Positions 1 to 64,000 of a stretch of 64,000 nt of DNA are shown piece after piece. The stretch comes from Halobacterium wangiae (lineage in GTDB: Archaea > Halobacteriota > Halobacteria > Halobacteriales > Halobacteriaceae). The first letter of the stretch is position 1. Each line of letters begins with the position of its first letter. Location of the stretch: the NCBI RefSeq assembly GCF_021249345.1, contig NZ_CP089588.1, forward strand, positions 1-64,000, read 5' to 3'. Below the pieces are notes generated by a model. It made no database searches. It was not told the DNA's origin and was given only the letters and a program-made list of their open reading frames with translations. The position numbers and the translations under genes were made by a program.

Positions 1-33
1 CGTCGGGCAGTCTCGTTCGTAAGTTCGCACACC

Positions 34-996
34 ATGAATCCGGGCACCACGCCAGCGGGTATCGAGTCCGAGGCGGACCTCAGGGCGGCGTTCGAGTCGG
101 CCGACTACGTCGCCGGCGACGAGATCGTGACCACGGTCAGTCTCGCGATCACCCTGGAGAAACCGCTGCTGGTCGAGGGGCCGCCGGGGGCGGGAAAGAC
201 CGAGATAGCGAAGGTGCTCGCGTCCGCGCTCGGCACGGAACTCGTGCGACTCCAGTGTTACGAGGGGCTCACCGCCGAGAACGCCCTCTACGAGTGGAAC
301 TACACGAAACAGTTGCTGGCCGTCCAGACGCGCGCCAGCGGCGGCGAAGGCGGGAGCGCTGAGGCGGAGTCGGTGTTCTCCGAGGAGTACCTGCTCGAAC
401 GACCGTTACTACGGGCGCTGCGGGCCGGGGCGGAGGCGCCACCGGTGTTGCTCATCGACGAGGTCGACCGGGCGGACGAGGCCTTCGAGGCGCTGCTGCT
501 GGAGGTGTTGAGCGATTTCCAGGTGTCCGTTCCCGAGATCGGGACCGTCCGAGCCGACGTGCCGCCGGTCGTCGTCATCACGTCGAACCGGACGCGGGGA
601 CTCAGCGACGCGCTGAAACGGCGTTGTCTCTACCTTTACATCGAACCCCCGGACTACGAAAAGGAGCGCACCATCGTCGAGCGGAAGGTCCCGGAGCTAG
701 AGGCGGCGCTGGTCGACGACGTCGTCGGGTTCGTCCAGGGACTGCGGGGGTCGTCGCTCCGCAAGCAGCCGGGTATCTCGGAGACGCTCGACTGGGCGCG
801 AGCCATCGCGACCCACCACACGGACGGAGACGACCTCTCGGTCCAGGAGGTGAAACGGACGCTGGCCTGTCTCCTGAAGGAGGCAGAGGACGTCGAGCGC
901 GTCGACGAGGAGCTGATCGCGGACCTGCTGGACGACCCTCCCGCTCCGGCGGCAGACGAGGCCGCGACCCCCGGCGACACCCCCGATGACGGCTGA
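34..996 (+). CDS. MoxR-family AAA+ ATPase, CoxD-like
   Basis: Cytoplasmic AAA+ ATPase of 320 residues. A Walker A motif (GPPGAGKT, residues 49-56), a Walker B motif (VLLIDEVD, about 138-145) and a sensor-like ITSNRTR segment near residue 190 are visible. MoxR proteins act as chaperones that insert metal cofactors or assemble complexes, usually with a VWA-domain partner. The next gene encodes such a partner and overlaps it by 11 nt. In CO dehydrogenase loci the homologue CoxD helps build the Mo-Cu centre, and here molybdenum hydroxylase genes lie about 12 kb downstream in the same island. Role in maturing that hydroxylase is inferred from the family and context. ATG chosen because the conserved N-terminal helix begins shortly after it. 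Confidence 0.88.
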   Translation: MNPGTTPAGIESEADLRAAFESADYVAGDEIVTTVSLAITLEKPLLVEGPPGAGKTEIAKVLASALGTELVRLQCYEGLTAENALYEWNYTKQLLAVQTRASGGEGGSAEAESVFSEEYLLERPLLRALRAGAEAPPVLLIDEVDRADEAFEALLLEVLSDFQVSVPEIGTVRADVPPVVVITSNRTRGLSDALKRRCLYLYIEPPDYEKERTIVERKVPELEAALVDDVVGFVQGLRGSSLRKQPGISETLDWARAIATHHTDGDDLSVQEVKRTLACLLKEAEDVERVDEELIADLLDDPPAPAADEAATPGDTPDDG

Positions 997-2251
997 CTGT
1001 CCCCGGGACTCCCGGTCCGTTCGGCTGTTCGACGACTCCGTCTACGGGGAACTCGTGACGTTCGTTCGCGCGCTACGGACGGCGGGCGCCGCGGTTCCCG
1101 CCAACGCCGCCATCTCCGCCGCGGAGGCGCTGTCTGTGGCCGGCGTGACCGACAAGGAGCGAACGCGAGTGAGCCTGCGCACCGCGGTGATCACCCGGGC
1201 CGACGACCGCGACCTGTTCGACCACCTGTTCGAGCAGTTCTGGGGCCGTCTTCGGGACGCAGTAACGCGAAGCCAGCAGGACGCCGGCGACGACGCGGCC
1301 GACGACGACGGCTTCGGCTTCGACGCCCAGGAGACGCCGGCGGACGCGGAGACGGTCGACGAACTCCCGGACGAGTCCGGGGGTGCCGACAGCAGCGACC
1401 TCTCGGTCGGCGACTCCGGGGGGGACCCCGAAGACGTCTACGAGATGGCGCAGTACAGTCCGGTGGGAGCGTCCGAGTCTGTCACGCCGAGTTCGCTGTC
1501 CGAGGAGGCGGCGACGGCGGCCGCCACGGAGCGTCTCACCAGCGTCCTCGCGACCCAGACGGGGCGCCGACCGGAGCGAGCGAACGCGGGGTCGCGGCCG
1601 GACGTCCGGCGGGCACTCCGCAACAGCGTCTCGACGGGCGGTGTCCTCACCTCGCTCCCGGAGCTACACCGCAAGGAGACCGAGGTCCGTGGCGTGGTGT
1701 TCGCGGACGTGAGCCGGTCGATGCTGGACGTCCTCGACAGGTCGTTCCTGGTCAGTTTCCTCCGAGCCGTCCACCAGTCGTGGCGGAGTGCACAGACGTT
1801 CATCTTCGACACGGACGTCCGGGAGATAACCGACGCACTCGACACCGAAACCGCCGACGCGACGTTCGACGCCCTGGAGGCGGCAGAGGCAGCGTGGGGT
1901 GGCGGGACGCGCATCGGCCACGCCATCGAGTCGGTCCACGAACGGGACCCGGACGTCGTCGACCACCGGACGGTCGTCCTGGTGCTCAGCGACGGCCTGG
2001 AGATGGGGGAACTCGACGAACTCGAGTCCGGCATGGCGTGGCTGGCGCGGCGCGCCTCGCTGGTGGTGTGGCTGAACCCGCTCGCGAAGTCCAGCGAGTA
2101 CGAGCCGACCGCGGCGGGCATGGCGACGGCAGTCCCGTACGTGGACTGTCTCTACCCGTTCGCGGGGGTCGAGGACGTCGACTCCCTCGCCCGCGAACTG
2201 CAGCTCTATCCACCGCGGCAGGTCGGTGTTCGGCCGAACACCGTCTACTGA
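986..2251 (+). CDS. VWA domain protein, CoxE-like
   Basis: Protein of 421 residues. It has an N-terminal helical region, a very acidic linker (about 98-155) and a C-terminal von Willebrand A domain. The metal-ion-dependent adhesion site DxSxS is present as DVSRS at residues 241-245, followed later by VLVLSDG. CoxE-type VWA proteins work with MoxR/CoxD ATPases in cofactor insertion into molybdenum hydroxylases. The ATG lies inside the end of the preceding ATPase gene, so the two are translationally coupled. Assignment to the family is firm; the target enzyme (the hydroxylase at 12.9-16.7 kb) is inferred from gene content. Confidence 0.85.
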   Translation: MTADCPRDSRSVRLFDDSVYGELVTFVRALRTAGAAVPANAAISAAEALSVAGVTDKERTRVSLRTAVITRADDRDLFDHLFEQFWGRLRDAVTRSQQDAGDDAADDDGFGFDAQETPADAETVDELPDESGGADSSDLSVGDSGGDPEDVYEMAQYSPVGASESVTPSSLSEEAATAAATERLTSVLATQTGRRPERANAGSRPDVRRALRNSVSTGGVLTSLPELHRKETEVRGVVFADVSRSMLDVLDRSFLVSFLRAVHQSWRSAQTFIFDTDVREITDALDTETADATFDALEAAEAAWGGGTRIGHAIESVHERDPDVVDHRTVVLVLSDGLEMGELDELESGMAWLARRASLVVWLNPLAKSSEYEPTAAGMATAVPYVDCLYPFAGVEDVDSLARELQLYPPRQVGVRPNTVY

Positions 2252-2426
2252 GCGTCTCCCGGTGTTCGGAGCGCCGACCGGCCCCGCACACTGCTGTGTC
2301 GTCTTCCCCGTTCTACACCCGCCCACAGGAATGGTGGCTTGTTCGACACGTTCGGGCCCGTGGTTCGGTGAGCCGTTAGTTCTGCCCCGCACGGGGGCGA
2401 TATTTTGGATACGTCGTGTAATATAT

Positions 2427-2464
2427 TATGTGTCAACAAGAGAGAAGTGAACGTTACATTTATA
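2427..2464 (+). promoter_or_regulatory. livM promoter region
   Basis: AT-rich stretch after a GC-rich intergenic. A TTTATA box at 2459-2464 lies 27-32 nt before the livM ATG, the usual haloarchaeal spacing for a leaderless transcript. A TATGTGTCA element at 2427-2435 just upstream resembles sequences before the HisD-like gene and in the mmsA/hydroxylase intergenic region. Confidence 0.5.
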
Positions 2465-2490
2465 TCGTACGGGTGCCGCTACCATTGGTA

Positions 2491-3546
2491 ATGGAGAGCA
2501 AGGAGCAAGAATCAGGCTGGCTCGAACGGATCGTATCTGTCGTCGACGGACGGGAACTGCTGCTGCTCTTCGCGCTCGTACTGTTCCCCCTGTTCCTCAC
2601 GGGCAACTTCTCGCTCACCACGCACGTGTTGATCTTCGCGATGTTCGCGATGGGGTACTACATCTCGCTGGGAGAGACCGGGATGCTGACGTTCGGCCAC
2701 GCAGCGTTCTTCGGCCTCGGCGCGTACGGGTCGGCGTTCTGGCTCGTCCACGTCGACGCACCTGCGTACATGGGCTTCTTCGGCATCGTCACCGGGACGC
2801 TCCTGGCCATCGTCGGCGGCATCGTCATCGGTGCGCTCTCCCTCAGACGGCGCGGGACGTACCTCGCGCTCATCACGCTCGCCTTCCAGCAGATGGTGTA
2901 CTTCACGTTCTTCCAGTGGGAGTCACTCACTGGCGGCGACGACGGCCTCTACGGGCTGGAGACGCCGACGCTGGGGATTCCTGGCGTGTTCGTCCTGGAG
3001 TTCGAGGAGGCGTTCGGCGGGCTGGTCAACTCGGAGATGATGTTCTTCGCCTTCGTGTTCGTCATCTTCACGGCGAGCGTCCTCGCCATCCGGCGACTCA
3101 AGCAGTCGAAACTCGGCCACGTGTTCAACGCGGTCCGGGAGAACGAGGACCGCGCGAACTTCCTCGGCTACGACGTCCAGCGCTACCGGATGATCGCCTT
3201 CGTCGCCAGCGCGGGGTTCGCCGGTCTCGGCGGGACCCTCTACCCGATCTACCTCAACTTCGTCGGACTGAGTACGCTGAACTGGGTGCTATCGGGCGAG
3301 GTCAACTTCTTCCTGCTGCTGGGTGGCCTCGGCTCGTTCGTCGGTCCCATCGTCGGGACGATGTCCTACTACTGGGTGGTCGACGAGATCAGCGCGTTCA
3401 CGGAACACTGGCAGCTGTTCGTGGGCCTCATCTTCATCGCACTCGTGCTGTTCCTGCCGGAGGGAATCGTCGGGACCCTGCGGGACTACGTCTCCGACCG
3501 CACGTCGTACACGACCCAGGAGGTGCCCCCACGCAGCAATGAGTGA
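2491..3546 (+). CDS. livM: Branched-chain-type ABC transporter permease LivM
   Basis: Membrane permease of 351 residues with about ten hydrophobic segments. It belongs to the LivM family of the branched-chain amino acid (HAAT) ABC importers, recognisable from the segment GETGMLTFGHAAFFGLGAY near residue 60 and from FLLLGGLGSFVGPIVG near residue 280. Many LivM/H systems in catabolic loci import aromatic or other organic acids rather than amino acids. The ATG at 2491 is preferred over an upstream in-frame start at 2428 because a TTTATA box sits 27-32 nt before it. It is followed by livH, with livK, livG and livF beyond an inverted SDR gene. Confidence 0.9.
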   Translation: MESKEQESGWLERIVSVVDGRELLLLFALVLFPLFLTGNFSLTTHVLIFAMFAMGYYISLGETGMLTFGHAAFFGLGAYGSAFWLVHVDAPAYMGFFGIVTGTLLAIVGGIVIGALSLRRRGTYLALITLAFQQMVYFTFFQWESLTGGDDGLYGLETPTLGIPGVFVLEFEEAFGGLVNSEMMFFAFVFVIFTASVLAIRRLKQSKLGHVFNAVRENEDRANFLGYDVQRYRMIAFVASAGFAGLGGTLYPIYLNFVGLSTLNWVLSGEVNFFLLLGGLGSFVGPIVGTMSYYWVVDEISAFTEHWQLFVGLIFIALVLFLPEGIVGTLRDYVSDRTSYTTQEVPPRSNE

Positions 3547-3627
3547 GCACCACACCGACCACGGCCGGACGGACGAACTGTCGACCAGCCACTGCGACAC
3601 CCCCCTCTCACGGAGTCAAACGTAACA

Positions 3628-4518
3628 ATGGTATCCACAAGCCAATTCCTGATCCAGGTACTGAACGGCCTCTCGCTCGCGAGCATCTTCGCCCTGACGG
3701 CGATGGGACTGACGATCATCTTCGGGCTGATGGGCGTCGTCAACTTCGCGCACGGTGCGTACTACGGTCTGGGCATCTACTTCGGGCTAGCGACCCTCCA
3801 GATGATCTCCGGGCCGTGGGCGTTCCTGGCGGCGATGCTCGTCGCCCTGCTGGCGACGGCGGCCGTCGGCGTCGCGACCGAAGTGACCGTGATCCGCCCC
3901 CTCTACGACCGCGACTTGATAGCGTCGTTACTGCTGACGTTCGGGGTGATGCTCGTGCTCCACGAGGTCATCCGCATGGTCTGGGGAGTCGGGAGTCAGA
4001 CGGTGAGCACGCCGTCGCTCTTCCGGTTCTCGGTCGGCCTCGGCATCATCAACTACCCGGCGTACCGGCTGTTCGTCATCGGCCTGGCGGTCGTCGTCTC
4101 CGTCGCCGTCTGGCTGTTCCTCCAGCGGACGGACATCGGGATGATCATCCGCGCCGCCACGGAGAACCGCGACATGGTGAAGGCACTCGGCATCGACATC
4201 GACCGCGTCTACACGCTCGTCTTCGCCCTCGGCGTCGGCATCGCGGGCCTCGCCGGCATCCTCCACGCGCCGATGATCAGCGTCTACCCGGAGGTCGGGA
4301 CCACCATCGTCGTGCAGAGCTTCGTCGTGGTCGTCATCGGCGGGCTCAACAGCTTCCGCGGGTCGATCATCGCGGCAATCCTCGTCGGCGAGGCGAGCGC
4401 GCTCTCGTACCTCATCTGGCCGCCGATGACCGACGTCGCCATCTTCATCGTGATGGCGCTGTTCCTCATCCTGCGCCCGCAGGGGATCTTCGGGAAGTCG
4501 CTGGGCGGCCTCGAGTAA
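3628..4518 (+). CDS. livH: Branched-chain-type ABC transporter permease LivH
   Basis: Integral membrane protein of 296 residues with about eight hydrophobic segments. It is a LivH-type permease, the partner of LivM in the translocation pore. Typical segments are LTAMGLTIIFGLMGVVNFAHGAYY near the N-terminus and VVVIGGLNSFRGSIIAAI near residue 240, the latter matching the loop that contacts the LivG/F ATPases. It starts 81 nt after livM on the same strand and is probably co-transcribed. Substrate not predictable; the surrounding catabolic genes point to an organic acid. Confidence 0.9.
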   Translation: MVSTSQFLIQVLNGLSLASIFALTAMGLTIIFGLMGVVNFAHGAYYGLGIYFGLATLQMISGPWAFLAAMLVALLATAAVGVATEVTVIRPLYDRDLIASLLLTFGVMLVLHEVIRMVWGVGSQTVSTPSLFRFSVGLGIINYPAYRLFVIGLAVVVSVAVWLFLQRTDIGMIIRAATENRDMVKALGIDIDRVYTLVFALGVGIAGLAGILHAPMISVYPEVGTTIVVQSFVVVVIGGLNSFRGSIIAAILVGEASALSYLIWPPMTDVAIFIVMALFLILRPQGIFGKSLGGLE

Positions 4519-4626
4519 CCCGCGCGCCGCTTTCTCGTAGTCGGTCAGTTCTGATTCGCGACTGCTGTTCCTCGCAGTCAGCGTCGCCAAGTACCGTGAG
4601 AAGTGAGTTCGGAGTCGCGGTTCCGG

Positions 4627-5394
4627 TCAGTACCAGACGCTCCCGCCGTCGACGTTGACGTCCTGTGCGGTTACGTGTTGCCCGCGCTCGCTGGCCAGGT
4701 AGACGACCTGGTTGGCGACGTCGGTCGCGGTCACGAGTTCGCCTAGCGCGGCGTCCTCGGTGAACACGCGACGTTTGGCCTCCTCGTAGGAGACGTCCAG
4801 CTTCTCGGCCTGTTTCTCGATGACGCTCTCGATCCTGGGACCCTTCGTCGCGCCGGGGCAGATGGCGTTGACCGTGACGTCGTCGTCACCGAGTTCGAAG
4901 GCGAGCGTCCGCGTCAGTCCGATGACTGCCATCTTCGACGCCGTGTACGGCGTCCGGTTCGGGAGCGGTCGCTTCCCGCTGATCGAGGAGATGTTGACGA
5001 CGCTCCCCCTGTCGCTGTCCCGGAGGTGTTCGGCGGCGTATTTGGCGGTGAGGAACATCCCCATCACGTTGACGTCCATCGTCTGCTGCCAGTCCTCGAC
5101 GGACACCTCCTCGACGGGAGCCGTGGGGCCGGCGATGCCGCTGTTGTTCACGAGGCAGTCCAGGCCGCCGAACTCCTCGACTGTCGCATCGATGGACGAC
5201 GCCACCGATTCCTCGTCGGTGACGTCGGTCTCGACGGGGAGTGCTCCCTCGCCGATCTCCTCGGCCGTCTCGTAGATTCCGTCGCTCCGTGCGGCCACGG
5301 CGACGTTCGCGCCTTCCTCGGCCAGCGTGACGGCTATCTCTCGACCGATACCCTGACTCCCGCCGGTGACGAACGCGGTGACTCCGTCTAGCAT
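4627..5394 (-). CDS. SDR-family NAD(P)-dependent oxidoreductase
   Basis: Classical short-chain dehydrogenase of 255 residues. The nucleotide-binding motif TGGSQGIG is at residues 10-17, a variant NNSG motif stands where NNAG is usual, and the catalytic Ser (NISSISG) and YxxxK (YTASK) are in order. Such enzymes oxidise secondary alcohols or reduce ketones. It lies on the opposite strand between livH and livK, so it splits the transporter genes and must have its own promoter. It may act on an intermediate of the local pathway. The C-terminal DVNVDGG segment is normal for the family. Substrate unknown. Confidence 0.85.
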   Translation of the reverse strand: MLDGVTAFVTGGSQGIGREIAVTLAEEGANVAVAARSDGIYETAEEIGEGALPVETDVTDEESVASSIDATVEEFGGLDCLVNNSGIAGPTAPVEEVSVEDWQQTMDVNVMGMFLTAKYAAEHLRDSDRGSVVNISSISGKRPLPNRTPYTASKMAVIGLTRTLAFELGDDDVTVNAICPGATKGPRIESVIEKQAEKLDVSYEEAKRRVFTEDAALGELVTATDVANQVVYLASERGQHVTAQDVNVDGGSVWY

Positions 5395-5721
5395 CGGTGC
5401 TACCTGTGCGGTCGACGGCAGATAGTTGTTCCTGACAACGGAAGTACCGGTTTACGAACGTCGGACTGACTATTGTTGCAAAAATTACTGGTTCGGCCGA
5501 GAGACGACCTCCTCCCGCCCGTCTCTGAGGAGCATCGTCCCGCGCGTGGTGTTCCGAGATGCGGCAAAACAAGCCGGTTGCCCGCCGATACACTCCGCCC
5601 GAAGCTGTTTTAAATCGGCGGTGGGCGAAATTATGCAGGAATTCTGTCTATTGTCCATCGCGTAGCGCGTATTAGAGAAACATTTATCAGGGATGTCTAT
5701 GATAGAGATTCACGCACATTC
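5395..5721. promoter_or_regulatory. Divergent intergenic region, SDR/livK
   Basis: 327 nt without a gene between the leftward SDR and rightward binding-protein genes. It is AT-richer than the flanks. Candidate rightward TATA boxes are TTTTAAAT at 5608-5615 and TTTATC at 5682-5687, the latter 35-40 nt before the livK ATG. Leftward, a CTATC-containing segment near 5425 is about 30 nt before the SDR start. No operator-like palindrome stands out. Confidence 0.4.
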
Positions 5722-6993
5722 ATGAACGGGGAGAATTCGGCGACGGAAGGACGGAAATCAGGTGGGGTCTCCCGGCGAGACGTCATCAAGGCATCGGGGG
5801 CAGGCGGACTCGTCGGTATCTCGGGACTGAGCGGCTGTCTCGACGTACTGTCTGGTGGCGGTAACGGCAACGTCCGACTCGGGACTGCGTTCCCGTACAC
5901 GGGCGCCTACAGCGAGGAGGCGACCACACAGAAGGAGGGGGTCGACCTCGCGGTCAAGGAGATCAACGAGAACGGCGGACTGAACGGGAAGGACGTCGAG
6001 GTCATCGACCGCGACACCGAACTCAACGGGGACACGAGCGCACGCCGCATCCGTGACCTCATCAACAACGAGGACATCGACCTCCTCGTCGCGAACCTCT
6101 CGGGTGGGATCTCCCTGCAGACGAACACGCAGGCCAAGGAGAGCGGCATCCCGTACATGGCGGGCTGCCAGACGATTCCCGACTTCCACACCCAGGAGAA
6201 CCTGTACGACTGCTCGTACACGCCGTACGCACTGAACTACCAGACCCAGTACGCGAACGCGGCGTTCATCCACGAGAACCTCGGCGAGACCATGTACGGT
6301 CTGTACGCCGACTACGCCTGGGGCCAGGACTCCTGGAAACACCAGAAGAACGCGTTCCAGGAGCTCGGTGGCACCATCGAGGGCGAGGTCGCCGCGCCAC
6401 TCGGTGCGAGCGACTTCGCCTCGCAGCTATCCTCGGCCGAGAACTCGGACGCGGACGTGCTGTTCATCCAGAACCTCGGTGCCGACCAGGCGACCTCGCT
6501 CAGTCAGGCCCGCGAGTTCGGTCTCCACGAGAGCAAGGAGATCTTCATCGGCCTGACGACGGTCACCGTCGCGCGGCGTGCCGGACTGGACCAGTGGGAC
6601 AACATCTACGCTGGCATCCAGTACAACGCGAACGCCGACAACCCGGCGACCAACGAGTTCAGCCAGAAGATGTCCGACGAGTTCGGCAACCCCGGCGACT
6701 CCTACTCCGCGGTCTGTTACACTGCGGTCAAGGAGTTCGAGCGCGCCGTCAACAGCGCAGAGAGCCTCGACCCGGAGGATATCACGACTGCGATCAACGA
6801 GAACCCGTCGTTCGAGCACACGAAGACCGGCGAGGAGTGGCGCGACTGCGACAACCAGTCCATCCAGGACTGGTACATCGTCCAGGGGAAGCCCACCTCC
6901 GAACAGGAGGACGAGTGGGACATCTTCTCCTTCGAGGACACCCAGGGCGGCGCAGAACTGCTGCCCGACTGCGGTTCGGACCTCTACACGTAA
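5722..6993 (+). CDS. ABC transporter substrate-binding lipoprotein, LivK-like
   Basis: Secreted periplasmic-binding-type protein of 423 residues. The N-terminus has a twin-arginine motif (SRRDVIK), a hydrophobic stretch and a lipobox ending LSGC near residue 38, so it is probably TAT-exported and anchored to the membrane by a lipidated Cys, as is common in haloarchaea. The mature part fits the type I binding-protein family (GTAFPYTGAYSEEATTQKEG and ADYAWGQDSWK-like segments) that serves Liv transporters. The livG and livF ATPase genes follow directly. Family members bind amino acids, amides or aromatic acids; the ligand here is unknown. Confidence 0.9.
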   Translation: MNGENSATEGRKSGGVSRRDVIKASGAGGLVGISGLSGCLDVLSGGGNGNVRLGTAFPYTGAYSEEATTQKEGVDLAVKEINENGGLNGKDVEVIDRDTELNGDTSARRIRDLINNEDIDLLVANLSGGISLQTNTQAKESGIPYMAGCQTIPDFHTQENLYDCSYTPYALNYQTQYANAAFIHENLGETMYGLYADYAWGQDSWKHQKNAFQELGGTIEGEVAAPLGASDFASQLSSAENSDADVLFIQNLGADQATSLSQAREFGLHESKEIFIGLTTVTVARRAGLDQWDNIYAGIQYNANADNPATNEFSQKMSDEFGNPGDSYSAVCYTAVKEFERAVNSAESLDPEDITTAINENPSFEHTKTGEEWRDCDNQSIQDWYIVQGKPTSEQEDEWDIFSFEDTQGGAELLPDCGSDLYT

Positions 6994-7021
6994 CGCCATC
7001 TGAACATCGGTTTCCGCTACA

Positions 7022-7777
7022 ATGCCACTACTGCAAACAAAGGGACTTACGAAGAGGTTCGGGACGTTCGCCGCCGTCGACTCGGTCGACTACCACGTCA
7101 ACGAGGGCGAGATCGCGAGCATCATCGGCCCAAACGGCGCCGGGAAGACGACGTTCTTCAACCTCATCACCGGCGAGTACGAAGCGACGGAGGGGACGAT
7201 CACGTTCGGCGGGTCGGAGGTCACCGACCTCCAGCCGTACGAGCGTGTACAGCGCGGCATCGGCCGCGTGTTCCAGATATCGAACGTCTTCCCGGAGCTG
7301 ACCACCTTCGAGAACGTGCGACTGGCGGTCCAGTCTCGGGAGACGGACGGACAGCGAGCGCTCCTGGAGAAGGCCACCGACGACCAGTCGATCATCGACG
7401 AGACACACGACATCCTCGAGGACCTGAAACTCCACGAGAACCGCCAGACGGTCGCGAACAACCTCTCCTACGGGAACAAGCGCCGCCTCGAGATCGGGAT
7501 GGCCATCGCACTCGACCCGGCGTTGCTGTTGCTGGACGAGCCGACGGCCGGCCTCCCCGAGGAGGAGATGCACGAGGTGTCGGAGTTCATCCGCTCGGTG
7601 TCGGACGACCACACGATCCTCCTCGTGGAACACAAGATGGACGTCGTGATGGGGCTCTCCGACCGCATCTCCGTCCTCCACGAGGGCGAACTGATCGCGG
7701 ACGGCTCCGTCGACGAGATCCGGGACAACGAGCGCGTCCAGCGCGTCTACCTCGGGGAGGACAGCCTCTATGCTTGA
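7022..7777 (+). CDS. livG: ABC transporter ATP-binding protein LivG
   Basis: Cytoplasmic ABC ATPase of 251 residues. Walker A (GPNGAGKT) is near residue 39, an ABC signature variant (LSYGNKRRLEIGMA) near 150, Walker B (LLLLDEPTAGL) near 165 and the switch His in LVEHKMD near 203. The long insert between Walker A and the signature, and the form LSYGxxRRLEI, are typical of LivG. It powers the LivH/LivM permease pair. Its stop overlaps the livF start by 8 nt, showing translational coupling. Confidence 0.92.
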   Translation: MPLLQTKGLTKRFGTFAAVDSVDYHVNEGEIASIIGPNGAGKTTFFNLITGEYEATEGTITFGGSEVTDLQPYERVQRGIGRVFQISNVFPELTTFENVRLAVQSRETDGQRALLEKATDDQSIIDETHDILEDLKLHENRQTVANNLSYGNKRRLEIGMAIALDPALLLLDEPTAGLPEEEMHEVSEFIRSVSDDHTILLVEHKMDVVMGLSDRISVLHEGELIADGSVDEIRDNERVQRVYLGEDSLYA

Positions 7778-8468
7778 GGTGTCGGACATCGACGCCTACT
7801 ACGGGGAGACGCAGGTGCTGTTCGGCGTGGACCTCTCTGTCGAGCAGGGAGAGGTCGTCTCCATCGTGGGGCGCAACGGCGTCGGGAAGACGACGACGCT
7901 CCGGTCGATCCTCAACCTCGCCGAGGTGAAAGACGGGGCGATCACGTTCCGGGGCGAGGAGATCACCGGCGAGGACACCCAGGACATCGCGAAGCGAGGC
8001 ATCGGCTACGCTCCCGAGGAGCGGGACATCTTCGCCGGCCTGACGGTCCGGGAGAACCTGAAGATGGCAGCGACGTCGATGTCCGCCTCGCGTACCGCGG
8101 AGCGCATGGAGTCGGTGACCGAACGGTTCCCGAAGCTCCGCGAACTGTACGAGAGCAAGGGCGGCCACCTCAGTGGCGGCGAGCAGCAGATGCTGACCAT
8201 CGCGCGTGCGCTGATGGAGGACAACGACATCATCCTCATCGACGAACCCACCGAGGGGCTGGCGCCACGGATCGCCGAGGACGTCAGGGACGCCATCGCC
8301 GACCTGAAGGGAGAGAAGACGGTCCTGCTCGTCGAGCAGTCGACGAAACTGGTGTACGAACTCTCCGACCGCATCTACGGGATGGTCGACGGCGAGGTCG
8401 TCTACGAGGGGACCCCCGACGACGCCGAGGAGAGCGGCCGCGTCAAGGAGTTGCTGACGATCCAGTAG
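7770..8468 (+). CDS. livF: ABC transporter ATP-binding protein LivF
   Basis: Cytoplasmic ABC ATPase of 232 residues, the LivF partner of LivG. Motifs in order are Walker A (GRNGVGKTT, near residue 37), signature (LSGGEQQML, near 135), Walker B (ILIDEPTEGLAP, near 155) and the switch region LVEQSTK near 190. The EGLAP sequence after Walker B is characteristic of LivF. It overlaps livG by 8 nt and ends the transporter gene set. Confidence 0.92.
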   Translation: MLEVSDIDAYYGETQVLFGVDLSVEQGEVVSIVGRNGVGKTTTLRSILNLAEVKDGAITFRGEEITGEDTQDIAKRGIGYAPEERDIFAGLTVRENLKMAATSMSASRTAERMESVTERFPKLRELYESKGGHLSGGEQQMLTIARALMEDNDIILIDEPTEGLAPRIAEDVRDAIADLKGEKTVLLVEQSTKLVYELSDRIYGMVDGEVVYEGTPDDAEESGRVKELLTIQ

Positions 8469-8524
8469 TCGGTCAGTCGAACCTCCCCGTTCCTGTTGGC
8501 TTCTACTCGCCGCTCGGGGCAACC

Positions 8525-8529
8525 TATAA
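8525..8529 (+). promoter_or_regulatory. TATA box of the 8555 UspA gene
   Basis: TATAA at 8525-8529 lies 26-30 nt before the ATG at 8555. This is the expected distance for a leaderless haloarchaeal transcript and indicates that the UspA gene has its own promoter despite following livF closely. Confidence 0.55.
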
Positions 8530-8554
8530 GCAGTCGCTGATTCGAACTACTGTC

Positions 8555-8953
8555 ATGTACCGGGTACTCGTTGCTGTCGGCGACGACGAAGACAGAGTGA
8601 GCAAGCAGGTCAACTTCGTCAAGTCGTTACCGGGGTCGACCGACGAAGTCGACGTCACCGTCGTGCACGCGGTGAAGAAGCGCCAAGGGTCCAGGGACCT
8701 CCAGAAGCCCGACCGCATCCCGGCGGTCCGGCAGGCCGCCCGACAGCTCTCCAGCGACGGTTACAGCGTCTCCGAGGAGGACGCCAGAGAAGACCCCGTC
8801 GAGGGAATCGTCACCGTCGCCGACGACATCGACGCCGACCTCATCGTCCTCGGTGGCCGCAAGCGGAGTCCCGCCGGCAAAGCAGTGTTCGGCAGCGTCA
8901 CACAGTCCGTCATCCTCACGACCGACCGCCCCGTGGCGGTCACCGGCATCTGA
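8555..8953 (+). CDS. UspA-family universal stress protein
   Basis: Small cytoplasmic protein of 132 residues with one Usp domain. The nucleotide-binding motif G-x2-G-x9-G-S/T is visible near the C-terminus, beginning GGRKRSP and ending FGSVTQSV. Usp proteins bind ATP or act as signal adaptors, and in haloarchaea are often encoded beside transporters. It follows livF but has its own promoter and faces the convergent cyclase gene. It resembles the second Usp at 36.3-36.8 kb in this motif (GKAVFGS shared). Confidence 0.85.
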   Translation: MYRVLVAVGDDEDRVSKQVNFVKSLPGSTDEVDVTVVHAVKKRQGSRDLQKPDRIPAVRQAARQLSSDGYSVSEEDAREDPVEGIVTVADDIDADLIVLGGRKRSPAGKAVFGSVTQSVILTTDRPVAVTGI

Positions 8954-8956
8954 GCG

Positions 8957-8974
8957 CGGGTCGCGTGCGACCCG
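8957..8974. terminator. Hairpin between convergent usp and cyclase genes
   Basis: Perfect 8-bp inverted repeat (CGGGTCGC and GCGACCCG) separated by 2 nt, directly after the usp stop. A GC-rich hairpin between two convergent genes could serve as a bidirectional terminator. There is no long T-run after it, so this is only a candidate. Confidence 0.35.
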
Positions 8975-9004
8975 GGAGACGCTTCTGCTGTCCCGTTCGC
9001 CCGC

Positions 9005-9709
9005 TCACTCCTCCAGAACGGCGACGGCCCGGATAGGCGAGCCGGTGCCGTCGCGGATCGGGAGCGGGAGGCCGAGGAAGGTGAACGTCTCGCCGACGAC
9101 CTGGTCGATGTTCCGGAGGTTCTCCACGTGGGGGAGGTCGTGCTCCCGGCAGAGGGTGTGGCACGGGTACGTCGGGTCGTCGGGCGTGTCGGGGCTCGGC
9201 TGGTCGACGCCGAAGTTGACGACGCCGCGGTCGACGAGCCACTGTGTCGCTGCGGCGTTCAGCCCCGGGTAGTTCGCGGAGTATTCTCGCGTCGGGTGGG
9301 TCTCGTCGTAATGGCCCGTCCTGAGAAGCACCGTGTCTCCATCCTCGACGGTGACGCCGGCGTCCTCGCAGGCGGCCTCGATGTCGTCGGCCGTGATGTA
9401 CTCCCCGGGCCCCCGGTGGGAGACGTCGACGGCCTTCCCGGGCGAGCGGAACGTCTCCAGGGACATCTCCTCGATGGAGTCGCCGTCCTCCCTGTAGTGG
9501 CGAGGGGCGTCGACGTGCGTCGGGCCGTGTTCGCAGATGAGCAGCGCGTTCGTCTCGAACGTGAACGGCGGTTCCTCGCCCAGTTCCTTGCGGAGCATGT
9601 AGTCGATGTCTTCGAAGGAGGTGTCCCGCCACGTCACCGTCTGCTGGTGGGTGTGGTAGACCGGTTGCCCCTCGTAGATCTCCTGTGTGAGGTCGACGAT
9701 GTCAGCCAT
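9005..9709 (-). CDS. Cyclase-family metal-dependent hydrolase
   Basis: Protein of 234 residues of the cyclase family (kynurenine formamidase, isatin hydrolase and relatives). The metal-binding motif appears as HGPTHVDAPRH at residues 61-71, matching the family pattern of two His, an Asp and a further His. Members hydrolyse N-formyl, lactam or amide bonds, so it could open a ring or remove a formyl/amide group in the local pathway. ATG at 9709 (MADIVDLTQ) is chosen because family proteins begin with this type of segment; an in-frame upstream start at 9772 adds 21 unconserved residues. Substrate unknown. Confidence 0.8.
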   Translation of the reverse strand: MADIVDLTQEIYEGQPVYHTHQQTVTWRDTSFEDIDYMLRKELGEEPPFTFETNALLICEHGPTHVDAPRHYREDGDSIEEMSLETFRSPGKAVDVSHRGPGEYITADDIEAACEDAGVTVEDGDTVLLRTGHYDETHPTREYSANYPGLNAAATQWLVDRGVVNFGVDQPSPDTPDDPTYPCHTLCREHDLPHVENLRNIDQVVGETFTFLGLPLPIRDGTGSPIRAVAVLEE

Positions 9710-9793
9710 AAGTTCACACTCCCCATGGAGTGACGTGAGTATAACGATGGGGGCAACTTCACAGGTCGCCAACCGGAAGAGACGACGGTCCAG

Positions 9794-11071
9794 CTACTCG
9801 TCGTCCAGGAGCCGTGCCTCGGCGGAGAGCTGGTGGGCGTGAGTGCCCTCCAGTTCGCAGATTCGAGCTGCCCACTCCGCGACCTCCGCGGCGCCCTCCC
9901 TGGTCGCCTCCTGGTGGGTGAGCGTCTTCAGGTACGTGCCGACCCAGATGCCACCGCTGTACTTCGAGACTTCCAGCGTCGGGAGGCTGTGGTTGGTGCC
10001 GACGGCCTTGTCGCCGAACACGACCGGTGAGTGTTCGCCGATGAACAGCGAGCCGTAGTTCCGCAGGTCGTCGACGAGGTCGCGGGGGTTCTCGACCATC
10101 AACTGGAGGTGCTCCATCGCGTAGTCGTTGGCGGCCTCGACGGCGGTGTCGCGGTCCGCGGCGACGATGACTTCGCCGTTCTCGTCCCAGCACTCGCGGG
10201 CCACCTCCTCGGTCCGAAGGCCCGGCAGCTGGTCGTGGAGTTCGTCCACCACGGCGTTCGCGTGGTCCTCGTCCAGGTCGATGAGTACCGGCCGTGAGTT
10301 CGGGTCGTGTTCGGCCTGCGCGAGCAGGTCGGTCGCGACGAGCCCTGCGTCGACGGTGTCGTCGGCGACGATGAGTACCTCGGTCGGACCGGCGAGGAAG
10401 TCGATGCCGACGTGGCCGTACACCTGCCGTTTCGCCTCCGTCGTGAAGATGTTCCCGGGGCCCGCGACCTTGTCGACGGCGGGAATCGTGTCCGTACCGT
10501 AGGCCATCCCGCCGATGGCCTGCGCACCGCCGGCGACGAAGATGTCGTCGGCGCCCGCCTGGTCCATCGCGTACAGTTGTGCGGACTGGATGGAGCCGTC
10601 GGGCTGGGGTGGCGCGCACGCGACGACGCGGTCGACGCCGGCGACCTTCGCGGGGACGATTGACATCGCGGGCGCGGCGACCAGCGGGTGGCGACCGCCG
10701 GGGACGTAGACGCCGGCGGTCTCGATGGGGACGATGCGCTGGCCGAGGTGGACGCCCTCCTGGAACTCCTTCTCGAAGGACTGGAGGTGCTCGCGCTGCT
10801 CGTCGTGGAACCGACGGACGTTCGCGATGGTGTGGTCGATGGTCTCCTTCTCCTCGTCCGTGAGGTCGTCGTGAGCGGCCTGGATCTCGTCGTCGCCGAC
10901 GCGCAGATCGTCGCGCTCGACGTCGTCCCAGCGTCGCGTGAACTCCTGGATGGCGTCGTCGCCCGACTCGCGGACCTCCGAGAGGATGTCGTGGACGGAG
11001 TCCGTCACGTCCTCCGGGATCTCGAGTGCCTTGCGCTCGGTCTCCTTCAGGTATGTTAGGGATTGTGACAC
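9794..11071 (-). CDS. Histidinol dehydrogenase-like NAD-dependent dehydrogenase
   Basis: HisD-family protein of 425 residues. Zinc and catalytic positions known from HisD are present: QAEHDP for the Gln/His zinc ligands, YAMEHL for the Glu-His catalytic pair, GDKAVGTNHSLPT with the Asp ligand, and a C-terminal His in EGTHAHQL. HisD oxidises an alcohol in two steps to a carboxylate. No other histidine genes are nearby; the neighbours are catabolic, so it is likely a paralogue acting on another alcohol, as known for sulfopropanediol dehydrogenase HpsN. The start is GTG; the overlapping ATG two bases upstream is out of frame and stops at once. Confidence 0.82.
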   Translation of the reverse strand: MSQSLTYLKETERKALEIPEDVTDSVHDILSEVRESGDDAIQEFTRRWDDVERDDLRVGDDEIQAAHDDLTDEEKETIDHTIANVRRFHDEQREHLQSFEKEFQEGVHLGQRIVPIETAGVYVPGGRHPLVAAPAMSIVPAKVAGVDRVVACAPPQPDGSIQSAQLYAMDQAGADDIFVAGGAQAIGGMAYGTDTIPAVDKVAGPGNIFTTEAKRQVYGHVGIDFLAGPTEVLIVADDTVDAGLVATDLLAQAEHDPNSRPVLIDLDEDHANAVVDELHDQLPGLRTEEVARECWDENGEVIVAADRDTAVEAANDYAMEHLQLMVENPRDLVDDLRNYGSLFIGEHSPVVFGDKAVGTNHSLPTLEVSKYSGGIWVGTYLKTLTHQEATREGAAEVAEWAARICELEGTHAHQLSAEARLLDDE

Positions 11072-11110
11072 ATAGGGAAGATGCCCGGCTGTTCACAAAA
11101 GCGTTTGGGG

Positions 11111-11132
11111 AGCTATCGACCGCCTGATAGCT
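11111..11132. promoter_or_regulatory. Inverted repeat upstream of the HisD-like gene
   Basis: Perfect 7-bp arms AGCTATC and GATAGCT separated by 8 nt, 40-61 nt before the GTG start of the HisD-like gene. Flanking GGG and CTCCC extend it imperfectly. Position just upstream of a TTTTG-type TATA-like box (about 11100) fits an operator or activator site. Confidence 0.4.
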
Positions 11133-11282
11133 GTCTCCCGCCGACGAATCGGGGGTCTGGACGACGTTCGGCGGTGACCGACTGGCCGCGACGTGGCCCC
11201 TGCTGTACTGGTCGAGTATCTGGTACGTCACGAGAAACGGCGGTGGATGTCGTCCGAACGGCCGGTGCAGTGCTGGACCGGT

Positions 11283-12764
11283 TCAGGCGTCCGGCCAGCG
11301 CTCGATGTAGACGTGCTTGTCGGTGTAGAAGTGGATCATGTCCTCGCCCTGGGCGTGGAGGTCGCCGAAGAACGAGTCCTTCCGGCCGCCGAAGTGGAAG
11401 AACGCCATCGGCGCGGACGTCCCGACGTTGACGCCGAGGTTACCGACGTCGGCCTCGTGGCGGAACTTCCGGGCGTCGGCGCCGCGGCCAGTGAACAGGC
11501 TCGCGGCGTTCCCGAAGTCGCTGGTGTTGAGCCGCTCGATGGCCGCGTCGACGTCCTCGACGGACGCGAGTGCGAGCACCGGGCCGAACACCTCCTCGCG
11601 TGCGATGACCATGTCCTCGGTCACGTCGGCGAACACCGACGGCCCGACGAAGTTACCGTCCTCGTACCCCTCGACGGTGACGTCCCGGCCGTCGACGAGC
11701 AGTTCTGCGCCCTCCTGGACGCCGGTCTCGACGTAGTTCCGGACGGAGTCGGCGTGCTCGGGGGTGATGAGCGCCCCGATGTCGGTTTCCTCGTCCAGTC
11801 CGTAGCCGACCGTCTGGTTCTCGGCGGCCTCGACGACGAGGTCCGTGAACTCCTCGTAGACTGACTCCTCGACGAGCGCGACGTCGTTCGCGAGACAGCG
11901 CTCACCGCCGCAGGCGTACGACGAGGAGACGGTCTTCTCGGCGGCGAACTCGAGGTCCGCGCTCTCGGTGACGATGACGTGGTTCTTCGCCCCACCCTGG
12001 GACTGGACGCGCTTCCCGTGCTCGGCGGCCGTCTGGTAGACGTGCCGGGCGACGGGCGTGCTGCCGACGAAGGAGACGCCGGCGATACCCTCGTGTTCGA
12101 GCAGCGTGTTCACCGTGTCCACGCTGCCGTGGACGAGCTGGACGACGCCGTCCGGGAAGCCCGCCTGGTCGATGAGCTCGAAGAGCTTCTCGGCGACCAG
12201 CGGGTCCTGCTCGCTGGGCTTGAGGATGAAGCTGTTCCCGGTGGCGACGGCGTACGGCAGGAACCACAGCGGGATCATCCCCGGGAAGTTGAACGGCGTG
12301 ATTGCGGTGAACACGCCGAGTGGACGACGCACCGCGGTCTCGTCGATGTTCGGCGCCGCGTTCGGGATGGAGCCCGCCTGCATCATCGTCGGGATGCCGC
12401 AGGCGACCTCCACGTTCTCGATGCCGCGGCGGAGTTCGCCGCGCGCCTCGTGGACGTTCTTGCCGTGCTCCTGGACCAGCACCTCGGTGAGTTCCTCGAT
12501 GTTGTCCTCGAGCAGTTGCTTGAACGCGAACAGCGGCTGGATGCGGTCCTCGACTGGGCGCCTGCTCCAGTCCTCGAAGGCCTCCTGGCCGCGCTCGACG
12601 GCCTCGTCGACGTCGCTCTCGGAGCTGAACGCGACGTAGCCGAGTTCTTCCTTCGTCGCGGGGTTGACCACTGCCTGGCCGTCCTCGCTCGTCGGTGACT
12701 GCCACTCACCACCGACGTAGTTTTGCACCTGTTCGTCCTCCGTCAAGGGCTGCAGGTCACTCAT
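11283..12764 (-). CDS. mmsA: Methylmalonate-semialdehyde dehydrogenase (CoA-acylating) type ALDH
   Basis: Aldehyde dehydrogenase of 493 residues. The oxyanion Asn is in TPFNFPG (N159) and the catalytic Cys in GGERC (C290). The segment GGAKNH near 257-262 replaces the usual ELGGK with its Glu, which is typical of the MmsA family that releases acyl-CoA instead of free acid. Family members convert methylmalonate or malonate semialdehyde to propionyl- or acetyl-CoA. ATG at 12764 chosen because MmsA proteins begin near this point; 31 upstream in-frame residues are unlike the family. The gene is divergent from the molybdenum hydroxylase genes and upstream of the HisD-like gene on the same strand. 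Confidence 0.86.
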   Translation of the reverse strand: MSDLQPLTEDEQVQNYVGGEWQSPTSEDGQAVVNPATKEELGYVAFSSESDVDEAVERGQEAFEDWSRRPVEDRIQPLFAFKQLLEDNIEELTEVLVQEHGKNVHEARGELRRGIENVEVACGIPTMMQAGSIPNAAPNIDETAVRRPLGVFTAITPFNFPGMIPLWFLPYAVATGNSFILKPSEQDPLVAEKLFELIDQAGFPDGVVQLVHGSVDTVNTLLEHEGIAGVSFVGSTPVARHVYQTAAEHGKRVQSQGGAKNHVIVTESADLEFAAEKTVSSSYACGGERCLANDVALVEESVYEEFTDLVVEAAENQTVGYGLDEETDIGALITPEHADSVRNYVETGVQEGAELLVDGRDVTVEGYEDGNFVGPSVFADVTEDMVIAREEVFGPVLALASVEDVDAAIERLNTSDFGNAASLFTGRGADARKFRHEADVGNLGVNVGTSAPMAFFHFGGRKDSFFGDLHAQGEDMIHFYTDKHVYIERWPDA

Positions 12765-12821
12765 CAGGGGTATGTTATCGCGAACCAAGAAAAGGGTTCG
12801 CGTATACAACCTTCTTTGATG

Positions 12822-12877
12822 TGACACGTAGGCCGGTTCAACTCGCTGTATTGACACGCTTGCGGCGGGTTAACTCG
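12822..12877. repeat. Imperfect direct repeat in the mmsA/hydroxylase divergent promoter region
   Basis: Two copies of a composite element. TGACACG is at 12822-12828 and 12852-12858; GGTTCAACTCG is at 12835-12845 and GGTTAACTCG at 12868-12877. The period is about 30-33 bp, roughly three helical turns. The copies lie just upstream of a T-rich TATA-like box (about 12886-12893) for the hydroxylase operon, and beyond a GTATAC box (about 12802-12807) for leftward mmsA. Likely binding sites for a pathway regulator. Confidence 0.5.
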
Positions 12878-12935
12878 ACGATACCTTTTTCATACAGTGT
12901 TGGCATTATCCAACGAGACTTGTGTGAGAGTCACA

Positions 12936-13421
12936 ATGGCAAGACACGATATAACACTCACAGTAAACGGAAAGGAACAATCGCTCACTGTCGACTCGGA
13001 GACGCTGCTCGTCCACGCACTGAGAGAGGAACTCGACTACACCGGCCCGAAGGTCGGCTGTCAGAGCACGATGTGTGGTGCCTGCACAGTCCAGTTGGAC
13101 GGCGACCCCGTCAAGTCGTGTACACTGTTCGCCGTCCAGGCCGACGGCCGCGAAGTGACGACCGTCGAGGGGCTGGGGGACCAGGACAACCTCCACCCGC
13201 TCCAGGAGAGCTTCCGAGCGGAGCACGGCCTCCAGTGTGGCTACTGCACGCCCGGCATGCTGATGACCGCAGACGGACTCCTCGAGGAGAACCCGGACCC
13301 CGACCGCGAGGAGATCCGGGAGGCCCTCGAGGGGAACATCTGTCGCTGCACCGGCTACGAGAACATCGTCAACGCCGTCGAGTCGGCGGCCGCGAAGGGG
13401 GAGGGCGGCAGCGATGACTGA
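12936..13421 (+). CDS. Molybdenum hydroxylase small subunit, 2Fe-2S (CoxS-like)
   Basis: Iron-sulfur subunit of 161 residues with both expected [2Fe-2S] sites. The plant-ferredoxin-type cluster uses C42, C47, C50 and C62; the C-terminal helical domain cluster uses C101, C104, C136 and C138 (CGYC and CRC). It passes electrons from the Mo centre to the FAD subunit. The ATG at 12936 matches the usual N-terminus (short strand then TVNGK). Its stop overlaps the large-subunit start by 8 nt. It is the first gene of the S-L-M operon. Confidence 0.92.
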   Translation: MARHDITLTVNGKEQSLTVDSETLLVHALREELDYTGPKVGCQSTMCGACTVQLDGDPVKSCTLFAVQADGREVTTVEGLGDQDNLHPLQESFRAEHGLQCGYCTPGMLMTADGLLEENPDPDREEIREALEGNICRCTGYENIVNAVESAAAKGEGGSDD

Positions 13422-15807
13422 GTTCACCGAGGGAGAGTCCATCGGCGACGCCATGGAGCGCCGCGAGGACCTGGAGCTCATCACCGGCCACGGCGACTAC
13501 CTCGACGACCTCAAGCGTCCGGGCATGCTGTACGCGTCGTTCGTCCGCAGCGAGTACGCCCACGCACGCATCGAGGACATCGACACGGAGGCGGCGGAGG
13601 CCCACGAGGACGTCGTCGCCGTGTTCACGCACGAGGACGTCGAAGCCGCGGGCGTCCCCGGCGACATCCCACAGATCTACCGCGTACCGAACCTCACGGA
13701 GACCGAACACCTGCTGTTCGCCCGGGAGAGGGTCCGCTACCAGGGGAAGCCGGTCGCCGTGGTCGTCGCCGAAGACCGGTACACCGCACACCACGCTGTC
13801 GACCTCGTCGACGTGAACTACGAGCGACTGGAGACCGTCACCGACCCCGTCGAAGCGGCGAACGAGGACGCCCCGACGCTCCACGAGGAGCGACCGGACA
13901 ACGTCGCGTTCACCTGGGGGACCGGCGACGAGGAGGGCGTCGAGGAGGCCTTCGAGGCGGCCGACCGGACGTTCAGCTTCGAGTACGAGAACCAGCGCAT
14001 CGTCCCGAACGCGCTCGAACCACGGGGGGCACTCGCGGAGTACGACCCCTACGACGAGCAGTTGACCGTCCACACGCCGAGCCAGCAGCCGTTCCTCCAC
14101 AAGACCATGATGGCGGACGTCCTCGACCACCCCGAGCGGAAGATCAGGGTGCAGGCGCCGAACATCGGCGGCGGGTTCGGGAGCAAGTCGATGGTCTACC
14201 CCGATGAGGTGGCGACGGCGTTCTGCGCGATGCAGTTACACCAGCCCGTGAAGTGGATCGAGACGCGCGGCGAGGCGTTCCAGGCCGACGAACACGGCCG
14301 CGGCCAGTACGTCGAGGCCGAGGCCGCCGTCGACGAGGACGGCCAGATGACCGGGCTGCGCGTGCGGTCGACCGCGGACATGGGCGGCGAACTCGGTTCG
14401 AAGGGCTGTCTCGCGCCGTCGACGACGTTCGGCCTGCTGCTCTCGGGGCAGTACGAGATCCCAGCCATCCGCTTCGACAGCACCGCGGTGTACACGAACC
14501 GGACGCCCACGGGTGTCTACCGCGGCGTCGGTCGGGCGGAGGCCATCTGTACGCTCGAACGGCTGGTCGACCACATCGCACGCGAACTCGACGTCGACCC
14601 AGCGGAGTACCGTCGCAACCACCTCGTCGAGCCAGACCAGTTCCCCTACGAGACGGGGCTGGGCAGCACCTACGACAGCGGTGACTACGAGAAGGCACTC
14701 GACAAGGCCCTCGACATGGCCGACTACGAGGAACTCCGCGAGCGACAGGCGGAACTCCGCGAGGAGGACCGGTACCTCGGTATCGGTATCTCCTGTTTCA
14801 TCGAGTCCGGCGGCCTCGCGCCGTCGAGTCTCTCGGAGATGTTCGGGATGGGGCTCCCGGACGCCGCCGTGAAGTCCAGTTACTGGGAGTCGAGTACGAT
14901 TCGCGTCCACGGCTCCGGTGAGGTCACGGCGTACGTCGGGACGGCGAGCCCCGGCACCGGCGTCGAGACGACCCACAGCCAGATCGTCGCCGACAAACTC
15001 GGCATCGACGTCGACGACGTCTCCCTCTACGAGGGCACGGACACCGACAAGGTCCCCGACGGCACGGGGAGTGTCGGGTCCCGGAGCGCGCCGGTCGGCG
15101 GTGGCGCCATCAAGCACAGCATCGACAAGGTCGTCCAGAAGGCGACCGAGATCGCGGCCCACCACCTCGAGGCGAGTCCGGAGGACGTCGAGTTCGAGGA
15201 CGGGGAGTTCTTCGTCTCCGGGGCGCCCGGCCGGTCGATGTCCCTGCAGGCCATCGCCACCGAGTCTCAGGTCGCAACGGAACTCCCGGAGGACATGGAA
15301 CCGGGACTCGAGGCGACCTCGTACTACGACCCAGAGAACTTCACGTGGGCGTTCGGCACCCACGTCGTCGTCGTGGAGGTCGACGGCGAGACGGGCGAGG
15401 TCGACCTCGTCGACTACATCGGCGTCGACGACTGCGGCGTCCAGATCAACCCCCAGGTCGTCGAGGGCCAGATCCAGGGCGGCATCGCACAGGGAATCGG
15501 CCAGGCGCTCTTCGAGGGCGCGGTGTACGACGACAACGGGAACCTGCTCACCGGCGCGTTCCAGGACTACACGGTGCCGAAGACGACACTCATGCCAGAC
15601 CTCACACTCGACAGTACGGAGACACCGAGTCCACACAACCCGCTCGGCGTGAAGGGCGTCGCTGAGTCCGGGACAATCGGCGCGACGCCAGCCGTAGCGA
15701 ACGCCGTCGTGGACGCACTCGAACCGTTCGGCGTGGAGAACGTCGAGATGCCGATGACCGACAAGCGCGTCTGGCACGCCATCCGCGACGCGGAGGAGGG
15801 GTCGTAA
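13414..15807 (+). CDS. Molybdenum hydroxylase large subunit (form II CoxL-like, xanthine dehydrogenase family)
   Basis: Molybdopterin subunit of 797 residues. NIGGGFGSK (near 250) is the family's glycine-rich loop, and GVAESG with E751 supplies the conserved general-base Glu. The active-site loop reads VYRGVGR at residues 368-374. True CO dehydrogenase (form I) has AYxCSFR with a Cys for copper; form II proteins have AYRGAGR-type loops. This protein therefore lacks the Cys and is unlikely to oxidise CO; it more likely hydroxylates an organic, perhaps heteroaromatic, compound. It overlaps the small and FAD subunit genes. CoxD/CoxE-like maturation genes lie at the start of the island. Confidence 0.9.
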   Translation: MTEFTEGESIGDAMERREDLELITGHGDYLDDLKRPGMLYASFVRSEYAHARIEDIDTEAAEAHEDVVAVFTHEDVEAAGVPGDIPQIYRVPNLTETEHLLFARERVRYQGKPVAVVVAEDRYTAHHAVDLVDVNYERLETVTDPVEAANEDAPTLHEERPDNVAFTWGTGDEEGVEEAFEAADRTFSFEYENQRIVPNALEPRGALAEYDPYDEQLTVHTPSQQPFLHKTMMADVLDHPERKIRVQAPNIGGGFGSKSMVYPDEVATAFCAMQLHQPVKWIETRGEAFQADEHGRGQYVEAEAAVDEDGQMTGLRVRSTADMGGELGSKGCLAPSTTFGLLLSGQYEIPAIRFDSTAVYTNRTPTGVYRGVGRAEAICTLERLVDHIARELDVDPAEYRRNHLVEPDQFPYETGLGSTYDSGDYEKALDKALDMADYEELRERQAELREEDRYLGIGISCFIESGGLAPSSLSEMFGMGLPDAAVKSSYWESSTIRVHGSGEVTAYVGTASPGTGVETTHSQIVADKLGIDVDDVSLYEGTDTDKVPDGTGSVGSRSAPVGGGAIKHSIDKVVQKATEIAAHHLEASPEDVEFEDGEFFVSGAPGRSMSLQAIATESQVATELPEDMEPGLEATSYYDPENFTWAFGTHVVVVEVDGETGEVDLVDYIGVDDCGVQINPQVVEGQIQGGIAQGIGQALFEGAVYDDNGNLLTGAFQDYTVPKTTLMPDLTLDSTETPSPHNPLGVKGVAESGTIGATPAVANAVVDALEPFGVENVEMPMTDKRVWHAIRDAEEGS

Positions 15808-16676
15808 TGTACCCCGACTCCTTCGACTACTACCGGCCGGACTCCGTCGAGGAGGCCCTGGAGCTGCTGGACGAGCACGCCATGGACAACCCGGCGGTAC
15901 TCTCCGGCGGGCACAGCCTCGTGCCGACCATCAAGTCGGGCCTGGCGTCGCCCGGCGTCATCGTCGACATCGGCGAGATCGACGACATCACGGGCGTCGA
16001 GGAGAACGGGGACCACGTCCACGTCGGCGCGTGCACTCGGTACTCCGACGTGGTCGGCGACGCCATCGTCGAGGAGCACGTGCCCGGCCTCGCGGAGGCC
16101 ACGGGCGAGATCGGCGACACGCAGGTCCGCAACCGCGGCACGGTCGGCGGGAACATCGCCCACGCCGACCCCGCGTCGGACCTCCCGGCCGTCGTCGTGG
16201 CGACGGACGCGACCATCCACGCCCAGGGACCGGACGGCAGCCGGGAGCTGGCGGCCGACGACTTCTTCCTCAGCGTCTACATGACGTCGCTGGGCCCCGA
16301 CGAGATCCTCACCGGTATCGACTTCCCGAAACTGGACGACGGCGTGGCCGCCTACGAGAAGAAGCCGAGTCCGTCCTCGGGGTACGCGATGGTCGGCGTC
16401 GCGGTCCGTCTCGAGTTCGACGGCGACACCGTCTCCAAGGCCGGAATCGCCGCCAACGGCGCCCTCGACCGTGCAGTCCGACTGGAGGGTGCCGAGCAGG
16501 AACTCGAGGGCAGCGAGCCGACGCCAGCGGTCGTCTCGGCGGCCGCCGAGGCGGCGACCGACGGCATCGACACCGACGAGATGATGGACGACATCCAGGC
16601 CGACGGCGCGTACCGCGCCCAGCTCCTGGAGTCGTACACCGGTCGTGCGCTCGAGAAGGCGGTCGACCGTCGCTAG
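15807..16676 (+). CDS. Molybdenum hydroxylase FAD subunit (CoxM-like)
   Basis: FAD-binding subunit of 289 residues. The two FAD motifs of the family are present: SGGHSLVPTIK near residue 33 and TVGGNIAHADPASDLPA near 113. A CO_deh_flav_C-type domain follows. It takes electrons from the 2Fe-2S subunit and passes them to an acceptor such as a quinone. Its ATG overlaps the last base of the large-subunit stop codon (TAATG). It ends the S-L-M operon; a monooxygenase gene follows after 140 nt. Confidence 0.9.
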   Translation: MYPDSFDYYRPDSVEEALELLDEHAMDNPAVLSGGHSLVPTIKSGLASPGVIVDIGEIDDITGVEENGDHVHVGACTRYSDVVGDAIVEEHVPGLAEATGEIGDTQVRNRGTVGGNIAHADPASDLPAVVVATDATIHAQGPDGSRELAADDFFLSVYMTSLGPDEILTGIDFPKLDDGVAAYEKKPSPSSGYAMVGVAVRLEFDGDTVSKAGIAANGALDRAVRLEGAEQELEGSEPTPAVVSAAAEAATDGIDTDEMMDDIQADGAYRAQLLESYTGRALEKAVDRR

Positions 16677-16771
16677 CGCAGACGGCCGGGCCAGCAGCCT
16701 CGTTCTCACGCTCTTCGCACCGTGGAGTGGTCGCAGTTCTGACACCGTCGAGTCGACCGGTGGGCGGTGGA

Positions 16772-16777
16772 TTTATC
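16772..16777 (+). promoter_or_regulatory. TATA-like box of the monooxygenase gene
   Basis: TTTATC at 16772-16777 is 40-45 nt before the ATG at 16817, so transcription would begin near 16800 with a short leader. It suggests a separate promoter for the flavoprotein gene after the hydroxylase operon. Confidence 0.4.
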
Positions 16778-16816
16778 GTGGTATGCCAACGTCCCACAGT
16801 ACATGGAGACCGGCCA

Positions 16817-18085
16817 ATGACCGACCGGGTCTACGACTACGACGGGCCGCCACGAGTCTGCCACGAGGGCCACGTCTACTACGAATCGGACGTGATGCAG
16901 GAGCGCTACGACCTCCCGGACGTCGGCCAGCGCGAACAGACGGTAGCCGACGTCGAGGACCGACTGGACGTCGTCGTCTCGGGCGGGTCGATGGGCGGTC
17001 TGTTCGCGGCGACAGCACTCCGACAGGCGGGCCACGACGTGACGGTGTACGAGGAGACCGAACGCGGGAAGATGCGGGAACGCGGCGCGGGCATCATCGC
17101 ACACCCGGAGATGCTCACGTACCTCGAGGAACAGGGTATCGCCGACTGGGACCAGATCGCGACGCACACGAACCGGACCCACCACCTCGACCAGACCGGG
17201 AAGCCCGTCGACGTCGAGGGGCACGCGACGTACACGACGTCCTGGGACACCGTCTACCGGAACCTCCGGGACGACCTGCCGGAGGGGACCTACCGGATGG
17301 GCAAGGAGACGACGGGCGTCGAACAGCACGCCGACGGCGTCACCGTCTCGTTCGCGGACGGCGAGCAGGTCGAGGCCGACCTCCTCGTCGTCGCGGAGGG
17401 GTACCGTTCGCCGATGCGCGAGCAGTTCGTCCCCGAGCGCACCCCCGAGTACTCGGGCTACGTCGCGTACCGCGGGACGCTCCCCGAGTCGGCGGTCCTC
17501 CCCGAGTACCCGTCGACGTTCAGCGACGTCTACAACCTCTACCACGCGCCGCGCTCGCAGTTCCTCACCTACCCGGTTCCGGGGCCGAACGGCGAGATGG
17601 AGAAGGGCGAGCGTCGTATCAACTGGGTGTGGTACTACCCCTTCGAGGAGGGCGAGGCGCTGGACGACCTCCTGTACGACAACCGCGGCACCCAGCGGTC
17701 GCACTCCCTGCCACCGGGACTGATGCGCGAGGCGGTCCGCGAACAGCAGATAGCGATCGCCGGGGAGATCCTCCCGCCGCAGATGGAGTGGCTCGTCCGG
17801 CAGACTGCAGAACCGTTCGTGCAGTGCATCTACGACCTCGCCATCCCCCAGCTGGTGTTCGACGACGTCTGCGTCCTCGGCGACGCGGCGTTCTTCATCC
17901 GGCCGCACATGGCCGCGGGAACCGCCCACGCCGCGGCGGACGCCCTCGAACTGGCCGAGTCGATCTACAACGCCGACGACCTCGACACCGCATTGGCGGA
18001 GTGGGAGCGCGACCAGGTGGAGATGGGCTACCGCCTCGTCGAGGAAGCGCGACGTAGAGGCGACCGGTACACCGGCCAGTTCTAG
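16817..18085 (+). CDS. FAD-dependent monooxygenase, 2,6-dihydroxypyridine hydroxylase-like
   Basis: Flavoprotein aromatic hydroxylase of 422 residues. The FAD/Rossmann motif is GGSMGG at residues 56-61, after an N-terminal extension of about 45 residues. GAGIIAHPEML follows, and the C-terminal part holds the second FAD motif VCVLGDAAF followed by IRPHMAAGTAHAA. This combination most resembles 2,6-dihydroxypyridine 3-monooxygenase from nicotine degraders rather than salicylate hydroxylases. Such enzymes hydroxylate an activated ring with NAD(P)H and O2. It sits between a molybdenum hydroxylase and a maleate isomerase, consistent with N-heterocycle breakdown. ATG at 16817 is chosen because translation further upstream is antisense-like filler over coxM. 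Confidence 0.82.
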   Translation: MTDRVYDYDGPPRVCHEGHVYYESDVMQERYDLPDVGQREQTVADVEDRLDVVVSGGSMGGLFAATALRQAGHDVTVYEETERGKMRERGAGIIAHPEMLTYLEEQGIADWDQIATHTNRTHHLDQTGKPVDVEGHATYTTSWDTVYRNLRDDLPEGTYRMGKETTGVEQHADGVTVSFADGEQVEADLLVVAEGYRSPMREQFVPERTPEYSGYVAYRGTLPESAVLPEYPSTFSDVYNLYHAPRSQFLTYPVPGPNGEMEKGERRINWVWYYPFEEGEALDDLLYDNRGTQRSHSLPPGLMREAVREQQIAIAGEILPPQMEWLVRQTAEPFVQCIYDLAIPQLVFDDVCVLGDAAFFIRPHMAAGTAHAAADALELAESIYNADDLDTALAEWERDQVEMGYRLVEEARRRGDRYTGQF

Positions 18086-18095
18086 TTCTCGGTCG

Positions 18096-18587
18096 TCACT
18101 TGTCGGCTGACCCGACGGGCGAGAGATTGAGCGTTCCGTCCGCAGCGGCGCCCGTCTGTGGGATGAGGTCGTCGCGGTTCACTACCTCCTCGACGATGGA
18201 CTTGTCCACCGCCTCGAAGTCCGGGTAGTCGACCTCGACGAGGTTGCCCTCGGGGTCGTTGATGTACATCTGGGCGGCACCGTCGGGGAGTTCGTAGACG
18301 CTCGCGTTAGAACTCTCGCCCCAGTTCGCGAACAGGTCGTCTGCCTGGGCGCGCTGGTAGACCCCCTCGAAGTCGTCGACGGTGACCCCGAAGTGGTAGT
18401 AGGGGGCGGGCTCCATGTCGCGTTCGAAGAGGTGTATCTGCCCCGACTCGGCCTGCAGCCACTCGACCGGCACCTCGAAGTTCGGCGCCGGGATTCGCTC
18501 CAGACCGAGGACGTCACAGTAGAACGCTACCGAGGCCTCCAGGTCCCTGGCAAGTACACTCACGTGGTTGAGACTAGCACGCACCAT
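18096..18587 (-). CDS. VOC-family protein (glyoxalase/extradiol dioxygenase fold)
   Basis: Protein of 163 residues with a vicinal-oxygen-chelate fold. Likely metal ligands are visible: His in the first strand (LNHVSV), His in HFGVTV and Glu in NLVEVDYP. The fold covers glyoxalases, extradiol ring-cleavage dioxygenases, isomerases and resistance proteins. Beside a flavoprotein hydroxylase and a maleate isomerase, a ring-cleavage or isomerase role is attractive but unproven. It is convergent with the monooxygenase gene (10 nt apart). ATG at 18587 is preferred over a GTG 12 nt upstream. Confidence 0.75.
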   Translation of the reverse strand: MVRASLNHVSVLARDLEASVAFYCDVLGLERIPAPNFEVPVEWLQAESGQIHLFERDMEPAPYYHFGVTVDDFEGVYQRAQADDLFANWGESSNASVYELPDGAAQMYINDPEGNLVEVDYPDFEAVDKSIVEEVVNRDDLIPQTGAAADGTLNLSPVGSADK

Positions 18588-18675
18588 GGGCAGTAGCACG
18601 CCAACGGTGGGGATAAGTGTTGGCGTGAGCCCCAGTATCTGGGACCACGTGCCGGGTCTCTACCTCGCGCAGTCG

Positions 18676-18870
18676 CTACCGACTGAGCCATTCGAGGACG
18701 GCCTCGCCGATCGTGATTCCCAGGCCCGGTCGGCCCGGAATCTGAACCGTGTCGTCGGCGTTCGTGACGGAGGTCGGCGACGAGTTCGTCGCGAATCTTC
18801 CACGTCCGGTCGAACTCCGGTGGACAGGCTGGAGGAGATTGCTGTCAGTGCGACGTTCACCACCCTGGAA
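18676..18870 (-). pseudogene. Frameshifted C-terminal remnant of an enolase-superfamily (mandelate racemase/muconate lactonising) gene
   Basis: On the minus strand, three short segments in shifting frames read like the C-terminus of this family. From upstream to downstream they are SNLLQ, then EFDRTWKIRDELVAD (about 18775-18820), then VTNADDTVQIPGRPGLGI with a stop at 18676. The PGLGI ending after a short strand is typical of mandelate racemase/muconate cycloisomerase proteins. At least two frameshifts separate the parts and no N-terminal domain is present, so it is a decayed fragment. It occupies the gap between the VOC gene and the maleate isomerase. Confidence 0.45.
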
Positions 18871-18933
18871 ACCGGCAGACTGCGGGCCGTCTGCCGGCGC
18901 TCCGGGAGTACCCCGACTATCCGCCCGACAGTC

Positions 18934-18937
18934 TATA
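18934..18937 (+). promoter_or_regulatory. TATA box of the maleate isomerase gene
   Basis: CTATAC with core TATA at 18934-18937 lies 26-29 nt before the ATG at 18963. The spacing supports a leaderless transcript starting at this ATG rather than at the GTG 9 nt upstream. Confidence 0.5.
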
Positions 18938-18962
18938 CGCATCGAGTGCGTTAGTGAGTACC

Positions 18963-19721
18963 ATGACCGAGGAGTTCAGAGTCGGGCTGATAGTCCCGAG
19001 TTCGAACGTCACGATGGAGACGGAGATTCCAGCGATGCTCGACGCGCGGCCCAAGCACTACGGCGAATCGTTCACGTTCCACTCCAGTCGGATGCGGATG
19101 CAGAGCGTCACCCAGGAGGAACTCGAGCGGATGGACGAGCAGTCCGAGCACTGCGCGACCCTGCTGTCGGACGCCCACTGCGACGTCCTCGCGTACGCCT
19201 GTCTCATCGGCATCATGGCCCAGGGCGCCGGCTACCACGAGGACAGCGAGGCGACACTCTACCAGCAGACCGTCGACAACGACGCCGCGGCACCGGTGGT
19301 GACGAGCGCCGGCGCGCTCGTGCGGGCGCTCGACCGCCTCGAGGCCGAGCAGGTCACGCTCGTCGCGCCCTACGTCGAGGAACTCACGCAGACGGTCATC
19401 GACTACTTCGAGAGCAGCGGCGTCGACGTCGTCGACTACGAGACGCTGGAGTGTCCCGACAACCTCGAAGTCGCACAGCTAGACCAGCGGAACCTCCTGA
19501 ACATCGCTGCGGACCTGGATACGGACTCCGCCGACGCGCTGGTGCTGTCCTCGTGCGTCCAGATGCCGTCGCTCACCGCGATACAGGCCGCCGAGGACCG
19601 CTTCGGTCTCCCGGTGTTCTCGGCCGCCTCCGCCACCACGTACGAGATTCTCGACCACCTGGACCTCAGTACACAGGTCCCAGGGGCGGGGCGACTCCTC
19701 GACGGCGGCATCAACGACTAG
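18963..19721 (+). CDS. maiA: Maleate cis-trans isomerase
   Basis: Asp/Glu racemase-superfamily enzyme of 252 residues. The N-terminus (VGLIVPSSNVTMETEIPAML) and FTFHSSRMRMQ at about 37-47 are signatures of maleate isomerase (MaiA/NicE). The two catalytic Cys expected in the family are present, C80 in YACLIGIM and C198 in LSSCVQMPS. It converts maleate to fumarate, the last step of nicotinate and related pyridine pathways through N-formylmaleamate and maleamate; maleate also arises from gentisate by hydrolysis. It lies at the end of the island carrying a molybdenum hydroxylase and a dihydroxypyridine hydroxylase-like flavoprotein. Confidence 0.88.
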   Translation: MTEEFRVGLIVPSSNVTMETEIPAMLDARPKHYGESFTFHSSRMRMQSVTQEELERMDEQSEHCATLLSDAHCDVLAYACLIGIMAQGAGYHEDSEATLYQQTVDNDAAAPVVTSAGALVRALDRLEAEQVTLVAPYVEELTQTVIDYFESSGVDVVDYETLECPDNLEVAQLDQRNLLNIAADLDTDSADALVLSSCVQMPSLTAIQAAEDRFGLPVFSAASATTYEILDHLDLSTQVPGAGRLLDGGIND

Positions 19722-20874
19722 TCGACGCGATGGACGAACTGGCTGCCCGCGAGTAGTGCCCGGGCGAGTCCGGGACGTTCGGACATTTATCACAACTATG
19801 TGTATAATCCGATTCTGATATTTCTCGCCACGAGCGGCGATATCGTGGGGCCGTTCTACTCCGGCGGTGAGTCCACGCCCAGTACGGCGAACCCCCGTAC
19901 AATCACCTCGAGATCGACAGACAACCCGGAGACGATTAGCCTCGAAGGTCGCTCTCGTTCTGTCTCCCTCGCGGTATCGGTTCAACTGCCGTGAGTACAG
20001 AACGCTGTGGCGTACATCGATCGGCGAGTCAGTCTCAAATTGTATGCGAGCAGGAGGTGAGCAACCTGCAGAGCCCGGTTAGTAGACGTATCCGGTGGCG
20101 TAGAGTCCGGGAACCACTGTATCCAGGACGGCCATCGACGCAGTTCTTCGTAGCGGGCACCCACGAGGAGTCAGCGCACTCTAAACCCTGATCTACCGAC
20201 GAAGAGACGCCGTCGAGCCTCCGGAGGCTACGAGCAGCCCGAGGGCGCTTCTCGGAGCGCGAGTGGCGCCTCTGACCAGATCGAGTGCATGGCCCTGGTC
20301 ACGACTCAGTAGGTACACCGGCAGGTCGGCAACTAGTGTCACTGAGTAGGTAATACAGTGTTCCTACCCAGTTATAAACATGTCTACTATTACTGGACGG
20401 TTCACTTGAACTGCCTCAGATTTCCCTTCGGTGCCCGTAGTGAATTTAGAATGACCGTGCACGACCTACAACGAGGATCGACCGTTACTAGCGCGACAAC
20501 CCACCGAGATAACAACTGTACTGTTGTTATTCTTTAACGCCCGGGAGCCAACCCATAGTTCGTAATATACGAAACACAGCACTTCAAGGGGTGGAATCAC
20601 ACACGTCGACAGAATCGATTCCTCCCCAGGTACACGCTACAGCACCGACACGGAACGGGGTTCTCCCGATAACTCTACGAACCACCAGAGAGGTTCTCCG
20701 GCTCCAGGCAGATCCCACGCCCACCTATCCGCGAAATACGAATGAAGAGAGGATAGTGATTCTGACGTGAATGTGTGACCTTGAGTGAACGGAGCGACAC
20801 CTACGTCGAACCGCTCGAACACCGAGTGCAGTTCTTCATCCACGGATGGAGGTTCGATCAGACGTCGACCGTGT
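19722..20874. other. Gene-poor, AT-richer intergenic region
   Basis: About 1.15 kb with no convincing gene. Short open frames on both strands lack the acidic composition and GC-rich third positions of neighbouring genes. It contains a perfect palindrome AGCCTCCGGAGGCT at 20216-20229, an inverted repeat at 20509-20530 and isolated TATA-like strings. It may be a degraded junction at the end of the catabolic island; no transposase or tRNA remnant could be recognised. Confidence 0.5.
20509..20530. repeat. Inverted repeat ATAACAAC-6-GTTGTTAT
   Basis: Perfect 8-bp arms with a TGTACT spacer. It is the most symmetric element in the gene-poor region, about 345 nt beyond the stop of the leftward IclR gene. 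Followed by TTCTTTAAC. Could be an operator of a lost gene, a terminator for IclR readthrough, or decayed mobile DNA. Confidence 0.4.
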
Positions 20875-21645
20875 TCAGGAATACGAGAGGTTGAGTTCGA
20901 TGATGTTCTTGGCGTTCTGGAGCTGCTGTTTTATCTCGCCGTCGATGCGCTCCAGGGACATCCGGCTGGTCGGTCCCGTGACGCTGATGGCGCCCACGAC
21001 CTCGCCGTCGTGGAACAGCGGCGTTGCGACGCAGTTGAGGCCGCTGATGCGCTCCTCGTGATCGTAGGAGAACCCCTCTGCGCGGATCTCGTCGAGGGTC
21101 TCGTGGAGTTCCTCGCGGTCGGTGATGGTGTTCTCGGTCTTCGCGGGGAGCCCGTGGCGGTCCAGGATAGACTCCACCCGCTCCTCGGGGAGGGACGCGA
21201 GTATCGACTTCCCGATGGCCGTCGTGTGGAGGAGTATCTGCTGGCCGTTGTAGGAGTCGATCTTCACGGCGTTCTCGCCCTTCATGCGGTAGATGAACGT
21301 GCCGCGGCCGTCCTGCTCGACGAGGAGGTTCGCGAGTTCGCCGGTCTCCTCGGCGACGGCCTCGAGTTCGGGTTCGGCGACTGGGTAGAGCGGGACCCTG
21401 GTGCGGGCGTACGCGCCGAGGTCGAGGAAGCGCAGGCCGACCTCGTAGGCACCGTCGTCCTCGACGACGTAGCCGTGGTGGGCGAGCGTCTGGAGGTAGT
21501 TGTGGACGCTACTCTTCGGGAGGTCGACTGCCTCCGTCGCCTCGGTCAACGTGGCGCCGTCGGCCTCCTTGAGGAACTCCACGAGTTCCAGCGTTCGCTC
21601 CGCCGTCTTGACCGGCGTCCGTGGGCCCGCGTCACGTCGATTCAT
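20875..21645 (-). CDS. IclR-family transcriptional regulator
   Basis: Regulator of 256 residues. An N-terminal winged helix-turn-helix (about 14-75, containing DLPKSSVHNYLQTL as recognition region) is followed by an IclR effector-binding domain (about 85-256, with AIGKSILASLPEE and a C-terminal VVGAISVTGP segment). IclR proteins commonly control aromatic and organic-acid catabolism. It is the last gene of the minus-strand 2-oxoacid dehydrogenase cluster and may regulate it, or the adjoining island. ATG at 21645 is used; a TATA-like CATATAC at 21686-21692 would also allow a leaderless start at a GTG at 21660. Confidence 0.88.
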   Translation of the reverse strand: MNRRDAGPRTPVKTAERTLELVEFLKEADGATLTEATEAVDLPKSSVHNYLQTLAHHGYVVEDDGAYEVGLRFLDLGAYARTRVPLYPVAEPELEAVAEETGELANLLVEQDGRGTFIYRMKGENAVKIDSYNGQQILLHTTAIGKSILASLPEERVESILDRHGLPAKTENTITDREELHETLDEIRAEGFSYDHEERISGLNCVATPLFHDGEVVGAISVTGPTSRMSLERIDGEIKQQLQNAKNIIELNLSYS

Positions 21646-21702
21646 GGCTCGACAGAACACGTTCGGGAAGAAAAACCTTCTGTCCGTATATGACGAACCT
21701 CG

Positions 21703-22641
21703 TCAGACGATCCGGTTCCAGGGTTCCCGGTCGGCGGCGAGACACGTCGCGTTGTTCGTGACGAGCTCCGCAACCTTCTCGCCGTAGTTGTTCGACTGTG
21801 CCGCGGCGTGGGGCGTGACGATGACCTCGTCCATCTCCCAGAGCGGCGACTCGGGCTCGAGCGGTTCCGTGGCGAACACGTCCAGGGCTGCACCGGCGAT
21901 TTCGCCGCTCTCAAGGGCGGCCACCAGCGCGTTCTGTTCGACGATCTCCCCGCGACTCACATTCACCAGGAACGCGTCCTCGCGCATCGCGACGAGCGCC
22001 TCGGCACCGACGAGGCCGCGCGTGGACTCCCTGAGCGGAGCGGTGAGCACGACGAAGCGCGCGTCCGCGACGGCCTCCTCGAGTCGGCTCACGTCGTAGA
22101 CGCGGTCCAGACCGAGTGCCGACACCGGCCTGACGTCGACGCCCCAGACGTCCATGCCGAGCGCCGCGGCGCGCGTCGCAACGCTCGACCCCAGCGCGCC
22201 GAGGCCGACCACGCAGACGGACGCCCTGCCGAGTTCGAACGGGCGCTCCCAGTGGGTGCGCTCCCAGTCTGCGTCGCCCTGGTTGTCCCGGTAGTGGTGG
22301 AGCCCCTTCGCCTGTGCGAGCATCATGCCGAGTGCGCTCTCCGCGACGAGGTCGCCGGCGACCCCCGTACTGTTCGTCAGCGTGATGCCTCCGGCCTCGT
22401 AGGCGTCCAGTGGGAAGTCCTCGTACCCCGACCGGATGGTGTGGACCCAATCGACGCTCCCGAGGAACTGCTCGTGGTGGTAGACGGTGACCGCGGCGTC
22501 GCAGTCCGCCAGGTCGGACACGTCGCGCACGACGACCTCGCAGTCGAGGTCCGTGAGCAGGTCGCGGAGGTGCTCCGGTGGACACGGGTGGTCGCCCCAC
22601 TCCACGATGGCGAGTCGGTCGAACGGCGTCTCGACGGTCAT
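21703..22641 (-). CDS. D-isomer-specific 2-hydroxyacid dehydrogenase
   Basis: NAD(P)-dependent dehydrogenase of 312 residues. The NAD-binding GxGxxG is GLGALG near residue 147. The catalytic Arg lies in LTAPLRESTRG, and the catalytic His in TPHAAAQS near 287. The family interconverts D-2-hydroxyacids and 2-oxoacids (glyoxylate/hydroxypyruvate reductases, phosphoglycerate dehydrogenases). Its ATG overlaps the E3 gene stop by 4 nt, so it belongs to the 2-oxoacid dehydrogenase operon and probably feeds or drains the same 2-oxoacid pool. Exact substrate unknown. Confidence 0.85.
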   Translation of the reverse strand: MTVETPFDRLAIVEWGDHPCPPEHLRDLLTDLDCEVVVRDVSDLADCDAAVTVYHHEQFLGSVDWVHTIRSGYEDFPLDAYEAGGITLTNSTGVAGDLVAESALGMMLAQAKGLHHYRDNQGDADWERTHWERPFELGRASVCVVGLGALGSSVATRAAALGMDVWGVDVRPVSALGLDRVYDVSRLEEAVADARFVVLTAPLRESTRGLVGAEALVAMREDAFLVNVSRGEIVEQNALVAALESGEIAGAALDVFATEPLEPESPLWEMDEVIVTPHAAAQSNNYGEKVAELVTNNATCLAADREPWNRIV

Positions 22642-24062
22642 CGGTTGAGCGTGTGGATGGCCTGCCCGCGGGCGTTCTCTGCAGCCTCCATCACGGCCTC
22701 CGAGAGCGTCGGGTGGGTGTGGATGGTGCGCGCGATGTCCTCGAGGGTGGCGCCGAGTTCGATGGCGAGCGTGACCTCCGCGACGAGTTCGGAGGCCTCC
22801 GGCCCGACGATCTGGGCGCCGAGCACGAACTCGTCGTCGCCGTCCGCGACGAGGCGAACGAACCCCTCGTCGTTGCCGGTCGTCAGGGACCGGCCGCTCG
22901 CGCGGAACGGCATCTGGCCCACCACGGGGTCGAAGCCGGCGTCGGCGGCCTCGGCCTCGGTCATCCCGACGGTCGCAATCTCGGGGTCGGTGAAGACGAC
23001 GCTCGGGACGGCCTGGTAGTCGAGGGCCGCGGGTTCGCCCGCGACGACCTCGGCGGCGACGACGCCCTCCCTGCTGGCCTTGTGCGCGAGCATCGGTTCG
23101 CCGGCGACGTCCCCGACGGCGAAGATGTTGTCCACGTCGGTCCGGGCTCGACCGTCGGTCTCCAGGAAGCCCGCCTCGTTCGGTTCCAGCCCGGTAGCTT
23201 CGAGTTCGAGGGTGTCGGTGACGGGTTCACGACCGACCGCCACGAGGACCCGATCGGCCTCGTAGGACGACTCCTCGCCATCCTCGGTCTCCGTGGTGAC
23301 GACGATGCCGCCGTCGGTCTCCTCCCACCCGCTGGCCGCCTCGCCGAACTCGAACTGGATGCCGAGGTCCGCAGCGCGCTCGGTCACGACGCGCGTGACG
23401 TCGTCCTCGTAAGTGGGGAGTGCGCCGTCGAGCATCTCGACGACCGTGACGTCCGACCCGGCCTTCGCGAACGTCGTGGAGAGTTCCATGCCGATGTAGC
23501 CGGCGCCCACCACGACGAGTTCGTCGGGTACAGCCTCGGCGTCGAGCGCGTCCCGCGAGGACCAGACGGGGTCGTCCTCGAAGTCGAAGCCCGGCACCTC
23601 GATGGCGCGGGAGCCCGTGGCCACGATGGCGTGCTCGAACTCGATGGTCTCCATGCCCTGGCCGCTGCCGCCGTGGGCGATGCGCGCGGTGTGTTCGTCC
23701 TCGAAGGCTGCCGTCCCCTCGACGAGATTGACGCCGTTGGCCTTGCAGAGCTTCTCGACGCCGCCGGTCAACTGGTCGACGACGCCGTCCTTCCAGTCTG
23801 CCATCGCTGGCATGTCTATCTCGGGGTCGGCCACGACGCCCATCTCGGCGGCTTCGCCCGCGTCGTGAGCGAGGTCCGTCGCCGTGATGAGTGCCTTCGA
23901 CGGGATACAGCCGTAGTTGAGACAGGTCCCCCCGTAGGCGTCGCGCTCGACGAGTGTCGTGTCGAGGTCGTGCTGGGCCGCCCGAATCGCGGCCACGTAC
24001 CCACCGGGACCGCCGCCCACTACGAGCACGTCTGTTCCGGTCGCTATGTCGCCCATTACCAT
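22638..24062 (-). CDS. lpdA: Dihydrolipoyl dehydrogenase (E3)
   Basis: Flavoprotein disulfide reductase of 474 residues. FAD motif GGGPGG at 16-21, redox-active pair C47 and C52 in GGTCLNYGC, the NAD motif GAGYIGME near 190, the second FAD motif NIFAVGDV near 322 and the C-terminal His-Glu pair in HTHPTLSE. It reoxidises the dihydrolipoyl arm of the E2 protein encoded just upstream (73 nt gap). ATG at 24062 (MVMGD) fits the usual haloarchaeal E3 N-terminus; an ATG two codons later is equally possible. It overlaps the downstream hydroxyacid dehydrogenase by 4 nt. Confidence 0.92.
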   Translation of the reverse strand: MVMGDIATGTDVLVVGGGPGGYVAAIRAAQHDLDTTLVERDAYGGTCLNYGCIPSKALITATDLAHDAGEAAEMGVVADPEIDMPAMADWKDGVVDQLTGGVEKLCKANGVNLVEGTAAFEDEHTARIAHGGSGQGMETIEFEHAIVATGSRAIEVPGFDFEDDPVWSSRDALDAEAVPDELVVVGAGYIGMELSTTFAKAGSDVTVVEMLDGALPTYEDDVTRVVTERAADLGIQFEFGEAASGWEETDGGIVVTTETEDGEESSYEADRVLVAVGREPVTDTLELEATGLEPNEAGFLETDGRARTDVDNIFAVGDVAGEPMLAHKASREGVVAAEVVAGEPAALDYQAVPSVVFTDPEIATVGMTEAEAADAGFDPVVGQMPFRASGRSLTTGNDEGFVRLVADGDDEFVLGAQIVGPEASELVAEVTLAIELGATLEDIARTIHTHPTLSEAVMEAAENARGQAIHTLNR

Positions 24063-24135
24063 GGCTCCCGGTTCACGACCCCCCTGCAAAAGTCCACGTG
24101 TTTCGGCCAGCGTTCCCGTCCGAGAGAGCGCGCTC

Positions 24136-25701
24136 TCAGAGCAGCAGACGGGCGGGCCGACCGAGCAGTTCCTGCACGCGGTTGGTGAACTGGGCGGCGT
24201 CCGCGCCGTCGACGAGGCGGTGGTCGACGGACATCGAGAGGCGCATCGTCTCCCGGGGGACGACCTGGTCGTCGACGACCCACGGCCGCTTCGCGATCGG
24301 CCCCATCGCCAGGATGGCCGCCTCGGGGTGGTTGATGATGGGCGAGGAGAACTCGCCGCCGATGACGCCAATGTTCGTGATGGTGAACGTCCCGCCCTGC
24401 ATCTCCTCGCGGGCGAGTTCGCGATTGCGGGCGCGGGTGGCGAGGTCGTCTATCTCCCTGGCGAGTTCGACTAACCCCTTCCGGTCGGCGTGTTTCACGA
24501 CGGGCACCATCAGGCCCGCGTCCGTCGCCACCGCGATGCCGATGTTGTACTCGTCGTGGAGCACGATCTCCCCGGCCGCCTCGTCGAGACTGGAGTTGAG
24601 GAACGGGAACTCCTGGAGCGCGCGTGTGACCGCCTTCACGACGAACGGGAGGTAGGTGAGGTTCACCCCCTCCTGTTCGGCCGCCTCCGAGAGTTCCGCC
24701 CGCACCTCGACCAGGTCGCTGGCGTCGAACTCGTCGTGGTGGGCGACGTGCGGGGCAGTGTACTTCGACTGGGCCATCTGCTCGCCGATGGTCCGCCGGA
24801 TGCCGGTGTACGGGACCCGCTCCCCGGACGTCGGGCCGCTGGCTGCCCCACCGGCAGCCCCTTGGGCTGGCGCGCTCCCCTCCTCCGGGGCCTCAGTACC
24901 GCTGGATTCGACGTACGCACGGACGTCCTCGGGCGTGACGAACGCCTCGCCGTTCCGTTCCTCGCTGGCTGGTACGTCGTTGATGTCCACGCCCGCCTCC
25001 CGCGCTAGCTGGCGCGTCGCCGGCATCGCGAGCGTGCGGTCGCGCGCTGCACCCTCACTCTCCACGAGCACGGGTTCCTGCCGGGACGACCCCGAGGAAC
25101 GCTCGGTGCCACCCTGCGTGGCCGCTGACGCAGGGGCGGTCTCGGCGTCTGTCCCCGTCGCAGTCGCTCCGGCGTCCGCGTCCACCGTGCCGCCAGCATC
25201 TGACACGGCACGCACGTCGGCGGCGGTCACCCGGCCCCCCTCTCCGCTCCCCTGGACGGAGGCGAGATCGACGCCGAGTTCGCGGGCTAGCGTCCGGGTG
25301 CTCGGCGCGGCAAACACGCGCTCGGTGGACGGGCCGGGAGTGTCGCCCGGGACGTCCTCTGCCGCCGCCCCGCTGTCGTCACCGACGGATTCGGTCGCCG
25401 ATTCGACTGTCTCCTCGGTGTCGTCCGTGGACGATGCCGCCGACGCGTCGGCGGCCGCGTCGGGGACGTCGAAGGTGACGATGACGGAGTCGACGTCGAC
25501 CATCTCGCCCTCCTCGGCGTGGAGTTCCGACACTGTGCCGTCGTACGGCGACGGCACCTCCACGAGCGCCTTGTCCGTCTCCACTTCGGCGATGGTCTGG
25601 TCGGCCGTGACCTCTTCGCCGACGGAGACGAACCACGAGACGAGTTCGCCCTCCGCGATACCTTCACCCAGGTCTGGTAGCTCGAACTGCTGGTCGGCCA
25701 T
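24136..25701 (-). CDS. 2-oxoacid dehydrogenase acyltransferase (E2) with two E3-binding domains
   Basis: Dihydrolipoamide acyltransferase of 521 residues. It has one lipoyl domain (about 3-78, lipoylated K44 in ETDKA), an acidic linker, a peripheral subunit-binding domain (about 130-166), a second linker rich in Ala/Glu/Thr, a second peripheral subunit-binding domain (about 224-263) and the catalytic domain (295-521) with H494 and D498 in DHRLVDG. It forms the core of the complex and transfers acyl groups to CoA. Two binding domains in one chain are more than the single copy of most bacterial E2 proteins. Substrate (pyruvate, branched-chain or other 2-oxoacid) cannot be fixed from sequence. 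Confidence 0.9.
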   Translation of the reverse strand: MADQQFELPDLGEGIAEGELVSWFVSVGEEVTADQTIAEVETDKALVEVPSPYDGTVSELHAEEGEMVDVDSVIVTFDVPDAAADASAASSTDDTEETVESATESVGDDSGAAAEDVPGDTPGPSTERVFAAPSTRTLARELGVDLASVQGSGEGGRVTAADVRAVSDAGGTVDADAGATATGTDAETAPASAATQGGTERSSGSSRQEPVLVESEGAARDRTLAMPATRQLAREAGVDINDVPASEERNGEAFVTPEDVRAYVESSGTEAPEEGSAPAQGAAGGAASGPTSGERVPYTGIRRTIGEQMAQSKYTAPHVAHHDEFDASDLVEVRAELSEAAEQEGVNLTYLPFVVKAVTRALQEFPFLNSSLDEAAGEIVLHDEYNIGIAVATDAGLMVPVVKHADRKGLVELAREIDDLATRARNRELAREEMQGGTFTITNIGVIGGEFSSPIINHPEAAILAMGPIAKRPWVVDDQVVPRETMRLSMSVDHRLVDGADAAQFTNRVQELLGRPARLLL

Positions 25702-25802
25702 ACACCTAGCGAGTTGGCCGCCCCTTTCAGTATTTCCGTAGCCGTAGGCTAACTGGTAGGTTCGGTGACGAGAGGAGAAGTACAGAGAGGTCCGCGGGGG
25801 AA

Positions 25803-26774
25803 CTACACCGACATCGCGTCCTCGATGGCGTCGAGGATGCGCGGCGGGTGGGGGAAGTAGTAGTCCTCCATCGACAGCAGCGGGACGGGGGTGTCGAAGC
25901 CCGTGACGCGCTCGACGGGCGCCTCCAGGTACATCAGCGCCTCGTCGTTGATGCGCGCGACGATGTCGCCACCGACACCGTGGCTGCGCGGTCCCTCGTG
26001 GACGACGACCGCTCGCCCGGTCTTCTTCACGGACTCGACGACCGTCTCCGCGTCCATCGGCGAGATGGTGCGGAGGTCGACGACTTCGACGTCCGCGTCG
26101 GCCTCGTCGGCCGCCTCCAGGGTCGGCGGCATCATCGACCCCCAGGAGACGACGGTGACGTCCGAGCCTTCGCGGCGCACGGTGGCTTCGCCGAGGGGCA
26201 CCTCGTAGTCCTCCTCGGGGACCTCCTCGCGGAACGACCGGTAGATGCGTTTGGGCTCCATGAACAGCACGGGGTCGGGGTCGCGGATGGACGCGAGCAA
26301 CAGCCCCTTCGTGTCGTGGGGGGTGCTCGGTGCGACGACCTTCAGCCCCGGGATGTGGGCGTACGCGCCCTCCATGCTCTCGGAGTGGTGTTCCAGTGCG
26401 CGCACACCGGCGCCGTACGGCATCCGGACGACCATCGGCGCGGTGAGCGCGCCGCGGGTCCGCCAGCGGACGCGGCTCGCGTTCGTCACCAGCTGGTCGA
26501 AGGCCGGTGGCAGGAACCCCGAGAACTGTATCTCGGCGACCGGCCGGTAGCCGTACATCGCCAGCCCCGTCGCGGCGCCGACGATGGCGATCTCCGACAG
26601 CGGCGTGTCGACCACGCGGTCGCCGCCGAACTCCTCGAGCAGTTCGTCGGTCGCGCGGAACACGCCACCGCTGGCCGCGACGTCCTCGCCGAAGACGACG
26701 ACGTCGTCGTCGGCAGCCATCTCCGTGTGCAATGCGTCGTTGACTGCTTCTACGATAGTTGCCTGCATGGTCAC
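25803..26774 (-). CDS. 2-oxoacid dehydrogenase E1 beta subunit
   Basis: Transketolase-like subunit of 323 residues. Family features are FGEDVAASGGVFRAT near 28, DTPLSEIAIVGAATGLA near 56, EIQFSGFLPPAFDQ near 80 and HHSESMEGAYAHIPGLKVV near 130. With the alpha subunit it forms the thiamine-diphosphate E1 enzyme. The start used is GTG at 26774, whose GTGA overlaps the alpha-subunit stop; an ATG two codons on (26768) is possible. About 100 nt separate it from E2. Confidence 0.9.
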   Translation of the reverse strand: MTMQATIVEAVNDALHTEMAADDDVVVFGEDVAASGGVFRATDELLEEFGGDRVVDTPLSEIAIVGAATGLAMYGYRPVAEIQFSGFLPPAFDQLVTNASRVRWRTRGALTAPMVVRMPYGAGVRALEHHSESMEGAYAHIPGLKVVAPSTPHDTKGLLLASIRDPDPVLFMEPKRIYRSFREEVPEEDYEVPLGEATVRREGSDVTVVSWGSMMPPTLEAADEADADVEVVDLRTISPMDAETVVESVKKTGRAVVVHEGPRSHGVGGDIVARINDEALMYLEAPVERVTGFDTPVPLLSMEDYYFPHPPRILDAIEDAMSV

Positions 26775-27934
26775 CCCTTGGGTCGCTGCTCGATGTGGTC
26801 GTACATCTCGGGGCGGCGCTCGAGGAGGTCGCTGAACTCCTCGAACTGGCGCTGGAGCTCCGGCGGCAGCTCCGCGTAGACGTGCGCGAATATCTCCTCG
26901 ATGCCCCGCTCGGCGAACGCGTTCGCCTCCTCGAGTGCCGCGTCGAACTCGGCCTCGATCTCCTCGACGATGCCGTCGTGGTCGATGTCCGCCCAGAGCC
27001 CCTCGGACTCGAGGAACTCGCGGTAGCGCTCCAGCGGGTCGACCGCCTCCCAGGCCACGACCTCCTCGTCGCTGCGGTAGCGGGTCGGGTCGTCACTGGT
27101 CGTGTGGGCGTCCATGCGGTACGTGACGGACTCGACGAACACCGGTTCGCCGTTCCGGACCCGCTCGCGGGCCTCGGTGACGGCGTCGTACACCGCCAGG
27201 ACGTCCTGGCCGTCGACGCGGATGGCGTCCATGCCGTAGGCCAGGGCCTTCTGTGCGAGCGTGTTCGCGGCCGTCTGCTGGTCCGCGGACAGCGAGATGG
27301 CGTACTGGTTGTTCTGGCAGTAGAACAGCGCTGGGACGCCGAGCGCCCCCGCGAAGTTGATGGCCTCGTGGGCGGCCCCCGTCGACGTAGCGCCGTCGCC
27401 GAGGTACGCCGTGGCGATGGCGTCGTCGCCGCTGAGGTCCATGCCCCACGCCAGACCGGCGACGAGAGGGAGGTGGGAGCCGATGGAGATGGCTATCTGG
27501 CAGTTGTGTTCGGCGAACGACTGCTGGCCCTCCTCGATGCCGCGCCAGAACAGTATCATGTCCTTCATCGGGACGCCGCGCATGAACATCGGCGTCCACG
27601 CGCGCCCGACGTAGAGCCAGTCGTCTGGCTGGAGCGTGTAGGCGCTCCCGATGATGCTCGCCTCCTGGCCCCGGGTCGACCCGAACGTACCGAGTTCACC
27701 GCGGCGCTGGATGCTCACCATACGTCTGCTGAACACGCGGTCGGTCAACATCCACCGGTAGAGGTCCTGGAACTGCTCGGCGTCCAGGTCGGGGACGTCC
27801 GCCGCGTCGTAGGTTCCGTCCGGGGCGACGATCTGGTGGGTGTCCACCGAGAGGTCGTCCTGGGAGAGGAACCGTGGGTCGCCAGCGCTGACGGCAGCGT
27901 TGGCTGGGTGTTCGGTTGGAACGTTTTCGCTCAT
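26771..27934 (-). CDS. 2-oxoacid dehydrogenase E1 alpha subunit
   Basis: Thiamine-diphosphate-binding subunit of 387 residues. The ThDP motif starts GDGATSTGAAHEA and ends CQNNQYAIS (near 175-212). It decarboxylates a 2-oxoacid and passes the acyl group to lipoyl-E2. Haloarchaea carry several such complexes; some act on branched-chain acids or have unknown substrates. Here the operon also encodes a D-2-hydroxyacid dehydrogenase and is flanked by lactate-utilisation-type genes, so pyruvate or a short-chain 2-oxoacid is plausible. First gene of the operon, preceded by an ATTTATTTA box at 27962-27970. Confidence 0.9.
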   Translation of the reverse strand: MSENVPTEHPANAAVSAGDPRFLSQDDLSVDTHQIVAPDGTYDAADVPDLDAEQFQDLYRWMLTDRVFSRRMVSIQRRGELGTFGSTRGQEASIIGSAYTLQPDDWLYVGRAWTPMFMRGVPMKDMILFWRGIEEGQQSFAEHNCQIAISIGSHLPLVAGLAWGMDLSGDDAIATAYLGDGATSTGAAHEAINFAGALGVPALFYCQNNQYAISLSADQQTAANTLAQKALAYGMDAIRVDGQDVLAVYDAVTEARERVRNGEPVFVESVTYRMDAHTTSDDPTRYRSDEEVVAWEAVDPLERYREFLESEGLWADIDHDGIVEEIEAEFDAALEEANAFAERGIEEIFAHVYAELPPELQRQFEEFSDLLERRPEMYDHIEQRPKG

Positions 27935-27961
27935 TCGACGACTATCGCAAGGAGAGGTGGG

Positions 27962-27970
27962 TAAATAAAT
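27962..27970 (-). promoter_or_regulatory. TATA box of the 2-oxoacid dehydrogenase operon
   Basis: ATTTATTTA on the minus strand, 28-36 nt before the E1 alpha ATG. It is the clearest TATA-like element in the divergent region between this operon and the amidohydrolase gene. Confidence 0.55.
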
Positions 27971-28123
27971 TCGTGGGTGGTGGCCGGTACGGCGACGCCC
28001 CGTGCGGTCCCGGAGTCGCTTCGTCCGCGTCGGGACCGGTCGCCGGCGGTCCGAGTAAAAGCTTATGAGAGCACTCGCCTACTCTCCGTGCATGGTGGGA
28101 GTTACCACGACGGTGATGGGTCG

Positions 28124-29212
28124 ATGATAGACCCGGCGGACCATCTCGTCGTCGACTGCGACTGGCACTACGCGGACACGTTCACGCAGGTGGCGCCGTA
28201 CATGCCCGAACCCTGGAAGACGAAGTTCCCGAAGAGCGGGTTCGGCGACACCGGCGTCCGGCAGAACCTCTCGGCGTTCTTTCCGGCCTCGACCGGCAAC
28301 CGGTTCAACTACGGGAAGATCGAACGCGAGTTCTCCGAGTACCCGGACGGCGGGGACACGAAGGCCGACGTCCTCGAGGGGATGGACCACCTGGACATCG
28401 ACAAGACGCTCCAGATTTCGCACCTCATCCTGGCGATGGGCGGCATCTCGGCCGACGACCGCCGCGTCGAGGCGTTCGTGAAGGGGTACATCGAGTACAT
28501 GCTGGAGGAGGTACTCGACCCCGACGAGGGCATCTACGGCCTCGCACCGATGCCGTATCACGACATCGACGCCTCGATGGACATCCTCGACCGCGTGGAG
28601 GACGAGGAAGCGTTCGTCGGCGTCGTGATGGTCACGGCGGGCGCGAGTCCGCCGCTGGGCAACCGGAAGTACGACCCAATCTACGAACGCTGCGAGGAGA
28701 TGGACTACCCGGTCGTCTACCACACGGGTGGGTCGGGCCTCGACGACTACGTGCGCGCCGGCTACCAGGACATGATCGAGACCCACACGCTCGGGTTCCT
28801 GGAGGCGAACATGTCCCAGATAGTCAGCGTCGCCTGCCAGGGCGTCCCCGAGAAGTTCCCGGACCTCGACATCGTGTTCATGGAGTCCGGCGTCACGTAC
28901 ATCCCAGGGCTGGTCTGTCGCATCAACGAGGAGTACCTCAAACGCTCCGAGGAGGCCCCGCTGCTGGAGAAGAAGCCGGGAGACTACATCACGGACTTCT
29001 ACTTCGGCACCCAGCCACTAGAGGTGTCCGCACGCCCGGACCTTCTGGAGATCTGCTTCGACATGGTCGGCACCGAGAACCTGCTGTACGCCTCGGACTA
29101 CCCGCACTGGGACTTCGACAGTCCGAGCATCATCACGGACCTGCCGATGCTCGACGACGAGGACCGGAAGAACATCCTCGGACGGAACGCCGTGGAGGCG
29201 TTCGGCCTATGA
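28124..29212 (+). CDS. Amidohydrolase-family (amidohydrolase 2) protein
   Basis: TIM-barrel metal hydrolase/decarboxylase-type protein of 362 residues. Metal ligands are suggested by DCDWHY (residues 11-16), a His in VVYHTGGSG near 203 and the Asp of YASDYPHWDFDSP near 330. The N-terminal DxDxH form instead of HxH occurs in the branch with decarboxylases such as 5-carboxyvanillate or gamma-resorcylate decarboxylases, but many relatives are unassigned. The Rieske gene starts within its stop codon (ATGA overlap). ATG at 28124, preceded by a GGTGA element, is used; an in-frame GTG at 28088 is an alternative. Confidence 0.82.
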   Translation: MIDPADHLVVDCDWHYADTFTQVAPYMPEPWKTKFPKSGFGDTGVRQNLSAFFPASTGNRFNYGKIEREFSEYPDGGDTKADVLEGMDHLDIDKTLQISHLILAMGGISADDRRVEAFVKGYIEYMLEEVLDPDEGIYGLAPMPYHDIDASMDILDRVEDEEAFVGVVMVTAGASPPLGNRKYDPIYERCEEMDYPVVYHTGGSGLDDYVRAGYQDMIETHTLGFLEANMSQIVSVACQGVPEKFPDLDIVFMESGVTYIPGLVCRINEEYLKRSEEAPLLEKKPGDYITDFYFGTQPLEVSARPDLLEICFDMVGTENLLYASDYPHWDFDSPSIITDLPMLDDEDRKNILGRNAVEAFGL

Positions 29213-29586
29213 GCGCCGAGAACCGCGTGGAGGTCGGACCGGCAGCGGAGTTCGAGGACGGCGACGCGGAACTCGTCCAGGTCGGACGCGTGGAGGTCGG
29301 CGTTATCAAGGCCAATGGCGAGTTCCACGCCCTCCGCAACCAGTGCCCGCACGACGGCGGCCCGGTCTGCAAAGGAGAAGTCGAACCCCGCCTCGTCGGC
29401 GAGTGGGGTGGGTCGGGGGAGCGCGTCGAGCAGCACTACGACGACGACCAGCAGATCATCTCCTGTCCCTGGCACGGGTGGTCCTTCGACGTCGAGACGG
29501 GCGAACACATCGGCGACGACCGGTACGCCATCCCGAAGTACGACGTCGTCGTCGAGGACGGCACTGTGTACGTGAAAGGAGAGTAG
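29209..29586 (+). CDS. Rieske [2Fe-2S] protein with long inter-ligand insertion
   Basis: Small Rieske protein of 125 residues. The cluster ligands are CPH (about residue 45) and CPWH (about 85). The two motifs are separated by 37 residues instead of the usual 15-17, an insertion of about 20 acidic residues rich in Gly and Glu. It probably is an electron carrier or an accessory to the amidohydrolase, with which it is translationally coupled. No Rieske oxygenase catalytic subunit lies nearby. Family firm; function unknown. Confidence 0.85.
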   Translation: MSAENRVEVGPAAEFEDGDAELVQVGRVEVGVIKANGEFHALRNQCPHDGGPVCKGEVEPRLVGEWGGSGERVEQHYDDDQQIISCPWHGWSFDVETGEHIGDDRYAIPKYDVVVEDGTVYVKGE

Positions 29587-29590
29587 AGGG

Positions 29591-29627
29591 CCTGAAACCC
29601 TCATTCAGGGCACTTCGCCCGATTTTT
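29591..29627 (+). terminator. Terminator-like hairpins after the Rieske gene
   Basis: A CCTGAA/TTCAGG stem with a 7-nt loop starts 4 nt after the stop codon. A second GGGC/GCCC stem overlaps its end and is followed by TTTTT at 29623-29627. The arrangement fits transcription termination before the promoter of the next gene. Confidence 0.45.
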
Positions 29628-29637
29628 GGCAAGAAAA

Positions 29638-29644
29638 TTATATA
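29638..29644 (+). promoter_or_regulatory. TATA box of the NMT1/SsuA-type binding protein gene
   Basis: TTATATA at 29638-29644. Transcription would begin near 29668, just at an in-frame GTG (29669) and 15 nt before the ATG at 29684. Confidence 0.5.
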
Positions 29645-29683
29645 CAGGTATCTTTTTGTGAGTCCAGCGTGCTCCATGGTACG

Positions 29684-30712
29684 ATGGCCCATAGAAGCAC
29701 CAGCAGACGCACGTTTCTAAAGTCAGGTACAGCAGCCGCGGCAGTCGGACTCACGGGAGTAGCGGGGTGTCTCGGCGGCGGGGGCGGCGGCGTCTCCGAC
29801 CTCAGCCTCGCGTTCACCGTTCCGGTTGAGAACCTCGGTTCCCTGTTCGACATCCAGGAGCTCCGCGACGAACTATCGAACGTCGGCGAGGAGTACGAAC
29901 TCAGCGTCTCCCGGAACTCGAGCACGCCGGACTCACTGAACTCGATGGCGGCCGGAGAACTCGACCTCGCGCTGCTCTCGTCGGTGAGCTACGGGTCGGC
30001 AGTCAGCGAGGAGGCCGTCCCCGGCAACATCTCGATGATCTCCACGGACTTCTGGGACGCACACCCCGAGTGGTACGGGTTCACCATCTTCGCCGGTTCC
30101 GACACCGGCGTCAGCAACCCAGAGGACCTTGAGGGGAAGAAGGTCGCCGTGAACTCCAAGGGGACCGGCGTGCACGCCGTCGTCAACAAGGCACTCATCC
30201 AGGCGGGCCTCGACCCGGAGAACGACGTCGAAGTCGTCGAACTCCCGTTCCCGTCCATCGCGTCGGCGATCAACGACGGCCGCGTCCACGCCGGCATCTT
30301 CCCGGCGATCTTCGCCGTCGCGGCCCGCGCGGAGGGCTTCACGGACGTCGTCTCCAGCCAGGACCTCTGGGACGAACAGTACCCGTTCGCGTACACCGTC
30401 GCGTCGAAGAACTCACTGGACAACAAGTCCGACGCCATCGAACTGTGGGGCGAGGACCTCGCTGAACTCGTCCAGTACTGCTACGACAACCGCCCCGAGG
30501 TCGTGTCGCTCGCCGCCGAGCACTTCGAACTCCCGGAGCAGGTCGTCGACGGGTTCTTCCTCAACAACAACGACTACTTCCGCAAGGACATCACCATCGA
30601 CATGGACCGCCTGCAGGCCACGATGGACGAACTGGTCGAACTCGGCTTCCTCGAGGAGTCCTTCGACGTCACGGAGTACGCGACCAACGACTACGTCCCG
30701 TCGATCAACTGA
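29684..30712 (+). CDS. ABC transporter substrate-binding lipoprotein, NMT1/SsuA/TauA type
   Basis: Secreted binding protein of 342 residues. The N-terminus has a twin-arginine motif (SRRTFLK) and a lipobox VAGC followed by a Gly-rich spacer, indicating TAT export and lipid anchoring. The mature part fits the NMT1/ThiY/SsuA group (LEGKKVAVNSKGTGVHAV near 155). These proteins serve transporters for sulfonates, pyrimidine-like compounds, nitrate and aromatic acids. The matching permease and ATPase genes lie convergently on the other strand at 30.9-33.2 kb. ATG at 29684 is used; GTG at 29669 is possible. Confidence 0.88.
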   Translation: MAHRSTSRRTFLKSGTAAAAVGLTGVAGCLGGGGGGVSDLSLAFTVPVENLGSLFDIQELRDELSNVGEEYELSVSRNSSTPDSLNSMAAGELDLALLSSVSYGSAVSEEAVPGNISMISTDFWDAHPEWYGFTIFAGSDTGVSNPEDLEGKKVAVNSKGTGVHAVVNKALIQAGLDPENDVEVVELPFPSIASAINDGRVHAGIFPAIFAVAARAEGFTDVVSSQDLWDEQYPFAYTVASKNSLDNKSDAIELWGEDLAELVQYCYDNRPEVVSLAAEHFELPEQVVDGFFLNNNDYFRKDITIDMDRLQATMDELVELGFLEESFDVTEYATNDYVPSIN

Positions 30713-30862
30713 ATCGGGAACGCTGTCTCGGTCGCTTTTTCGCGGTTACCGTCGCCTCGTAGCGACTACTCTCGCGGTTCTCGGTGACACCCTCCGGACC
30801 CGAGGGTTGCACTGTCGTCGTCAACTCCGCGCCGAAGAGAACAAAGCGAAGACTGCGGCCGC

Positions 30863-31639
30863 CTACGTCCAGCGCAGGAGGCGGCTCCGGGCGAGCCGGA
30901 GCAGGCGGTCGAGGCCGAGGCCGACCAGCATGATAGCGATGATGGCGGCGTACGTCTGCGTCGATTGGAACGACCGGACGCCCTCGATCTCGAGGGCACC
31001 GAGGCCGCCGCCGCCGGCGATCATCTCGAAGACGAACGTGATGATGAGCGACAGCGGGAGCGCGATCTGGAGGCCGGTCATGATGCCGGGTGCCGCCGCC
31101 GGCAGGATGACCCGCCGCACCAGGTTCCAGTCGCTCGTCCCCATCATCCGCGCTGCCCAGACGAGGTTCTTCTCGACCTGTCTGGCGGCGTCACGGGCGT
31201 TCACCGCGACCGGCCAGAACGTGCCGACCGCGACCATGATGATCTTCGACGTGTCGCCGATGCCGAACCACAGCATGAACACCGGGATGAGCGCGATGAT
31301 GGGTACCGGGTAGCCGATCTTGATGATCGGGTCGAAGAACCAGTCGACGACGTCGTTGCGCGCGCTGAGGACGCCGACGGCCACGCCGAGGATGGAGGCG
31401 ATGGCGAGTCCGAGGAACGCCCGTTTCAGCGTCAGGTAGGCGTTCTCGAGCATCTCGCCGGACGCCGTCAGGTCGACGAATCGGGTGAGGACGTCCGACA
31501 GCGGCGGCAGGAAGTAGTAGTGGATGTACCCCATCTGGGTGACGACCTCCCAGAGCACGAGGATGATGACCAGCGAGTACACCGACTTCGCGATATTGAC
31601 GACCGAGGAGCCGTCGAACTGGTCGGTGCTCACGCCCAT
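30863..31639 (-). CDS. ABC transporter permease, SsuC/TauC type (1)
   Basis: Membrane permease of 258 residues with about six hydrophobic segments. The cytoplasmic EAA-type loop is at about 175-205 (VWAARMMGTSDWNLVRRVILPAAAP). It belongs to the sulfonate/nitrate/taurine permease family. It overlaps the second permease gene by 10 nt and is the last gene of the minus-strand transporter operon. Two non-identical permeases suggest a heterodimeric pore. Confidence 0.88.
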   Translation of the reverse strand: MGVSTDQFDGSSVVNIAKSVYSLVIILVLWEVVTQMGYIHYYFLPPLSDVLTRFVDLTASGEMLENAYLTLKRAFLGLAIASILGVAVGVLSARNDVVDWFFDPIIKIGYPVPIIALIPVFMLWFGIGDTSKIIMVAVGTFWPVAVNARDAARQVEKNLVWAARMMGTSDWNLVRRVILPAAAPGIMTGLQIALPLSLIITFVFEMIAGGGGLGALEIEGVRSFQSTQTYAAIIAIMLVGLGLDRLLRLARSRLLRWT

Positions 31640-32421
31640 GCTAACACCCGTTCACGGAGGATCTCGAAGCCACGCACGGCGAAGTACGCGATCGCGGAGA
31701 TGATCACGATGTTCGCGAACATCACCGAGTAGTTGCCGACCTGACCGGCCGTCAGGATGAGGTAGCCGATGCCCATGTCCGAGGCGATGAGTTCGGCGCT
31801 CACCAGCGCGATGAACGCGATTGGAATCGCCTGCCGGATGCCGGTGAGTATCTCTGGGATGGTCGCGGGGATGACGACCTTCCAGAATAGCCGTCTGCCG
31901 TCGGTCCCCATCATCTTCGCCGCCCACACCAGGTTCTTGTCGACGTTCTCCGCCGCGTTGTACGCGTTCAACACGATCGGCAGTAGACAGGCCAGGAACA
32001 CGATGAGCACGGCCGTCTCGGTGCCGACGCCGAGCCAGAGGATGGCCAGCGGCACGAGCGCGGTCTTCGGAATCGGGTACGTGAGGGCGAGCAACACCTC
32101 GAAGAAGTTCTCGACGGGGTCGAGTCTGGCCATCCCGATGCCGAGCAGCACGCCGATCGCGATGGCCAACGCCAGACCGACGCCGATGCGCGTCAGCGAC
32201 GTCGAGAGGTGGGAGAACACGTCGCCGCTGGCGACGAGGTTCTGTATCTCTCCCGCGACGATGGTCGGCGACGGCAGGATAGCTGCTGGCACCGCCGTCC
32301 CGCTCGCGTACTCCCAGAGGAGCGTGAGGATGACGAGCGGAATCCAGTCGAAGACGAACTGCCCCGCACGCTGGACGGGTGCGGGGACGGCGTCGAACGA
32401 CCGGACGGTCACGTTGCTCAC
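31630..32421 (-). CDS. ABC transporter permease, SsuC/TauC type (2)
   Basis: Membrane permease of 263 residues with about six hydrophobic segments and an EAA loop containing VWAAKMMGTDGRRLFWKVVIPATIP. It is a paralogue of the neighbouring permease. The start is GTG at 32421, only 2 nt after the ATPase stop codon, so the genes are co-translated. It should pair with the other permease to import the ligand of the lipoprotein at 29.7 kb. Confidence 0.87.
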   Translation of the reverse strand: MSNVTVRSFDAVPAPVQRAGQFVFDWIPLVILTLLWEYASGTAVPAAILPSPTIVAGEIQNLVASGDVFSHLSTSLTRIGVGLALAIAIGVLLGIGMARLDPVENFFEVLLALTYPIPKTALVPLAILWLGVGTETAVLIVFLACLLPIVLNAYNAAENVDKNLVWAAKMMGTDGRRLFWKVVIPATIPEILTGIRQAIPIAFIALVSAELIASDMGIGYLILTAGQVGNYSVMFANIVIISAIAYFAVRGFEILRERVLAWA

Positions 32422-32423
32422 GG

Positions 32424-33221
32424 CTACCGTTGCACCTCGGGTTGTGTCTCCTCCCGGAGGGACTTCCAGACGGTGTTCTTCGTCTCGTTGAACTCGTCGC
32501 TGGTGATGATCTCCTCGCGGGACTGCGAGCGGTCGAGGTCGACGTCGGTCACCGTCTTCTTCGTCCCGGGGTGGCGGGTCATCACCATCACCCGGTCGGA
32601 GAGGTAGACGGCCTCCTCGACGTCGTGGGTCACGAAGACGACCGTCTTGTCCAGGTCACCCCAGATGTCGATGAGCTGGTCCTGGAGCGCCTCGCGGAGC
32701 GGCTGGTCGAGCGCGCCGAACGGCTCGTCCATCAACAGGATCTTCGGCTCGTACGCGAGGGTGCGCGCGAGACCGACCCGCTGTTTCATCCCGCCGGAGA
32801 GCTCCTTGGGGTAGTTGTCCTCGAAGCCGCTGAGGTCCATCATGTCGATGTACTTCTGGGCGGTCGAGCGGCGCTCCTCCTTCGGGACTCCCTGTTCCTC
32901 GAGCCCGTAGGTGACGTTCTCCATGACGGTCCGCCACGGGAACAGTGCGTAATCCTGGAAGACGACGCCCCGGTCGGTTCCGGGGCCGTCGATGGGGGTG
33001 CCGTCTACCTCGATGGTGCCGGATGTCTCCTCGAGGAAGCCCGCGACGAGGTACAGCAGCGTACTCTTCCCGCAGCCACTGGGCCCCACGATGCTGGCGA
33101 ACTCGCCGCCCTCGATGTCGAAGGAGAGGTCCTCGACCGCGACCGTGCGTTCCGCGCCGTCGTCGTACACCTTCTCGAGGTTGGATATCGAGACGTGTCC
33201 GTCGAGGGTGCGTTCAGTCAT
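32424..33221 (-). CDS. ABC transporter ATP-binding protein, SsuB/TauB type
   Basis: ABC ATPase of 265 residues. Walker A (GPSGCGKST, near 46), Q-loop (VFQDYALFPW, near 88), signature (LSGGMKQRV, near 142), Walker B (ILLMDEPFGALD, near 162) and switch His (VTHDVEEA, near 197) are all present. ALFPW after the Q-loop and PFGALD are typical of the nitrate/sulfonate/taurine ATPases. It is the first gene of the operon, preceded by a palindromic operator candidate and a TATA box. Confidence 0.9.
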   Translation of the reverse strand: MTERTLDGHVSISNLEKVYDDGAERTVAVEDLSFDIEGGEFASIVGPSGCGKSTLLYLVAGFLEETSGTIEVDGTPIDGPGTDRGVVFQDYALFPWRTVMENVTYGLEEQGVPKEERRSTAQKYIDMMDLSGFEDNYPKELSGGMKQRVGLARTLAYEPKILLMDEPFGALDQPLREALQDQLIDIWGDLDKTVVFVTHDVEEAVYLSDRVMVMTRHPGTKKTVTDVDLDRSQSREEIITSDEFNETKNTVWKSLREETQPEVQR

Positions 33222-33337
33222 CTGCCTGGTTCGGGGAGCAAAAGGAGGGTGCTGTCGGCCACTCGCCTCGGTCAGTTCCAGCGGACACCGCCGTCAGGCG
33301 CCTCACCCCGGTGTCCCCCTGCGTCTGCATCCCACGC

Positions 33338-33386
33338 TCACTGTGGTGGTGTGTCACAGTGAAGTTGAGGTAGTAGCCGTATAAAA
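33338..33386 (-). promoter_or_regulatory. Promoter and palindromic operator of the SsuBC-type operon
   Basis: Reading leftward, a TTTTTATAC box (about 33379-33387) is followed by a perfect inverted repeat TCACTGTG-9-CACAGTGA at 33338-33362. The predicted transcription start (near 33353) falls inside the palindrome, a layout expected of a repressor site. About 115 nt of leader then precede the ATPase ATG. Confidence 0.5.
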
Positions 33387-33514
33387 AATTTTCCCGATTG
33401 GCAAGCCTGCAATGGTCTGTACGGCCGTTTCAGTCAGTACGTGTATTGCGTGTTCGAAGCGGTCACCGACCGAACAGGAACCCAGGTGGTGCTGCACGGC
33501 CGGTGGCTAGCTAC

Positions 33515-35707
33515 TCACTCGGGCGCCAGCAGTTCCACCGGGTGCCGGTTGCCGCGGGCGAGCAGTCCGGCGAGTTGCTCCTGGCAGGACGCCCCGCTGG
33601 CTACGACTTCGCGGTCGGCCGTCTCCTCGGCCTCGAACTGGTCGCGCAGCGTCCCGCCGACGTCCACGGCGAGTTCGTAGTACTGGGACTTGTAGCCGAA
33701 ACTGCCCGCCATCCCGCAACACTCCACGTCCGAGGTCACCACGTCGTAGCCCACTCGCTCGAGGACCGCCTCCGTGTACACGTCCAGACCGAGCGTGCGC
33801 TGCTGGCAGTGGCTGTGGTACGCGACGTCGCCGCCGCCCGCGAGCGCGTCGGCGTCAGCGCCGTTCTCCAGGAGTCCGTAGACGTACTCGAGCACCTCGT
33901 AGCTGTGCTCGGCGAGGCGCTCGGCGCGGTTCGCCGGGAGGAGCCGTTCGTACTCGTCGCGGAACGCCGCTAGGTCCGACGGTTCGACGACCACGACGTC
34001 GCGGCCGTCGTCGAGGTACGGGTCGAGGCTGTCCGCGACGCGGCGGGCGTTCCGGCGTGCCGTCGCGATCATCCCCTGGGAGAGCGGCGCGCGTCCGCTC
34101 TCGTGGCACGACGCCACGGCGACGTCGACGCCGAGCGCTTCGAGGGTTCTGACGGCGGCCTTCCCGCGGTCAACGAGCACGTAGTTCGTGTACGCGTCCG
34201 GGTAGAGCACGACCTCGCGGTCGGCGTCGCCCGCGGTGTCCAGCGGTTCGCGCGACGCGAACCAGTCGCGGAGCGTCTCACGCTGGAACTCCGGGAGGTC
34301 GCGGCGCCGGTCGACGCCAGCCACCCGGTCCAAGAAGGCACGACTCGGTCCCCAGTCGGCCAGCCAGTTCGAGACCGGTGCAGTCGCGCTCCCGAGTCGC
34401 GCGAGCGTCCCGAAGTTCCCGAACAGGCGCTTCTGGACGTCGACGCCGCCGGGGTCCGCGTCAGGCGTCAGACCTTCGACCAGCCAGTCGAACTCCTGGT
34501 CTGTGCCGCGGTTCAGGCGGTCTCGGACGACCGTGTTGATCCACGGGATGTCGATCTTCACGGGACAGGCGTTCACGCAGCGCGAACAGCCAGTACAGAG
34601 GTCGTTGAACTCCGCGGCGCGGTCCATGCCGTGGACGCCGGCCTCCCAACCGGTGGCGATGCCGCCGGTGTACGTCTCGCCGCCGAAGGCGTGTCCGCCG
34701 ACGTGCTGGAAGTTCGCACACGAGTTCGCACACGCGCCACACCGGATACAGTACAGCGTCTCGCGGAGGTCTTCGTCCTCGCGCATCTCCGTCCGGCCGT
34801 TGTCGAGGAGGACGAGGTGGAACTCGCGGTTGTCGGTCGCGCCGTCCAGCGGTTCGTCGGGCTTCTCGAAGTCCACGACCGGCGAGTCCACCGGCGGGGA
34901 GAGCAAGGACAGGTAGGTGGCGATGTCCTGTCCGCCGGCGGCGCGCGCGATGAGTTCCGCGAACGGGGGGAACTCCGCGACGCTCGGGATTAGCTTCTCG
35001 ACGCCCGCGACGGCGACGTGCGTGTCCGGCGTCACCGCGCACTTGCGGGCGTTGCCCTCGTTCGTCACGAGCGCGATGGTACCGGAGTCGGCGAACACGA
35101 AGTTCGCGCCAGTCATCCCCACGTCCGCGTCACGAATCTGCTCGCCCACGTGGTCGCGCGCGAACTGCGTCAGGTCCGTCGCCGTCTCCAGGGGGACGTC
35201 GGGGTCGAACTGCTCGTTGAACAGGGTCGCGATCTCCCCGGTTGACTTGTGGAACGCCGGCCCGACGAGGTGGGATGGGGCCTCGTCGGCGACCTGGATA
35301 ACGAACTCGCCGAGGTCCGTCTCGCAGACCTCGACGCCGACCGCCTCGAGCGCCTCGTTGACGTCTATCTCCTCGCTGGTCATCGACTTCGACTTCGCGA
35401 CGGCGTCGGCGCCCCGGTCCTCGACCACGTCGGTGATGTACCGGTTCGCGTCCGCCGCGTCGTCGGCGACGTAGACGGTGCCACCGTTCGCCTCGACGCT
35501 CTCCCGGACGGTCTCGACGAGTTCCGGGAGGCGCTCGATGGCGTCCTCCTTGATGCGCCGGGCCTCGCTCCGGAGTTCCTCGATGTCGTCGCGGTGGGAG
35601 TTCGCCTCCAGGCGCCCCGCGTTGACGTGTGTGGTGTTCTCGAAGACGGCGTCGCCCTCGGTCGCCAGGAGGTGTCGGATGCGGTCGGCCTTCTGTCGCC
35701 GGCTCAT
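33515..35707 (-). CDS. LutB-LutA-type fusion: LUD, double 4Fe-4S and CCG domains
   Basis: Iron-sulfur protein of 730 residues. The first part is a LUD/LutB domain (about 60-310). A double [4Fe-4S] ferredoxin region follows (CIRCGACANSC near 365 and CTGCSRCVNAC near 412). The C-terminal third is a GlcF/LutA-like cysteine-rich (CCG) region with ASCHESGR, HSHCQQR, ECCGMAGSFG and a last ASCQ. In Bacillus LutA, LutB and LutC are separate proteins oxidising L-lactate to pyruvate; here LutA-like and LutB-like parts are fused. The first CCG repeat has single Cys rather than a Cys pair. Its ATG overlaps the LutC-like stop by 4 nt. Confidence 0.85.
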   Translation of the reverse strand: MSRRQKADRIRHLLATEGDAVFENTTHVNAGRLEANSHRDDIEELRSEARRIKEDAIERLPELVETVRESVEANGGTVYVADDAADANRYITDVVEDRGADAVAKSKSMTSEEIDVNEALEAVGVEVCETDLGEFVIQVADEAPSHLVGPAFHKSTGEIATLFNEQFDPDVPLETATDLTQFARDHVGEQIRDADVGMTGANFVFADSGTIALVTNEGNARKCAVTPDTHVAVAGVEKLIPSVAEFPPFAELIARAAGGQDIATYLSLLSPPVDSPVVDFEKPDEPLDGATDNREFHLVLLDNGRTEMREDEDLRETLYCIRCGACANSCANFQHVGGHAFGGETYTGGIATGWEAGVHGMDRAAEFNDLCTGCSRCVNACPVKIDIPWINTVVRDRLNRGTDQEFDWLVEGLTPDADPGGVDVQKRLFGNFGTLARLGSATAPVSNWLADWGPSRAFLDRVAGVDRRRDLPEFQRETLRDWFASREPLDTAGDADREVVLYPDAYTNYVLVDRGKAAVRTLEALGVDVAVASCHESGRAPLSQGMIATARRNARRVADSLDPYLDDGRDVVVVEPSDLAAFRDEYERLLPANRAERLAEHSYEVLEYVYGLLENGADADALAGGGDVAYHSHCQQRTLGLDVYTEAVLERVGYDVVTSDVECCGMAGSFGYKSQYYELAVDVGGTLRDQFEAEETADREVVASGASCQEQLAGLLARGNRHPVELLAPE

Positions 35708-36213
35708 CGGTCGGTGAGGACGACGGCGTGGACGGTCTGTGGCCCGTGGACGCCGGTGACGAGTTCCCCCATGTCCGCCGTGGCGCTCGCACCCGTCGCG
35801 AGGACAGCGGAGTCCCGGCCCGCCGCGAACTCGTCGCCGAGCCACGAGGCCACCGAGCGCACGTCCTCGTAGAGGTCGCTAGCACGGACGACGCCGACGT
35901 GCGTACGCGGGTAGAGACTCACGGGTTCGGTGCCGGCCTCGTCGGCCTGGACGACGAACGTCCCGTACTCGACGATGCCGGCGTGGACGCGCGTGACGCC
36001 GGTTTCGGCCTCGTCGAGCAGTCGCGGCGTCGGCGGGAGTTCGACGATCGTGTCGTCGAGTGAGACGCCGTCGATGCCCAGCGGTGTGCCGACGGCGGGA
36101 GCGTCGACCACGTCGTCGAGGACCGCCTCGAAGTCGGCGGCCGTCGTGCGCGTGCAGTCGACGTCGGCCGTGGAGAGCGCGGCCGCGAAGCCGTCTACGG
36201 TATCCGTTCCCAT
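35704..36213 (-). CDS. lutC: LutC-like LUD domain protein
   Basis: Protein of 169 residues with a single LUD domain. The segments VHAGIVEYGTFVVQADE and LATGASATADMGELVTGVHGP are characteristic of LutC/YkgG. It works with LutA/LutB in oxidation of lactate or related 2-hydroxyacids. It is the first gene of a two-gene operon and overlaps the LutB-LutA fusion by 4 nt. ATG at 36213 is chosen over a GTG 9 nt upstream; a GATAAA element at about 36240-36245 fits a promoter. Confidence 0.82.
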   Translation of the reverse strand: MGTDTVDGFAAALSTADVDCTRTTAADFEAVLDDVVDAPAVGTPLGIDGVSLDDTIVELPPTPRLLDEAETGVTRVHAGIVEYGTFVVQADEAGTEPVSLYPRTHVGVVRASDLYEDVRSVASWLGDEFAAGRDSAVLATGASATADMGELVTGVHGPQTVHAVVLTDR

Positions 36214-36273
36214 TGCACACACATTGGACCGAGACCGGGTTTATCTCTACCGGTCAACGGTAGTGATGTTCGT

Positions 36274-36759
36274 TCACTCCTCGGTCATCACAGTGACCAC
36301 GGGGACGTCGGCGTTGAGGAGGAAGGACTGGGTCGCGCTGCCGAAGACCGCCTTCCCCACCGGCGTGCGCTTGCGGCCGCCGACGACGAGGAAGGTGGGG
36401 GCCCGTTCGTCCGCGATGTCGAGTACCTCCTGGACGGCTTCACCGACGCGCCCGACGTACGTCACTGCCTCGGGGAGGTCGTCGACGGACTGCTCGGTGA
36501 CGTCACGTGCGACGCCCCGGGCGTCCCGCTGTGCCTGGTCGATGGAGTACGACGTCTCGGCGGCGGACTGGCCGTACTCGGTCCCCGACGGGAAACTGAA
36601 GTCGCCCGACGACCCGTCGTCGGCGCGCGTCTCGTACGTCTCCTGTGCCATCACGTGGACGACCACGAGTTCTTCCCCGTACTGGCTCGCCAGGTCGGCG
36701 CCGACCTCCGCGACCCTGTCTGGAATCTGCTCGCCGTCGACCGCTGCGACGATGGTCAT
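36274..36759 (-). CDS. UspA-family universal stress protein
   Basis: Protein of 161 residues with one Usp domain. The nucleotide-binding motif begins GGRKRTP and continues to FGSATQSF near the C-terminus. Residues about 45-75 form an insertion rich in Ser, Asp and Gly. ATG at 36759 (MTIVAAVDG) gives the typical Usp first strand; the in-frame start at 36798 adds 13 residues. Function probably stress or nucleotide sensing. It lies near the Lut operon with no obvious link. Confidence 0.82.
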   Translation of the reverse strand: MTIVAAVDGEQIPDRVAEVGADLASQYGEELVVVHVMAQETYETRADDGSSGDFSFPSGTEYGQSAAETSYSIDQAQRDARGVARDVTEQSVDDLPEAVTYVGRVGEAVQEVLDIADERAPTFLVVGGRKRTPVGKAVFGSATQSFLLNADVPVVTVMTEE

Positions 36760-36898
36760 ACCCGCCCTTTCGGGCGAGGCTACAAAAGCGTACGTCACGA
36801 GCCCAGACGTCGGGAAACGACGCCGTCCTCGGCGTTAGCGCGCGTGGCGGTTCGTCGGCACGGTGTCCGTCTCGACGCTCTCGAACCCCGGCACCAGC

Positions 36899-36904
36899 TA
36901 TTTA
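36899..36904 (+). promoter_or_regulatory. TATA box of the DUF3237 gene
   Basis: TATTTA at 36899-36904, 25-30 nt before the ATG at 36929. A GGGAGG sequence also directly precedes the ATG, so leaderless or short-leader initiation are both possible. Confidence 0.45.
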
Positions 36905-36928
36905 CTGAACGGCGCGGATACGGGAGGT

Positions 36929-37417
36929 ATGGCCGGGACTATCGACGAACACGAGAACGAACACCTGACACCGTCGCTCGAACACGTCCTCGACCTCGAC
37001 ATCGAAGTGGCCGAACCCATCGTCGTTGGCGAGACGGGGGACGGTGAGCGACGGATCATTCAGATCACCGACGGCACGGTCTCCGGCCGGGTCGACGGCC
37101 ACGTCCTCCCGGGCGGTGCAGACTACCAGTTGTTCCGGGAAGAGCGACCGACCGAACTGGTGGCGAAGTACGCCTTCGAGACGGACGCGGGCTCCCGAGT
37201 GTACGTGGAGAACCGGGGCATCCGCGTCACGGACCCCGCGGACAGCAGGCGACTCCGCGACGGCGAAGCGGTCGACCCCGAGGACGTCTACTTCCGGTCG
37301 GTGCCGGAGTTCGAGACGGCCGACCCAGATCTCGAATGGCTCTCGGAGAGCGTCTTCGTCGCGACCGGGGTGCGCCAACCCTACGGCGTGAAACTCGCGG
37401 TGTACCGGGTCGGCTGA
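36929..37417 (+). CDS. DUF3237 (UPF0311) family protein
   Basis: Protein of 162 residues. The conserved features of DUF3237 are visible: an early GERRII segment, VDGHVLPGGADYQ near 60 and YVENRGIRV near 98. The family forms a beta-barrel of unknown biochemical role and is often encoded near catabolic genes for aromatic or terpenoid compounds. It stands alone with its own promoter. ATG at 36929 fits the box spacing. Confidence 0.78.
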   Translation: MAGTIDEHENEHLTPSLEHVLDLDIEVAEPIVVGETGDGERRIIQITDGTVSGRVDGHVLPGGADYQLFREERPTELVAKYAFETDAGSRVYVENRGIRVTDPADSRRLRDGEAVDPEDVYFRSVPEFETADPDLEWLSESVFVATGVRQPYGVKLAVYRVG

Positions 37418-37998
37418 GCGGCGCAGGGTCCTCGACCCGGGCCTAAGTTTGTATCGTGAAAGAGAGAACTCGTCTTTCAACTAAGAAAAATAACTGTTTT
37501 GGACGCTGGGATTGGCCACGTGTCGACGCCATCACCTTCACCCTCGATCTGGAAAGAAACCTGCGTATTCCAGTGGTTTAGGCCTTCGAGTGCTGGATGA
37601 TAGGAACGAGAGCTCGAGGACGAGGATCAGTCACGAAGCCGGCAGATTAGATCGCCTGAAGAGATAAAAACCTACCTCTGCGCCTTTGTCGGGGCTGTAT
37701 TTCCGTTCTGGCTGACTCCCCCTCGCGAAGGCCACGACACCCGCCGCTCTGCAGAATTACCAGTTTTCGATGTATACTTTCAGATTTATACTTCCGGGTA
37801 GACCGCAGTGATCAGAGACGACTCGAAGTAGCCGTGTCGTGGAACGCACGCCGACAGTGCGCCACCCCACAGAGGGAATCACCTGTGTACGAAATTGCCA
37901 CCACGTGCTCGGTGTTGGTAACCGTCTACACAGTATTCACTTACAAACCGTCGCAATAAACGGCAAATTTTAACAACGTGTTCGAGTGAAGTGGTTGT
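37418..37998. other. Intergenic region without a gene
   Basis: About 580 nt, AT-richer than the flanks. It starts with a GGGTC-3-GACCC hairpin (37426-37438) that may end the DUF3237 transcript. A TTTTAA box at 37968-37973 lies 26-31 nt before the next ATG. A further TTTATAC at about 37785 has no gene after it. No small protein or RNA gene could be supported. Confidence 0.45.
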
Positions 37999-39231
37999 AT
38001 GCGTACGTTTGACAATGACACGAGTCGGCGGTCGTACCTGAAAGCTGCGGCCACGGCTGGGACACTCGGCCTAACGGGGCTCTCAGGCTGTACCGCGTTC
38101 GGTGGCGGTGGTGGCGACTCGGGGACGATAACCGTCGCTGCAGCAGTGCCCGAGACTGGTCGGCTGTCGTCCGTCGGCAACGAGATGCTGCGCGGCTACG
38201 AACTCGGCGTCGACCTGATCAACGAGAACGGCGGCATCGACGACCGGGAGCTCGAACTCGTCGTGAAGGACGACGAGAGCGACCCGACGCGGCTCCGCCA
38301 GGTCCTCCAGGAGACGCTCAGCAACAACGACGTCCAGATGATCTGGGGGAGCTTCTCCAGCCCGCTCGTGATGGCTGGGAGCGCCGTCGCGGAGAACGAG
38401 GGACTGCCGTTCCTCGCCGTGGCGACGTGCTACCAGCAACCGCTGATGGACGGCTCGAAGGAGTGGACGTACACGCCGTTCCCGAAGACGCGGGACGTGA
38501 CGAGGGCGACGACCGGAATGCTGGAGCTGATCCCCGAGGAGGACCGCCCTCAGACCGTCGGCATCTGGGAGGAGAACTCCGGGTGGGGGAGCGAGATGGC
38601 CGAAGCCTGGGACACGAAGCTCTCGGAGGCCGGCTACGACGTTGGGATGCGAGAGACGTACAACTCCGGCAACCAGGACTTCTCGACGCTCATCTCGCAG
38701 GCCGAGAGCGCCGGCGTCGAGGCGCTCGTCGCGTGCCCCCAGCCACCGGACGGCATCACCGCGATGAACCAGCTCAACAACAGCGGCTACACGCCCGATT
38801 TCATCGAGTTCGTACGCGCCTCGGACCCGCAGGCGTGGTGGTCGGCCCTCGGCGAGGCCGGCAACTACGTGACGATGTGTCCGGGGTGGGCGCCGGGCAT
38901 GACGGGGAACGGCAACGAGGAACTGCTCGAGTCCTACGGCGAGAACTACGACGACGGCACGCCCCGGGTCATGGTCGGCGTCGGCTACAACCTGGTCCAG
39001 ACGGCCGAACAGGCCCTCGCGAACTCCTCGGACGTCGAACCCGAGGCAGTCCGGTCCGCACTCGACGACAACGAGTTCAACACCGTCATCGGCGACTTCG
39101 GGTTCGACGAGTACGGGATGCCCGAGGAGGGCCAGTTGTCCGCCGCGAGCGCGCAGTGGTGGGACGGCGAGCAGCAACTCGTCTACCCCCAGACGGGGAA
39201 CGCCGCCGAACTCAAGTTCCCCATCGAGTAA
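37999..39231 (+). CDS. Orphan ABC substrate-binding lipoprotein, Liv/amide type
   Basis: Binding protein of 410 residues. A twin-arginine motif (SRRSYLK) and a lipobox LSGC indicate TAT export and lipid anchoring. The mature part fits the type I branched-chain/amide binding family (AAAVPETGRLSSVGNEMLRGYELGV-like start, GIWEENSGWG and TLISQAESAGVEAL segments). No permease or ATPase genes are adjacent, so it may deliver ligand to the Liv transporter at 2.5-8.5 kb or another system. The fatty-acyl operon follows after 197 nt. Confidence 0.86.
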   Translation: MRTFDNDTSRRSYLKAAATAGTLGLTGLSGCTAFGGGGGDSGTITVAAAVPETGRLSSVGNEMLRGYELGVDLINENGGIDDRELELVVKDDESDPTRLRQVLQETLSNNDVQMIWGSFSSPLVMAGSAVAENEGLPFLAVATCYQQPLMDGSKEWTYTPFPKTRDVTRATTGMLELIPEEDRPQTVGIWEENSGWGSEMAEAWDTKLSEAGYDVGMRETYNSGNQDFSTLISQAESAGVEALVACPQPPDGITAMNQLNNSGYTPDFIEFVRASDPQAWWSALGEAGNYVTMCPGWAPGMTGNGNEELLESYGENYDDGTPRVMVGVGYNLVQTAEQALANSSDVEPEAVRSALDDNEFNTVIGDFGFDEYGMPEEGQLSAASAQWWDGEQQLVYPQTGNAAELKFPIE

Positions 39232-39353
39232 CGTCTAGACGCGGTCCGTCGAAGTAGCCGTCACGGACCGGGCAGTTCGCTCCGGCCACGACTGGTCGAC
39301 CGCCGGAAACGGACGTCTGTTCTGTCCGACAGCCACCGCCGAATCGAATCATT

Positions 39354-39414
39354 AGTTAAGCTAACAGCCCCTTTTGGTAAACAGAGTAACCAACAGTTTA
39401 AGTATCGCTGTTAA
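39354..39414 (+). promoter_or_regulatory. Promoter region of the acyl-CoA operon with GTTA/TAAC repeats
   Basis: A TTTAAGTA box at 39398-39405 precedes the ATG at 39429 by 24-31 nt. Upstream and around it lie an imperfect palindrome GTTAAGCTAAC (about 39354-39364), a GGTAAAC/GTAACC pair (about 39376-39391) and GTTAAC (about 39410-39415). The symmetry hints at binding by a dimeric regulator such as the Lrp/AsnC-like protein at the operon's far end. Confidence 0.4.
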
Positions 39415-39428
39415 CTTTATTCTAGACG

Positions 39429-41369
39429 ATGGTAGAACGTGACACAGAGACCGTGGCCGTGCTCGGTGCGGGGAGCATGGGCCACGGCATCGCCGAGATC
39501 GCCGCCATCGCTGGCTACGAGGTGGTGCTTCGGGACCTGGAACCGGAACTGGTCGAGGACGGACTCGAGGAGGTCGAGTGGAGCCTCGGCAAACTCGCGG
39601 AGAAGGGCAAAATCGACGAATCGGCCGAGGACGTACGCGCCCGGATGCGTGGCGAAACCGACCTCGCGACGTCCGTCGAGTCCGCGGACCTCGTCGTCGA
39701 GGCGATTCCCGAGGACCTCGACCTGAAGAAGCAGACGTTCGCGGAAGTCGACGAACACGCGCCGGACCACGCCATTCTGGCGTCGAACACGTCCGGACTC
39801 AGCATCACCGCCATCGGCGCGGCGACGGACCGTCCCGAGCAGGTGGTGGGCACGCACTTCTTCAACCCGCCCGTGAAGATGGACCTCGTGGAGGTCGTCC
39901 ACGGCGAGCAGACGAGCGACGCGACCCTCGACACCGTCCACGAGTTCGTCGACGACCTCGGGAAGCGCGCCATCGACGTCAGACGCGACGTCCACGGCTT
40001 CATCGTGAACAACGTCATGCTGCCGTTCATGGAGGAGGCTGCGTGGATGCTCTCGGACGGCGACACCACGGTCCAGCAGGCCGACGCCGCGATGGTGTAC
40101 AGGCGCGGCTACCCGATGGGGCCGTTCGAGCTCGCCGACTACACGGGCATCGACATCGCCTACCACTTCCGCGAGGACACCCACCTCGACTCCCCGCCGA
40201 CCATCGCCGAGAAGGTGGAGAACGAGAATCTCGGGAAGAAGACCGGCCGGGGCTTCTACGACTGGGAGGCCGACGGCCCCGACTACGAACCCGGCGATGG
40301 CGAGGGCTTCGACACGCTCCGCGTCGAGGCCCGGATGGTCAACGAGGCGGCGCGTCTCGTCGGCGACGACGTGGCGACGCCCGACGACATCGACCTCGGG
40401 AGCCGCCTCGGCGCGCGGTTCCCGGAGGGCGTCTGCCGACTCGGCGACCAGATCGGACTCGACGCGGTCCTCGAGAGACTACGCACGCTCCACGACGAGA
40501 CCGGCGCCGAGCGCTTCGAACCGGCCGACCACCTCGTCGAACTCGTCGACGACGGGCGGACGGGCGTCGACGCGGGCAAAGGTTTCCACGACTACCGCGG
40601 TGACGGCCCCTACCAGTACATCAACAGGACCATCGACGACCGCGGCGTCCTCGAGATAGAGTTCGACCGCCCCGAACGGCTCAACGCGTTCTCCGAGACG
40701 ATGTTCGGGGAGGTCGAGGCCGCCCTCGAGAACGCCGACACCGACGAGGTGTCGTGTGTCGTCTTCTCTGGCGCCGGCGACGACGCGTTCAGTTCCGGGG
40801 CGGACATCACCGGCTTCATGACCGCGTCGCCGACCGACCTGATGGAAGTCGACGAGACCATCGTCGCCATCGACACGTTCGAGCGACCGACGGTCGCGGC
40901 CATCGACGGCTTCTGTCTCGGCGCGGGCTTCGAGATCGCACTCGCCTGCGACCTCCGGGTCGCCACCGAGAACTCGACGTTCGGCTCCCCGGAGATCAAC
41001 CTCGGGCTCATCCCGGGCGGCGGCGGTACCCAGCGCCTGACCCGCATCGTCGGGGAGGGCCGCGCGAAGGAACTCGTCTTCCGCGGAGAGCAGATCTCCG
41101 CCGAGCGCGCCCACGACTGGGGGCTCCTCAACCGGGCGGTCCCGGACGAGGAGTTCGAGGAGACCGTCGCGGAGTTCGTCGCCGACCTCGCCGACGGCCC
41201 GTCGACGGCACTGAAGGTCGCCAAGCGCGTCATCGACGACGGCCAGGACACGAGCCTGCAGGCCGGCCTCGACGCCGAGAGCCAGGGCTTCGGCCTCCTG
41301 ACGACGACCGACGACATGGTCGAGGGCGTCACAGCCTTCAGGGACGACCGCGAACCGGAGTTCGAGTGA
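39429..41369 (+). CDS. 3-hydroxyacyl-CoA dehydrogenase/enoyl-CoA hydratase fusion
   Basis: Bifunctional beta-oxidation enzyme of 646 residues. The order is an NAD-binding HCDH domain (about 8-185, GAGSMGHG at 14-21, catalytic His in HFFNPP), a first HCDH C-terminal domain (about 190-275, ending GRGFYDW), a second such domain (about 305-392, ending GKGFHDY) and a crotonase domain (about 395-646, with SGADITGF oxyanion segment and PEINLGLIPGGGGTQRL). It hydrates enoyl-CoA and oxidises 3-hydroxyacyl-CoA. This N-HCDH/C-crotonase order is the one seen in archaeal enzymes such as Metallosphaera crotonyl-CoA hydratase/dehydrogenase. The thiolase gene overlaps its stop by one base. Confidence 0.9.
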   Translation: MVERDTETVAVLGAGSMGHGIAEIAAIAGYEVVLRDLEPELVEDGLEEVEWSLGKLAEKGKIDESAEDVRARMRGETDLATSVESADLVVEAIPEDLDLKKQTFAEVDEHAPDHAILASNTSGLSITAIGAATDRPEQVVGTHFFNPPVKMDLVEVVHGEQTSDATLDTVHEFVDDLGKRAIDVRRDVHGFIVNNVMLPFMEEAAWMLSDGDTTVQQADAAMVYRRGYPMGPFELADYTGIDIAYHFREDTHLDSPPTIAEKVENENLGKKTGRGFYDWEADGPDYEPGDGEGFDTLRVEARMVNEAARLVGDDVATPDDIDLGSRLGARFPEGVCRLGDQIGLDAVLERLRTLHDETGAERFEPADHLVELVDDGRTGVDAGKGFHDYRGDGPYQYINRTIDDRGVLEIEFDRPERLNAFSETMFGEVEAALENADTDEVSCVVFSGAGDDAFSSGADITGFMTASPTDLMEVDETIVAIDTFERPTVAAIDGFCLGAGFEIALACDLRVATENSTFGSPEINLGLIPGGGGTQRLTRIVGEGRAKELVFRGEQISAERAHDWGLLNRAVPDEEFEETVAEFVADLADGPSTALKVAKRVIDDGQDTSLQAGLDAESQGFGLLTTTDDMVEGVTAFRDDREPEFE

Positions 41370-42562
41370 TGACCCGGAACGCAGCAATCGTCGGCGGTGG
41401 ACACGCGGACTGGGGCGAGCGGGCGGCCACCTGGAAGGACCTCGCTCAGGAGGCGGGGAAGGCAGCCTTCGACGACGTCGACGGCCTCGGCCCCGAGGAC
41501 GTCGAGGGCCTGTTCGTCGGCGCGGTCCAGCCCGAACGCTTCGCGTTCCAGAGTCACGTCGCGCCGCTCGCGGCGGAACTGCTGGGCATCGACGTCACGA
41601 AGATGATCTCGCGGACCGAACTGGCGTGCGCGAGCGGGCAGGCCGCGCTGCGGTACGCGTGGCTCGCAATCGCCGCGGGGCAACTCGACGTCGCGCTCGT
41701 ACTCGGCGTCGAGAAGATGCACCTCGGCGACGGCCACGTCGAGGAGATGCAGGCGAGCATGACCAACGTGCTCGACCGGGAGTTCGACGGCGTGAACGGC
41801 CTCAACGCCCCGTCGTTCTTCTCGATGTTCGCCCAGCGGCACATGCATGAGTACGGGACGACCCGCGAACAGCTCGCGAAGGTGAGCGTGAAGAACAAGA
41901 ACCACGCCGCGAACAACCCCTACGCGCAGTTCCAGCAGGAAGTGGACGTCGACGACGTCCTGGACTCGTACCCCATCGCGCCGCCGCTGTGTCTGTTCGA
42001 CTGCAGCGGCATCACGGACGGCGCCGCCGGCCTCCTGCTCGTCAGCGAGGAGAAGGCCCGCGAACTCACGGACACCGCGGCCTACGTCACGGGCAGCGGC
42101 CAGTCCTGCATGGCGGCCAACTCCATCAACAACCTCCCGTCGTTCTCGGCGTGGCCCCAGGCCACGGTGGCCGCCGAGGAGGCCTACGACCAGGCCGGCA
42201 TCGACGACCCCGTAAAGGAACTGGACGTCGCGGAGATCCACGACTGCTTCTCTATCAGCGAGATCATCGAGTACGAGGACCTCGGCTGGGTGGAGAAGGG
42301 TGAGGGCGGCCAGTTCGTCGAGGACGGCCGCAGCGAACTCGACGGCGACATCGCCGTCAACCCGCGGGGCGGCCTGCTGGGCTGTGGCCACCCGCTGGGC
42401 GCGACCGGCGTCTCACAGGCGCTCGAAGTGTACAAGCAGTTCGCGGGCGAAGTCGAGTCCGCACGACAGGTGCCCGACAGCCCGGAGACGGGGCTCATCC
42501 ACAACCTCAGCGGGAGCGGCTCCGTCCACAGCGTCATGACACTCGCGAGGGACCCACGATGA
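41369..42562 (+). CDS. SCP2-type thiolase
   Basis: Thiolase-family enzyme of 397 residues. The nucleophilic Cys lies in ELACASGQAAL near 90. The His regions are EIHDCFSISE near 293 and CGHPLGATG near 345, where CGHP replaces the usual GGHP. These features match the SCP-x/lipid-transfer thiolase branch. It cleaves or forms 3-oxoacyl-CoA. The ATG shares a base with the fusion-gene stop (TGATG), and the next gene, a DUF35 protein, overlaps by 4 nt. Confidence 0.88.
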   Translation: MTRNAAIVGGGHADWGERAATWKDLAQEAGKAAFDDVDGLGPEDVEGLFVGAVQPERFAFQSHVAPLAAELLGIDVTKMISRTELACASGQAALRYAWLAIAAGQLDVALVLGVEKMHLGDGHVEEMQASMTNVLDREFDGVNGLNAPSFFSMFAQRHMHEYGTTREQLAKVSVKNKNHAANNPYAQFQQEVDVDDVLDSYPIAPPLCLFDCSGITDGAAGLLLVSEEKARELTDTAAYVTGSGQSCMAANSINNLPSFSAWPQATVAAEEAYDQAGIDDPVKELDVAEIHDCFSISEIIEYEDLGWVEKGEGGQFVEDGRSELDGDIAVNPRGGLLGCGHPLGATGVSQALEVYKQFAGEVESARQVPDSPETGLIHNLSGSGSVHSVMTLARDPR

Positions 42563-43110
42563 CCGACACACACGACGAGACCGACACGCGACCGGACGGC
42601 GGCGAGTCGGCGGGTGACAGCAACGGCTCGCCGCGTCGCTCCGTCTCGATTCCCGACAGCATCGAACTCCCGCGCCTGCTGGACTTCTACGACCTGCAGG
42701 ACGCCGACCACACGCGCATCCACGAGTTCTACGACCGACTCCGCGAGGGGTCGCTCTCGACGACCCAGTGCGAGGACTGCGGGGCGACGCACTTCCCGCC
42801 GCGGGTCGTCTGCCCGGAGTGCACGAGCGACGACGTAGAGTACGTCTCCCTCCCCCACGAGGGGACGCTGTACGCATTCTCGACGGTGCGCGGGAGCGGC
42901 CCGCTCGGGATGACCGACGACGTGCCGTTCGTCACGGGCGTCGTCGACCTCGACGGCGTCGACGTCCGACTGTCGGCGCGTATCGACGGTGCGGAGTACG
43001 ACGACCTCTCCATCGGCGACCCGGTGGAACTCGAAGTCGTCGACATCGACGGCCCGACCGACCAGCACCGGGTGTTCTACCGGTTCCGTCCGCGGGGTGA
43101 GACAGCGTGA
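42559..43110 (+). CDS. Zn-ribbon OB-fold (DUF35) protein, thiolase partner
   Basis: Protein of 183 residues. After an acidic disordered N-terminus (about 1-30), a rubredoxin-like zinc ribbon is formed by CEDCG and CPEC (about 72-91), followed by an OB-fold domain. DUF35 proteins bind thiolases and in archaea bridge acetoacetyl-CoA thiolase and HMG-CoA synthase for substrate channelling. Direct overlap (ATGA) with the thiolase gene supports a complex with it. Confidence 0.85.
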   Translation: MTDTHDETDTRPDGGESAGDSNGSPRRSVSIPDSIELPRLLDFYDLQDADHTRIHEFYDRLREGSLSTTQCEDCGATHFPPRVVCPECTSDDVEYVSLPHEGTLYAFSTVRGSGPLGMTDDVPFVTGVVDLDGVDVRLSARIDGAEYDDLSIGDPVELEVVDIDGPTDQHRVFYRFRPRGETA

Positions 43111-43112
43111 CG

Positions 43113-44747
43113 ATGGACTACGAACTGACGATCACGAAGTTCCTGGAGCGCGCGAACGACCTCTTCGACCACAAGGAGATCGTCACCGCGCTCCCGGACG
43201 GCAGCACGCACCGCTACACGTACGGCGACGCCTACGAGCGCATCAGCCGGCTCGCCCACGCCCTCGACGACTACGGGATGGAACCGGGCGACCGTTCGGG
43301 CGTGATGGCGGTCAACCACTTCCGCCACTACGAACTCTACTTCGGGCCGTCGTGTAGCGCGCGCAGCATCCACATGGTGAACCACCGGCTCCCGGAGCAC
43401 CACCTCGTCGAGATAATCAACGAGGCCGAAGACCGGCTGATGTTCGTCGACCCGCAGTTCGTCGACAACCTCGAAGCCATCGCGGACGACCTCGACACCG
43501 TCGAGCAGTACGTCGTTCTCGGTGACGAGAGCGACGTGCCCGAGACGTCCCTCGAACCGGTGACAGACTACGAGTCGTTCATCGCGGGCTACGACACAGA
43601 CTACGAATGGCCCGAGATGGACGAGGAACGCGAGAGTGCGCTCTGCTACACGTCCGGGACGACCGGACTCCCGAAGGGCGTGCAGTACACCCACCGCGGC
43701 CAGTTCCTGCACACGATGATGCATAGCCACGTCGACGTCTTCGCCGTCAGCGAGTCCGACGTGGTGATGCCGGTGGTGCCGATGTTCCACGTCAACGGCT
43801 GGGGGTTCCCCTACACGACGACGTTCACGGGCGCGAAGATCGTGCTCCCGGGTCAGCACACCGACCCGGACGAACTCATCCCCATCATCCAGGAGGAGGA
43901 CGTCACAATCGCGGCCGCCGTCCCCACCGTCTGGATGGAGGTCGACCGCATCATCGAGGCGTCCGACGACATGGGGCCGGAGGTCCTCGACAGCCTTCAG
44001 GACGTGCTCATCGGCGGTAGCTCACCCCCCGAGTCGCTCATCCGGAAGTTCGACGAGGTGTACGAGGCACCTATCGGCCAGGGGTACGGGATGACCGAGG
44101 CATCACCGCACCTCGCGAACACGCTGATGACGACGGAGGTCCAGGAACTGCCCGAGTCCGAGCAGGACCGCCTCCGCATGAAGGCGGGCGTGCCGGCGCC
44201 GGGCGTGAAGATTCGGCTCCGCGACGAGGACGACGAACCCGTCCCCCACGACGGTGAGAGTCCCGGTGAGGTCCACGCGCGAGCGCCGTGGCTCGCGGGG
44301 GAGTACTACGAGCGTCCGGAGGCGACTGAGGCGTCGTTCAGCGACGACGGCTGGTTCCGCAGCGGCGACGTCGCTACGCTCGACGAGTACGGCTACCTCG
44401 ACGTCGTCGACCGCCTCGACGACGTCATCAAGAGCGGCGGCGAGTGGATCTCCTCGATCGAACTGGAGAACGAACTCATCGGCCACGACGGCGTCGAGGA
44501 GGCGACCGTCATCGGTGTGCCACACGAGAAGTGGCAGGAGCGTCCCGTCGCGCACGTCGTCACGGCCGACGGCGTCACCGTCGAGGACCTCCGGGCCCAC
44601 CTCCTCGAGCAGTTCCCGAAGTGGTGGCTGCCCGACCGCTTCGAGTTCGTCGAGGCGGTGCCGAAGACGACCACCGGGAAGTTCGACAAGAAGGCGCTCG
44701 TCGAGCAGTTCGAGTCCGAGCACGGGTCGCTTCCCGTCGAAGACTGA
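43113..44747 (+). CDS. Acyl-CoA synthetase (AMP-forming)
   Basis: ANL-superfamily ligase of 544 residues. The phosphate-binding loop is YTSGTTGLPKG near 178, the A5 motif GYGMTEASP near 328, the A7/A8 segments GWFRSGD and DRLDDVIKSGGEW near 425-445, and the catalytic Lys region PKTTTGKFDKK near 517. It activates a medium- or long-chain fatty acid for the beta-oxidation enzymes encoded upstream. ATG at 43113 is used; a GTG at 43107 overlaps the previous stop (GTGA) and is also possible. Last gene of the four-gene operon. Confidence 0.88.
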   Translation: MDYELTITKFLERANDLFDHKEIVTALPDGSTHRYTYGDAYERISRLAHALDDYGMEPGDRSGVMAVNHFRHYELYFGPSCSARSIHMVNHRLPEHHLVEIINEAEDRLMFVDPQFVDNLEAIADDLDTVEQYVVLGDESDVPETSLEPVTDYESFIAGYDTDYEWPEMDEERESALCYTSGTTGLPKGVQYTHRGQFLHTMMHSHVDVFAVSESDVVMPVVPMFHVNGWGFPYTTTFTGAKIVLPGQHTDPDELIPIIQEEDVTIAAAVPTVWMEVDRIIEASDDMGPEVLDSLQDVLIGGSSPPESLIRKFDEVYEAPIGQGYGMTEASPHLANTLMTTEVQELPESEQDRLRMKAGVPAPGVKIRLRDEDDEPVPHDGESPGEVHARAPWLAGEYYERPEATEASFSDDGWFRSGDVATLDEYGYLDVVDRLDDVIKSGGEWISSIELENELIGHDGVEEATVIGVPHEKWQERPVAHVVTADGVTVEDLRAHLLEQFPKWWLPDRFEFVEAVPKTTTGKFDKKALVEQFESEHGSLPVED

Positions 44748-44762
44748 CGGCGAGGGCGCCCG

Positions 44763-45290
44763 CTAGAATTTCCGGTTGTTCTCCGGGTCGAGGTTGTCGA
44801 ACAGTTCGGGGCTCGCGCCGAACTCCAGGACGTTCGTCATCACCGACGTCCGGACGTTCAGTACGGTCTTGCCGTGGTGTTTGTAGAACTCGTGGAGCCA
44901 CCGCTCGCCGTGTTCGCGCGTTGGGAACAGCATGATGGACTTCCACTGGTACTCGCCGTCCGAGAGGAAGTACAGCAGCGTGTGTTCGTCGTCGCGGATG
45001 TGCTCCATCGTCCCCCGCCACTCCTCGGCGAAGTACTCGGGGTTGAACTTGAACTCGAACAGTTCGAAGACGAAGTACTCCTCATTGGGCACGATCGCCT
45101 CCCGGAAGACGCCGGACTCGCGCATGTTCCGGATGGACTCGTTGACGGTGACGTACGAGACGTCGATGTCGTAGTCGGCCTCCAGGATCTCCGCGAGGTC
45201 GCGGGAGGAGATGCTGGGGTCCGTCGCGAGTTCGCGGAGGATGTAGATGTCCCGCTCCTTGAACTCGTAGGCCGGTGTGTCGTTCGCCAT
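44763..45290 (-). CDS. Lrp/AsnC-like winged-helix regulator
   Basis: Protein of 175 residues. The N-terminal region (about 10-60) is a winged helix with ERDIYILRELATDPSISSRDLAEIL and a recognition helix around VTVNESIRNM. The C-terminal half has many Phe/Trp/Glu residues and lacks a clear Lrp effector (RAM) domain, so it may bind a different ligand. It converges on the acyl-CoA operon, 15 nt from the ligase stop, and is a candidate regulator of it. Confidence 0.72.
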   Translation of the reverse strand: MANDTPAYEFKERDIYILRELATDPSISSRDLAEILEADYDIDVSYVTVNESIRNMRESGVFREAIVPNEEYFVFELFEFKFNPEYFAEEWRGTMEHIRDDEHTLLYFLSDGEYQWKSIMLFPTREHGERWLHEFYKHHGKTVLNVRTSVMTNVLEFGASPELFDNLDPENNRKF

Positions 45291-45381
45291 GGCGCTTCGT
45301 TGCCGAGTAGGCGTGTTAAGCGTCGTGATTTCTGGACGAGTGGTGAGTCGTGACTGTCCCGTGGACCTCCCGCAGAAGAGT

Positions 45382-45455
45382 GCTCCGTCAGGGATTCGAA
45401 CCCTGGTCCTTGCCGTGAGAGGGCAAGATGATTGGCCGGACTACACCAACGGAGC
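45382..45455 (-). tRNA. tRNA-Glu (anticodon CUC)
   Basis: Reading the minus strand, a 74-nt cloverleaf is complete: acceptor stem GCTCCGT paired with ACGGAGC, a D-arm with GTGTAGTCCGGCC, anticodon stem TTGCC/GGCAA enclosing loop CTCTCAC with anticodon CTC, and a T-arm with GGTTCGAATCC. CTC reads GAG, a glutamate codon very frequent in this acidic proteome. The CCA end is not encoded. A GTTATTTGTA box at 45481-45490 lies 26-35 nt upstream. Confidence 0.95.
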
Positions 45456-45480
45456 GCGTCACTCCTCCGTAGCTTGGGTG

Positions 45481-45490
45481 TACAAATAAC
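45481..45490 (-). promoter_or_regulatory. tRNA-Glu promoter box
   Basis: Minus-strand GTTATTTGTA at the right distance (26-35 nt) before the tRNA 5' end; it is the only AT-rich string in this intergenic region. Confidence 0.45.
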
Positions 45491-45543
45491 GGTTTCGTCT
45501 CGCACCGCGTGTGCCACCGCCTGACGGGTCCGAGCACCGCGAG

Positions 45544-48036
45544 TTACGCACTCCCGGCTGGGGCGTCGCGCACGCGCTTGCTCCACTCGTACAGCAGGCT
45601 CGGGAGGACGACGACGCTCACGACGAACGAGAGGCCAAGCGCCAGCACGACGAGCGTCCCGAAGCTCTGGAACTGCGGGTGCGGGTGGAGCAGGAGCGCG
45701 GAGAACGCGCCGGTGGACGTGAGCGTGCTCCCGAGGAGCGCACCGCCGGTTCCGGTGAGGGCTTCGCGGAGCGCCGGCGTGGTGTCCTTGCCCGCCCGGA
45801 GTTCGTGGACGAACCGGTCGGTGACGTGGATGCTGTAGTCGATGCCGAGACCGACGACGAGACTCAGTAGGAGCGCGGTGAGCAGCGTCAGGGGGACGTT
45901 CAGGACGTACATGCCGCCGATGACGAGCGCCGTGACGAGTGCGACGGGGAACGCGGTCACGGCGCCGAGCGTCGCGCTCCCCTCGGAGACGCGGTAGATC
46001 ACGACGAGGAGCGCGGAGACGGCGACGAGCGCGACGACGAGCGTCCGGAGGATGCTGGACGCGATCTGAGCGAGTTCGGCGGTGGTGACGGTGGCTCTGC
46101 CGACGGCCGTGGCGGAGACGCCGTCGCTCTCGTCGACGACCGATTCGGCGGCGCGCATGGCGTCGTTCCGGGTGTCTGCGGTCGCCGTGGCGTCGATGGG
46201 GACGATGACGCGGAGCGACTGGTACTCGCCGTCTCGCCGTTCGACGACGCGACTCGCCGCGTCGGGTGCGGTGGCGTACAGTGCGTCGTAGACCGCGTCG
46301 ACGTTCCGGTCGGGGACGCCGTCGCCGTCCGTGTCGGCGTCCGCGAGGACGCCGGCGAACTCGTCGTCCTGCGCGGCGACCGACTGCATCACCGAGACGG
46401 GGGACTGGTAGGGGACGCCGTCGCCGCGCGAGAACACCGCCTCGGAGTCCGCGAGGTCGGACTTGGCGGTCTGGAGCGAGGCGAGCGCGGCGTCGTCGGT
46501 CACTTCACCCTCTACCAGGAGGTAGGAGACTACCCTGTCGGACTCGTCGACGCTCCGGTAGTGGGCCGCGACGTAGTCGTAGTTGGTCCGCGGTTCGGGG
46601 ACCTCCCAGGCCAGAGGCTCGGGGAGGTTCTGCTTCCAGTCGGCGGCCTCGTCGGTCTGGGACTGGTAGGCTTGCTTGTCGAGTTGCGTCCACGCGACCG
46701 CGCCGACGCTGCCGAGCACGACCGCGACGACGATGACGACGGGGGCGGCGCGGCGCGCGAGCGTGGCGCCGCTGGCGAGCAGGGACTCGAGCGCGCCGGA
46801 CTTCCCGAGTGGCTGTTTCCGGCGGTCGAGGCCGATTCGTTCGAGCAGGCGGTCGATGGTCACCTTCAGCGCGGGGACGAACGTGACGAAGAGGACGAAC
46901 GCTGAGACGACGCCGAGCGTGATGCCGACCGCGAGGTTCCGGACGACGGTGACGTCGTTGGCGGCGTTCGAGAGGAAGCCGATTGCTGTGGTCACCGTGA
47001 CGAGTCCGAGCGCGACGGCGACGGACGACAGCGATCGCGTCATGGGTTCGCGGATGTCCTCGCCGTCGCCTCGCTCTTCGCGGTACCGCATGAAGACGTG
47101 GAGGCCGTAGTCGACGCTCAGCCCGACGATGAGGACGGGGCCGATGACGAACGTGCTGCCGGCCGAGACGCCGAGCCAGCCGAGGATGCCGAACATCCAG
47201 AGGACGGAGAGGACGACGCCGGTGAACCCGACGAGGATGTCGACGAGGTCGCGGTAGGCGAACGCGAGCACGGCGAGGATGACCGCGAGCGCGACGGGGA
47301 GGATGAGCGTCGTTACGTTCTCCATCGCCTGGTCGTTGTAGACGTTCTGGGCGTGCTCGCCGAGGGTGAAGAACTCGGGGTTGGATCGGTCGGCCGCCTG
47401 CTCGTAGAGCACGCGCTGTGCGTCGGTGAACGGAGTCCCCTCGGTGTCCGTGCTCCCCGCGAACCGGAACACCATCCTGCTACTCTCGGCTTCCGCCGTG
47501 CCGGGTTCGTACTCGTTCGGGAGCAACTGGAGCGCCGGCGAGTCCGCGGTGAGCGTGCGCTCGACGAGCGCGCGGAGTTCCTCTCTGTCGGTCGCTTCGA
47601 GCGCCGCGATCTGCTCGTCGAGGGACGCCGACCGGTCGCCGGCCGCGGCCGTCGCGACGTAGTTCGCGACGCCGACGGTGGGGCGCTCGTCGGCCGTGAC
47701 CGACGCGACTGCGTCGTCCGCGAGGGCGTCGCGCTGGAAGCGCAACGCTTCGAGGAGCGCGGCCTTCGAGAGGACGTTGCCGTCCTCGTCGCGGACGTAG
47801 ACGACCCGTGTGGTCGGACCGTCGTCCACTGCCTGGTCGCCGTAGTGCGTCTGGATGTACTGCTGTTTCTGTGCGACTTCCGTGTCGCCGGTCGTGTCCC
47901 CGGCGGCCTCGCTCTCCGTCTGGAGGTGGGAGATGCCGGCCACGACGCCGGCCGACACGACGAGGGCGAGGACGACGACGAGGACGTTGTGCTCGGTGAC
48001 GAAGTCGACGACGCGACCGAGTGCGCGCCGCATCAT
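45544..48036 (-). CDS. RND-superfamily (MMPL/SSD) membrane transporter
   Basis: Large membrane protein of 830 residues with the duplicated RND plan. It has one N-terminal hydrophobic helix (about 15-36), a first extracellular loop (about 40-215), a cluster of about five helices (about 220-390), a further helix (about 435-455), a second large loop and a C-terminal helix cluster (about 655-820). The conserved GLSVDYGLHV and GLGIDYSIHV segments mark the two sterol-sensing-like halves. Homologues export lipids or hydrophobic compounds driven by ion gradients. Monocistronic and far from its neighbours; substrate unknown. Confidence 0.85.
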   Translation of the reverse strand: MMRRALGRVVDFVTEHNVLVVVLALVVSAGVVAGISHLQTESEAAGDTTGDTEVAQKQQYIQTHYGDQAVDDGPTTRVVYVRDEDGNVLSKAALLEALRFQRDALADDAVASVTADERPTVGVANYVATAAAGDRSASLDEQIAALEATDREELRALVERTLTADSPALQLLPNEYEPGTAEAESSRMVFRFAGSTDTEGTPFTDAQRVLYEQAADRSNPEFFTLGEHAQNVYNDQAMENVTTLILPVALAVILAVLAFAYRDLVDILVGFTGVVLSVLWMFGILGWLGVSAGSTFVIGPVLIVGLSVDYGLHVFMRYREERGDGEDIREPMTRSLSSVAVALGLVTVTTAIGFLSNAANDVTVVRNLAVGITLGVVSAFVLFVTFVPALKVTIDRLLERIGLDRRKQPLGKSGALESLLASGATLARRAAPVVIVVAVVLGSVGAVAWTQLDKQAYQSQTDEAADWKQNLPEPLAWEVPEPRTNYDYVAAHYRSVDESDRVVSYLLVEGEVTDDAALASLQTAKSDLADSEAVFSRGDGVPYQSPVSVMQSVAAQDDEFAGVLADADTDGDGVPDRNVDAVYDALYATAPDAASRVVERRDGEYQSLRVIVPIDATATADTRNDAMRAAESVVDESDGVSATAVGRATVTTAELAQIASSILRTLVVALVAVSALLVVIYRVSEGSATLGAVTAFPVALVTALVIGGMYVLNVPLTLLTALLLSLVVGLGIDYSIHVTDRFVHELRAGKDTTPALREALTGTGGALLGSTLTSTGAFSALLLHPHPQFQSFGTLVVLALGLSFVVSVVVLPSLLYEWSKRVRDAPAGSA

Positions 48037-48375
48037 GGCGCCGTCACCTGCGTACTACTGGCTCGTCTCGACCGGTCGACTGTGGGCGACCCGTGGTGGC
48101 CGCCGCTGCGACGTCTCTCCGTGCGGGGGTCCATACTGCGCAGGAGACAGGTCAGTTTTAAAAGTGTTTCCAGAAGCCACGTTCTGTGAGACGACTATCA
48201 CGCCGGCGTAGCGGCCCTCTGACCCGTGCTCACTGTTGACACTCGTGGGTGGTTGACGTGACAGTTCACTCCGAGTGTCCGCATCGTAGTGTAGGTGCAG
48301 ACGGGGGAGCGCGGAGTTCAGCGGCGTCGTCGAGGAGAGGGGCGTTGTCGAACGGCTGGCGGCGTACGTGGGTAC
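48037..48375. other. Intergenic region upstream of the RND gene
   Basis: About 340 nt between two leftward genes. A symmetric TTTTAAAA at about 48155-48162 could be a TATA element for the RND gene with a leader of about 90 nt. The rest shows no gene with haloarchaeal composition. Confidence 0.4.
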
Positions 48376-49119
48376 TCAGGGCGCGAGACGGTTCTTCCGG
48401 TGTTTCATCTCCGCCTCGTAGTAGTCGAAGGTGTGCGGGCACCACTCCGCTGCGAGGTCGAGGAGCTGTTCGGTCAGGTCCCGGATCTCCCACTGGGCGT
48501 CCGCCGCGGCCCGCATGTCCGCGACGTGCATCAGGGAGCGCGGGTTGAGGGTGACCACGACGTTCACCTCGGTGCCGATGGGGAGGACGAACCGCGCGTC
48601 CTCCGGCGGCATGCCGAGGTCGAGCAGTTCCTGGTAGTCCTCGACGGACTGCCGGACCGACCGCCTGAAGACCGCCTCCCGTTCCTCGATGGTCGCCGCG
48701 TTGACGTCGCTGTTCTTCTGGTTGCGACCCACCCAGTCGGGGTCGATAGCCGAGGGTGGTGTGACAACCATCTCGCCCTCCTCGACGTCCGCGGGGTCGA
48801 CGTCGTCGAAGGCGACGTAGCGCATCGACTGGACGTCGAAGCTCGCGTGACGGTGGCGGGTGAGCTGGGCCATACAGGACCGGCTCATCCCCTCGATGGC
48901 GAACGTCGCGCTCGGGTGTTCGAACGGCCCGTAGTGGCCGCGCTTCAGGAGCTTCGCGAGGAAGTTCGCCTTCTGGTCCTCGATGGTGTCTCCGTCGACG
49001 CCGGCCATGGCCTCGTCGAAGGACTGGTCGCCGACCCAGTCGCTCATGTAGTCGTTTCGTGCCCCCCGGCAGATGAGTTCCTCCGGGTTGTCGGTTGCTT
49101 CGAGGAGGCGCACTCGCAT
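48376..49119 (-). CDS. thyX: FAD-dependent thymidylate synthase ThyX
   Basis: Flavin-dependent thymidylate synthase of 247 residues. The ThyX signature RHRx7S is present as RHRHASFDVQS near 82-92. It methylates dUMP to dTMP using methylenetetrahydrofolate and FADH2. ATG at 49119 (MRVRLLEA) is chosen because ThyX proteins begin this way; ten in-frame upstream residues are not conserved. It is divergent from a cupin gene. Confidence 0.93.
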   Translation of the reverse strand: MRVRLLEATDNPEELICRGARNDYMSDWVGDQSFDEAMAGVDGDTIEDQKANFLAKLLKRGHYGPFEHPSATFAIEGMSRSCMAQLTRHRHASFDVQSMRYVAFDDVDPADVEEGEMVVTPPSAIDPDWVGRNQKNSDVNAATIEEREAVFRRSVRQSVEDYQELLDLGMPPEDARFVLPIGTEVNVVVTLNPRSLMHVADMRAAADAQWEIRDLTEQLLDLAAEWCPHTFDYYEAEMKHRKNRLAP

Positions 49120-49203
49120 ACTGTCGAGGTCTGTCCGCCGCGACACCAAAAACGCTCCGACCCCGCCGCCAACACGAAGTGTCCCAGACAGCTACTAGCC
49201 CGT

Positions 49204-49542
49204 ATGGCGTACCAGAAACAGTCGCTCGTGGACGCCGAATCGATGCTCCCGGACGACGCACGGGCGGAGATGTTCGCGCTCAAGGACGCCCTCGACACGT
49301 CGGAGGTGGCGTTCACCGTCTACGCGATGGAACCGGGTTCGGTGGGGATGGAACACGACCACACGCACGACGACCAGGAGGAGGTGTACTACGTGGTCAC
49401 GGGCGGCGTCGACGTCGACTTCGGTACGGAGACGGTCCCCCTGGAGGAGCGCGAGGCCATCCGCATCGACCCGGAGGAGGAGCGCCAGATCCGCAACCGG
49501 GACCACTACTCGGAGCTCGTGCTCGTCGGCGCGCCACGGTGA
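49204..49542 (+). CDS. Small cupin-domain protein
   Basis: Protein of 112 residues with a single cupin fold. Metal-binding residues fit the first cupin motif: HDHTHDDQEE near 50-59 followed by VVTGG. The second motif is partly degenerate. Small cupins bind metal ions and may be isomerases, dioxygenases or sensors. It has its own promoter and precedes an MBL-fold gene by 62 nt. No specific function can be given. Confidence 0.8.
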   Translation: MAYQKQSLVDAESMLPDDARAEMFALKDALDTSEVAFTVYAMEPGSVGMEHDHTHDDQEEVYYVVTGGVDVDFGTETVPLEEREAIRIDPEEERQIRNRDHYSELVLVGAPR

Positions 49543-49604
49543 CGGCGGCCGGTCCCGCCGCATTCGGCCAGAAACGTCTAAGTCGCGGCCGTCGTAGCGA
49601 TTGC

Positions 49605-50180
49605 ATGGTCACGAATCTCTCTGCTGGAGTGGACGCGTTCACGAGCAACGCGTTCCTCGTTCCTGGCGAGCGGACCGTGCTCGTCGACACCGGCGCGAAC
49701 TTCGACGTCGTCTCCGGGATTCGCCAGCGACCGGAACGCCTGGACGCCGTCGTCGTCACCCACCCACACCCCGACCACGTCGGCAACCTCGACGCGGTGA
49801 AGCAGGCCTTCGGCGTCGACGCGTGGGGGTTCGACGCGAGTAACGATGGCGTCGACCACGAACTCGACGACGGCGAGACCGTCACTCTGGGCGACCACGA
49901 GTACGAGGCGCTCCACACGCCCGGCCACGAGCCACACCACCTCTGTTTCTACTCGGCGGACGCGGGCGTGCTGTTCTCCGCGGACCTCATCTTCCAGAAC
50001 GGGAGTTTCGGTCGAACGGACCTCCCGGGCGGCGACCGCCGGACGCTCCGGGAGAGCATCGAACGCGTTCGCGACACGGTCGACGACGACCTCCACGCGA
50101 TGCACCCGGGCCACGGGCCGAGCGTGACCGAGGACGCGTACGCGGACGTCGAACTCGCCGCGCGGACGGCCCAGTTCTAG
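49605..50180 (+). CDS. Metallo-beta-lactamase-fold hydrolase
   Basis: Protein of 191 residues. The metal motif HxHxDH is HPHPDH near 53-58. Further ligands are the His in HTPGHEPHH near 105-113, an Asp in SADLIFQ and a His in MHPGHGPS near 165. This is the glyoxalase II-like branch of the MBL fold. It probably hydrolyses a thioester or similar bond. Its stop overlaps the end of the convergent 88-residue gene by 4 nt. Confidence 0.85.
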   Translation: MVTNLSAGVDAFTSNAFLVPGERTVLVDTGANFDVVSGIRQRPERLDAVVVTHPHPDHVGNLDAVKQAFGVDAWGFDASNDGVDHELDDGETVTLGDHEYEALHTPGHEPHHLCFYSADAGVLFSADLIFQNGSFGRTDLPGGDRRTLRESIERVRDTVDDDLHAMHPGHGPSVTEDAYADVELAARTAQF

Positions 50181-50443
50181 GTGTCGACGCCGTAGAAGCC
50201 CGGTTCGTCGTCGTCGCGAGGTTCGGCGACGACGAGGTCGTCGCTGTGGAACATCACCCACGGAATCGCCCAGTCGAGCAGGACGTTCTCGACGTCCTGG
50301 CCGATGTCCTCGTCCGGGTCGAGGTCCTGGAGGAGGCGGGCGATCTCGTACACGGTGTACAGTTTGTCCTCGTCGAGGAGTTCCGCGGGCGTGTAGAAGT
50401 CACAGGGGTACAGCGAGTCGAACTCGTCCTTCGGGACTGGCAT
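50177..50443 (-). CDS. Haloarchaeal hypothetical protein (DUF5827-like)
   Basis: Small acidic protein of 88 residues without transmembrane segments. It contains YTVYEIARLLQDLDPDEDI and an IPWVMF stretch, and ends with PRDDDEPGFYGVDT. It resembles a conserved halophile-only family, probably DUF5827, of unknown function. Codon use and acidity match surrounding genes. Its stop codon overlaps that of the convergent MBL-fold gene. Confidence 0.7.
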   Translation of the reverse strand: MPVPKDEFDSLYPCDFYTPAELLDEDKLYTVYEIARLLQDLDPDEDIGQDVENVLLDWAIPWVMFHSDDLVVAEPRDDDEPGFYGVDT

Positions 50444-50535
50444 AGCACAACTGCGTGCGGTGCGAGCAAAAAAGCCCCGATGGCCGGGGGAACGTTTTTA
50501 CCACCGTCTCGTCCATCCATGAGCAAGCCGTTTGT

Positions 50536-50985
50536 ATGACAGGCAAGGACACGCAGCCCCCGTCGGACCTCAGTGAGGCCAAGTCGGCGCTCGTGGACGC
50601 GATCCGAGGACGACTCGGCGACAACCTCCGTGACGTCTGGGTGCTCGACGAACGCACGCAGGAGCCGCTGTACCTCCGGCCGGACGTGGCCGACCGCGTC
50701 TCAGACATCGACGTCGAGAAGTTCCTCGACAACGAGCGGTACGGGTTCGTCACCCGCCAGACGTACAACCTGCTCCACTACTCGGAGTTCCGCTACACCC
50801 ACCGCGGCTTCGACACGTGGGAACTGTTCCGTACGTTCGTCGTCGGTGAGTCGACGCAGGTGGGCGTCGTCGTGGGCGTGGACCCGGACGGCGACTGCTG
50901 CGACTTCGGCGCGCTGACCGACGTCATCTGGGAACTCGGCGAGACGTACGGCGCCGCGTCGCTCGCACCGGTCGCTACTGAGTGA
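50536..50985 (+). CDS. Haloarchaeal hypothetical protein
   Basis: Soluble acidic protein of 149 residues. It alternates helices and strands, with a central VLDERTQEPLYLRPDVADRV segment and a C-terminal VGVVVGVDPDGDCCDFGAL. Similar short proteins are common in haloarchaea, but I cannot name a function. ATG at 50536 is preceded by a GTTTTTACC box about 35-40 nt upstream. It is divergent from the DUF5827-like gene and convergent with sod. Confidence 0.65.
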   Translation: MTGKDTQPPSDLSEAKSALVDAIRGRLGDNLRDVWVLDERTQEPLYLRPDVADRVSDIDVEKFLDNERYGFVTRQTYNLLHYSEFRYTHRGFDTWELFRTFVVGESTQVGVVVGVDPDGDCCDFGALTDVIWELGETYGAASLAPVATE

Positions 50986-51013
50986 CGCGAAAGAAAACGG
51001 GTGGTCGGCGCGG

Positions 51014-51616
51014 CTACTCGTGTTTCGAGACGGTCTTCTCGAGGTTCTCGGCGACGTCGTCCCAGTCGACGACCTCGAAGAAGGCGTCGACGAAGTCGCC
51101 GCGCTTCGGGCCGTAGTCGTAGTAGTAGGAGTGCTCCCAGACGTCCAGCGCCAGGATCGGGTGCGAGCCCCAGAGCGCGCCCTGGTCGTGCTTGTCTACG
51201 GCCAGGTTACGCAGCTGCTTGGCCACCGGGTCGTAAACGAGGAGCGCCCAGCCACCGGCGGCGGACGCTGCGGCCTCGAACTCGCCCTTCCAGCCCTCGT
51301 AGGAACCGAAGTCCTCCTCGATGCGGTCGGCGAGTTCACCGGACGGCTCGCCGCCGCCGTTCGGGCTCATGTTCTCCCAGAACATCGTGTGGAGGTAGTG
51401 GCCACAGCCGTTGTGGGTGACGCTGCTCAGTGCGCCGGCCGTGCTGCCGTACTCTCCGGACTCGCGGTTCTCCGCGAGCGTCTCCTCGGCGCTGTTGAGG
51501 CCGTTGACGTACCCCTGGTGGTGGGTGTCGTGATGCCACGTGAGCACCTGTTCGCTGAGGTGCGGTTCGAGGGCGTCGTAGTCGTAGGGAAGCGGCGGTA
51601 GTTCGTGTTGACTCAT
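51014..51616 (-). CDS. sod: Superoxide dismutase (Mn/Fe type)
   Basis: Fe/Mn superoxide dismutase of 200 residues. The four metal ligands are visible: His in HHDTHHQGYV near 28, His in HTMFWENMS near 76, and Asp and His in DVWEHSYYYDY near 163-167. It removes superoxide in the cytoplasm; haloarchaeal enzymes of this family are Mn-dependent. A GTTTTAAC box at 51653-51660 lies about 40 nt before the ATG. Monocistronic. Confidence 0.94.
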   Translation of the reverse strand: MSQHELPPLPYDYDALEPHLSEQVLTWHHDTHHQGYVNGLNSAEETLAENRESGEYGSTAGALSSVTHNGCGHYLHTMFWENMSPNGGGEPSGELADRIEEDFGSYEGWKGEFEAAASAAGGWALLVYDPVAKQLRNLAVDKHDQGALWGSHPILALDVWEHSYYYDYGPKRGDFVDAFFEVVDWDDVAENLEKTVSKHE

Positions 51617-51764
51617 TGTGCTATCACCAGGGTGTACAACACGGGGTATCGTGTTAAAACTTGGTGGAATCCACGACAACTGGTACCACAGAATACCGGC
51701 AAGAGCCGCCGTCTGCGTGTGGTTTGGATGAGTGGCGATAGTTCTCCGAACGAGTGACTCTTCG

Positions 51765-52928
51765 ATGAAGTCGTGGCGGAGCGTCGGACTCGTGACGGGC
51801 TGGCAGCTCACCGCGAGTCTCGCGTTCTACGCCATCTTCGCGGCGACCGCGTTCGTCCGCGACACGTTCGGCGTCTCCCGGGCGATGACCGGCGTCACCA
51901 TCACTGCGATCATGCTCGGCTACACCGTGTTGCTGTTCGGTGCGGGGGCGGCCGTCGACGGGTACGGCGAACACCCGGTGATGGTCGTCGGCCTGCTCGG
52001 GATGGCCGTCGGCGCGGCGGGCGTCGCGTACGCCTCGACGTTCCCACTACTGCTCGGTGCGCTCGTCGTACTCGGCCTCGCGTACGCCAGCGCGATGCCG
52101 GCGACCAACCGCGCGATCGTCGTGGCGTCGCCCGAGGGCCGTCGCAACCTCGCGATGAACGTCAAGCAGGTCGGCGTCACCGCCGGCTCCGGACTCGCCG
52201 CGGTGCTCGTCACGGGGATCGCGGCGACCCGGTTCGGCTGGCGCGCCGGCTTCCTCGTCGTCGCCGGCATCGCCGTCGCCGTCGCCGCGGCGTTCGCCGT
52301 CGGCTACGAGGGCACGACGGGGTCGGAGACGCTCGAACTCCCGGACGTCCGCGGGTTGCTCGACGACGGCGCCTACCGCGGCCTCGTCGCCGCCGGCTTC
52401 TTCCTCGGCGCCGCAGTGTTCACGACGACCGGGTACGTCGTCCTCCACCTCACGGAGTCGGTCCGCGTCGCGGCCGGGTTCGCGGGTGCCGTCCTCGCGA
52501 CTGTCCAGGTGACGGGGAGCGCCGGCCGCCTCGTCGGCGGCGAACTCGCCGACCGCATCGGCGGTCCACCGGTCCGCGGGCCGGCGCTCGTCCTGACCGC
52601 CCAGGCCGCACTCTCGGCGGCGTGCTTCCTCGTCATCGTCGTCGCCGACGCTCCGCTGGCTGCCGCCGCGGCGTTCGCGCTGCTCGGCCTGTTCATCCTC
52701 GGATTCCCCGGCGTCTACTACGCGACGATGACGGCCATCGTCGACGACGACGAGGTCGGTGCGGCGACCGCCGGCGGACAGACCTCGCTCAACCTCGGTG
52801 GACTCTCCGCACCGCCCCTGTTCGGCCTCGTGGTCGACTCGTTCGGCTACGACCTGGCGTGGACGCTCGTCGCGATCGTCGCCCTCGTCGCCGCCGTCGT
52901 CCTGTGGACGCAGGTCTCGCGCGGCTGA
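51765..52928 (+). CDS. Major facilitator superfamily transporter
   Basis: Membrane protein of 387 residues with about twelve hydrophobic helices. Charged cytoplasmic loops include GGELADRIGG near the second half and DGYGEHP in the first, typical of MFS loop 2-3 and 8-9 motifs. It probably exchanges a small solute with protons; substrate unknown. ATG at 51765 (MKSWRSVG) is close to the first helix; an in-frame upstream start at 51732 is less likely. It converges on the PhoD-type gene with 4 nt between stops. Confidence 0.85.
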   Translation: MKSWRSVGLVTGWQLTASLAFYAIFAATAFVRDTFGVSRAMTGVTITAIMLGYTVLLFGAGAAVDGYGEHPVMVVGLLGMAVGAAGVAYASTFPLLLGALVVLGLAYASAMPATNRAIVVASPEGRRNLAMNVKQVGVTAGSGLAAVLVTGIAATRFGWRAGFLVVAGIAVAVAAAFAVGYEGTTGSETLELPDVRGLLDDGAYRGLVAAGFFLGAAVFTTTGYVVLHLTESVRVAAGFAGAVLATVQVTGSAGRLVGGELADRIGGPPVRGPALVLTAQAALSAACFLVIVVADAPLAAAAAFALLGLFILGFPGVYYATMTAIVDDDEVGAATAGGQTSLNLGGLSAPPLFGLVVDSFGYDLAWTLVAIVALVAAVVLWTQVSRG

Positions 52929-52932
52929 GGAG

Positions 52933-54573
52933 TCAATCGCGGCGCTGGAGGACGTCGCGGCCGGCCGGTACCCGGTACTCGGTCAGGCGCTCGCGGGGGG
53001 CGTCACTCGCGGACACGGACTTGGGGACAGCGTAGGCCGTGTAGGTCGCTTCCTCGGGGGTGAACTCGACGGTCGCGTACCCCCAGTGGTGGCTGTCGAA
53101 GAACGACACGTGGGGGTTCTCCTGGCGGGCGGCCCGTCCGACCAGCTCGGCCGCCAGGTCGGTGGCCGGCAGGTCCAGCGTCTCCTGGAGGTTCGGACTC
53201 GACACCGCCGGCACCACGAACTCCACGCCGACCGGTTCCGAGTCGTCGTCGTAGGTCGGGTGGAGGTGGCCCACGGCACAGGAGTGCAGGTCGCCGGTGA
53301 GCGCGACCGCGTTCTCGGCGGCCGCGAGGTCGCGGGCGACCGACGCGCGCTCCTCCTCGTAGCCCGCCCACGAGTCCGCGCTGTACGCCGCCGCGCCGCG
53401 GACGTCGACGTCGAGGTCCATGTGGACGATCTCGTTCGCCCACGCGGTCCAGGTCGCGTCCGAGCTACCGACCTCGTCGGCGAACCACGACCGCTGGCGC
53501 TCGCCCAGCACGGTCGGCGTGCCGTCCGGGCCGCTCGGCTGGTCGGCTACCGACGTCGCGAGCGGCGTCGGCAGTTCGCCGTCGGGCGGTGCGGACCGGA
53601 ACAGGCGCTCGTCTGTCACCACGAGGTCGAGGAGGTCGCCGAACCGGAACGACCGGTAGAGCCCCAGGGAGTCCACCACGTCGGCGTCCGGGTCGTAGCG
53701 GACACGGGCCGGCGTGTACTCCCACCACGCCCTGATGCCGGCCGCGAACAGCGACCGCATGAACGCCTCGTCGTCGTTGCGCGGGTGTGCACCGTCGCCG
53801 GCGTACGGTCGGTCGTCCCGGTAGCTGTAGAACCGGTCGTTGACGATCTCGTGGTCGTCCCACGTGGCGATGGCCGTGTGCGCTTCGAACGCTGCCTGTA
53901 GGGCGCGGTCCGTGCGGTAGGTGCGGTGGAGGTGCCGGAAGTCCGCGAGACTGCTCGCGATCGCGTTCCCGCTCGGCAGGTCGATGTCGCGGCCGGCGTA
54001 CTCGGACGGCCCGCCGTGCTCGTAGACGAAGTCGCCGAGGTGGAGGAGGAAGTCCACGTCGTCGTCGGCGACGTGGTGGTACGCGCCGTAGTAGCCGTTC
54101 CGGTAATCCTGACACGTACAGAGCGCCAACGAGACGCTGTCGGGCGACGCGTCCGGTTCCGGCAGTGTCCGCAGACGGCCGGCCGGCGAGACGCGGCCGT
54201 CGTGCTCGAACCGGTACCAGTACGTCCGGTCAGCGTTCAGTCGGTCGTCGAGGTCGGCTTTCACGGTGTAGTCGCGGTCCGCGCTCGCGGTGCCGACGTC
54301 GTAGAACCCGACGGGGAACTGGAAGGCCTCGTCGCGGGCGACCGTCAGCGACACCGGGTCGCCGTCGCTGTGGGCGGTCGGACTGAGGCGCGTCCAGACG
54401 ACGGCGCCGGAGGGCGTCGGGTCGCCGCTCGCGACGCCCTGCGGGAACGCCTCGCGGTCCGGCGGCCCGGTAGCAGCACTGCGGTCAGTCGGCGACGCGT
54501 CGACCGTCGGTGGAACGAGCACACTACCGGCGGCGAGACCCAGCGATTCGAGGAGTCGGCGACGGCTGGGCAT
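52933..54573 (-). CDS. TAT-exported PhoD-type alkaline phosphatase/phosphodiesterase
   Basis: Secreted enzyme of 546 residues. The N-terminus has a twin-arginine motif (SRRRLLE), a hydrophobic core and an Ala-containing cleavage region near VDA, without a lipobox Cys. A PhoD N-terminal domain (about 45-130) precedes the metallophosphatase domain, with LGDFVYEHG, WDDHEIVNDR and GDLHSCAVGHL supplying metal ligands. PhoD enzymes release phosphate from phosphomonoesters and diesters outside the cell under phosphate shortage. No Pho-type operator was identified. Confidence 0.88.
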   Translation of the reverse strand: MPSRRRLLESLGLAAGSVLVPPTVDASPTDRSAATGPPDREAFPQGVASGDPTPSGAVVWTRLSPTAHSDGDPVSLTVARDEAFQFPVGFYDVGTASADRDYTVKADLDDRLNADRTYWYRFEHDGRVSPAGRLRTLPEPDASPDSVSLALCTCQDYRNGYYGAYHHVADDDVDFLLHLGDFVYEHGGPSEYAGRDIDLPSGNAIASSLADFRHLHRTYRTDRALQAAFEAHTAIATWDDHEIVNDRFYSYRDDRPYAGDGAHPRNDDEAFMRSLFAAGIRAWWEYTPARVRYDPDADVVDSLGLYRSFRFGDLLDLVVTDERLFRSAPPDGELPTPLATSVADQPSGPDGTPTVLGERQRSWFADEVGSSDATWTAWANEIVHMDLDVDVRGAAAYSADSWAGYEEERASVARDLAAAENAVALTGDLHSCAVGHLHPTYDDDSEPVGVEFVVPAVSSPNLQETLDLPATDLAAELVGRAARQENPHVSFFDSHHWGYATVEFTPEEATYTAYAVPKSVSASDAPRERLTEYRVPAGRDVLQRRD

Positions 54574-54662
54574 GCGTACAGCGATGCCCGCCGTCGACGT
54601 TTGTAATGAGGGCTGTACGGACTGTACGGCGGCCTTACCTGCGAGTAGGCCGACAGTTCGAG

Positions 54663-56066
54663 TCATTCGGCGTCGCCGCGGGCCCGCTCGAACGTCGCGA
54701 TGGCTTCCTCCCGGCGCTCCGCGTGGTCGACGATGGGGTCCGGGTAGTCGGGCGCTACGTCCGCCCGCTCCTCGGGCGAGAGGTCGGCCCACGCGTGAAT
54801 CTTCGCCGCGGGAACGTCGCGCAACTCGGGGACGTACTCCGTGATGTACGCCGCGTCCGGGTCGTAGCGCTCGCCCTGCGTCGTCGGGTTGAACACCCGG
54901 AAGTACGGCTGGGCGTCGGTGCCCGTCGAGGCAGCCCACTGCCAGCCGCCGTTGTCGTTGGCGGTGTCGTGGTCGACGAGGTGCTCGCGGAAGTGGGCGT
55001 ACCCCTCGCGCCAGTCCACCAGCAGGTCCTTCGTGAGGAACGCCGCGACGATCATCCGCACGCGGTTGTGCACGTAGGCCTCCGTCCGGAGCTGTCGCAT
55101 CCCGGCGTCCACGATGGGGTAGCCCGTCTCGCCGGCCTTCCACGCGCGGAGTTCCGCGGGGTCGTCGCGCCACTCGATGGGCTGCTCGTACTCTTTGAAG
55201 TTCTCCGTCACGACGTCTGGATTGAACTGCAGTACCTGCGCGTAGAACTCCCGCCAGGCGAGTTGGCCCTGGAACTCTCGGACGCTCTCGCGTTCGTCCT
55301 CGCCGTCCGCCTCGGCCAGCGCCGCCTCGGTCCGCTCGTACAGTTCGCGGACGCCGAGCGTGCCGAACTTCAGGTCCGCCGACAGCCGGGAGGTCGCGCC
55401 CTCGGCGGGGTAGTCCCGCGCGTCCTCGTACCGGAAGACGTCGCGTTCGCAGAACGCCTCGAGGCGCTCGCGTGCCGCGGCCGTCCCGGCCGCAGGAAGC
55501 TCGGCGTCCGGGTCCGCGAAGCCGAGGGCGTCGGCGTCGGGGAGCGAATCGCCCGCCACGTCGGCGATGGTTCCTGCCTCGGGCTCCGGTGCGGGGTCGT
55601 CTTTCTCCCGGTCGCGCCACTTCTTCCAGAAGTACGTGTAGACTGAGTACGGGTCGCCCGCGTTCGTGCGGATCGCGCCGGGTTCGTGGAGGACGGCGTC
55701 GTGGAACTGCTCGTGGGTGGTGGCCTGCTCGTCGAGGGCCGCGCGCACCGCCTCGTCGCGCTCGTGGGCCAGCCCCGAGTAGTCGTGGTTCCAGACGACG
55801 TGGTCGGCGCCGAACTCGCGGGCGAGGTCCGGAATCACCGCGGAGGGGTCGCCGTGGCGCACGAGCAGGTCGCCGCCGAGTTCCCGGTAGCGATCGCGGA
55901 GCGCGGCGAGCGCGTCGAGCATGAACGCTACCCGGGATGGCGCGGCGTGTTCCAGGACGACGTCGTCGAAACAGAAGACAGGGACGACGTCGCCCGCGTC
56001 GGCGGCCGCCGCGAGCCCCACGTTGTCCGCTGTGCGGAGGTCCCGTCGGTGCCAGAACAGTTGCAT
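54663..56066 (-). CDS. phr: DNA photolyase (CPD class I)
   Basis: Photolyase/cryptochrome family protein of 467 residues. The N-terminal Rossmann domain starts LFWHRRDLRTADN. The FAD-binding domain holds WREFYAQVL, GYPIVDAGMRQL, NRVRMIVAAFL, NGGWQW and TDAQPYFRVFNP. It repairs UV-induced pyrimidine dimers with light. The length and these motifs are normal for class I CPD photolyases. ATG at 56066 is immediately before the first strand. It is followed by the thioesterase gene upstream on the same strand, 37 nt away. Confidence 0.92.
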   Translation of the reverse strand: MQLFWHRRDLRTADNVGLAAAADAGDVVPVFCFDDVVLEHAAPSRVAFMLDALAALRDRYRELGGDLLVRHGDPSAVIPDLAREFGADHVVWNHDYSGLAHERDEAVRAALDEQATTHEQFHDAVLHEPGAIRTNAGDPYSVYTYFWKKWRDREKDDPAPEPEAGTIADVAGDSLPDADALGFADPDAELPAAGTAAARERLEAFCERDVFRYEDARDYPAEGATSRLSADLKFGTLGVRELYERTEAALAEADGEDERESVREFQGQLAWREFYAQVLQFNPDVVTENFKEYEQPIEWRDDPAELRAWKAGETGYPIVDAGMRQLRTEAYVHNRVRMIVAAFLTKDLLVDWREGYAHFREHLVDHDTANDNGGWQWAASTGTDAQPYFRVFNPTTQGERYDPDAAYITEYVPELRDVPAAKIHAWADLSPEERADVAPDYPDPIVDHAERREEAIATFERARGDAE

Positions 56067-56103
56067 ACCTGCTGGTGAGCGTTCCACGCCCGTAATCCCC
56101 TGG

Positions 56104-56553
56104 TCAGTCCGACCGGAACACGCGGAACGACCCGCGCCCGACGGCGACCTCCTTCTCGTCACCGTCGTCGTCCTCGGCCGTGACCTCGACCTCGGCGACG
56201 CCGACCGTAGAGCCGACACGCACCACCTCGGCCTCCGCGACGAGGTCGCCCCGGGCCGGCCGCAGGTACGAGACGTTGAGGTCGATGGTCGCGACGCCGG
56301 CTTCGACCGGGTCGTCGAGGGACGTGCGCACGGCGAGTCCGCCCGCGGTGTCGATGATGGTCGCGGCGATACCGCCGTGGACGTTGCCGCGTCCAGCGCC
56401 GTGGTTCGCGAGTTTCTCGTGGTACGGGACGCGCATCGTCATCTCGCCCTCCTCGACGTCCTCCACCTGGAGGTCGAGGAAGGAGAGGAACCCGTGGTCG
56501 TCAACGTAGGACTGGATGAACGCCTGCGCGTCGTCCGCGTCGAACGCCGTCAT
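56104..56553 (-). CDS. PaaI-type hotdog-fold thioesterase
   Basis: Protein of 149 residues with a single hotdog fold. The active-site segment GNVHGGIAATIIDTAGGLA near 68-86 is typical of PaaI/YdiI acyl-CoA thioesterases. It releases acids from acyl-CoA esters, perhaps to keep CoA available. ATG at 56553 gives a usual N-terminus; 24 residues upstream in frame are basic and unlike the family. It is divergent from an acyl-CoA ligase gene, a plausible functional pairing. Confidence 0.82.
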   Translation of the reverse strand: MTAFDADDAQAFIQSYVDDHGFLSFLDLQVEDVEEGEMTMRVPYHEKLANHGAGRGNVHGGIAATIIDTAGGLAVRTSLDDPVEAGVATIDLNVSYLRPARGDLVAEAEVVRVGSTVGVAEVEVTAEDDDGDEKEVAVGRGSFRVFRSD

Positions 56554-56645
56554 GTCTGGCCGTGGGGTGGCTGCCCGCATAAGCCCACCGAGGCCACCAC
56601 GACGCAAAGCTTCTTGAGCGAACACTCCGTGATACCAGTTGACAC

Positions 56646-58205
56646 ATGACGAACCTCGTCACGAACGTCGAGTCAGTCGTCGCAGACTACCCCGAGGAAC
56701 CGGCGCTGGTCTTCCGGGACCAGACCGTCTCCTACCGGGAGTTCTGGGCTCAGACCGGCCAGTTCGCGGCGGCGCTCCGCGAACACGGCGCCGAACCCGG
56801 GGACAGGGTCGCAGTCTACCTGCCGAACCTCCCGCAGTTCGTCGTCGCGTTCCACGGCGCGCTCCGGGCGGGGTGTGTGGTGGTGCCGATGAACCCGCAG
56901 TACAAGAGCCGCGAGATCGGTCACCTGCTGGAGGACTCCGGGGCGAGCACCGTGATTGCGCTCGCGGACCTCGTCCCGTTCGTCCAGCAGGTACGCGCGG
57001 ACACCGACGTCGAGCAGGTCGTCACGGTCGGCGGGGAGGCCGACGTGGGGACCCCGTTCCGGGAGTTCCTCACCGGCGGCGACGACAGCGTCGCCGAGCG
57101 CGCGGACGACGACGTCGCGGTCCAGCCGTACACCTCGGGGACGACCGGCCAGCCGAAGGGCGTCGAACTCACCCACCACAACCTCGCGTCGAACGCCCAG
57201 CAGTCCGTCGACATCATCCCGGACGGCATCGCCCCGGGCGACAGACAGCTCGGCGTGCTGCCGCTGTTCCACATCTACGGGATGACCGTGGTGATGAACG
57301 CGACGCTGTTCGGCGGCGGCGCGTACTACCCGCTCCCCCAGTGGGACGCACAGGAGGCGATGTCGCTCGTTGAGGACGCCGAACTCACGCTGATGCACGG
57401 CGTCCCCGCGATGTACAACGACGTCATCAACCAGCCGAACGCCGAGGAGTTCGACCTCTCCTCGCTGCGGCTCTGTGGCGTCGGCGGGTCCGGCATCCCA
57501 GTCGAGGTGCTCCGGCGCTTCGAGGAGCTCTACCCCGTGAAGATCTACGAGGGGTACGGACTCACGGAGACCAGCCCGGTCACGCACTTCAACAGCCCGA
57601 AGTGGGGCCGACGCGTCGGCTCGATCGGGAAACCGCTGGAGGGAGTCGACGCCCGAATCGTCACCGGCGACTTCGAGGACGTGGACCCGGTCGAGGAAGG
57701 ACCGCTCGACGAGGACGAAGTGGACATCGACGAGGTCTCGGGTGAACTCGTCGTCTCGGGGCCAAACGTGATGCGCGGGTACTCGGGCCTCCCGGAAGCC
57801 AACCGTGAGGCGTTCTCCGAGCGCGACGGCCAGCGCTGGTTCCACACGGGTGACCTCGGTTACCACGACGAGGACGGCTACTTCTACGTCGTCGACCGGA
57901 AGAAGCACATGATCAACACGGCGGGCTACAACGTCTACCCCCGCGAGGTAGAGGAACTGCTCTTCGAGCACGAGGCGGTCGCCGACGTCGCGATCGTCGG
58001 CATCCACGACGACCGGCGCGGCGAGACGGTGAAGGCGTTCGTCGTGACGACCCCGGACGCAGACGTCACCGGGGACGAACTGAAGCAGTTCTGCCTGGAA
58101 CGCCTCGCGGAGTACAAACACCCCCGCGAGGTGGAGTTCGTCGAGGAGCTACCGCGGACGACCACGGGGAAGGTCAAGAAGTTCGAACTGGTCGGGGAAG
58201 CGTGA
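56646..58205 (+). CDS. Long-chain acyl-CoA synthetase (AMP-forming)
   Basis: ANL-superfamily ligase of 519 residues. Motifs in order are YTSGTTGQPKGVE near 161, GYGLTETSPV near 302, WFHTGDLGYHDEDGYFYVVDRKK near 400-422 and the catalytic Lys segment RTTTGKVKK near 507. It activates fatty or aryl acids to CoA esters. An acidic insertion (about 345-363, Asp/Glu-rich) interrupts the region before the A7 motif, probably a surface loop typical of halophiles. The thioesterase gene is divergent upstream. Confidence 0.9.
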   Translation: MTNLVTNVESVVADYPEEPALVFRDQTVSYREFWAQTGQFAAALREHGAEPGDRVAVYLPNLPQFVVAFHGALRAGCVVVPMNPQYKSREIGHLLEDSGASTVIALADLVPFVQQVRADTDVEQVVTVGGEADVGTPFREFLTGGDDSVAERADDDVAVQPYTSGTTGQPKGVELTHHNLASNAQQSVDIIPDGIAPGDRQLGVLPLFHIYGMTVVMNATLFGGGAYYPLPQWDAQEAMSLVEDAELTLMHGVPAMYNDVINQPNAEEFDLSSLRLCGVGGSGIPVEVLRRFEELYPVKIYEGYGLTETSPVTHFNSPKWGRRVGSIGKPLEGVDARIVTGDFEDVDPVEEGPLDEDEVDIDEVSGELVVSGPNVMRGYSGLPEANREAFSERDGQRWFHTGDLGYHDEDGYFYVVDRKKHMINTAGYNVYPREVEELLFEHEAVADVAIVGIHDDRRGETVKAFVVTTPDADVTGDELKQFCLERLAEYKHPREVEFVEELPRTTTGKVKKFELVGEA

Positions 58206-58253
58206 GGATCGCCAGTAGAACCGCTCGGCTGTCGGCCCGTCTCGTCTCCGCCG

Positions 58254-59096
58254 TCAGTCCTCGAGGACCGGAACTGGACTGACCGGACAGAGCAGCGGGA
58301 CGTTGTCGAGCAGGTGACGGAGAACGTGGACGTGGCCCTGGCCGACGACAAGGACTACCCGGTCGGTGTCGGTCCCACCGGCGACGCGGCGGAGGTTCTC
58401 GGCGGTCTTGAGGTTGCGCTCGTACCAGCCTGTGAGGAGTCGCGACCCGACGTAGCGGTCCTCGGGACCGCCGAATGCCCCGGCGAAGTGCGTGCGATCG
58501 TTCGTCCGGAGGTGCTCCTCGCGGTTGTACCACGCGAGGAACTCAGTGACCGACGCGTTGTCCCACTTCTCTACGTGGTCTGCGTAATCGGGGACGAGGA
58601 ATTCCGGGAGGGATTCGACCGCCGCGTCGACCTGTTCCTCGAACCACTCGTCGTCGACGTCACGGTCGAGGTGCGCCGCCATGTCCATCATGGAGTCGAC
58701 GGCGTGGACCCGATCGTGGTCGAGATGGGCGGCGAGACGGAATCCGATCTGGACCACTTCACTCTGGCAGGTCACCTCGGGGTCGTCCATTCCCATCCGT
58801 GGCGACTCGATGGTGTACTGTTCGTCGAATGCACGCTCGCCTGTCCGGTAGTCGGTGTACAGCGCGTCGACGTGGTCCTGATGGCGGTGGGAGCGCTCGA
58901 CGGCGACGGTGTCTGGCTCCCAGTCCGCGAGGCGGTCGGTCAGCGCCTCGAACTCGCGCTGTCGGTCGTCGCCGAGCACGCCTGCGACCCGTGGACTGTC
59001 GAGGTGGCTGGTGCCGAGCAGCAGCACGCGAGTCTGCTCGGGTGTCGGTTCCGGCCAATCGTTCCGCGGGGCCGTCGGTGTCACGCACTTGTGCAC
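58254..59096 (-). CDS. TraB/ChaN-like (DUF5694-type) protein
   Basis: Protein of 280 residues. The N-terminal segment VLLLGTSHLDSP with a His, the VAVERSH segment near 68 and the C-terminal VVGQGHVHVL near 255 recall the GTxH and GxGH motifs of the TraB/ChaN/DUF5694 superfamily, which is possibly metal-binding. Start is ambiguous: the first in-frame candidate is GTG at 59096 and no ATG precedes the conserved part. Function unknown. It is convergent with the ligase gene. Confidence 0.6.
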   Translation of the reverse strand: MHKCVTPTAPRNDWPEPTPEQTRVLLLGTSHLDSPRVAGVLGDDRQREFEALTDRLADWEPDTVAVERSHRHQDHVDALYTDYRTGERAFDEQYTIESPRMGMDDPEVTCQSEVVQIGFRLAAHLDHDRVHAVDSMMDMAAHLDRDVDDEWFEEQVDAAVESLPEFLVPDYADHVEKWDNASVTEFLAWYNREEHLRTNDRTHFAGAFGGPEDRYVGSRLLTGWYERNLKTAENLRRVAGGTDTDRVVLVVGQGHVHVLRHLLDNVPLLCPVSPVPVLED

Positions 59097-59150
59097 GCGA
59101 GAGCAGGGATTAACTGTTCGTAGAACGGCCCTTCTGTTGGTCTGTTGTTA

Positions 59151-60035
59151 CTAGTCGCGCACTTCGACCACGTCCAATTCGGCGTCGAAGACGAACGTTC
59201 GCCCCTCGTCGTCCAGCGGGATCGGGAGGGCGATGCGCAACGGGTTCTCGGACTCGACGGTGCCGCGCCCCGTCTCGATCCACGCCAGTTCCCACGCCGG
59301 CGTCTCGCGGAGGTCGATGCCGTGGTCGTGGTGGTAGGCGGCGACGAGAGGGTGGGAGAGCACGGCTATCTGGACGGCCGCGTTGTACGTCTCTCCGCAG
59401 CGCTCGCAGTCGTGGAATACCATCCCGAGGAGGCCGCTGCCCGCGAGCCACTCCGGGGCATCGGGATCGTCGCTGAGGTGTAGCCGCCGGTCCAGTTCGC
59501 CGTAGCAGTTCTGGCAGATGCCCACGTCGGTGGCCGCAGCGCTCATCCGACTCCAGCGTCCGAGGACGCCCGGCGTGTCGTCGACGTCGTGGTCCGCGAG
59601 GAGGCCCGCCGGCACCTCGGGGTTCGTGAACTTCGCCTCGCACTCCGTGCAGTCGATGGCGACGCCGTGGTCCCGGAACCTGGCGACCTGGGGCGCGCCA
59701 CAGTTCAGGCACTCGGCGTCGACGGGGACGGGGTCGGCGTCGAGTGCACCGGTGTACCCACCGGCGAGCACTGCTCCGACGAGACGCTTCCCCGGCGCCG
59801 ATATCTCGTAGCCGTCGTCGGTCTTGGTAACGAACTGGCCAGTGAGCTCGCCGAGGTGGTAGTTGAACCGCCCGGGGTCGTCGACGCCCACCCGGTCGCG
59901 CAACGCCGAGAACGCCAGCGGTCCGTCCGCCGACTGGAGCGCGCTGAGGGTCGCGAACCGGGTCTCGTCGCTCACCAGTGAGAACGCCTCCTCGGCGGAG
60001 AGTCGCTCCACCAGGGGGTCTTTGCCGCTGCTCAT
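59151..60035 (-). CDS. ArsR-type winged-helix regulator with zinc-ribbon domains
   Basis: Protein of 294 residues. The N-terminal winged helix (about 10-85) has RFATLSALQSADGPLAFSAL and a wing-like KTDDGYEIS. Four Cys pairs follow, in CLNCG, CTEC, CQNCYG and CERCG, suggesting two zinc ribbons between about 108 and 215. The C-terminal part may sense a ligand. Such proteins are common haloarchaeal regulators. It is divergent from the SDR gene at 60.1 kb, with 112 nt between them, and could control it. Confidence 0.78.
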   Translation of the reverse strand: MSSGKDPLVERLSAEEAFSLVSDETRFATLSALQSADGPLAFSALRDRVGVDDPGRFNYHLGELTGQFVTKTDDGYEISAPGKRLVGAVLAGGYTGALDADPVPVDAECLNCGAPQVARFRDHGVAIDCTECEAKFTNPEVPAGLLADHDVDDTPGVLGRWSRMSAAATDVGICQNCYGELDRRLHLSDDPDAPEWLAGSGLLGMVFHDCERCGETYNAAVQIAVLSHPLVAAYHHDHGIDLRETPAWELAWIETGRGTVESENPLRIALPIPLDDEGRTFVFDAELDVVEVRD

Positions 60036-60116
60036 ACCTGGGGCCACGGAGTTGACACTGATGAGCGTTCGCCCCGAGGCTCGAAACCCGACGCGGGTTG
60101 TCAGTCGTTGACACAG

Positions 60117-60122
60117 TTTTAT
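60117..60122 (+). promoter_or_regulatory. TATA box of the SDR gene at 60.1 kb
   Basis: TTTTAT at 60117-60122, 26-31 nt before the ATG at 60148. It supports that ATG over an in-frame ATG at 60121 that lies within the box. Confidence 0.55.
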
Positions 60123-60147
60123 GCATGGCGGCGGCAAAGTTCGCGCC

Positions 60148-60912
60148 ATGACAGACCGATTCTCCGTGTCCGGCACGGCAATCGTCACGGGCGCGTCGAG
60201 CGGTATCGGACGGGCCGTCGCCGAGCGGTTCGCCGCGGACGGCGCCAACGTCGTCGTCTGCTCGCGCGAGCAGGAGAACGTCGACCCAGCGGCCGAAGGC
60301 ATCCGCGAGGACGGCGGGACGGCGCTCGCCGTCGAGTGCGACGTGACCGACCGCGACGCCGTGGACGCGCTCGTCGACGCGACAGTCGAGGAGTTCGGCG
60401 GCCTCAACGTCCTCGTGAACAACGCCGGCGCGAGTTTCGTCGCCGGCTTCGAGGACATCTCCCCGAACGGCTGGCAGACCATCGTGGACGTCAACCTCAC
60501 GGGCACCTACCACTGTACGCAGGCCGCCGCCGAGCACCTCAAGGACGGCGGCGGGAGCGTCGTCAACCTCGCGAGCGTCGCTGGCCAGGAGGGTGCGCCG
60601 TACATGAGCCACTACGCCGCCGCAAAGTCCGGTATCATCAACCTCACGCGGACGCTGGCGATGGAGTGGTCGGGCGAGGACGTGCGAGTGAACTGCATCG
60701 CGCCCGGGTTCGTCGCGACGCCCGGCCTCGAGTCCCAGATGGGTGTCTCCGCCGACGATATCGACCGCGAGGAGGTCGACCGACGCATCGGGGTGAGCGA
60801 GGAGATAGCGGACGTAGCGCGGTTCCTCGCGAGTCCGGCCGCCTCGTTCGTCGTGGGTGAGACGGTGACCGCTGGCGGCGTCCCGCAGGGCGAGGAGGTG
60901 CCGTCGCTGTGA
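60148..60912 (+). CDS. SDR-family NAD(P)-dependent oxidoreductase
   Basis: Classical SDR of 254 residues. It has TGASSGIG near 14-21, NNAG near 90, the catalytic Ser in NLASVAG and YAAAK for Tyr/Lys. It resembles 3-oxoacyl/glucose-type dehydrogenases but the C-terminus is shortened and ends in a Gly-rich TAGGVPQGEE segment. The TIGR04024-like oxidoreductase gene starts within its stop codon (GTGA), so the two probably act together. Confidence 0.87.
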   Translation: MTDRFSVSGTAIVTGASSGIGRAVAERFAADGANVVVCSREQENVDPAAEGIREDGGTALAVECDVTDRDAVDALVDATVEEFGGLNVLVNNAGASFVAGFEDISPNGWQTIVDVNLTGTYHCTQAAAEHLKDGGGSVVNLASVAGQEGAPYMSHYAAAKSGIINLTRTLAMEWSGEDVRVNCIAPGFVATPGLESQMGVSADDIDREEVDRRIGVSEEIADVARFLASPAASFVVGETVTAGGVPQGEEVPSL

Positions 60913-61913
60913 CCGACCGCACCATCCACCTCCCGGTCGCCGCCCAGGACTCCCTCGACGACGTGCTCGACATCGGCGTGCGCGCCGAGGAACTCGGCTA
61001 CGACCGGGCGTGGTTCCCCGAGACGTGGGGCCGCGACGCGGCCACGACGCTCGCCGCACTCGCCGACCGCACGGACGACATCGGCGTCGGGACGAGCATC
61101 GTGAACACGTACTCCCGCAGTCCCGCGCTCGTTGGCCAGACCGCCGCGACGCTCCAGGAGCACTCCGACGGTCGGTTCCGCCTCGGCCTCGGGCCGAGCG
61201 GTCCCGCGGTCATCCAGGGGTGGCACGGCGAATCCTTCGAGCGACCGCTCCGGCGCACCCGGGAGTACGTCGAGATCGTCCGGCAGGTGCTCTCCGGCGA
61301 GCAGGTGGACTACGACGGCGACCTGGTGCAGACGCGCGGCTTCCGTCTGCGCCAGGACGCCCCCGAGCCGGCGCCCGAGATCGACGTCACGGGTATGGGG
61401 CCGAAGGCCGTCGAACTGGCGGGCCGGTTCGCGGACGGCTGGCACGCCCTGATGTTCACCCGCGAGGGGTTCGCCGAGCGCCTCGACGACCTGCGGACCG
61501 GCGCGGAACTCGGCGGCCGCGACCCCGAGGACGTGCGGACGACGTTCGTGCTCCCGTGCTGTGCGCTCCCGGACGCCGACGCCGCACGGAACCTCGCGCG
61601 ACAGCACCTCGCGTTCTACGTCGGCGGGATGGGGGACTTCTACCGGAACGCGCTCGCTCGCCAGGGGTACGAGGAGGCGGCCCACGCCATCTACGACGCG
61701 TGGCAGGACGGCGAGCACGAGCGCGCGGTCGGCACCGTGAGCGACGACCTGCTCGACGCGCTGGCCGCCGTCGGCACACCCGAGCAGGTGAGGGAGCGCT
61801 ACGAGGCGTTCGCCAGCATCGACGGTCTCGACGCCGTCGCCGTCTCGTTCCCGCGGGCGGCCGACGGGGAGGTCATCGACGCGACGATGCGGGCGCTGGC
61901 GCCCGAGCGCTGA
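60909..61913 (+). CDS. Luciferase-like (LLM) F420-dependent oxidoreductase
   Basis: TIM-barrel flavin/F420 oxidoreductase of 334 residues. Typical segments are GYDRAWFPETWGRD near 30-43, GVGTSIVNTYSRSPA near 60 and RFRLGLGPSGPAV near 95. In haloarchaea this group includes F420-dependent proteins of the NP1902A type. It reduces or oxidises an unknown substrate with F420. The start is GTG at 60909, overlapping the SDR stop by 4 nt. Confidence 0.83.
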   Translation: MTDRTIHLPVAAQDSLDDVLDIGVRAEELGYDRAWFPETWGRDAATTLAALADRTDDIGVGTSIVNTYSRSPALVGQTAATLQEHSDGRFRLGLGPSGPAVIQGWHGESFERPLRRTREYVEIVRQVLSGEQVDYDGDLVQTRGFRLRQDAPEPAPEIDVTGMGPKAVELAGRFADGWHALMFTREGFAERLDDLRTGAELGGRDPEDVRTTFVLPCCALPDADAARNLARQHLAFYVGGMGDFYRNALARQGYEEAAHAIYDAWQDGEHERAVGTVSDDLLDALAAVGTPEQVRERYEAFASIDGLDAVAVSFPRAADGEVIDATMRALAPER

Positions 61914-61914
61914 C

Positions 61915-61956
61915 GGGAACCCGATCCCCGTTTCCCGGGGTTTGAGCCGCCTTTTT
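61915..61956 (+). terminator. Terminator-like hairpin after the F420 oxidoreductase gene
   Basis: CGGGAA (61915-61920) can pair with TTCCCG (61932-61937); a TTTTT tract follows at 61952-61956. The T-run also lies 26-30 nt before the next gene's GTG, so it could instead be part of a weak promoter. Confidence 0.3.
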
Positions 61957-61981
61957 GCGCGTGGCCCGCGTACCAGTAGTC

Positions 61982-62953
61982 GTGCAAACAATCGAGGTCA
62001 CAGAGTTCGGCGACGACGACGTACTGGCGCGCGTCGAGCGCGACCGACCCGAACCAGGTCCGGGCGAGGTACTGATCGACGTCGAGGCGGCGGGCGTGAA
62101 CTTCGCGGACGTGATGCAGCGCCGCGGCCACTACCACGGTGGGCCGGAGCCACCGTACGTACCCGGGATGGAGGCCGCCGGCACTGTCGCAGCCGTCGGC
62201 GACGGAGCCGACCGAGAGGTCGGCGAGCGCGTCGTCGCGATGGTCGGCGGCGGAGGCTACGCGGAGTACGTCACGGCGCCCGCGCTCGCGCTGTTCGACG
62301 TGCCGGAGTCGATGTCGTTCGCGGAGGCCGCGGGCTTCCCCGTCCAGTTCCTCACCGCCCACCACTGCCTCCACGACTGGGGCGGACTCGACGCGGACGA
62401 GTCCGTCCTCGTCCACGCCGCGGCGGGCGGCGTCGGCACCGCAGCGGTCCAGCTCGCCGACCACCACGGCGCGGAGGTGTTCGGGACGGCGAGCACCGCG
62501 GAGAAGCTCGCGCTCGCGGAGCGACTGGGCTGTGACCACCCCATCAACTACACCGAGGTCGAGTTCTCCGAAGTCACCCACGACCTGACGGACGGCGCGG
62601 GCATCGACCTCGTGCTGGACGGCGTCGGCGGGGAGACGTTCCGGGAGAGCGTCGACGCGCTCTCGCACTTCGGGCGCGTCGTCGCCTACGGTGCGGCCTC
62701 CGGCGAACCCGGCACCGTCGACACGGCGACGTTGCTGTTCGGCAACAAGTCCGTCGAGGGGTTCCACCTCGGCCAGGCGATGGAGCGCGACCCCGAGCGC
62801 GTCTACGCGGCCGTCCCTGAACTCTCCGCGCTGCTCCGGGACGACGTCCTCGAAGTCGTCGTCGGCCAGACGTTCGACCTCGCGGACGCCGCCGAAGCTC
62901 ACCGGGCGCTCGAGAACCGCGAGACCACCGGGAAGGTCGTCCTCGAACCCTGA
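61982..62953 (+). CDS. Zinc-independent quinone oxidoreductase (MDR superfamily)
   Basis: Medium-chain dehydrogenase/reductase of 323 residues. The catalytic-domain start GEVLIDVEAAGVNFADVMQR and the NADPH-binding AAAGGVGTAAVQLA near 145-158 are typical; structural zinc Cys residues are missing, as expected for quinone oxidoreductases. It reduces quinones or enones with NADPH. The start is GTG at 61982; upstream in-frame residues to 61955 are not conserved in this family. Confidence 0.85.
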   Translation: MQTIEVTEFGDDDVLARVERDRPEPGPGEVLIDVEAAGVNFADVMQRRGHYHGGPEPPYVPGMEAAGTVAAVGDGADREVGERVVAMVGGGGYAEYVTAPALALFDVPESMSFAEAAGFPVQFLTAHHCLHDWGGLDADESVLVHAAAGGVGTAAVQLADHHGAEVFGTASTAEKLALAERLGCDHPINYTEVEFSEVTHDLTDGAGIDLVLDGVGGETFRESVDALSHFGRVVAYGAASGEPGTVDTATLLFGNKSVEGFHLGQAMERDPERVYAAVPELSALLRDDVLEVVVGQTFDLADAAEAHRALENRETTGKVVLEP

Positions 62954-63038
62954 GCGGCGAACCGGGGCCGCGAGTCGGGACTACTACGATTCCTTGACTC
63001 ATCCAGACACTTTTCCGTCCGGTGGACGACGGGTGGGT

Positions 63039-63398
63039 GTGAACGGACGATTCCGGCGAGTCGCCCTCGGCGTCCTCCTCGCGCTACTCGTCGCCTCGGC
63101 GGGTTGCAACGCGTTCGACGACGGCCCCGCGACAAACCTCCTCCTGGTGAACAACGACGACCAGCGGCACGACGTTCGCGTCGAGGTCCTGCAGGACGGC
63201 GAAACGCAGTACACCTCCGAGAAGACACTGCCAGCGGAGTCCCAGGCCGACCTCTCGTCGTTCGAGGGGTCGGGCGAGTACACGGTGGCCGTCACCGTCG
63301 ACGGGACGACGACCGGACGGACCCACGAGTTCGGCAGCGACGACGAGACGCTCTCCATCGGCGTCCAGAACGACGGCTCGGTGATCGTCGGCGGGTAG
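63039..63398 (+). CDS. Small haloarchaeal lipoprotein
   Basis: Protein of 119 residues starting with GTG. A basic N-terminus (NGRFRRV), a hydrophobic stretch and the lipobox ASAGC near residue 22 indicate a membrane-anchored lipoprotein; the single short RR pair is not a clear TAT motif. The mature part is a beta-rich domain with VNNDDQRHDVRVEVLQDG near 38-55, reminiscent of small extracellular Ig-like domains. Function unknown. A GTG two codons upstream is also possible. Confidence 0.62.
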   Translation: MNGRFRRVALGVLLALLVASAGCNAFDDGPATNLLLVNNDDQRHDVRVEVLQDGETQYTSEKTLPAESQADLSSFEGSGEYTVAVTVDGTTTGRTHEFGSDDETLSIGVQNDGSVIVGG

Positions 63399-63472
63399 CT
63401 ACACGGGGACCGACTCGATCCCCCCGCGGCGGCCGTCGAGCACCCAGCGCGTCGCCACGGTCGGCCCGGACT

Positions 63473-64000
63473 TCATCGGTTCGCCTCGTACTCCGCCCGC
63501 AGAATCGAGTAGCGGTACAGTGGGGTGACGGTGCCGTCGGGTCGGCGCGTCTCGTGGCGGAGACAGCCATCGAACTGGCCGCCGAAGCGCTCGACGACCG
63601 ACTCGATCATCCGTCTCGACGCCTCGTTCTCCGGGTGGCAACTCGTGTAGTACGCGTCGAGGTCGTAGCGTTCGAACGTCTGGCGGACGAACTCGCGGGC
63701 GCGCTCGGACCCGTAGCCACGGCCCCAGAACCGCCGTGCGAGGACGACGCCCGACCCCGCCCTGCGTTCGTCCCATTCCGGGTCGAACGACGCGAATCCA
63801 GCGAACTCCCCACTCCCGGACTCGTCGCCGACGGGGCGCACGACGTACCACGCCTTCGCTCGTTCCTGCCAGCGCTCGCGTGCGACGTCCTGGAACGCCG
63901 CGACGTCGTTCACCGTCTCGAAGCGGTACCACGGCATGTGCTCCGTGACGTCCGTCTGCCAGGACTCGGTCCGCGTGCGTTCGTGCAGTTCGATGGGGTC
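63473..64000 (-). CDS. GNAT-family acetyltransferase, cut by the window edge
   Basis: GNAT acetyltransferase; 175 codons are visible on the minus strand and the frame stays open to the window end. The segment before the internal Met at 63937 (DPIELHERTRTESW and on) looks like the N-terminal part of haloarchaeal RimJ/RimL-like proteins, so the true start lies beyond 64000. The acetyl-CoA site is VVLARRFWGRGYGSERAREF, and NEASRRMIESV matches the last helix of the fold. It may acetylate protein N-termini or small molecules. Confidence 0.8.
   Translation of the reverse strand, partial: DPIELHERTRTESWQTDVTEHMPWYRFETVNDVAAFQDVARERWQERAKAWYVVRPVGDESGSGEFAGFASFDPEWDERRAGSGVVLARRFWGRGYGSERAREFVRQTFERYDLDAYYTSCHPENEASRRMIESVVERFGGQFDGCLRHETRRPDGTVTPLYRYSILRAEYEANR

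Follow-up and report, generated by a model that had tools for sequence, protein, structure and literature searches.

Amidohydrolase-related dinuclear oxygenases (AROs) are a recently recognised class of enzymes holding two metal ions, candidates for which were located through small Rieske genes lying near genes of PF04909, a family that also includes decarboxylases and hydratases (Liu 2024, PMC10811679). The pairing of AROs with Rieske proteins has already been published, haloarchaea included (Powell 2023, PMC10401708; Liu 2024, PMC10811679), and Rieske co-occurrence has been put at 90% for 555 AibH2-like proteins (PMC10401708). In the 2-aminoisobutyrate monooxygenase of Rhodococcus wratislaviensis (AibH1H2-AibG-AibF), AibG and AibF feed electrons to AibH1H2, and the metal ligands of AibH2 are D25, H27, H211, E265, D337 and H340, with D342 as a second-sphere acid, a residue linked by Hibi 2021 to binuclear centres (PMC7782822). 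SfbO and the proteins of 8SM7, 8SM8 and 8SM9, which share with the locus described here the PF04909 fold and the dinuclear ligand set, were likewise found by their neighbouring Rieske genes, and their authors infer no native substrates for them (PMC10811679). For AibH2-like proteins more generally, Powell 2023 describes few co-occurring genes from which function might be inferred (PMC10401708).

Here we describe an overlapping gene pair in the window, by which we mean the whole stretch of 64,000 nucleotides from Halobacterium wangiae that was analysed. An earlier note, made from the sequence alone, had read the pair as an amidohydrolase coupled to a Rieske protein, placed it next to an NMT1-type importer with no oxygenase catalytic subunit nearby, and called the combination unexplained. 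The best explanation of the locus as a whole, to which we give a probability of about 0.82, is an ARO-type monooxygenase and its Rieske donor within a catabolic operon. The association of ARO and Rieske protein as an enzyme system was known; the additions made here are that the spacing of the Rieske ligands follows the partner, and that a haloarchaeal subclade carries a conserved operon. Neither this loop-length rule nor the operon was found in the article text searched, with queries that did not name loop length.

Results

The PF04909 protein and the oxygenase content of the genome

In sequence and fold, the window's PF04909 protein is closer to AROs than to the mononuclear members of the family. 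Its best matches in the PDB are 8SM7 (E 4.3e-43), its nearest solved relative, SfbO 8SM6 (4.2e-32) and AibH2 6M1W_B (7.7e-32), followed lower down by AibH1 chains (about 1e-13), PtmU3 (2.2e-9) and chains named decarboxylases (7.8e-7 or weaker). Against a 17-sequence profile, PDB chains of AROs reached 8.9e-98 to 4e-70 and those of AibH1 about 1e-56, with decarboxylases at 7e-25 and PtmU3 at 1.6e-24 or weaker. The AlphaFold2 model is only moderately confident (mean pLDDT 77.3, pTM 0.84; residues 39-74 and 215-219 poor), and in a PDB fold search with it the first 20 ranks went to chains of AROs and of AibH1/AibH2. In alignment, the six AibH2 ligands correspond to D13, H15, H200, E254, D325 and H328, and the second-sphere D342 to D330; of the 97 distinct ARO-like sequences collected, 79 retain all seven residues. 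In a separate haloarchaeal ARO clade (L101, L113, L114, L136, L137 and L138) the second-sphere Asp is replaced by Thr (DHHEDHT), and the accompanying Rieske spacings are 25, 33 or 34.

On these grounds the "amidohydrolase" is most likely itself the oxygenase that had seemed absent from the locus. The earlier statement that no oxygenase catalytic subunit lies near stands for the classical type, as the genome has no PF00848 match, and overlooks the PF04909 protein as the likely oxygenase. Since this protein groups with AROs, which were found through small Rieske genes, the puzzling gene combination is one of a published kind (PMC10401708, PMC10811679), and the pair very probably constitutes an ARO-type multicomponent monooxygenase system.

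The genome, a single contig of 3.11 Mb listed as 99.88% complete, contains one ARO match only at E<=0.001, and hence no recognisable AibH1-type second subunit. A search of the whole genome for the Rieske-oxygenase alpha subunit (PF00848), positive in 4 of 14 control genomes, gave no match; five Rieske-domain matches were obtained, including the window's Rieske protein, and the other four ORFs, read by eye, showed no likeness to such alpha subunits. A distant classical Rieske oxygenase, with which the earlier note had considered that the Rieske protein might pair, was rejected as a partner because the genome lacks PF00848. No AibF-like reductase was recognised in the cluster, all three PF00970 (FAD_binding_6) matches of the genome being far away from it, at 361 kb, 1.12 Mb and 2.35 Mb, so that a reductase would act from elsewhere. 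The locus thus resembles AibH1H2-AibG-AibF in its PF04909 subunit with the same seven residues, in having the Rieske gene within the cluster, and in forming a catabolic cluster with a transporter, but differs in that AibH2 works together with AibH1, a second PF04909 subunit, and with AibF, a reductase of the same cluster.

Arrangement and recurrence of the gene pair

The features of the locus are collected in Table 1, and include the NMT1-type importer protein that had been placed beside the pair. The ATGA overlap reported earlier was reproduced: the ARO stop and the Rieske start share four bases on the same strand, from which the Rieske gene is read as part of the ARO's putative transcriptional unit. 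At 12 of 12 haloarchaeal loci (L006-L017), with starts (ATG or GTG) chosen by script, the Rieske gene starts on the final sense base of the gene before it. The survey of genomes suggested in the earlier note found the pair conserved elsewhere, the opposite of the outcome that the note had named as refuting its reading, and this recurrence means that the pairing is not due to chance. In Halobellus captivus (L014:3932-5001, also L149) the ARO frame is split into two overlapping pieces, by mutation or sequencing error.

Table 1. Features of the window around the ARO-Rieske pair (locus counts refer to the 22 subclade regions)
Feature	Coordinates	Strand	Basis	Occurrence
IclR-family regulator	20875..21660	-	PF01614, PF09339	7/22 loci
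D-isomer-type 2-hydroxyacid dehydrogenase	21703..22641	-	PF02826	10/22 loci
E3 dihydrolipoamide dehydrogenase, start inferred	22638..24062	-	PF07992, PF02852	16/22 loci
E2 lipoyl acyltransferase, start inferred	24136..25701	-	PF00198, PF00364, PF02817	15/22 loci
2-oxoacid dehydrogenase E1 beta	25803..26774	-	PF02779, PF02780	19/22 loci
2-oxoacid dehydrogenase E1 alpha	26771..27934	-	PF00676	22/22 loci
PF04909 protein, ARO-type, likely oxygenase catalytic subunit, 362 aa	28124..29212	+	PF04909 E 2.1e-32; best PDB relatives 8SM7/8SM6/6M1W_B	
Rieske [2Fe-2S] protein, likely ARO electron donor, 125 aa	29209..29586	+	PF00355 E 6.7e-15	
Rieske protein, long stretch between the ligand motifs (residues about 57-85), modelled as extended beta-hairpin (58-65 / 74-85)	29377..29463	+	AF2 model, loop survey	
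NMT1/SsuA-like ABC substrate-binding protein, TAT-like signal, start inferred	29684..30712	+	PF13379 E 6.8e-12, PF09084; TAT just below Pfam cut-off	
ABC permease	30863..31639	-	PF00528	19/22 loci
Second ABC permease	31630..32421	-	ORF, identified without Pfam	19/22 loci
ABC ATPase	32424..33221	-	PF00005	19/22 loci
LUD-domain and 4Fe-4S protein (LutB/LldF-like), candidate 2-hydroxyacid oxidation, start inferred	33515..35707	-	PF02589, PF13183	
LUD-domain protein (LutC/LldG-like)	35704..36222	-	PF02589	
Universal stress protein, recurrent neighbour	36274..36798	-	PF00582	20/22 loci
DUF3237 protein, recurrent neighbour	36863..37417	+	PF11578	8/22 loci

A long hairpin in Rieske proteins that accompany AROs

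In the Rieske protein the cluster ligands are C46, H48, C86 and H89, in C-x-H and C-x2-H motifs, and the 37 residues earlier counted between H48 and C86 proved exact. In its AlphaFold2 model (mean pLDDT 91.2) the extra residues form an extended beta-hairpin, and the remaining fold is close to that of dioxygenase ferredoxins (best VIA Z 16.8, rmsd 2.0, 102 residues). The protein shares its fold (VIA Z about 15-17) and its C-x-H ... C-x2-H ligands with CarAc, the NDO ferredoxin and the ferredoxin of toluene 4-monooxygenase (T4MO), but its inter-ligand stretch is about 20 residues longer than theirs and its partner is a TIM-barrel ARO, of which it is most likely the electron supplier.

Spacing was surveyed in 136 distinct Rieske sequences from the fetched loci, a sample seeded by similarity to the window's Rieske protein, of which 135 aligned at all four ligands (L052 was dropped). 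By this alignment-based count, a spacing of 25-37 was found in 83 of 87 distinct Rieske proteins encoded at most 1.5 kb away from an ARO-like gene, as against 16-21 in 46 of 48 without such a neighbour (about 16 in 45 of the 48); 77 of the 87 ARO-like neighbours keep all seven residues, and ten are without the full set. After thinning at 70% identity, long and short spacings numbered 44 and 3 beside an ARO-like gene compared to 2 and 38 without one (Fisher p 2e-18, a value that applies to this similarity-seeded sample only). The two long-spaced exceptions (L173, L176) have an ARO-like gene at a distance of about 3-3.5 kb, while two of the short-spaced ones co-occur with a long one (L173, L174) and two are paired with an ARO-like protein having Glu for the first Asp ligand (L109, L180). 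These last (L180:816-2262 and L109:17797-19318) combine a Rieske protein of 16-residue spacing with an ARO-like protein on a very long tree branch, and possibly perform other chemistry.

Furthermore, 13 loci (L168-L180), hand-picked from the 60 listed by an ARO search, were reached through the ARO, although some of their plasmids also occur in the Rieske listing and L162, L168 and L178 represent one gene cluster. A long-loop Rieske protein was present at 11 of the 13; at L172 none was detected by the profile, and at L180 the sole Rieske protein is short-looped and stands beside a different ARO. The length of the Rieske spacing therefore follows the ARO partner, and the idea of a unique 37-residue spacing was rejected, as 25-37 is the norm beside ARO-like genes. 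The hairpin probably serves docking on the ARO. Three bacterial loci (L161, L173 and L174) encode, besides the long Rieske protein, a ferredoxin with a short loop and an FAD-dependent oxidoreductase (on the opposite strand at L161), so that the long protein may be an ARO-bound subunit.

A conserved operon in a haloarchaeal subclade

Of the 391 genomes of the class, 97 encode a similar Rieske protein at E<=1e-10. Among the matches listed, 60 regions were compared, comprising the 34 strongest besides the window and 26 chosen ones; neighbours may be missed in the seven that span less than 20 kb. We define a subclade as the window together with the 22 regions (from 22 genomes) having the closest Rieske proteins among the 60, the remainder being 38 haloarchaeal ARO-Rieske regions. 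A tree was built from 93 ARO sequences of 300-480 residues, a range that left out the broken ARO of L149. In it a single clade with support of 100/100 takes in the window, 21 of the 22 regions and, as the last of its 23 rows, an additional plasmid copy in L180. This copy (L180:10001-11089, Halobellus limi) has E1 and binding-protein genes nearby and no adjoining Rieske gene, and may draw electrons from the Rieske protein of another copy.

With the same thresholds applied throughout, genes for E1-alpha and for the binding protein each occur in all 22 subclade regions and in 1 of the 38 others, the binding protein of L145 and the E1-alpha of L150 being partial matches at a region edge. LUD genes, as in the window, are present in 9 of the 22 and an LDH-like gene in 12, with no region having both and one (L147) having neither; at these thresholds both are absent from the other 38. 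Weaker LUD/4Fe-4S matches below threshold (about 1e-60 to 2e-68) do occur at six of the 38 (L100, L101, L102, L118, L123 and L129), which shows that LUD-like genes are not exclusive to the subclade. The LUD carriers make up one fully supported group on the ARO tree, suggesting that the exchange between LDH and LUD was probably a single event. Since gene order and strand, compared by eye, differ among the Halobacterium-, Halobellus-, Halostagnicola-type and other loci, the gene set has been kept together through rearrangement. The ARO-Rieske system sits in a conserved, uncharacterised operon that is probably degradative. An operon of the Halobacterium type was also seen on an 11-kb contig (L144), equal in length to that of L007, in a genome assigned to a different family (G186), reflecting either transfer or contamination.

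The LUD genes link the locus to a further described system. Haloferax LudBC has been suggested to be an L-lactate dehydrogenase (PMC8305020). The LUD-domain/4Fe-4S proteins encoded near the pair resemble haloarchaeal LudBC and Bacillus LutABC in domain content; unlike these systems, the window's LUD genes are tied to an ARO operon. Hydroxyacid oxidoreductases were also found near further AROs in individual cases, both bacterial (L159, L161, L162/L168/L178 and L174) and haloarchaeal (L179). However, several bacterial ARO loci have other neighbours, such as aldehyde dehydrogenase, betaine or acyl-CoA genes, so that hydroxyacid chemistry is not general to the ARO family and hydroxyacid oxidation is a lead for the haloarchaeal subclade only. 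In Sinorhizobium (L177:7707-10643) and Paracoccus (L170:7998-9674) the ARO-Rieske pairs lie beside betaine-aldehyde/aldehyde dehydrogenase genes, hinting at quaternary-amine substrates for these two AROs. Elsewhere in the window, ORFs at 9000-19760 resemble by eye a cyclase, a histidinol-dehydrogenase-like protein, an aldehyde dehydrogenase, xanthine-dehydrogenase-family subunits, an FAD monooxygenase and a maleate-isomerase/racemase-like protein, and perhaps form an N-heterocycle catabolic cluster.

Discussion

With family placement, conserved ligands, pairing, loop length and operon conservation all observed, a working scheme for the operon can be proposed. The ABC importer would bring a small organic compound into the cell, where the predicted dinuclear site of the ARO (Mn/Fe or Fe2) would activate O2 and hydroxylate it, with electrons passed on by the Rieske protein. 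A 2-hydroxyacid would then be oxidised by the LUD-type proteins in the window, or by the LDH-like enzyme in its relatives, and the 2-oxoacid would be oxidatively decarboxylated by E1-E2-E3 to yield an acyl-CoA. Metal content, O2 chemistry, electron path, substrate and step order are what we infer here; because the basis for the order of reactions is gene neighbourhood, it is not proven, and we regard the 2-hydroxyacid/2-oxoacid route as a tentative proposal at somewhat less than even odds. A fuller reading, in which a Mn-Fe ARO would alpha-hydroxylate an imported carboxylic acid on its way through LUD/LDH and E1-E2-E3 to acyl-CoA, and the long-hairpin Rieske protein would be a dedicated subunit of the ARO and no exchangeable ferredoxin, must be considered doubtful; if it is true, a Rieske spacing of more than 24 residues would become a sequence tag for finding AROs.

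Several other explanations were weighed. The ARO might instead hydroxylate a C-H bond adjacent to N or O in a larger molecule and so cleave it, with lactate- or pyruvate-like fragments feeding LUD/LDH and E1-E2-E3; the binding protein is SsuA/NMT1-like, a family whose ligands are varied. Such N-dealkylation is performed by SfbO on surrogate buffers (PMC10811679). On the other hand, the sulfate-binding arginines of SfbO are not conserved in the window's ARO, Arg232 aligning with Thr222 or His221 in two alignments and Arg235 with Phe225 in both, and no gene for the second fragment was recognised in passing, leaving cleavage of this type rather unlikely. A sulfonate substrate by analogy with SfbO was rejected on account of the same two arginines, which disfavours that pocket only and not every sulfonate; the stretch in question adjoins a poorly modelled segment. 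It is also unlikely that the lactate/pyruvate module is independent of the ARO and Rieske protein, lying in one catabolic island with them and linked to them by co-regulation alone. The further catabolic-looking ORFs seen by eye in the window, and the absence of some operon parts at some subclade loci, would fit such an arrangement, but E1-alpha and the binding protein accompany the pair at every subclade locus, in several gene orders, and at only a single other ARO locus each.

Two remaining alternatives concern the pair itself. Decarboxylases and hydratases also belong to PF04909 (PMC10811679), and the first protein might be an amidohydrolase that hydrolyses or decarboxylates its substrate, its Rieske partner acting as a redox sensor; this is highly improbable given its full dinuclear ligand set, together with the acidic residue tied to binuclear centres by Hibi 2021 (PMC7782822), and given that decarboxylases score far below AROs against it in sequence and profile comparisons. 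Service of the Rieske protein to a distant classical Rieske oxygenase, which its nearest fold among dioxygenase ferredoxins might suggest, has next to nothing in its favour once the missing PF00848 match in a nearly complete genome and the Rieske-ARO gene overlap at 12 of 12 loci are taken into account.

The tight and recurrent gene set of the subclade (importer, ARO, Rieske protein, hydroxyacid oxidation and 2-oxoacid dehydrogenase) narrows the search for a substrate, and the operon may also point to what a 2-oxoacid dehydrogenase complex acts on. In addition, the length of the Rieske loop offers a simple marker for partners of AROs, and should the hairpin prove to dock on the ARO, the way electrons are delivered in this young family of enzymes becomes testable.
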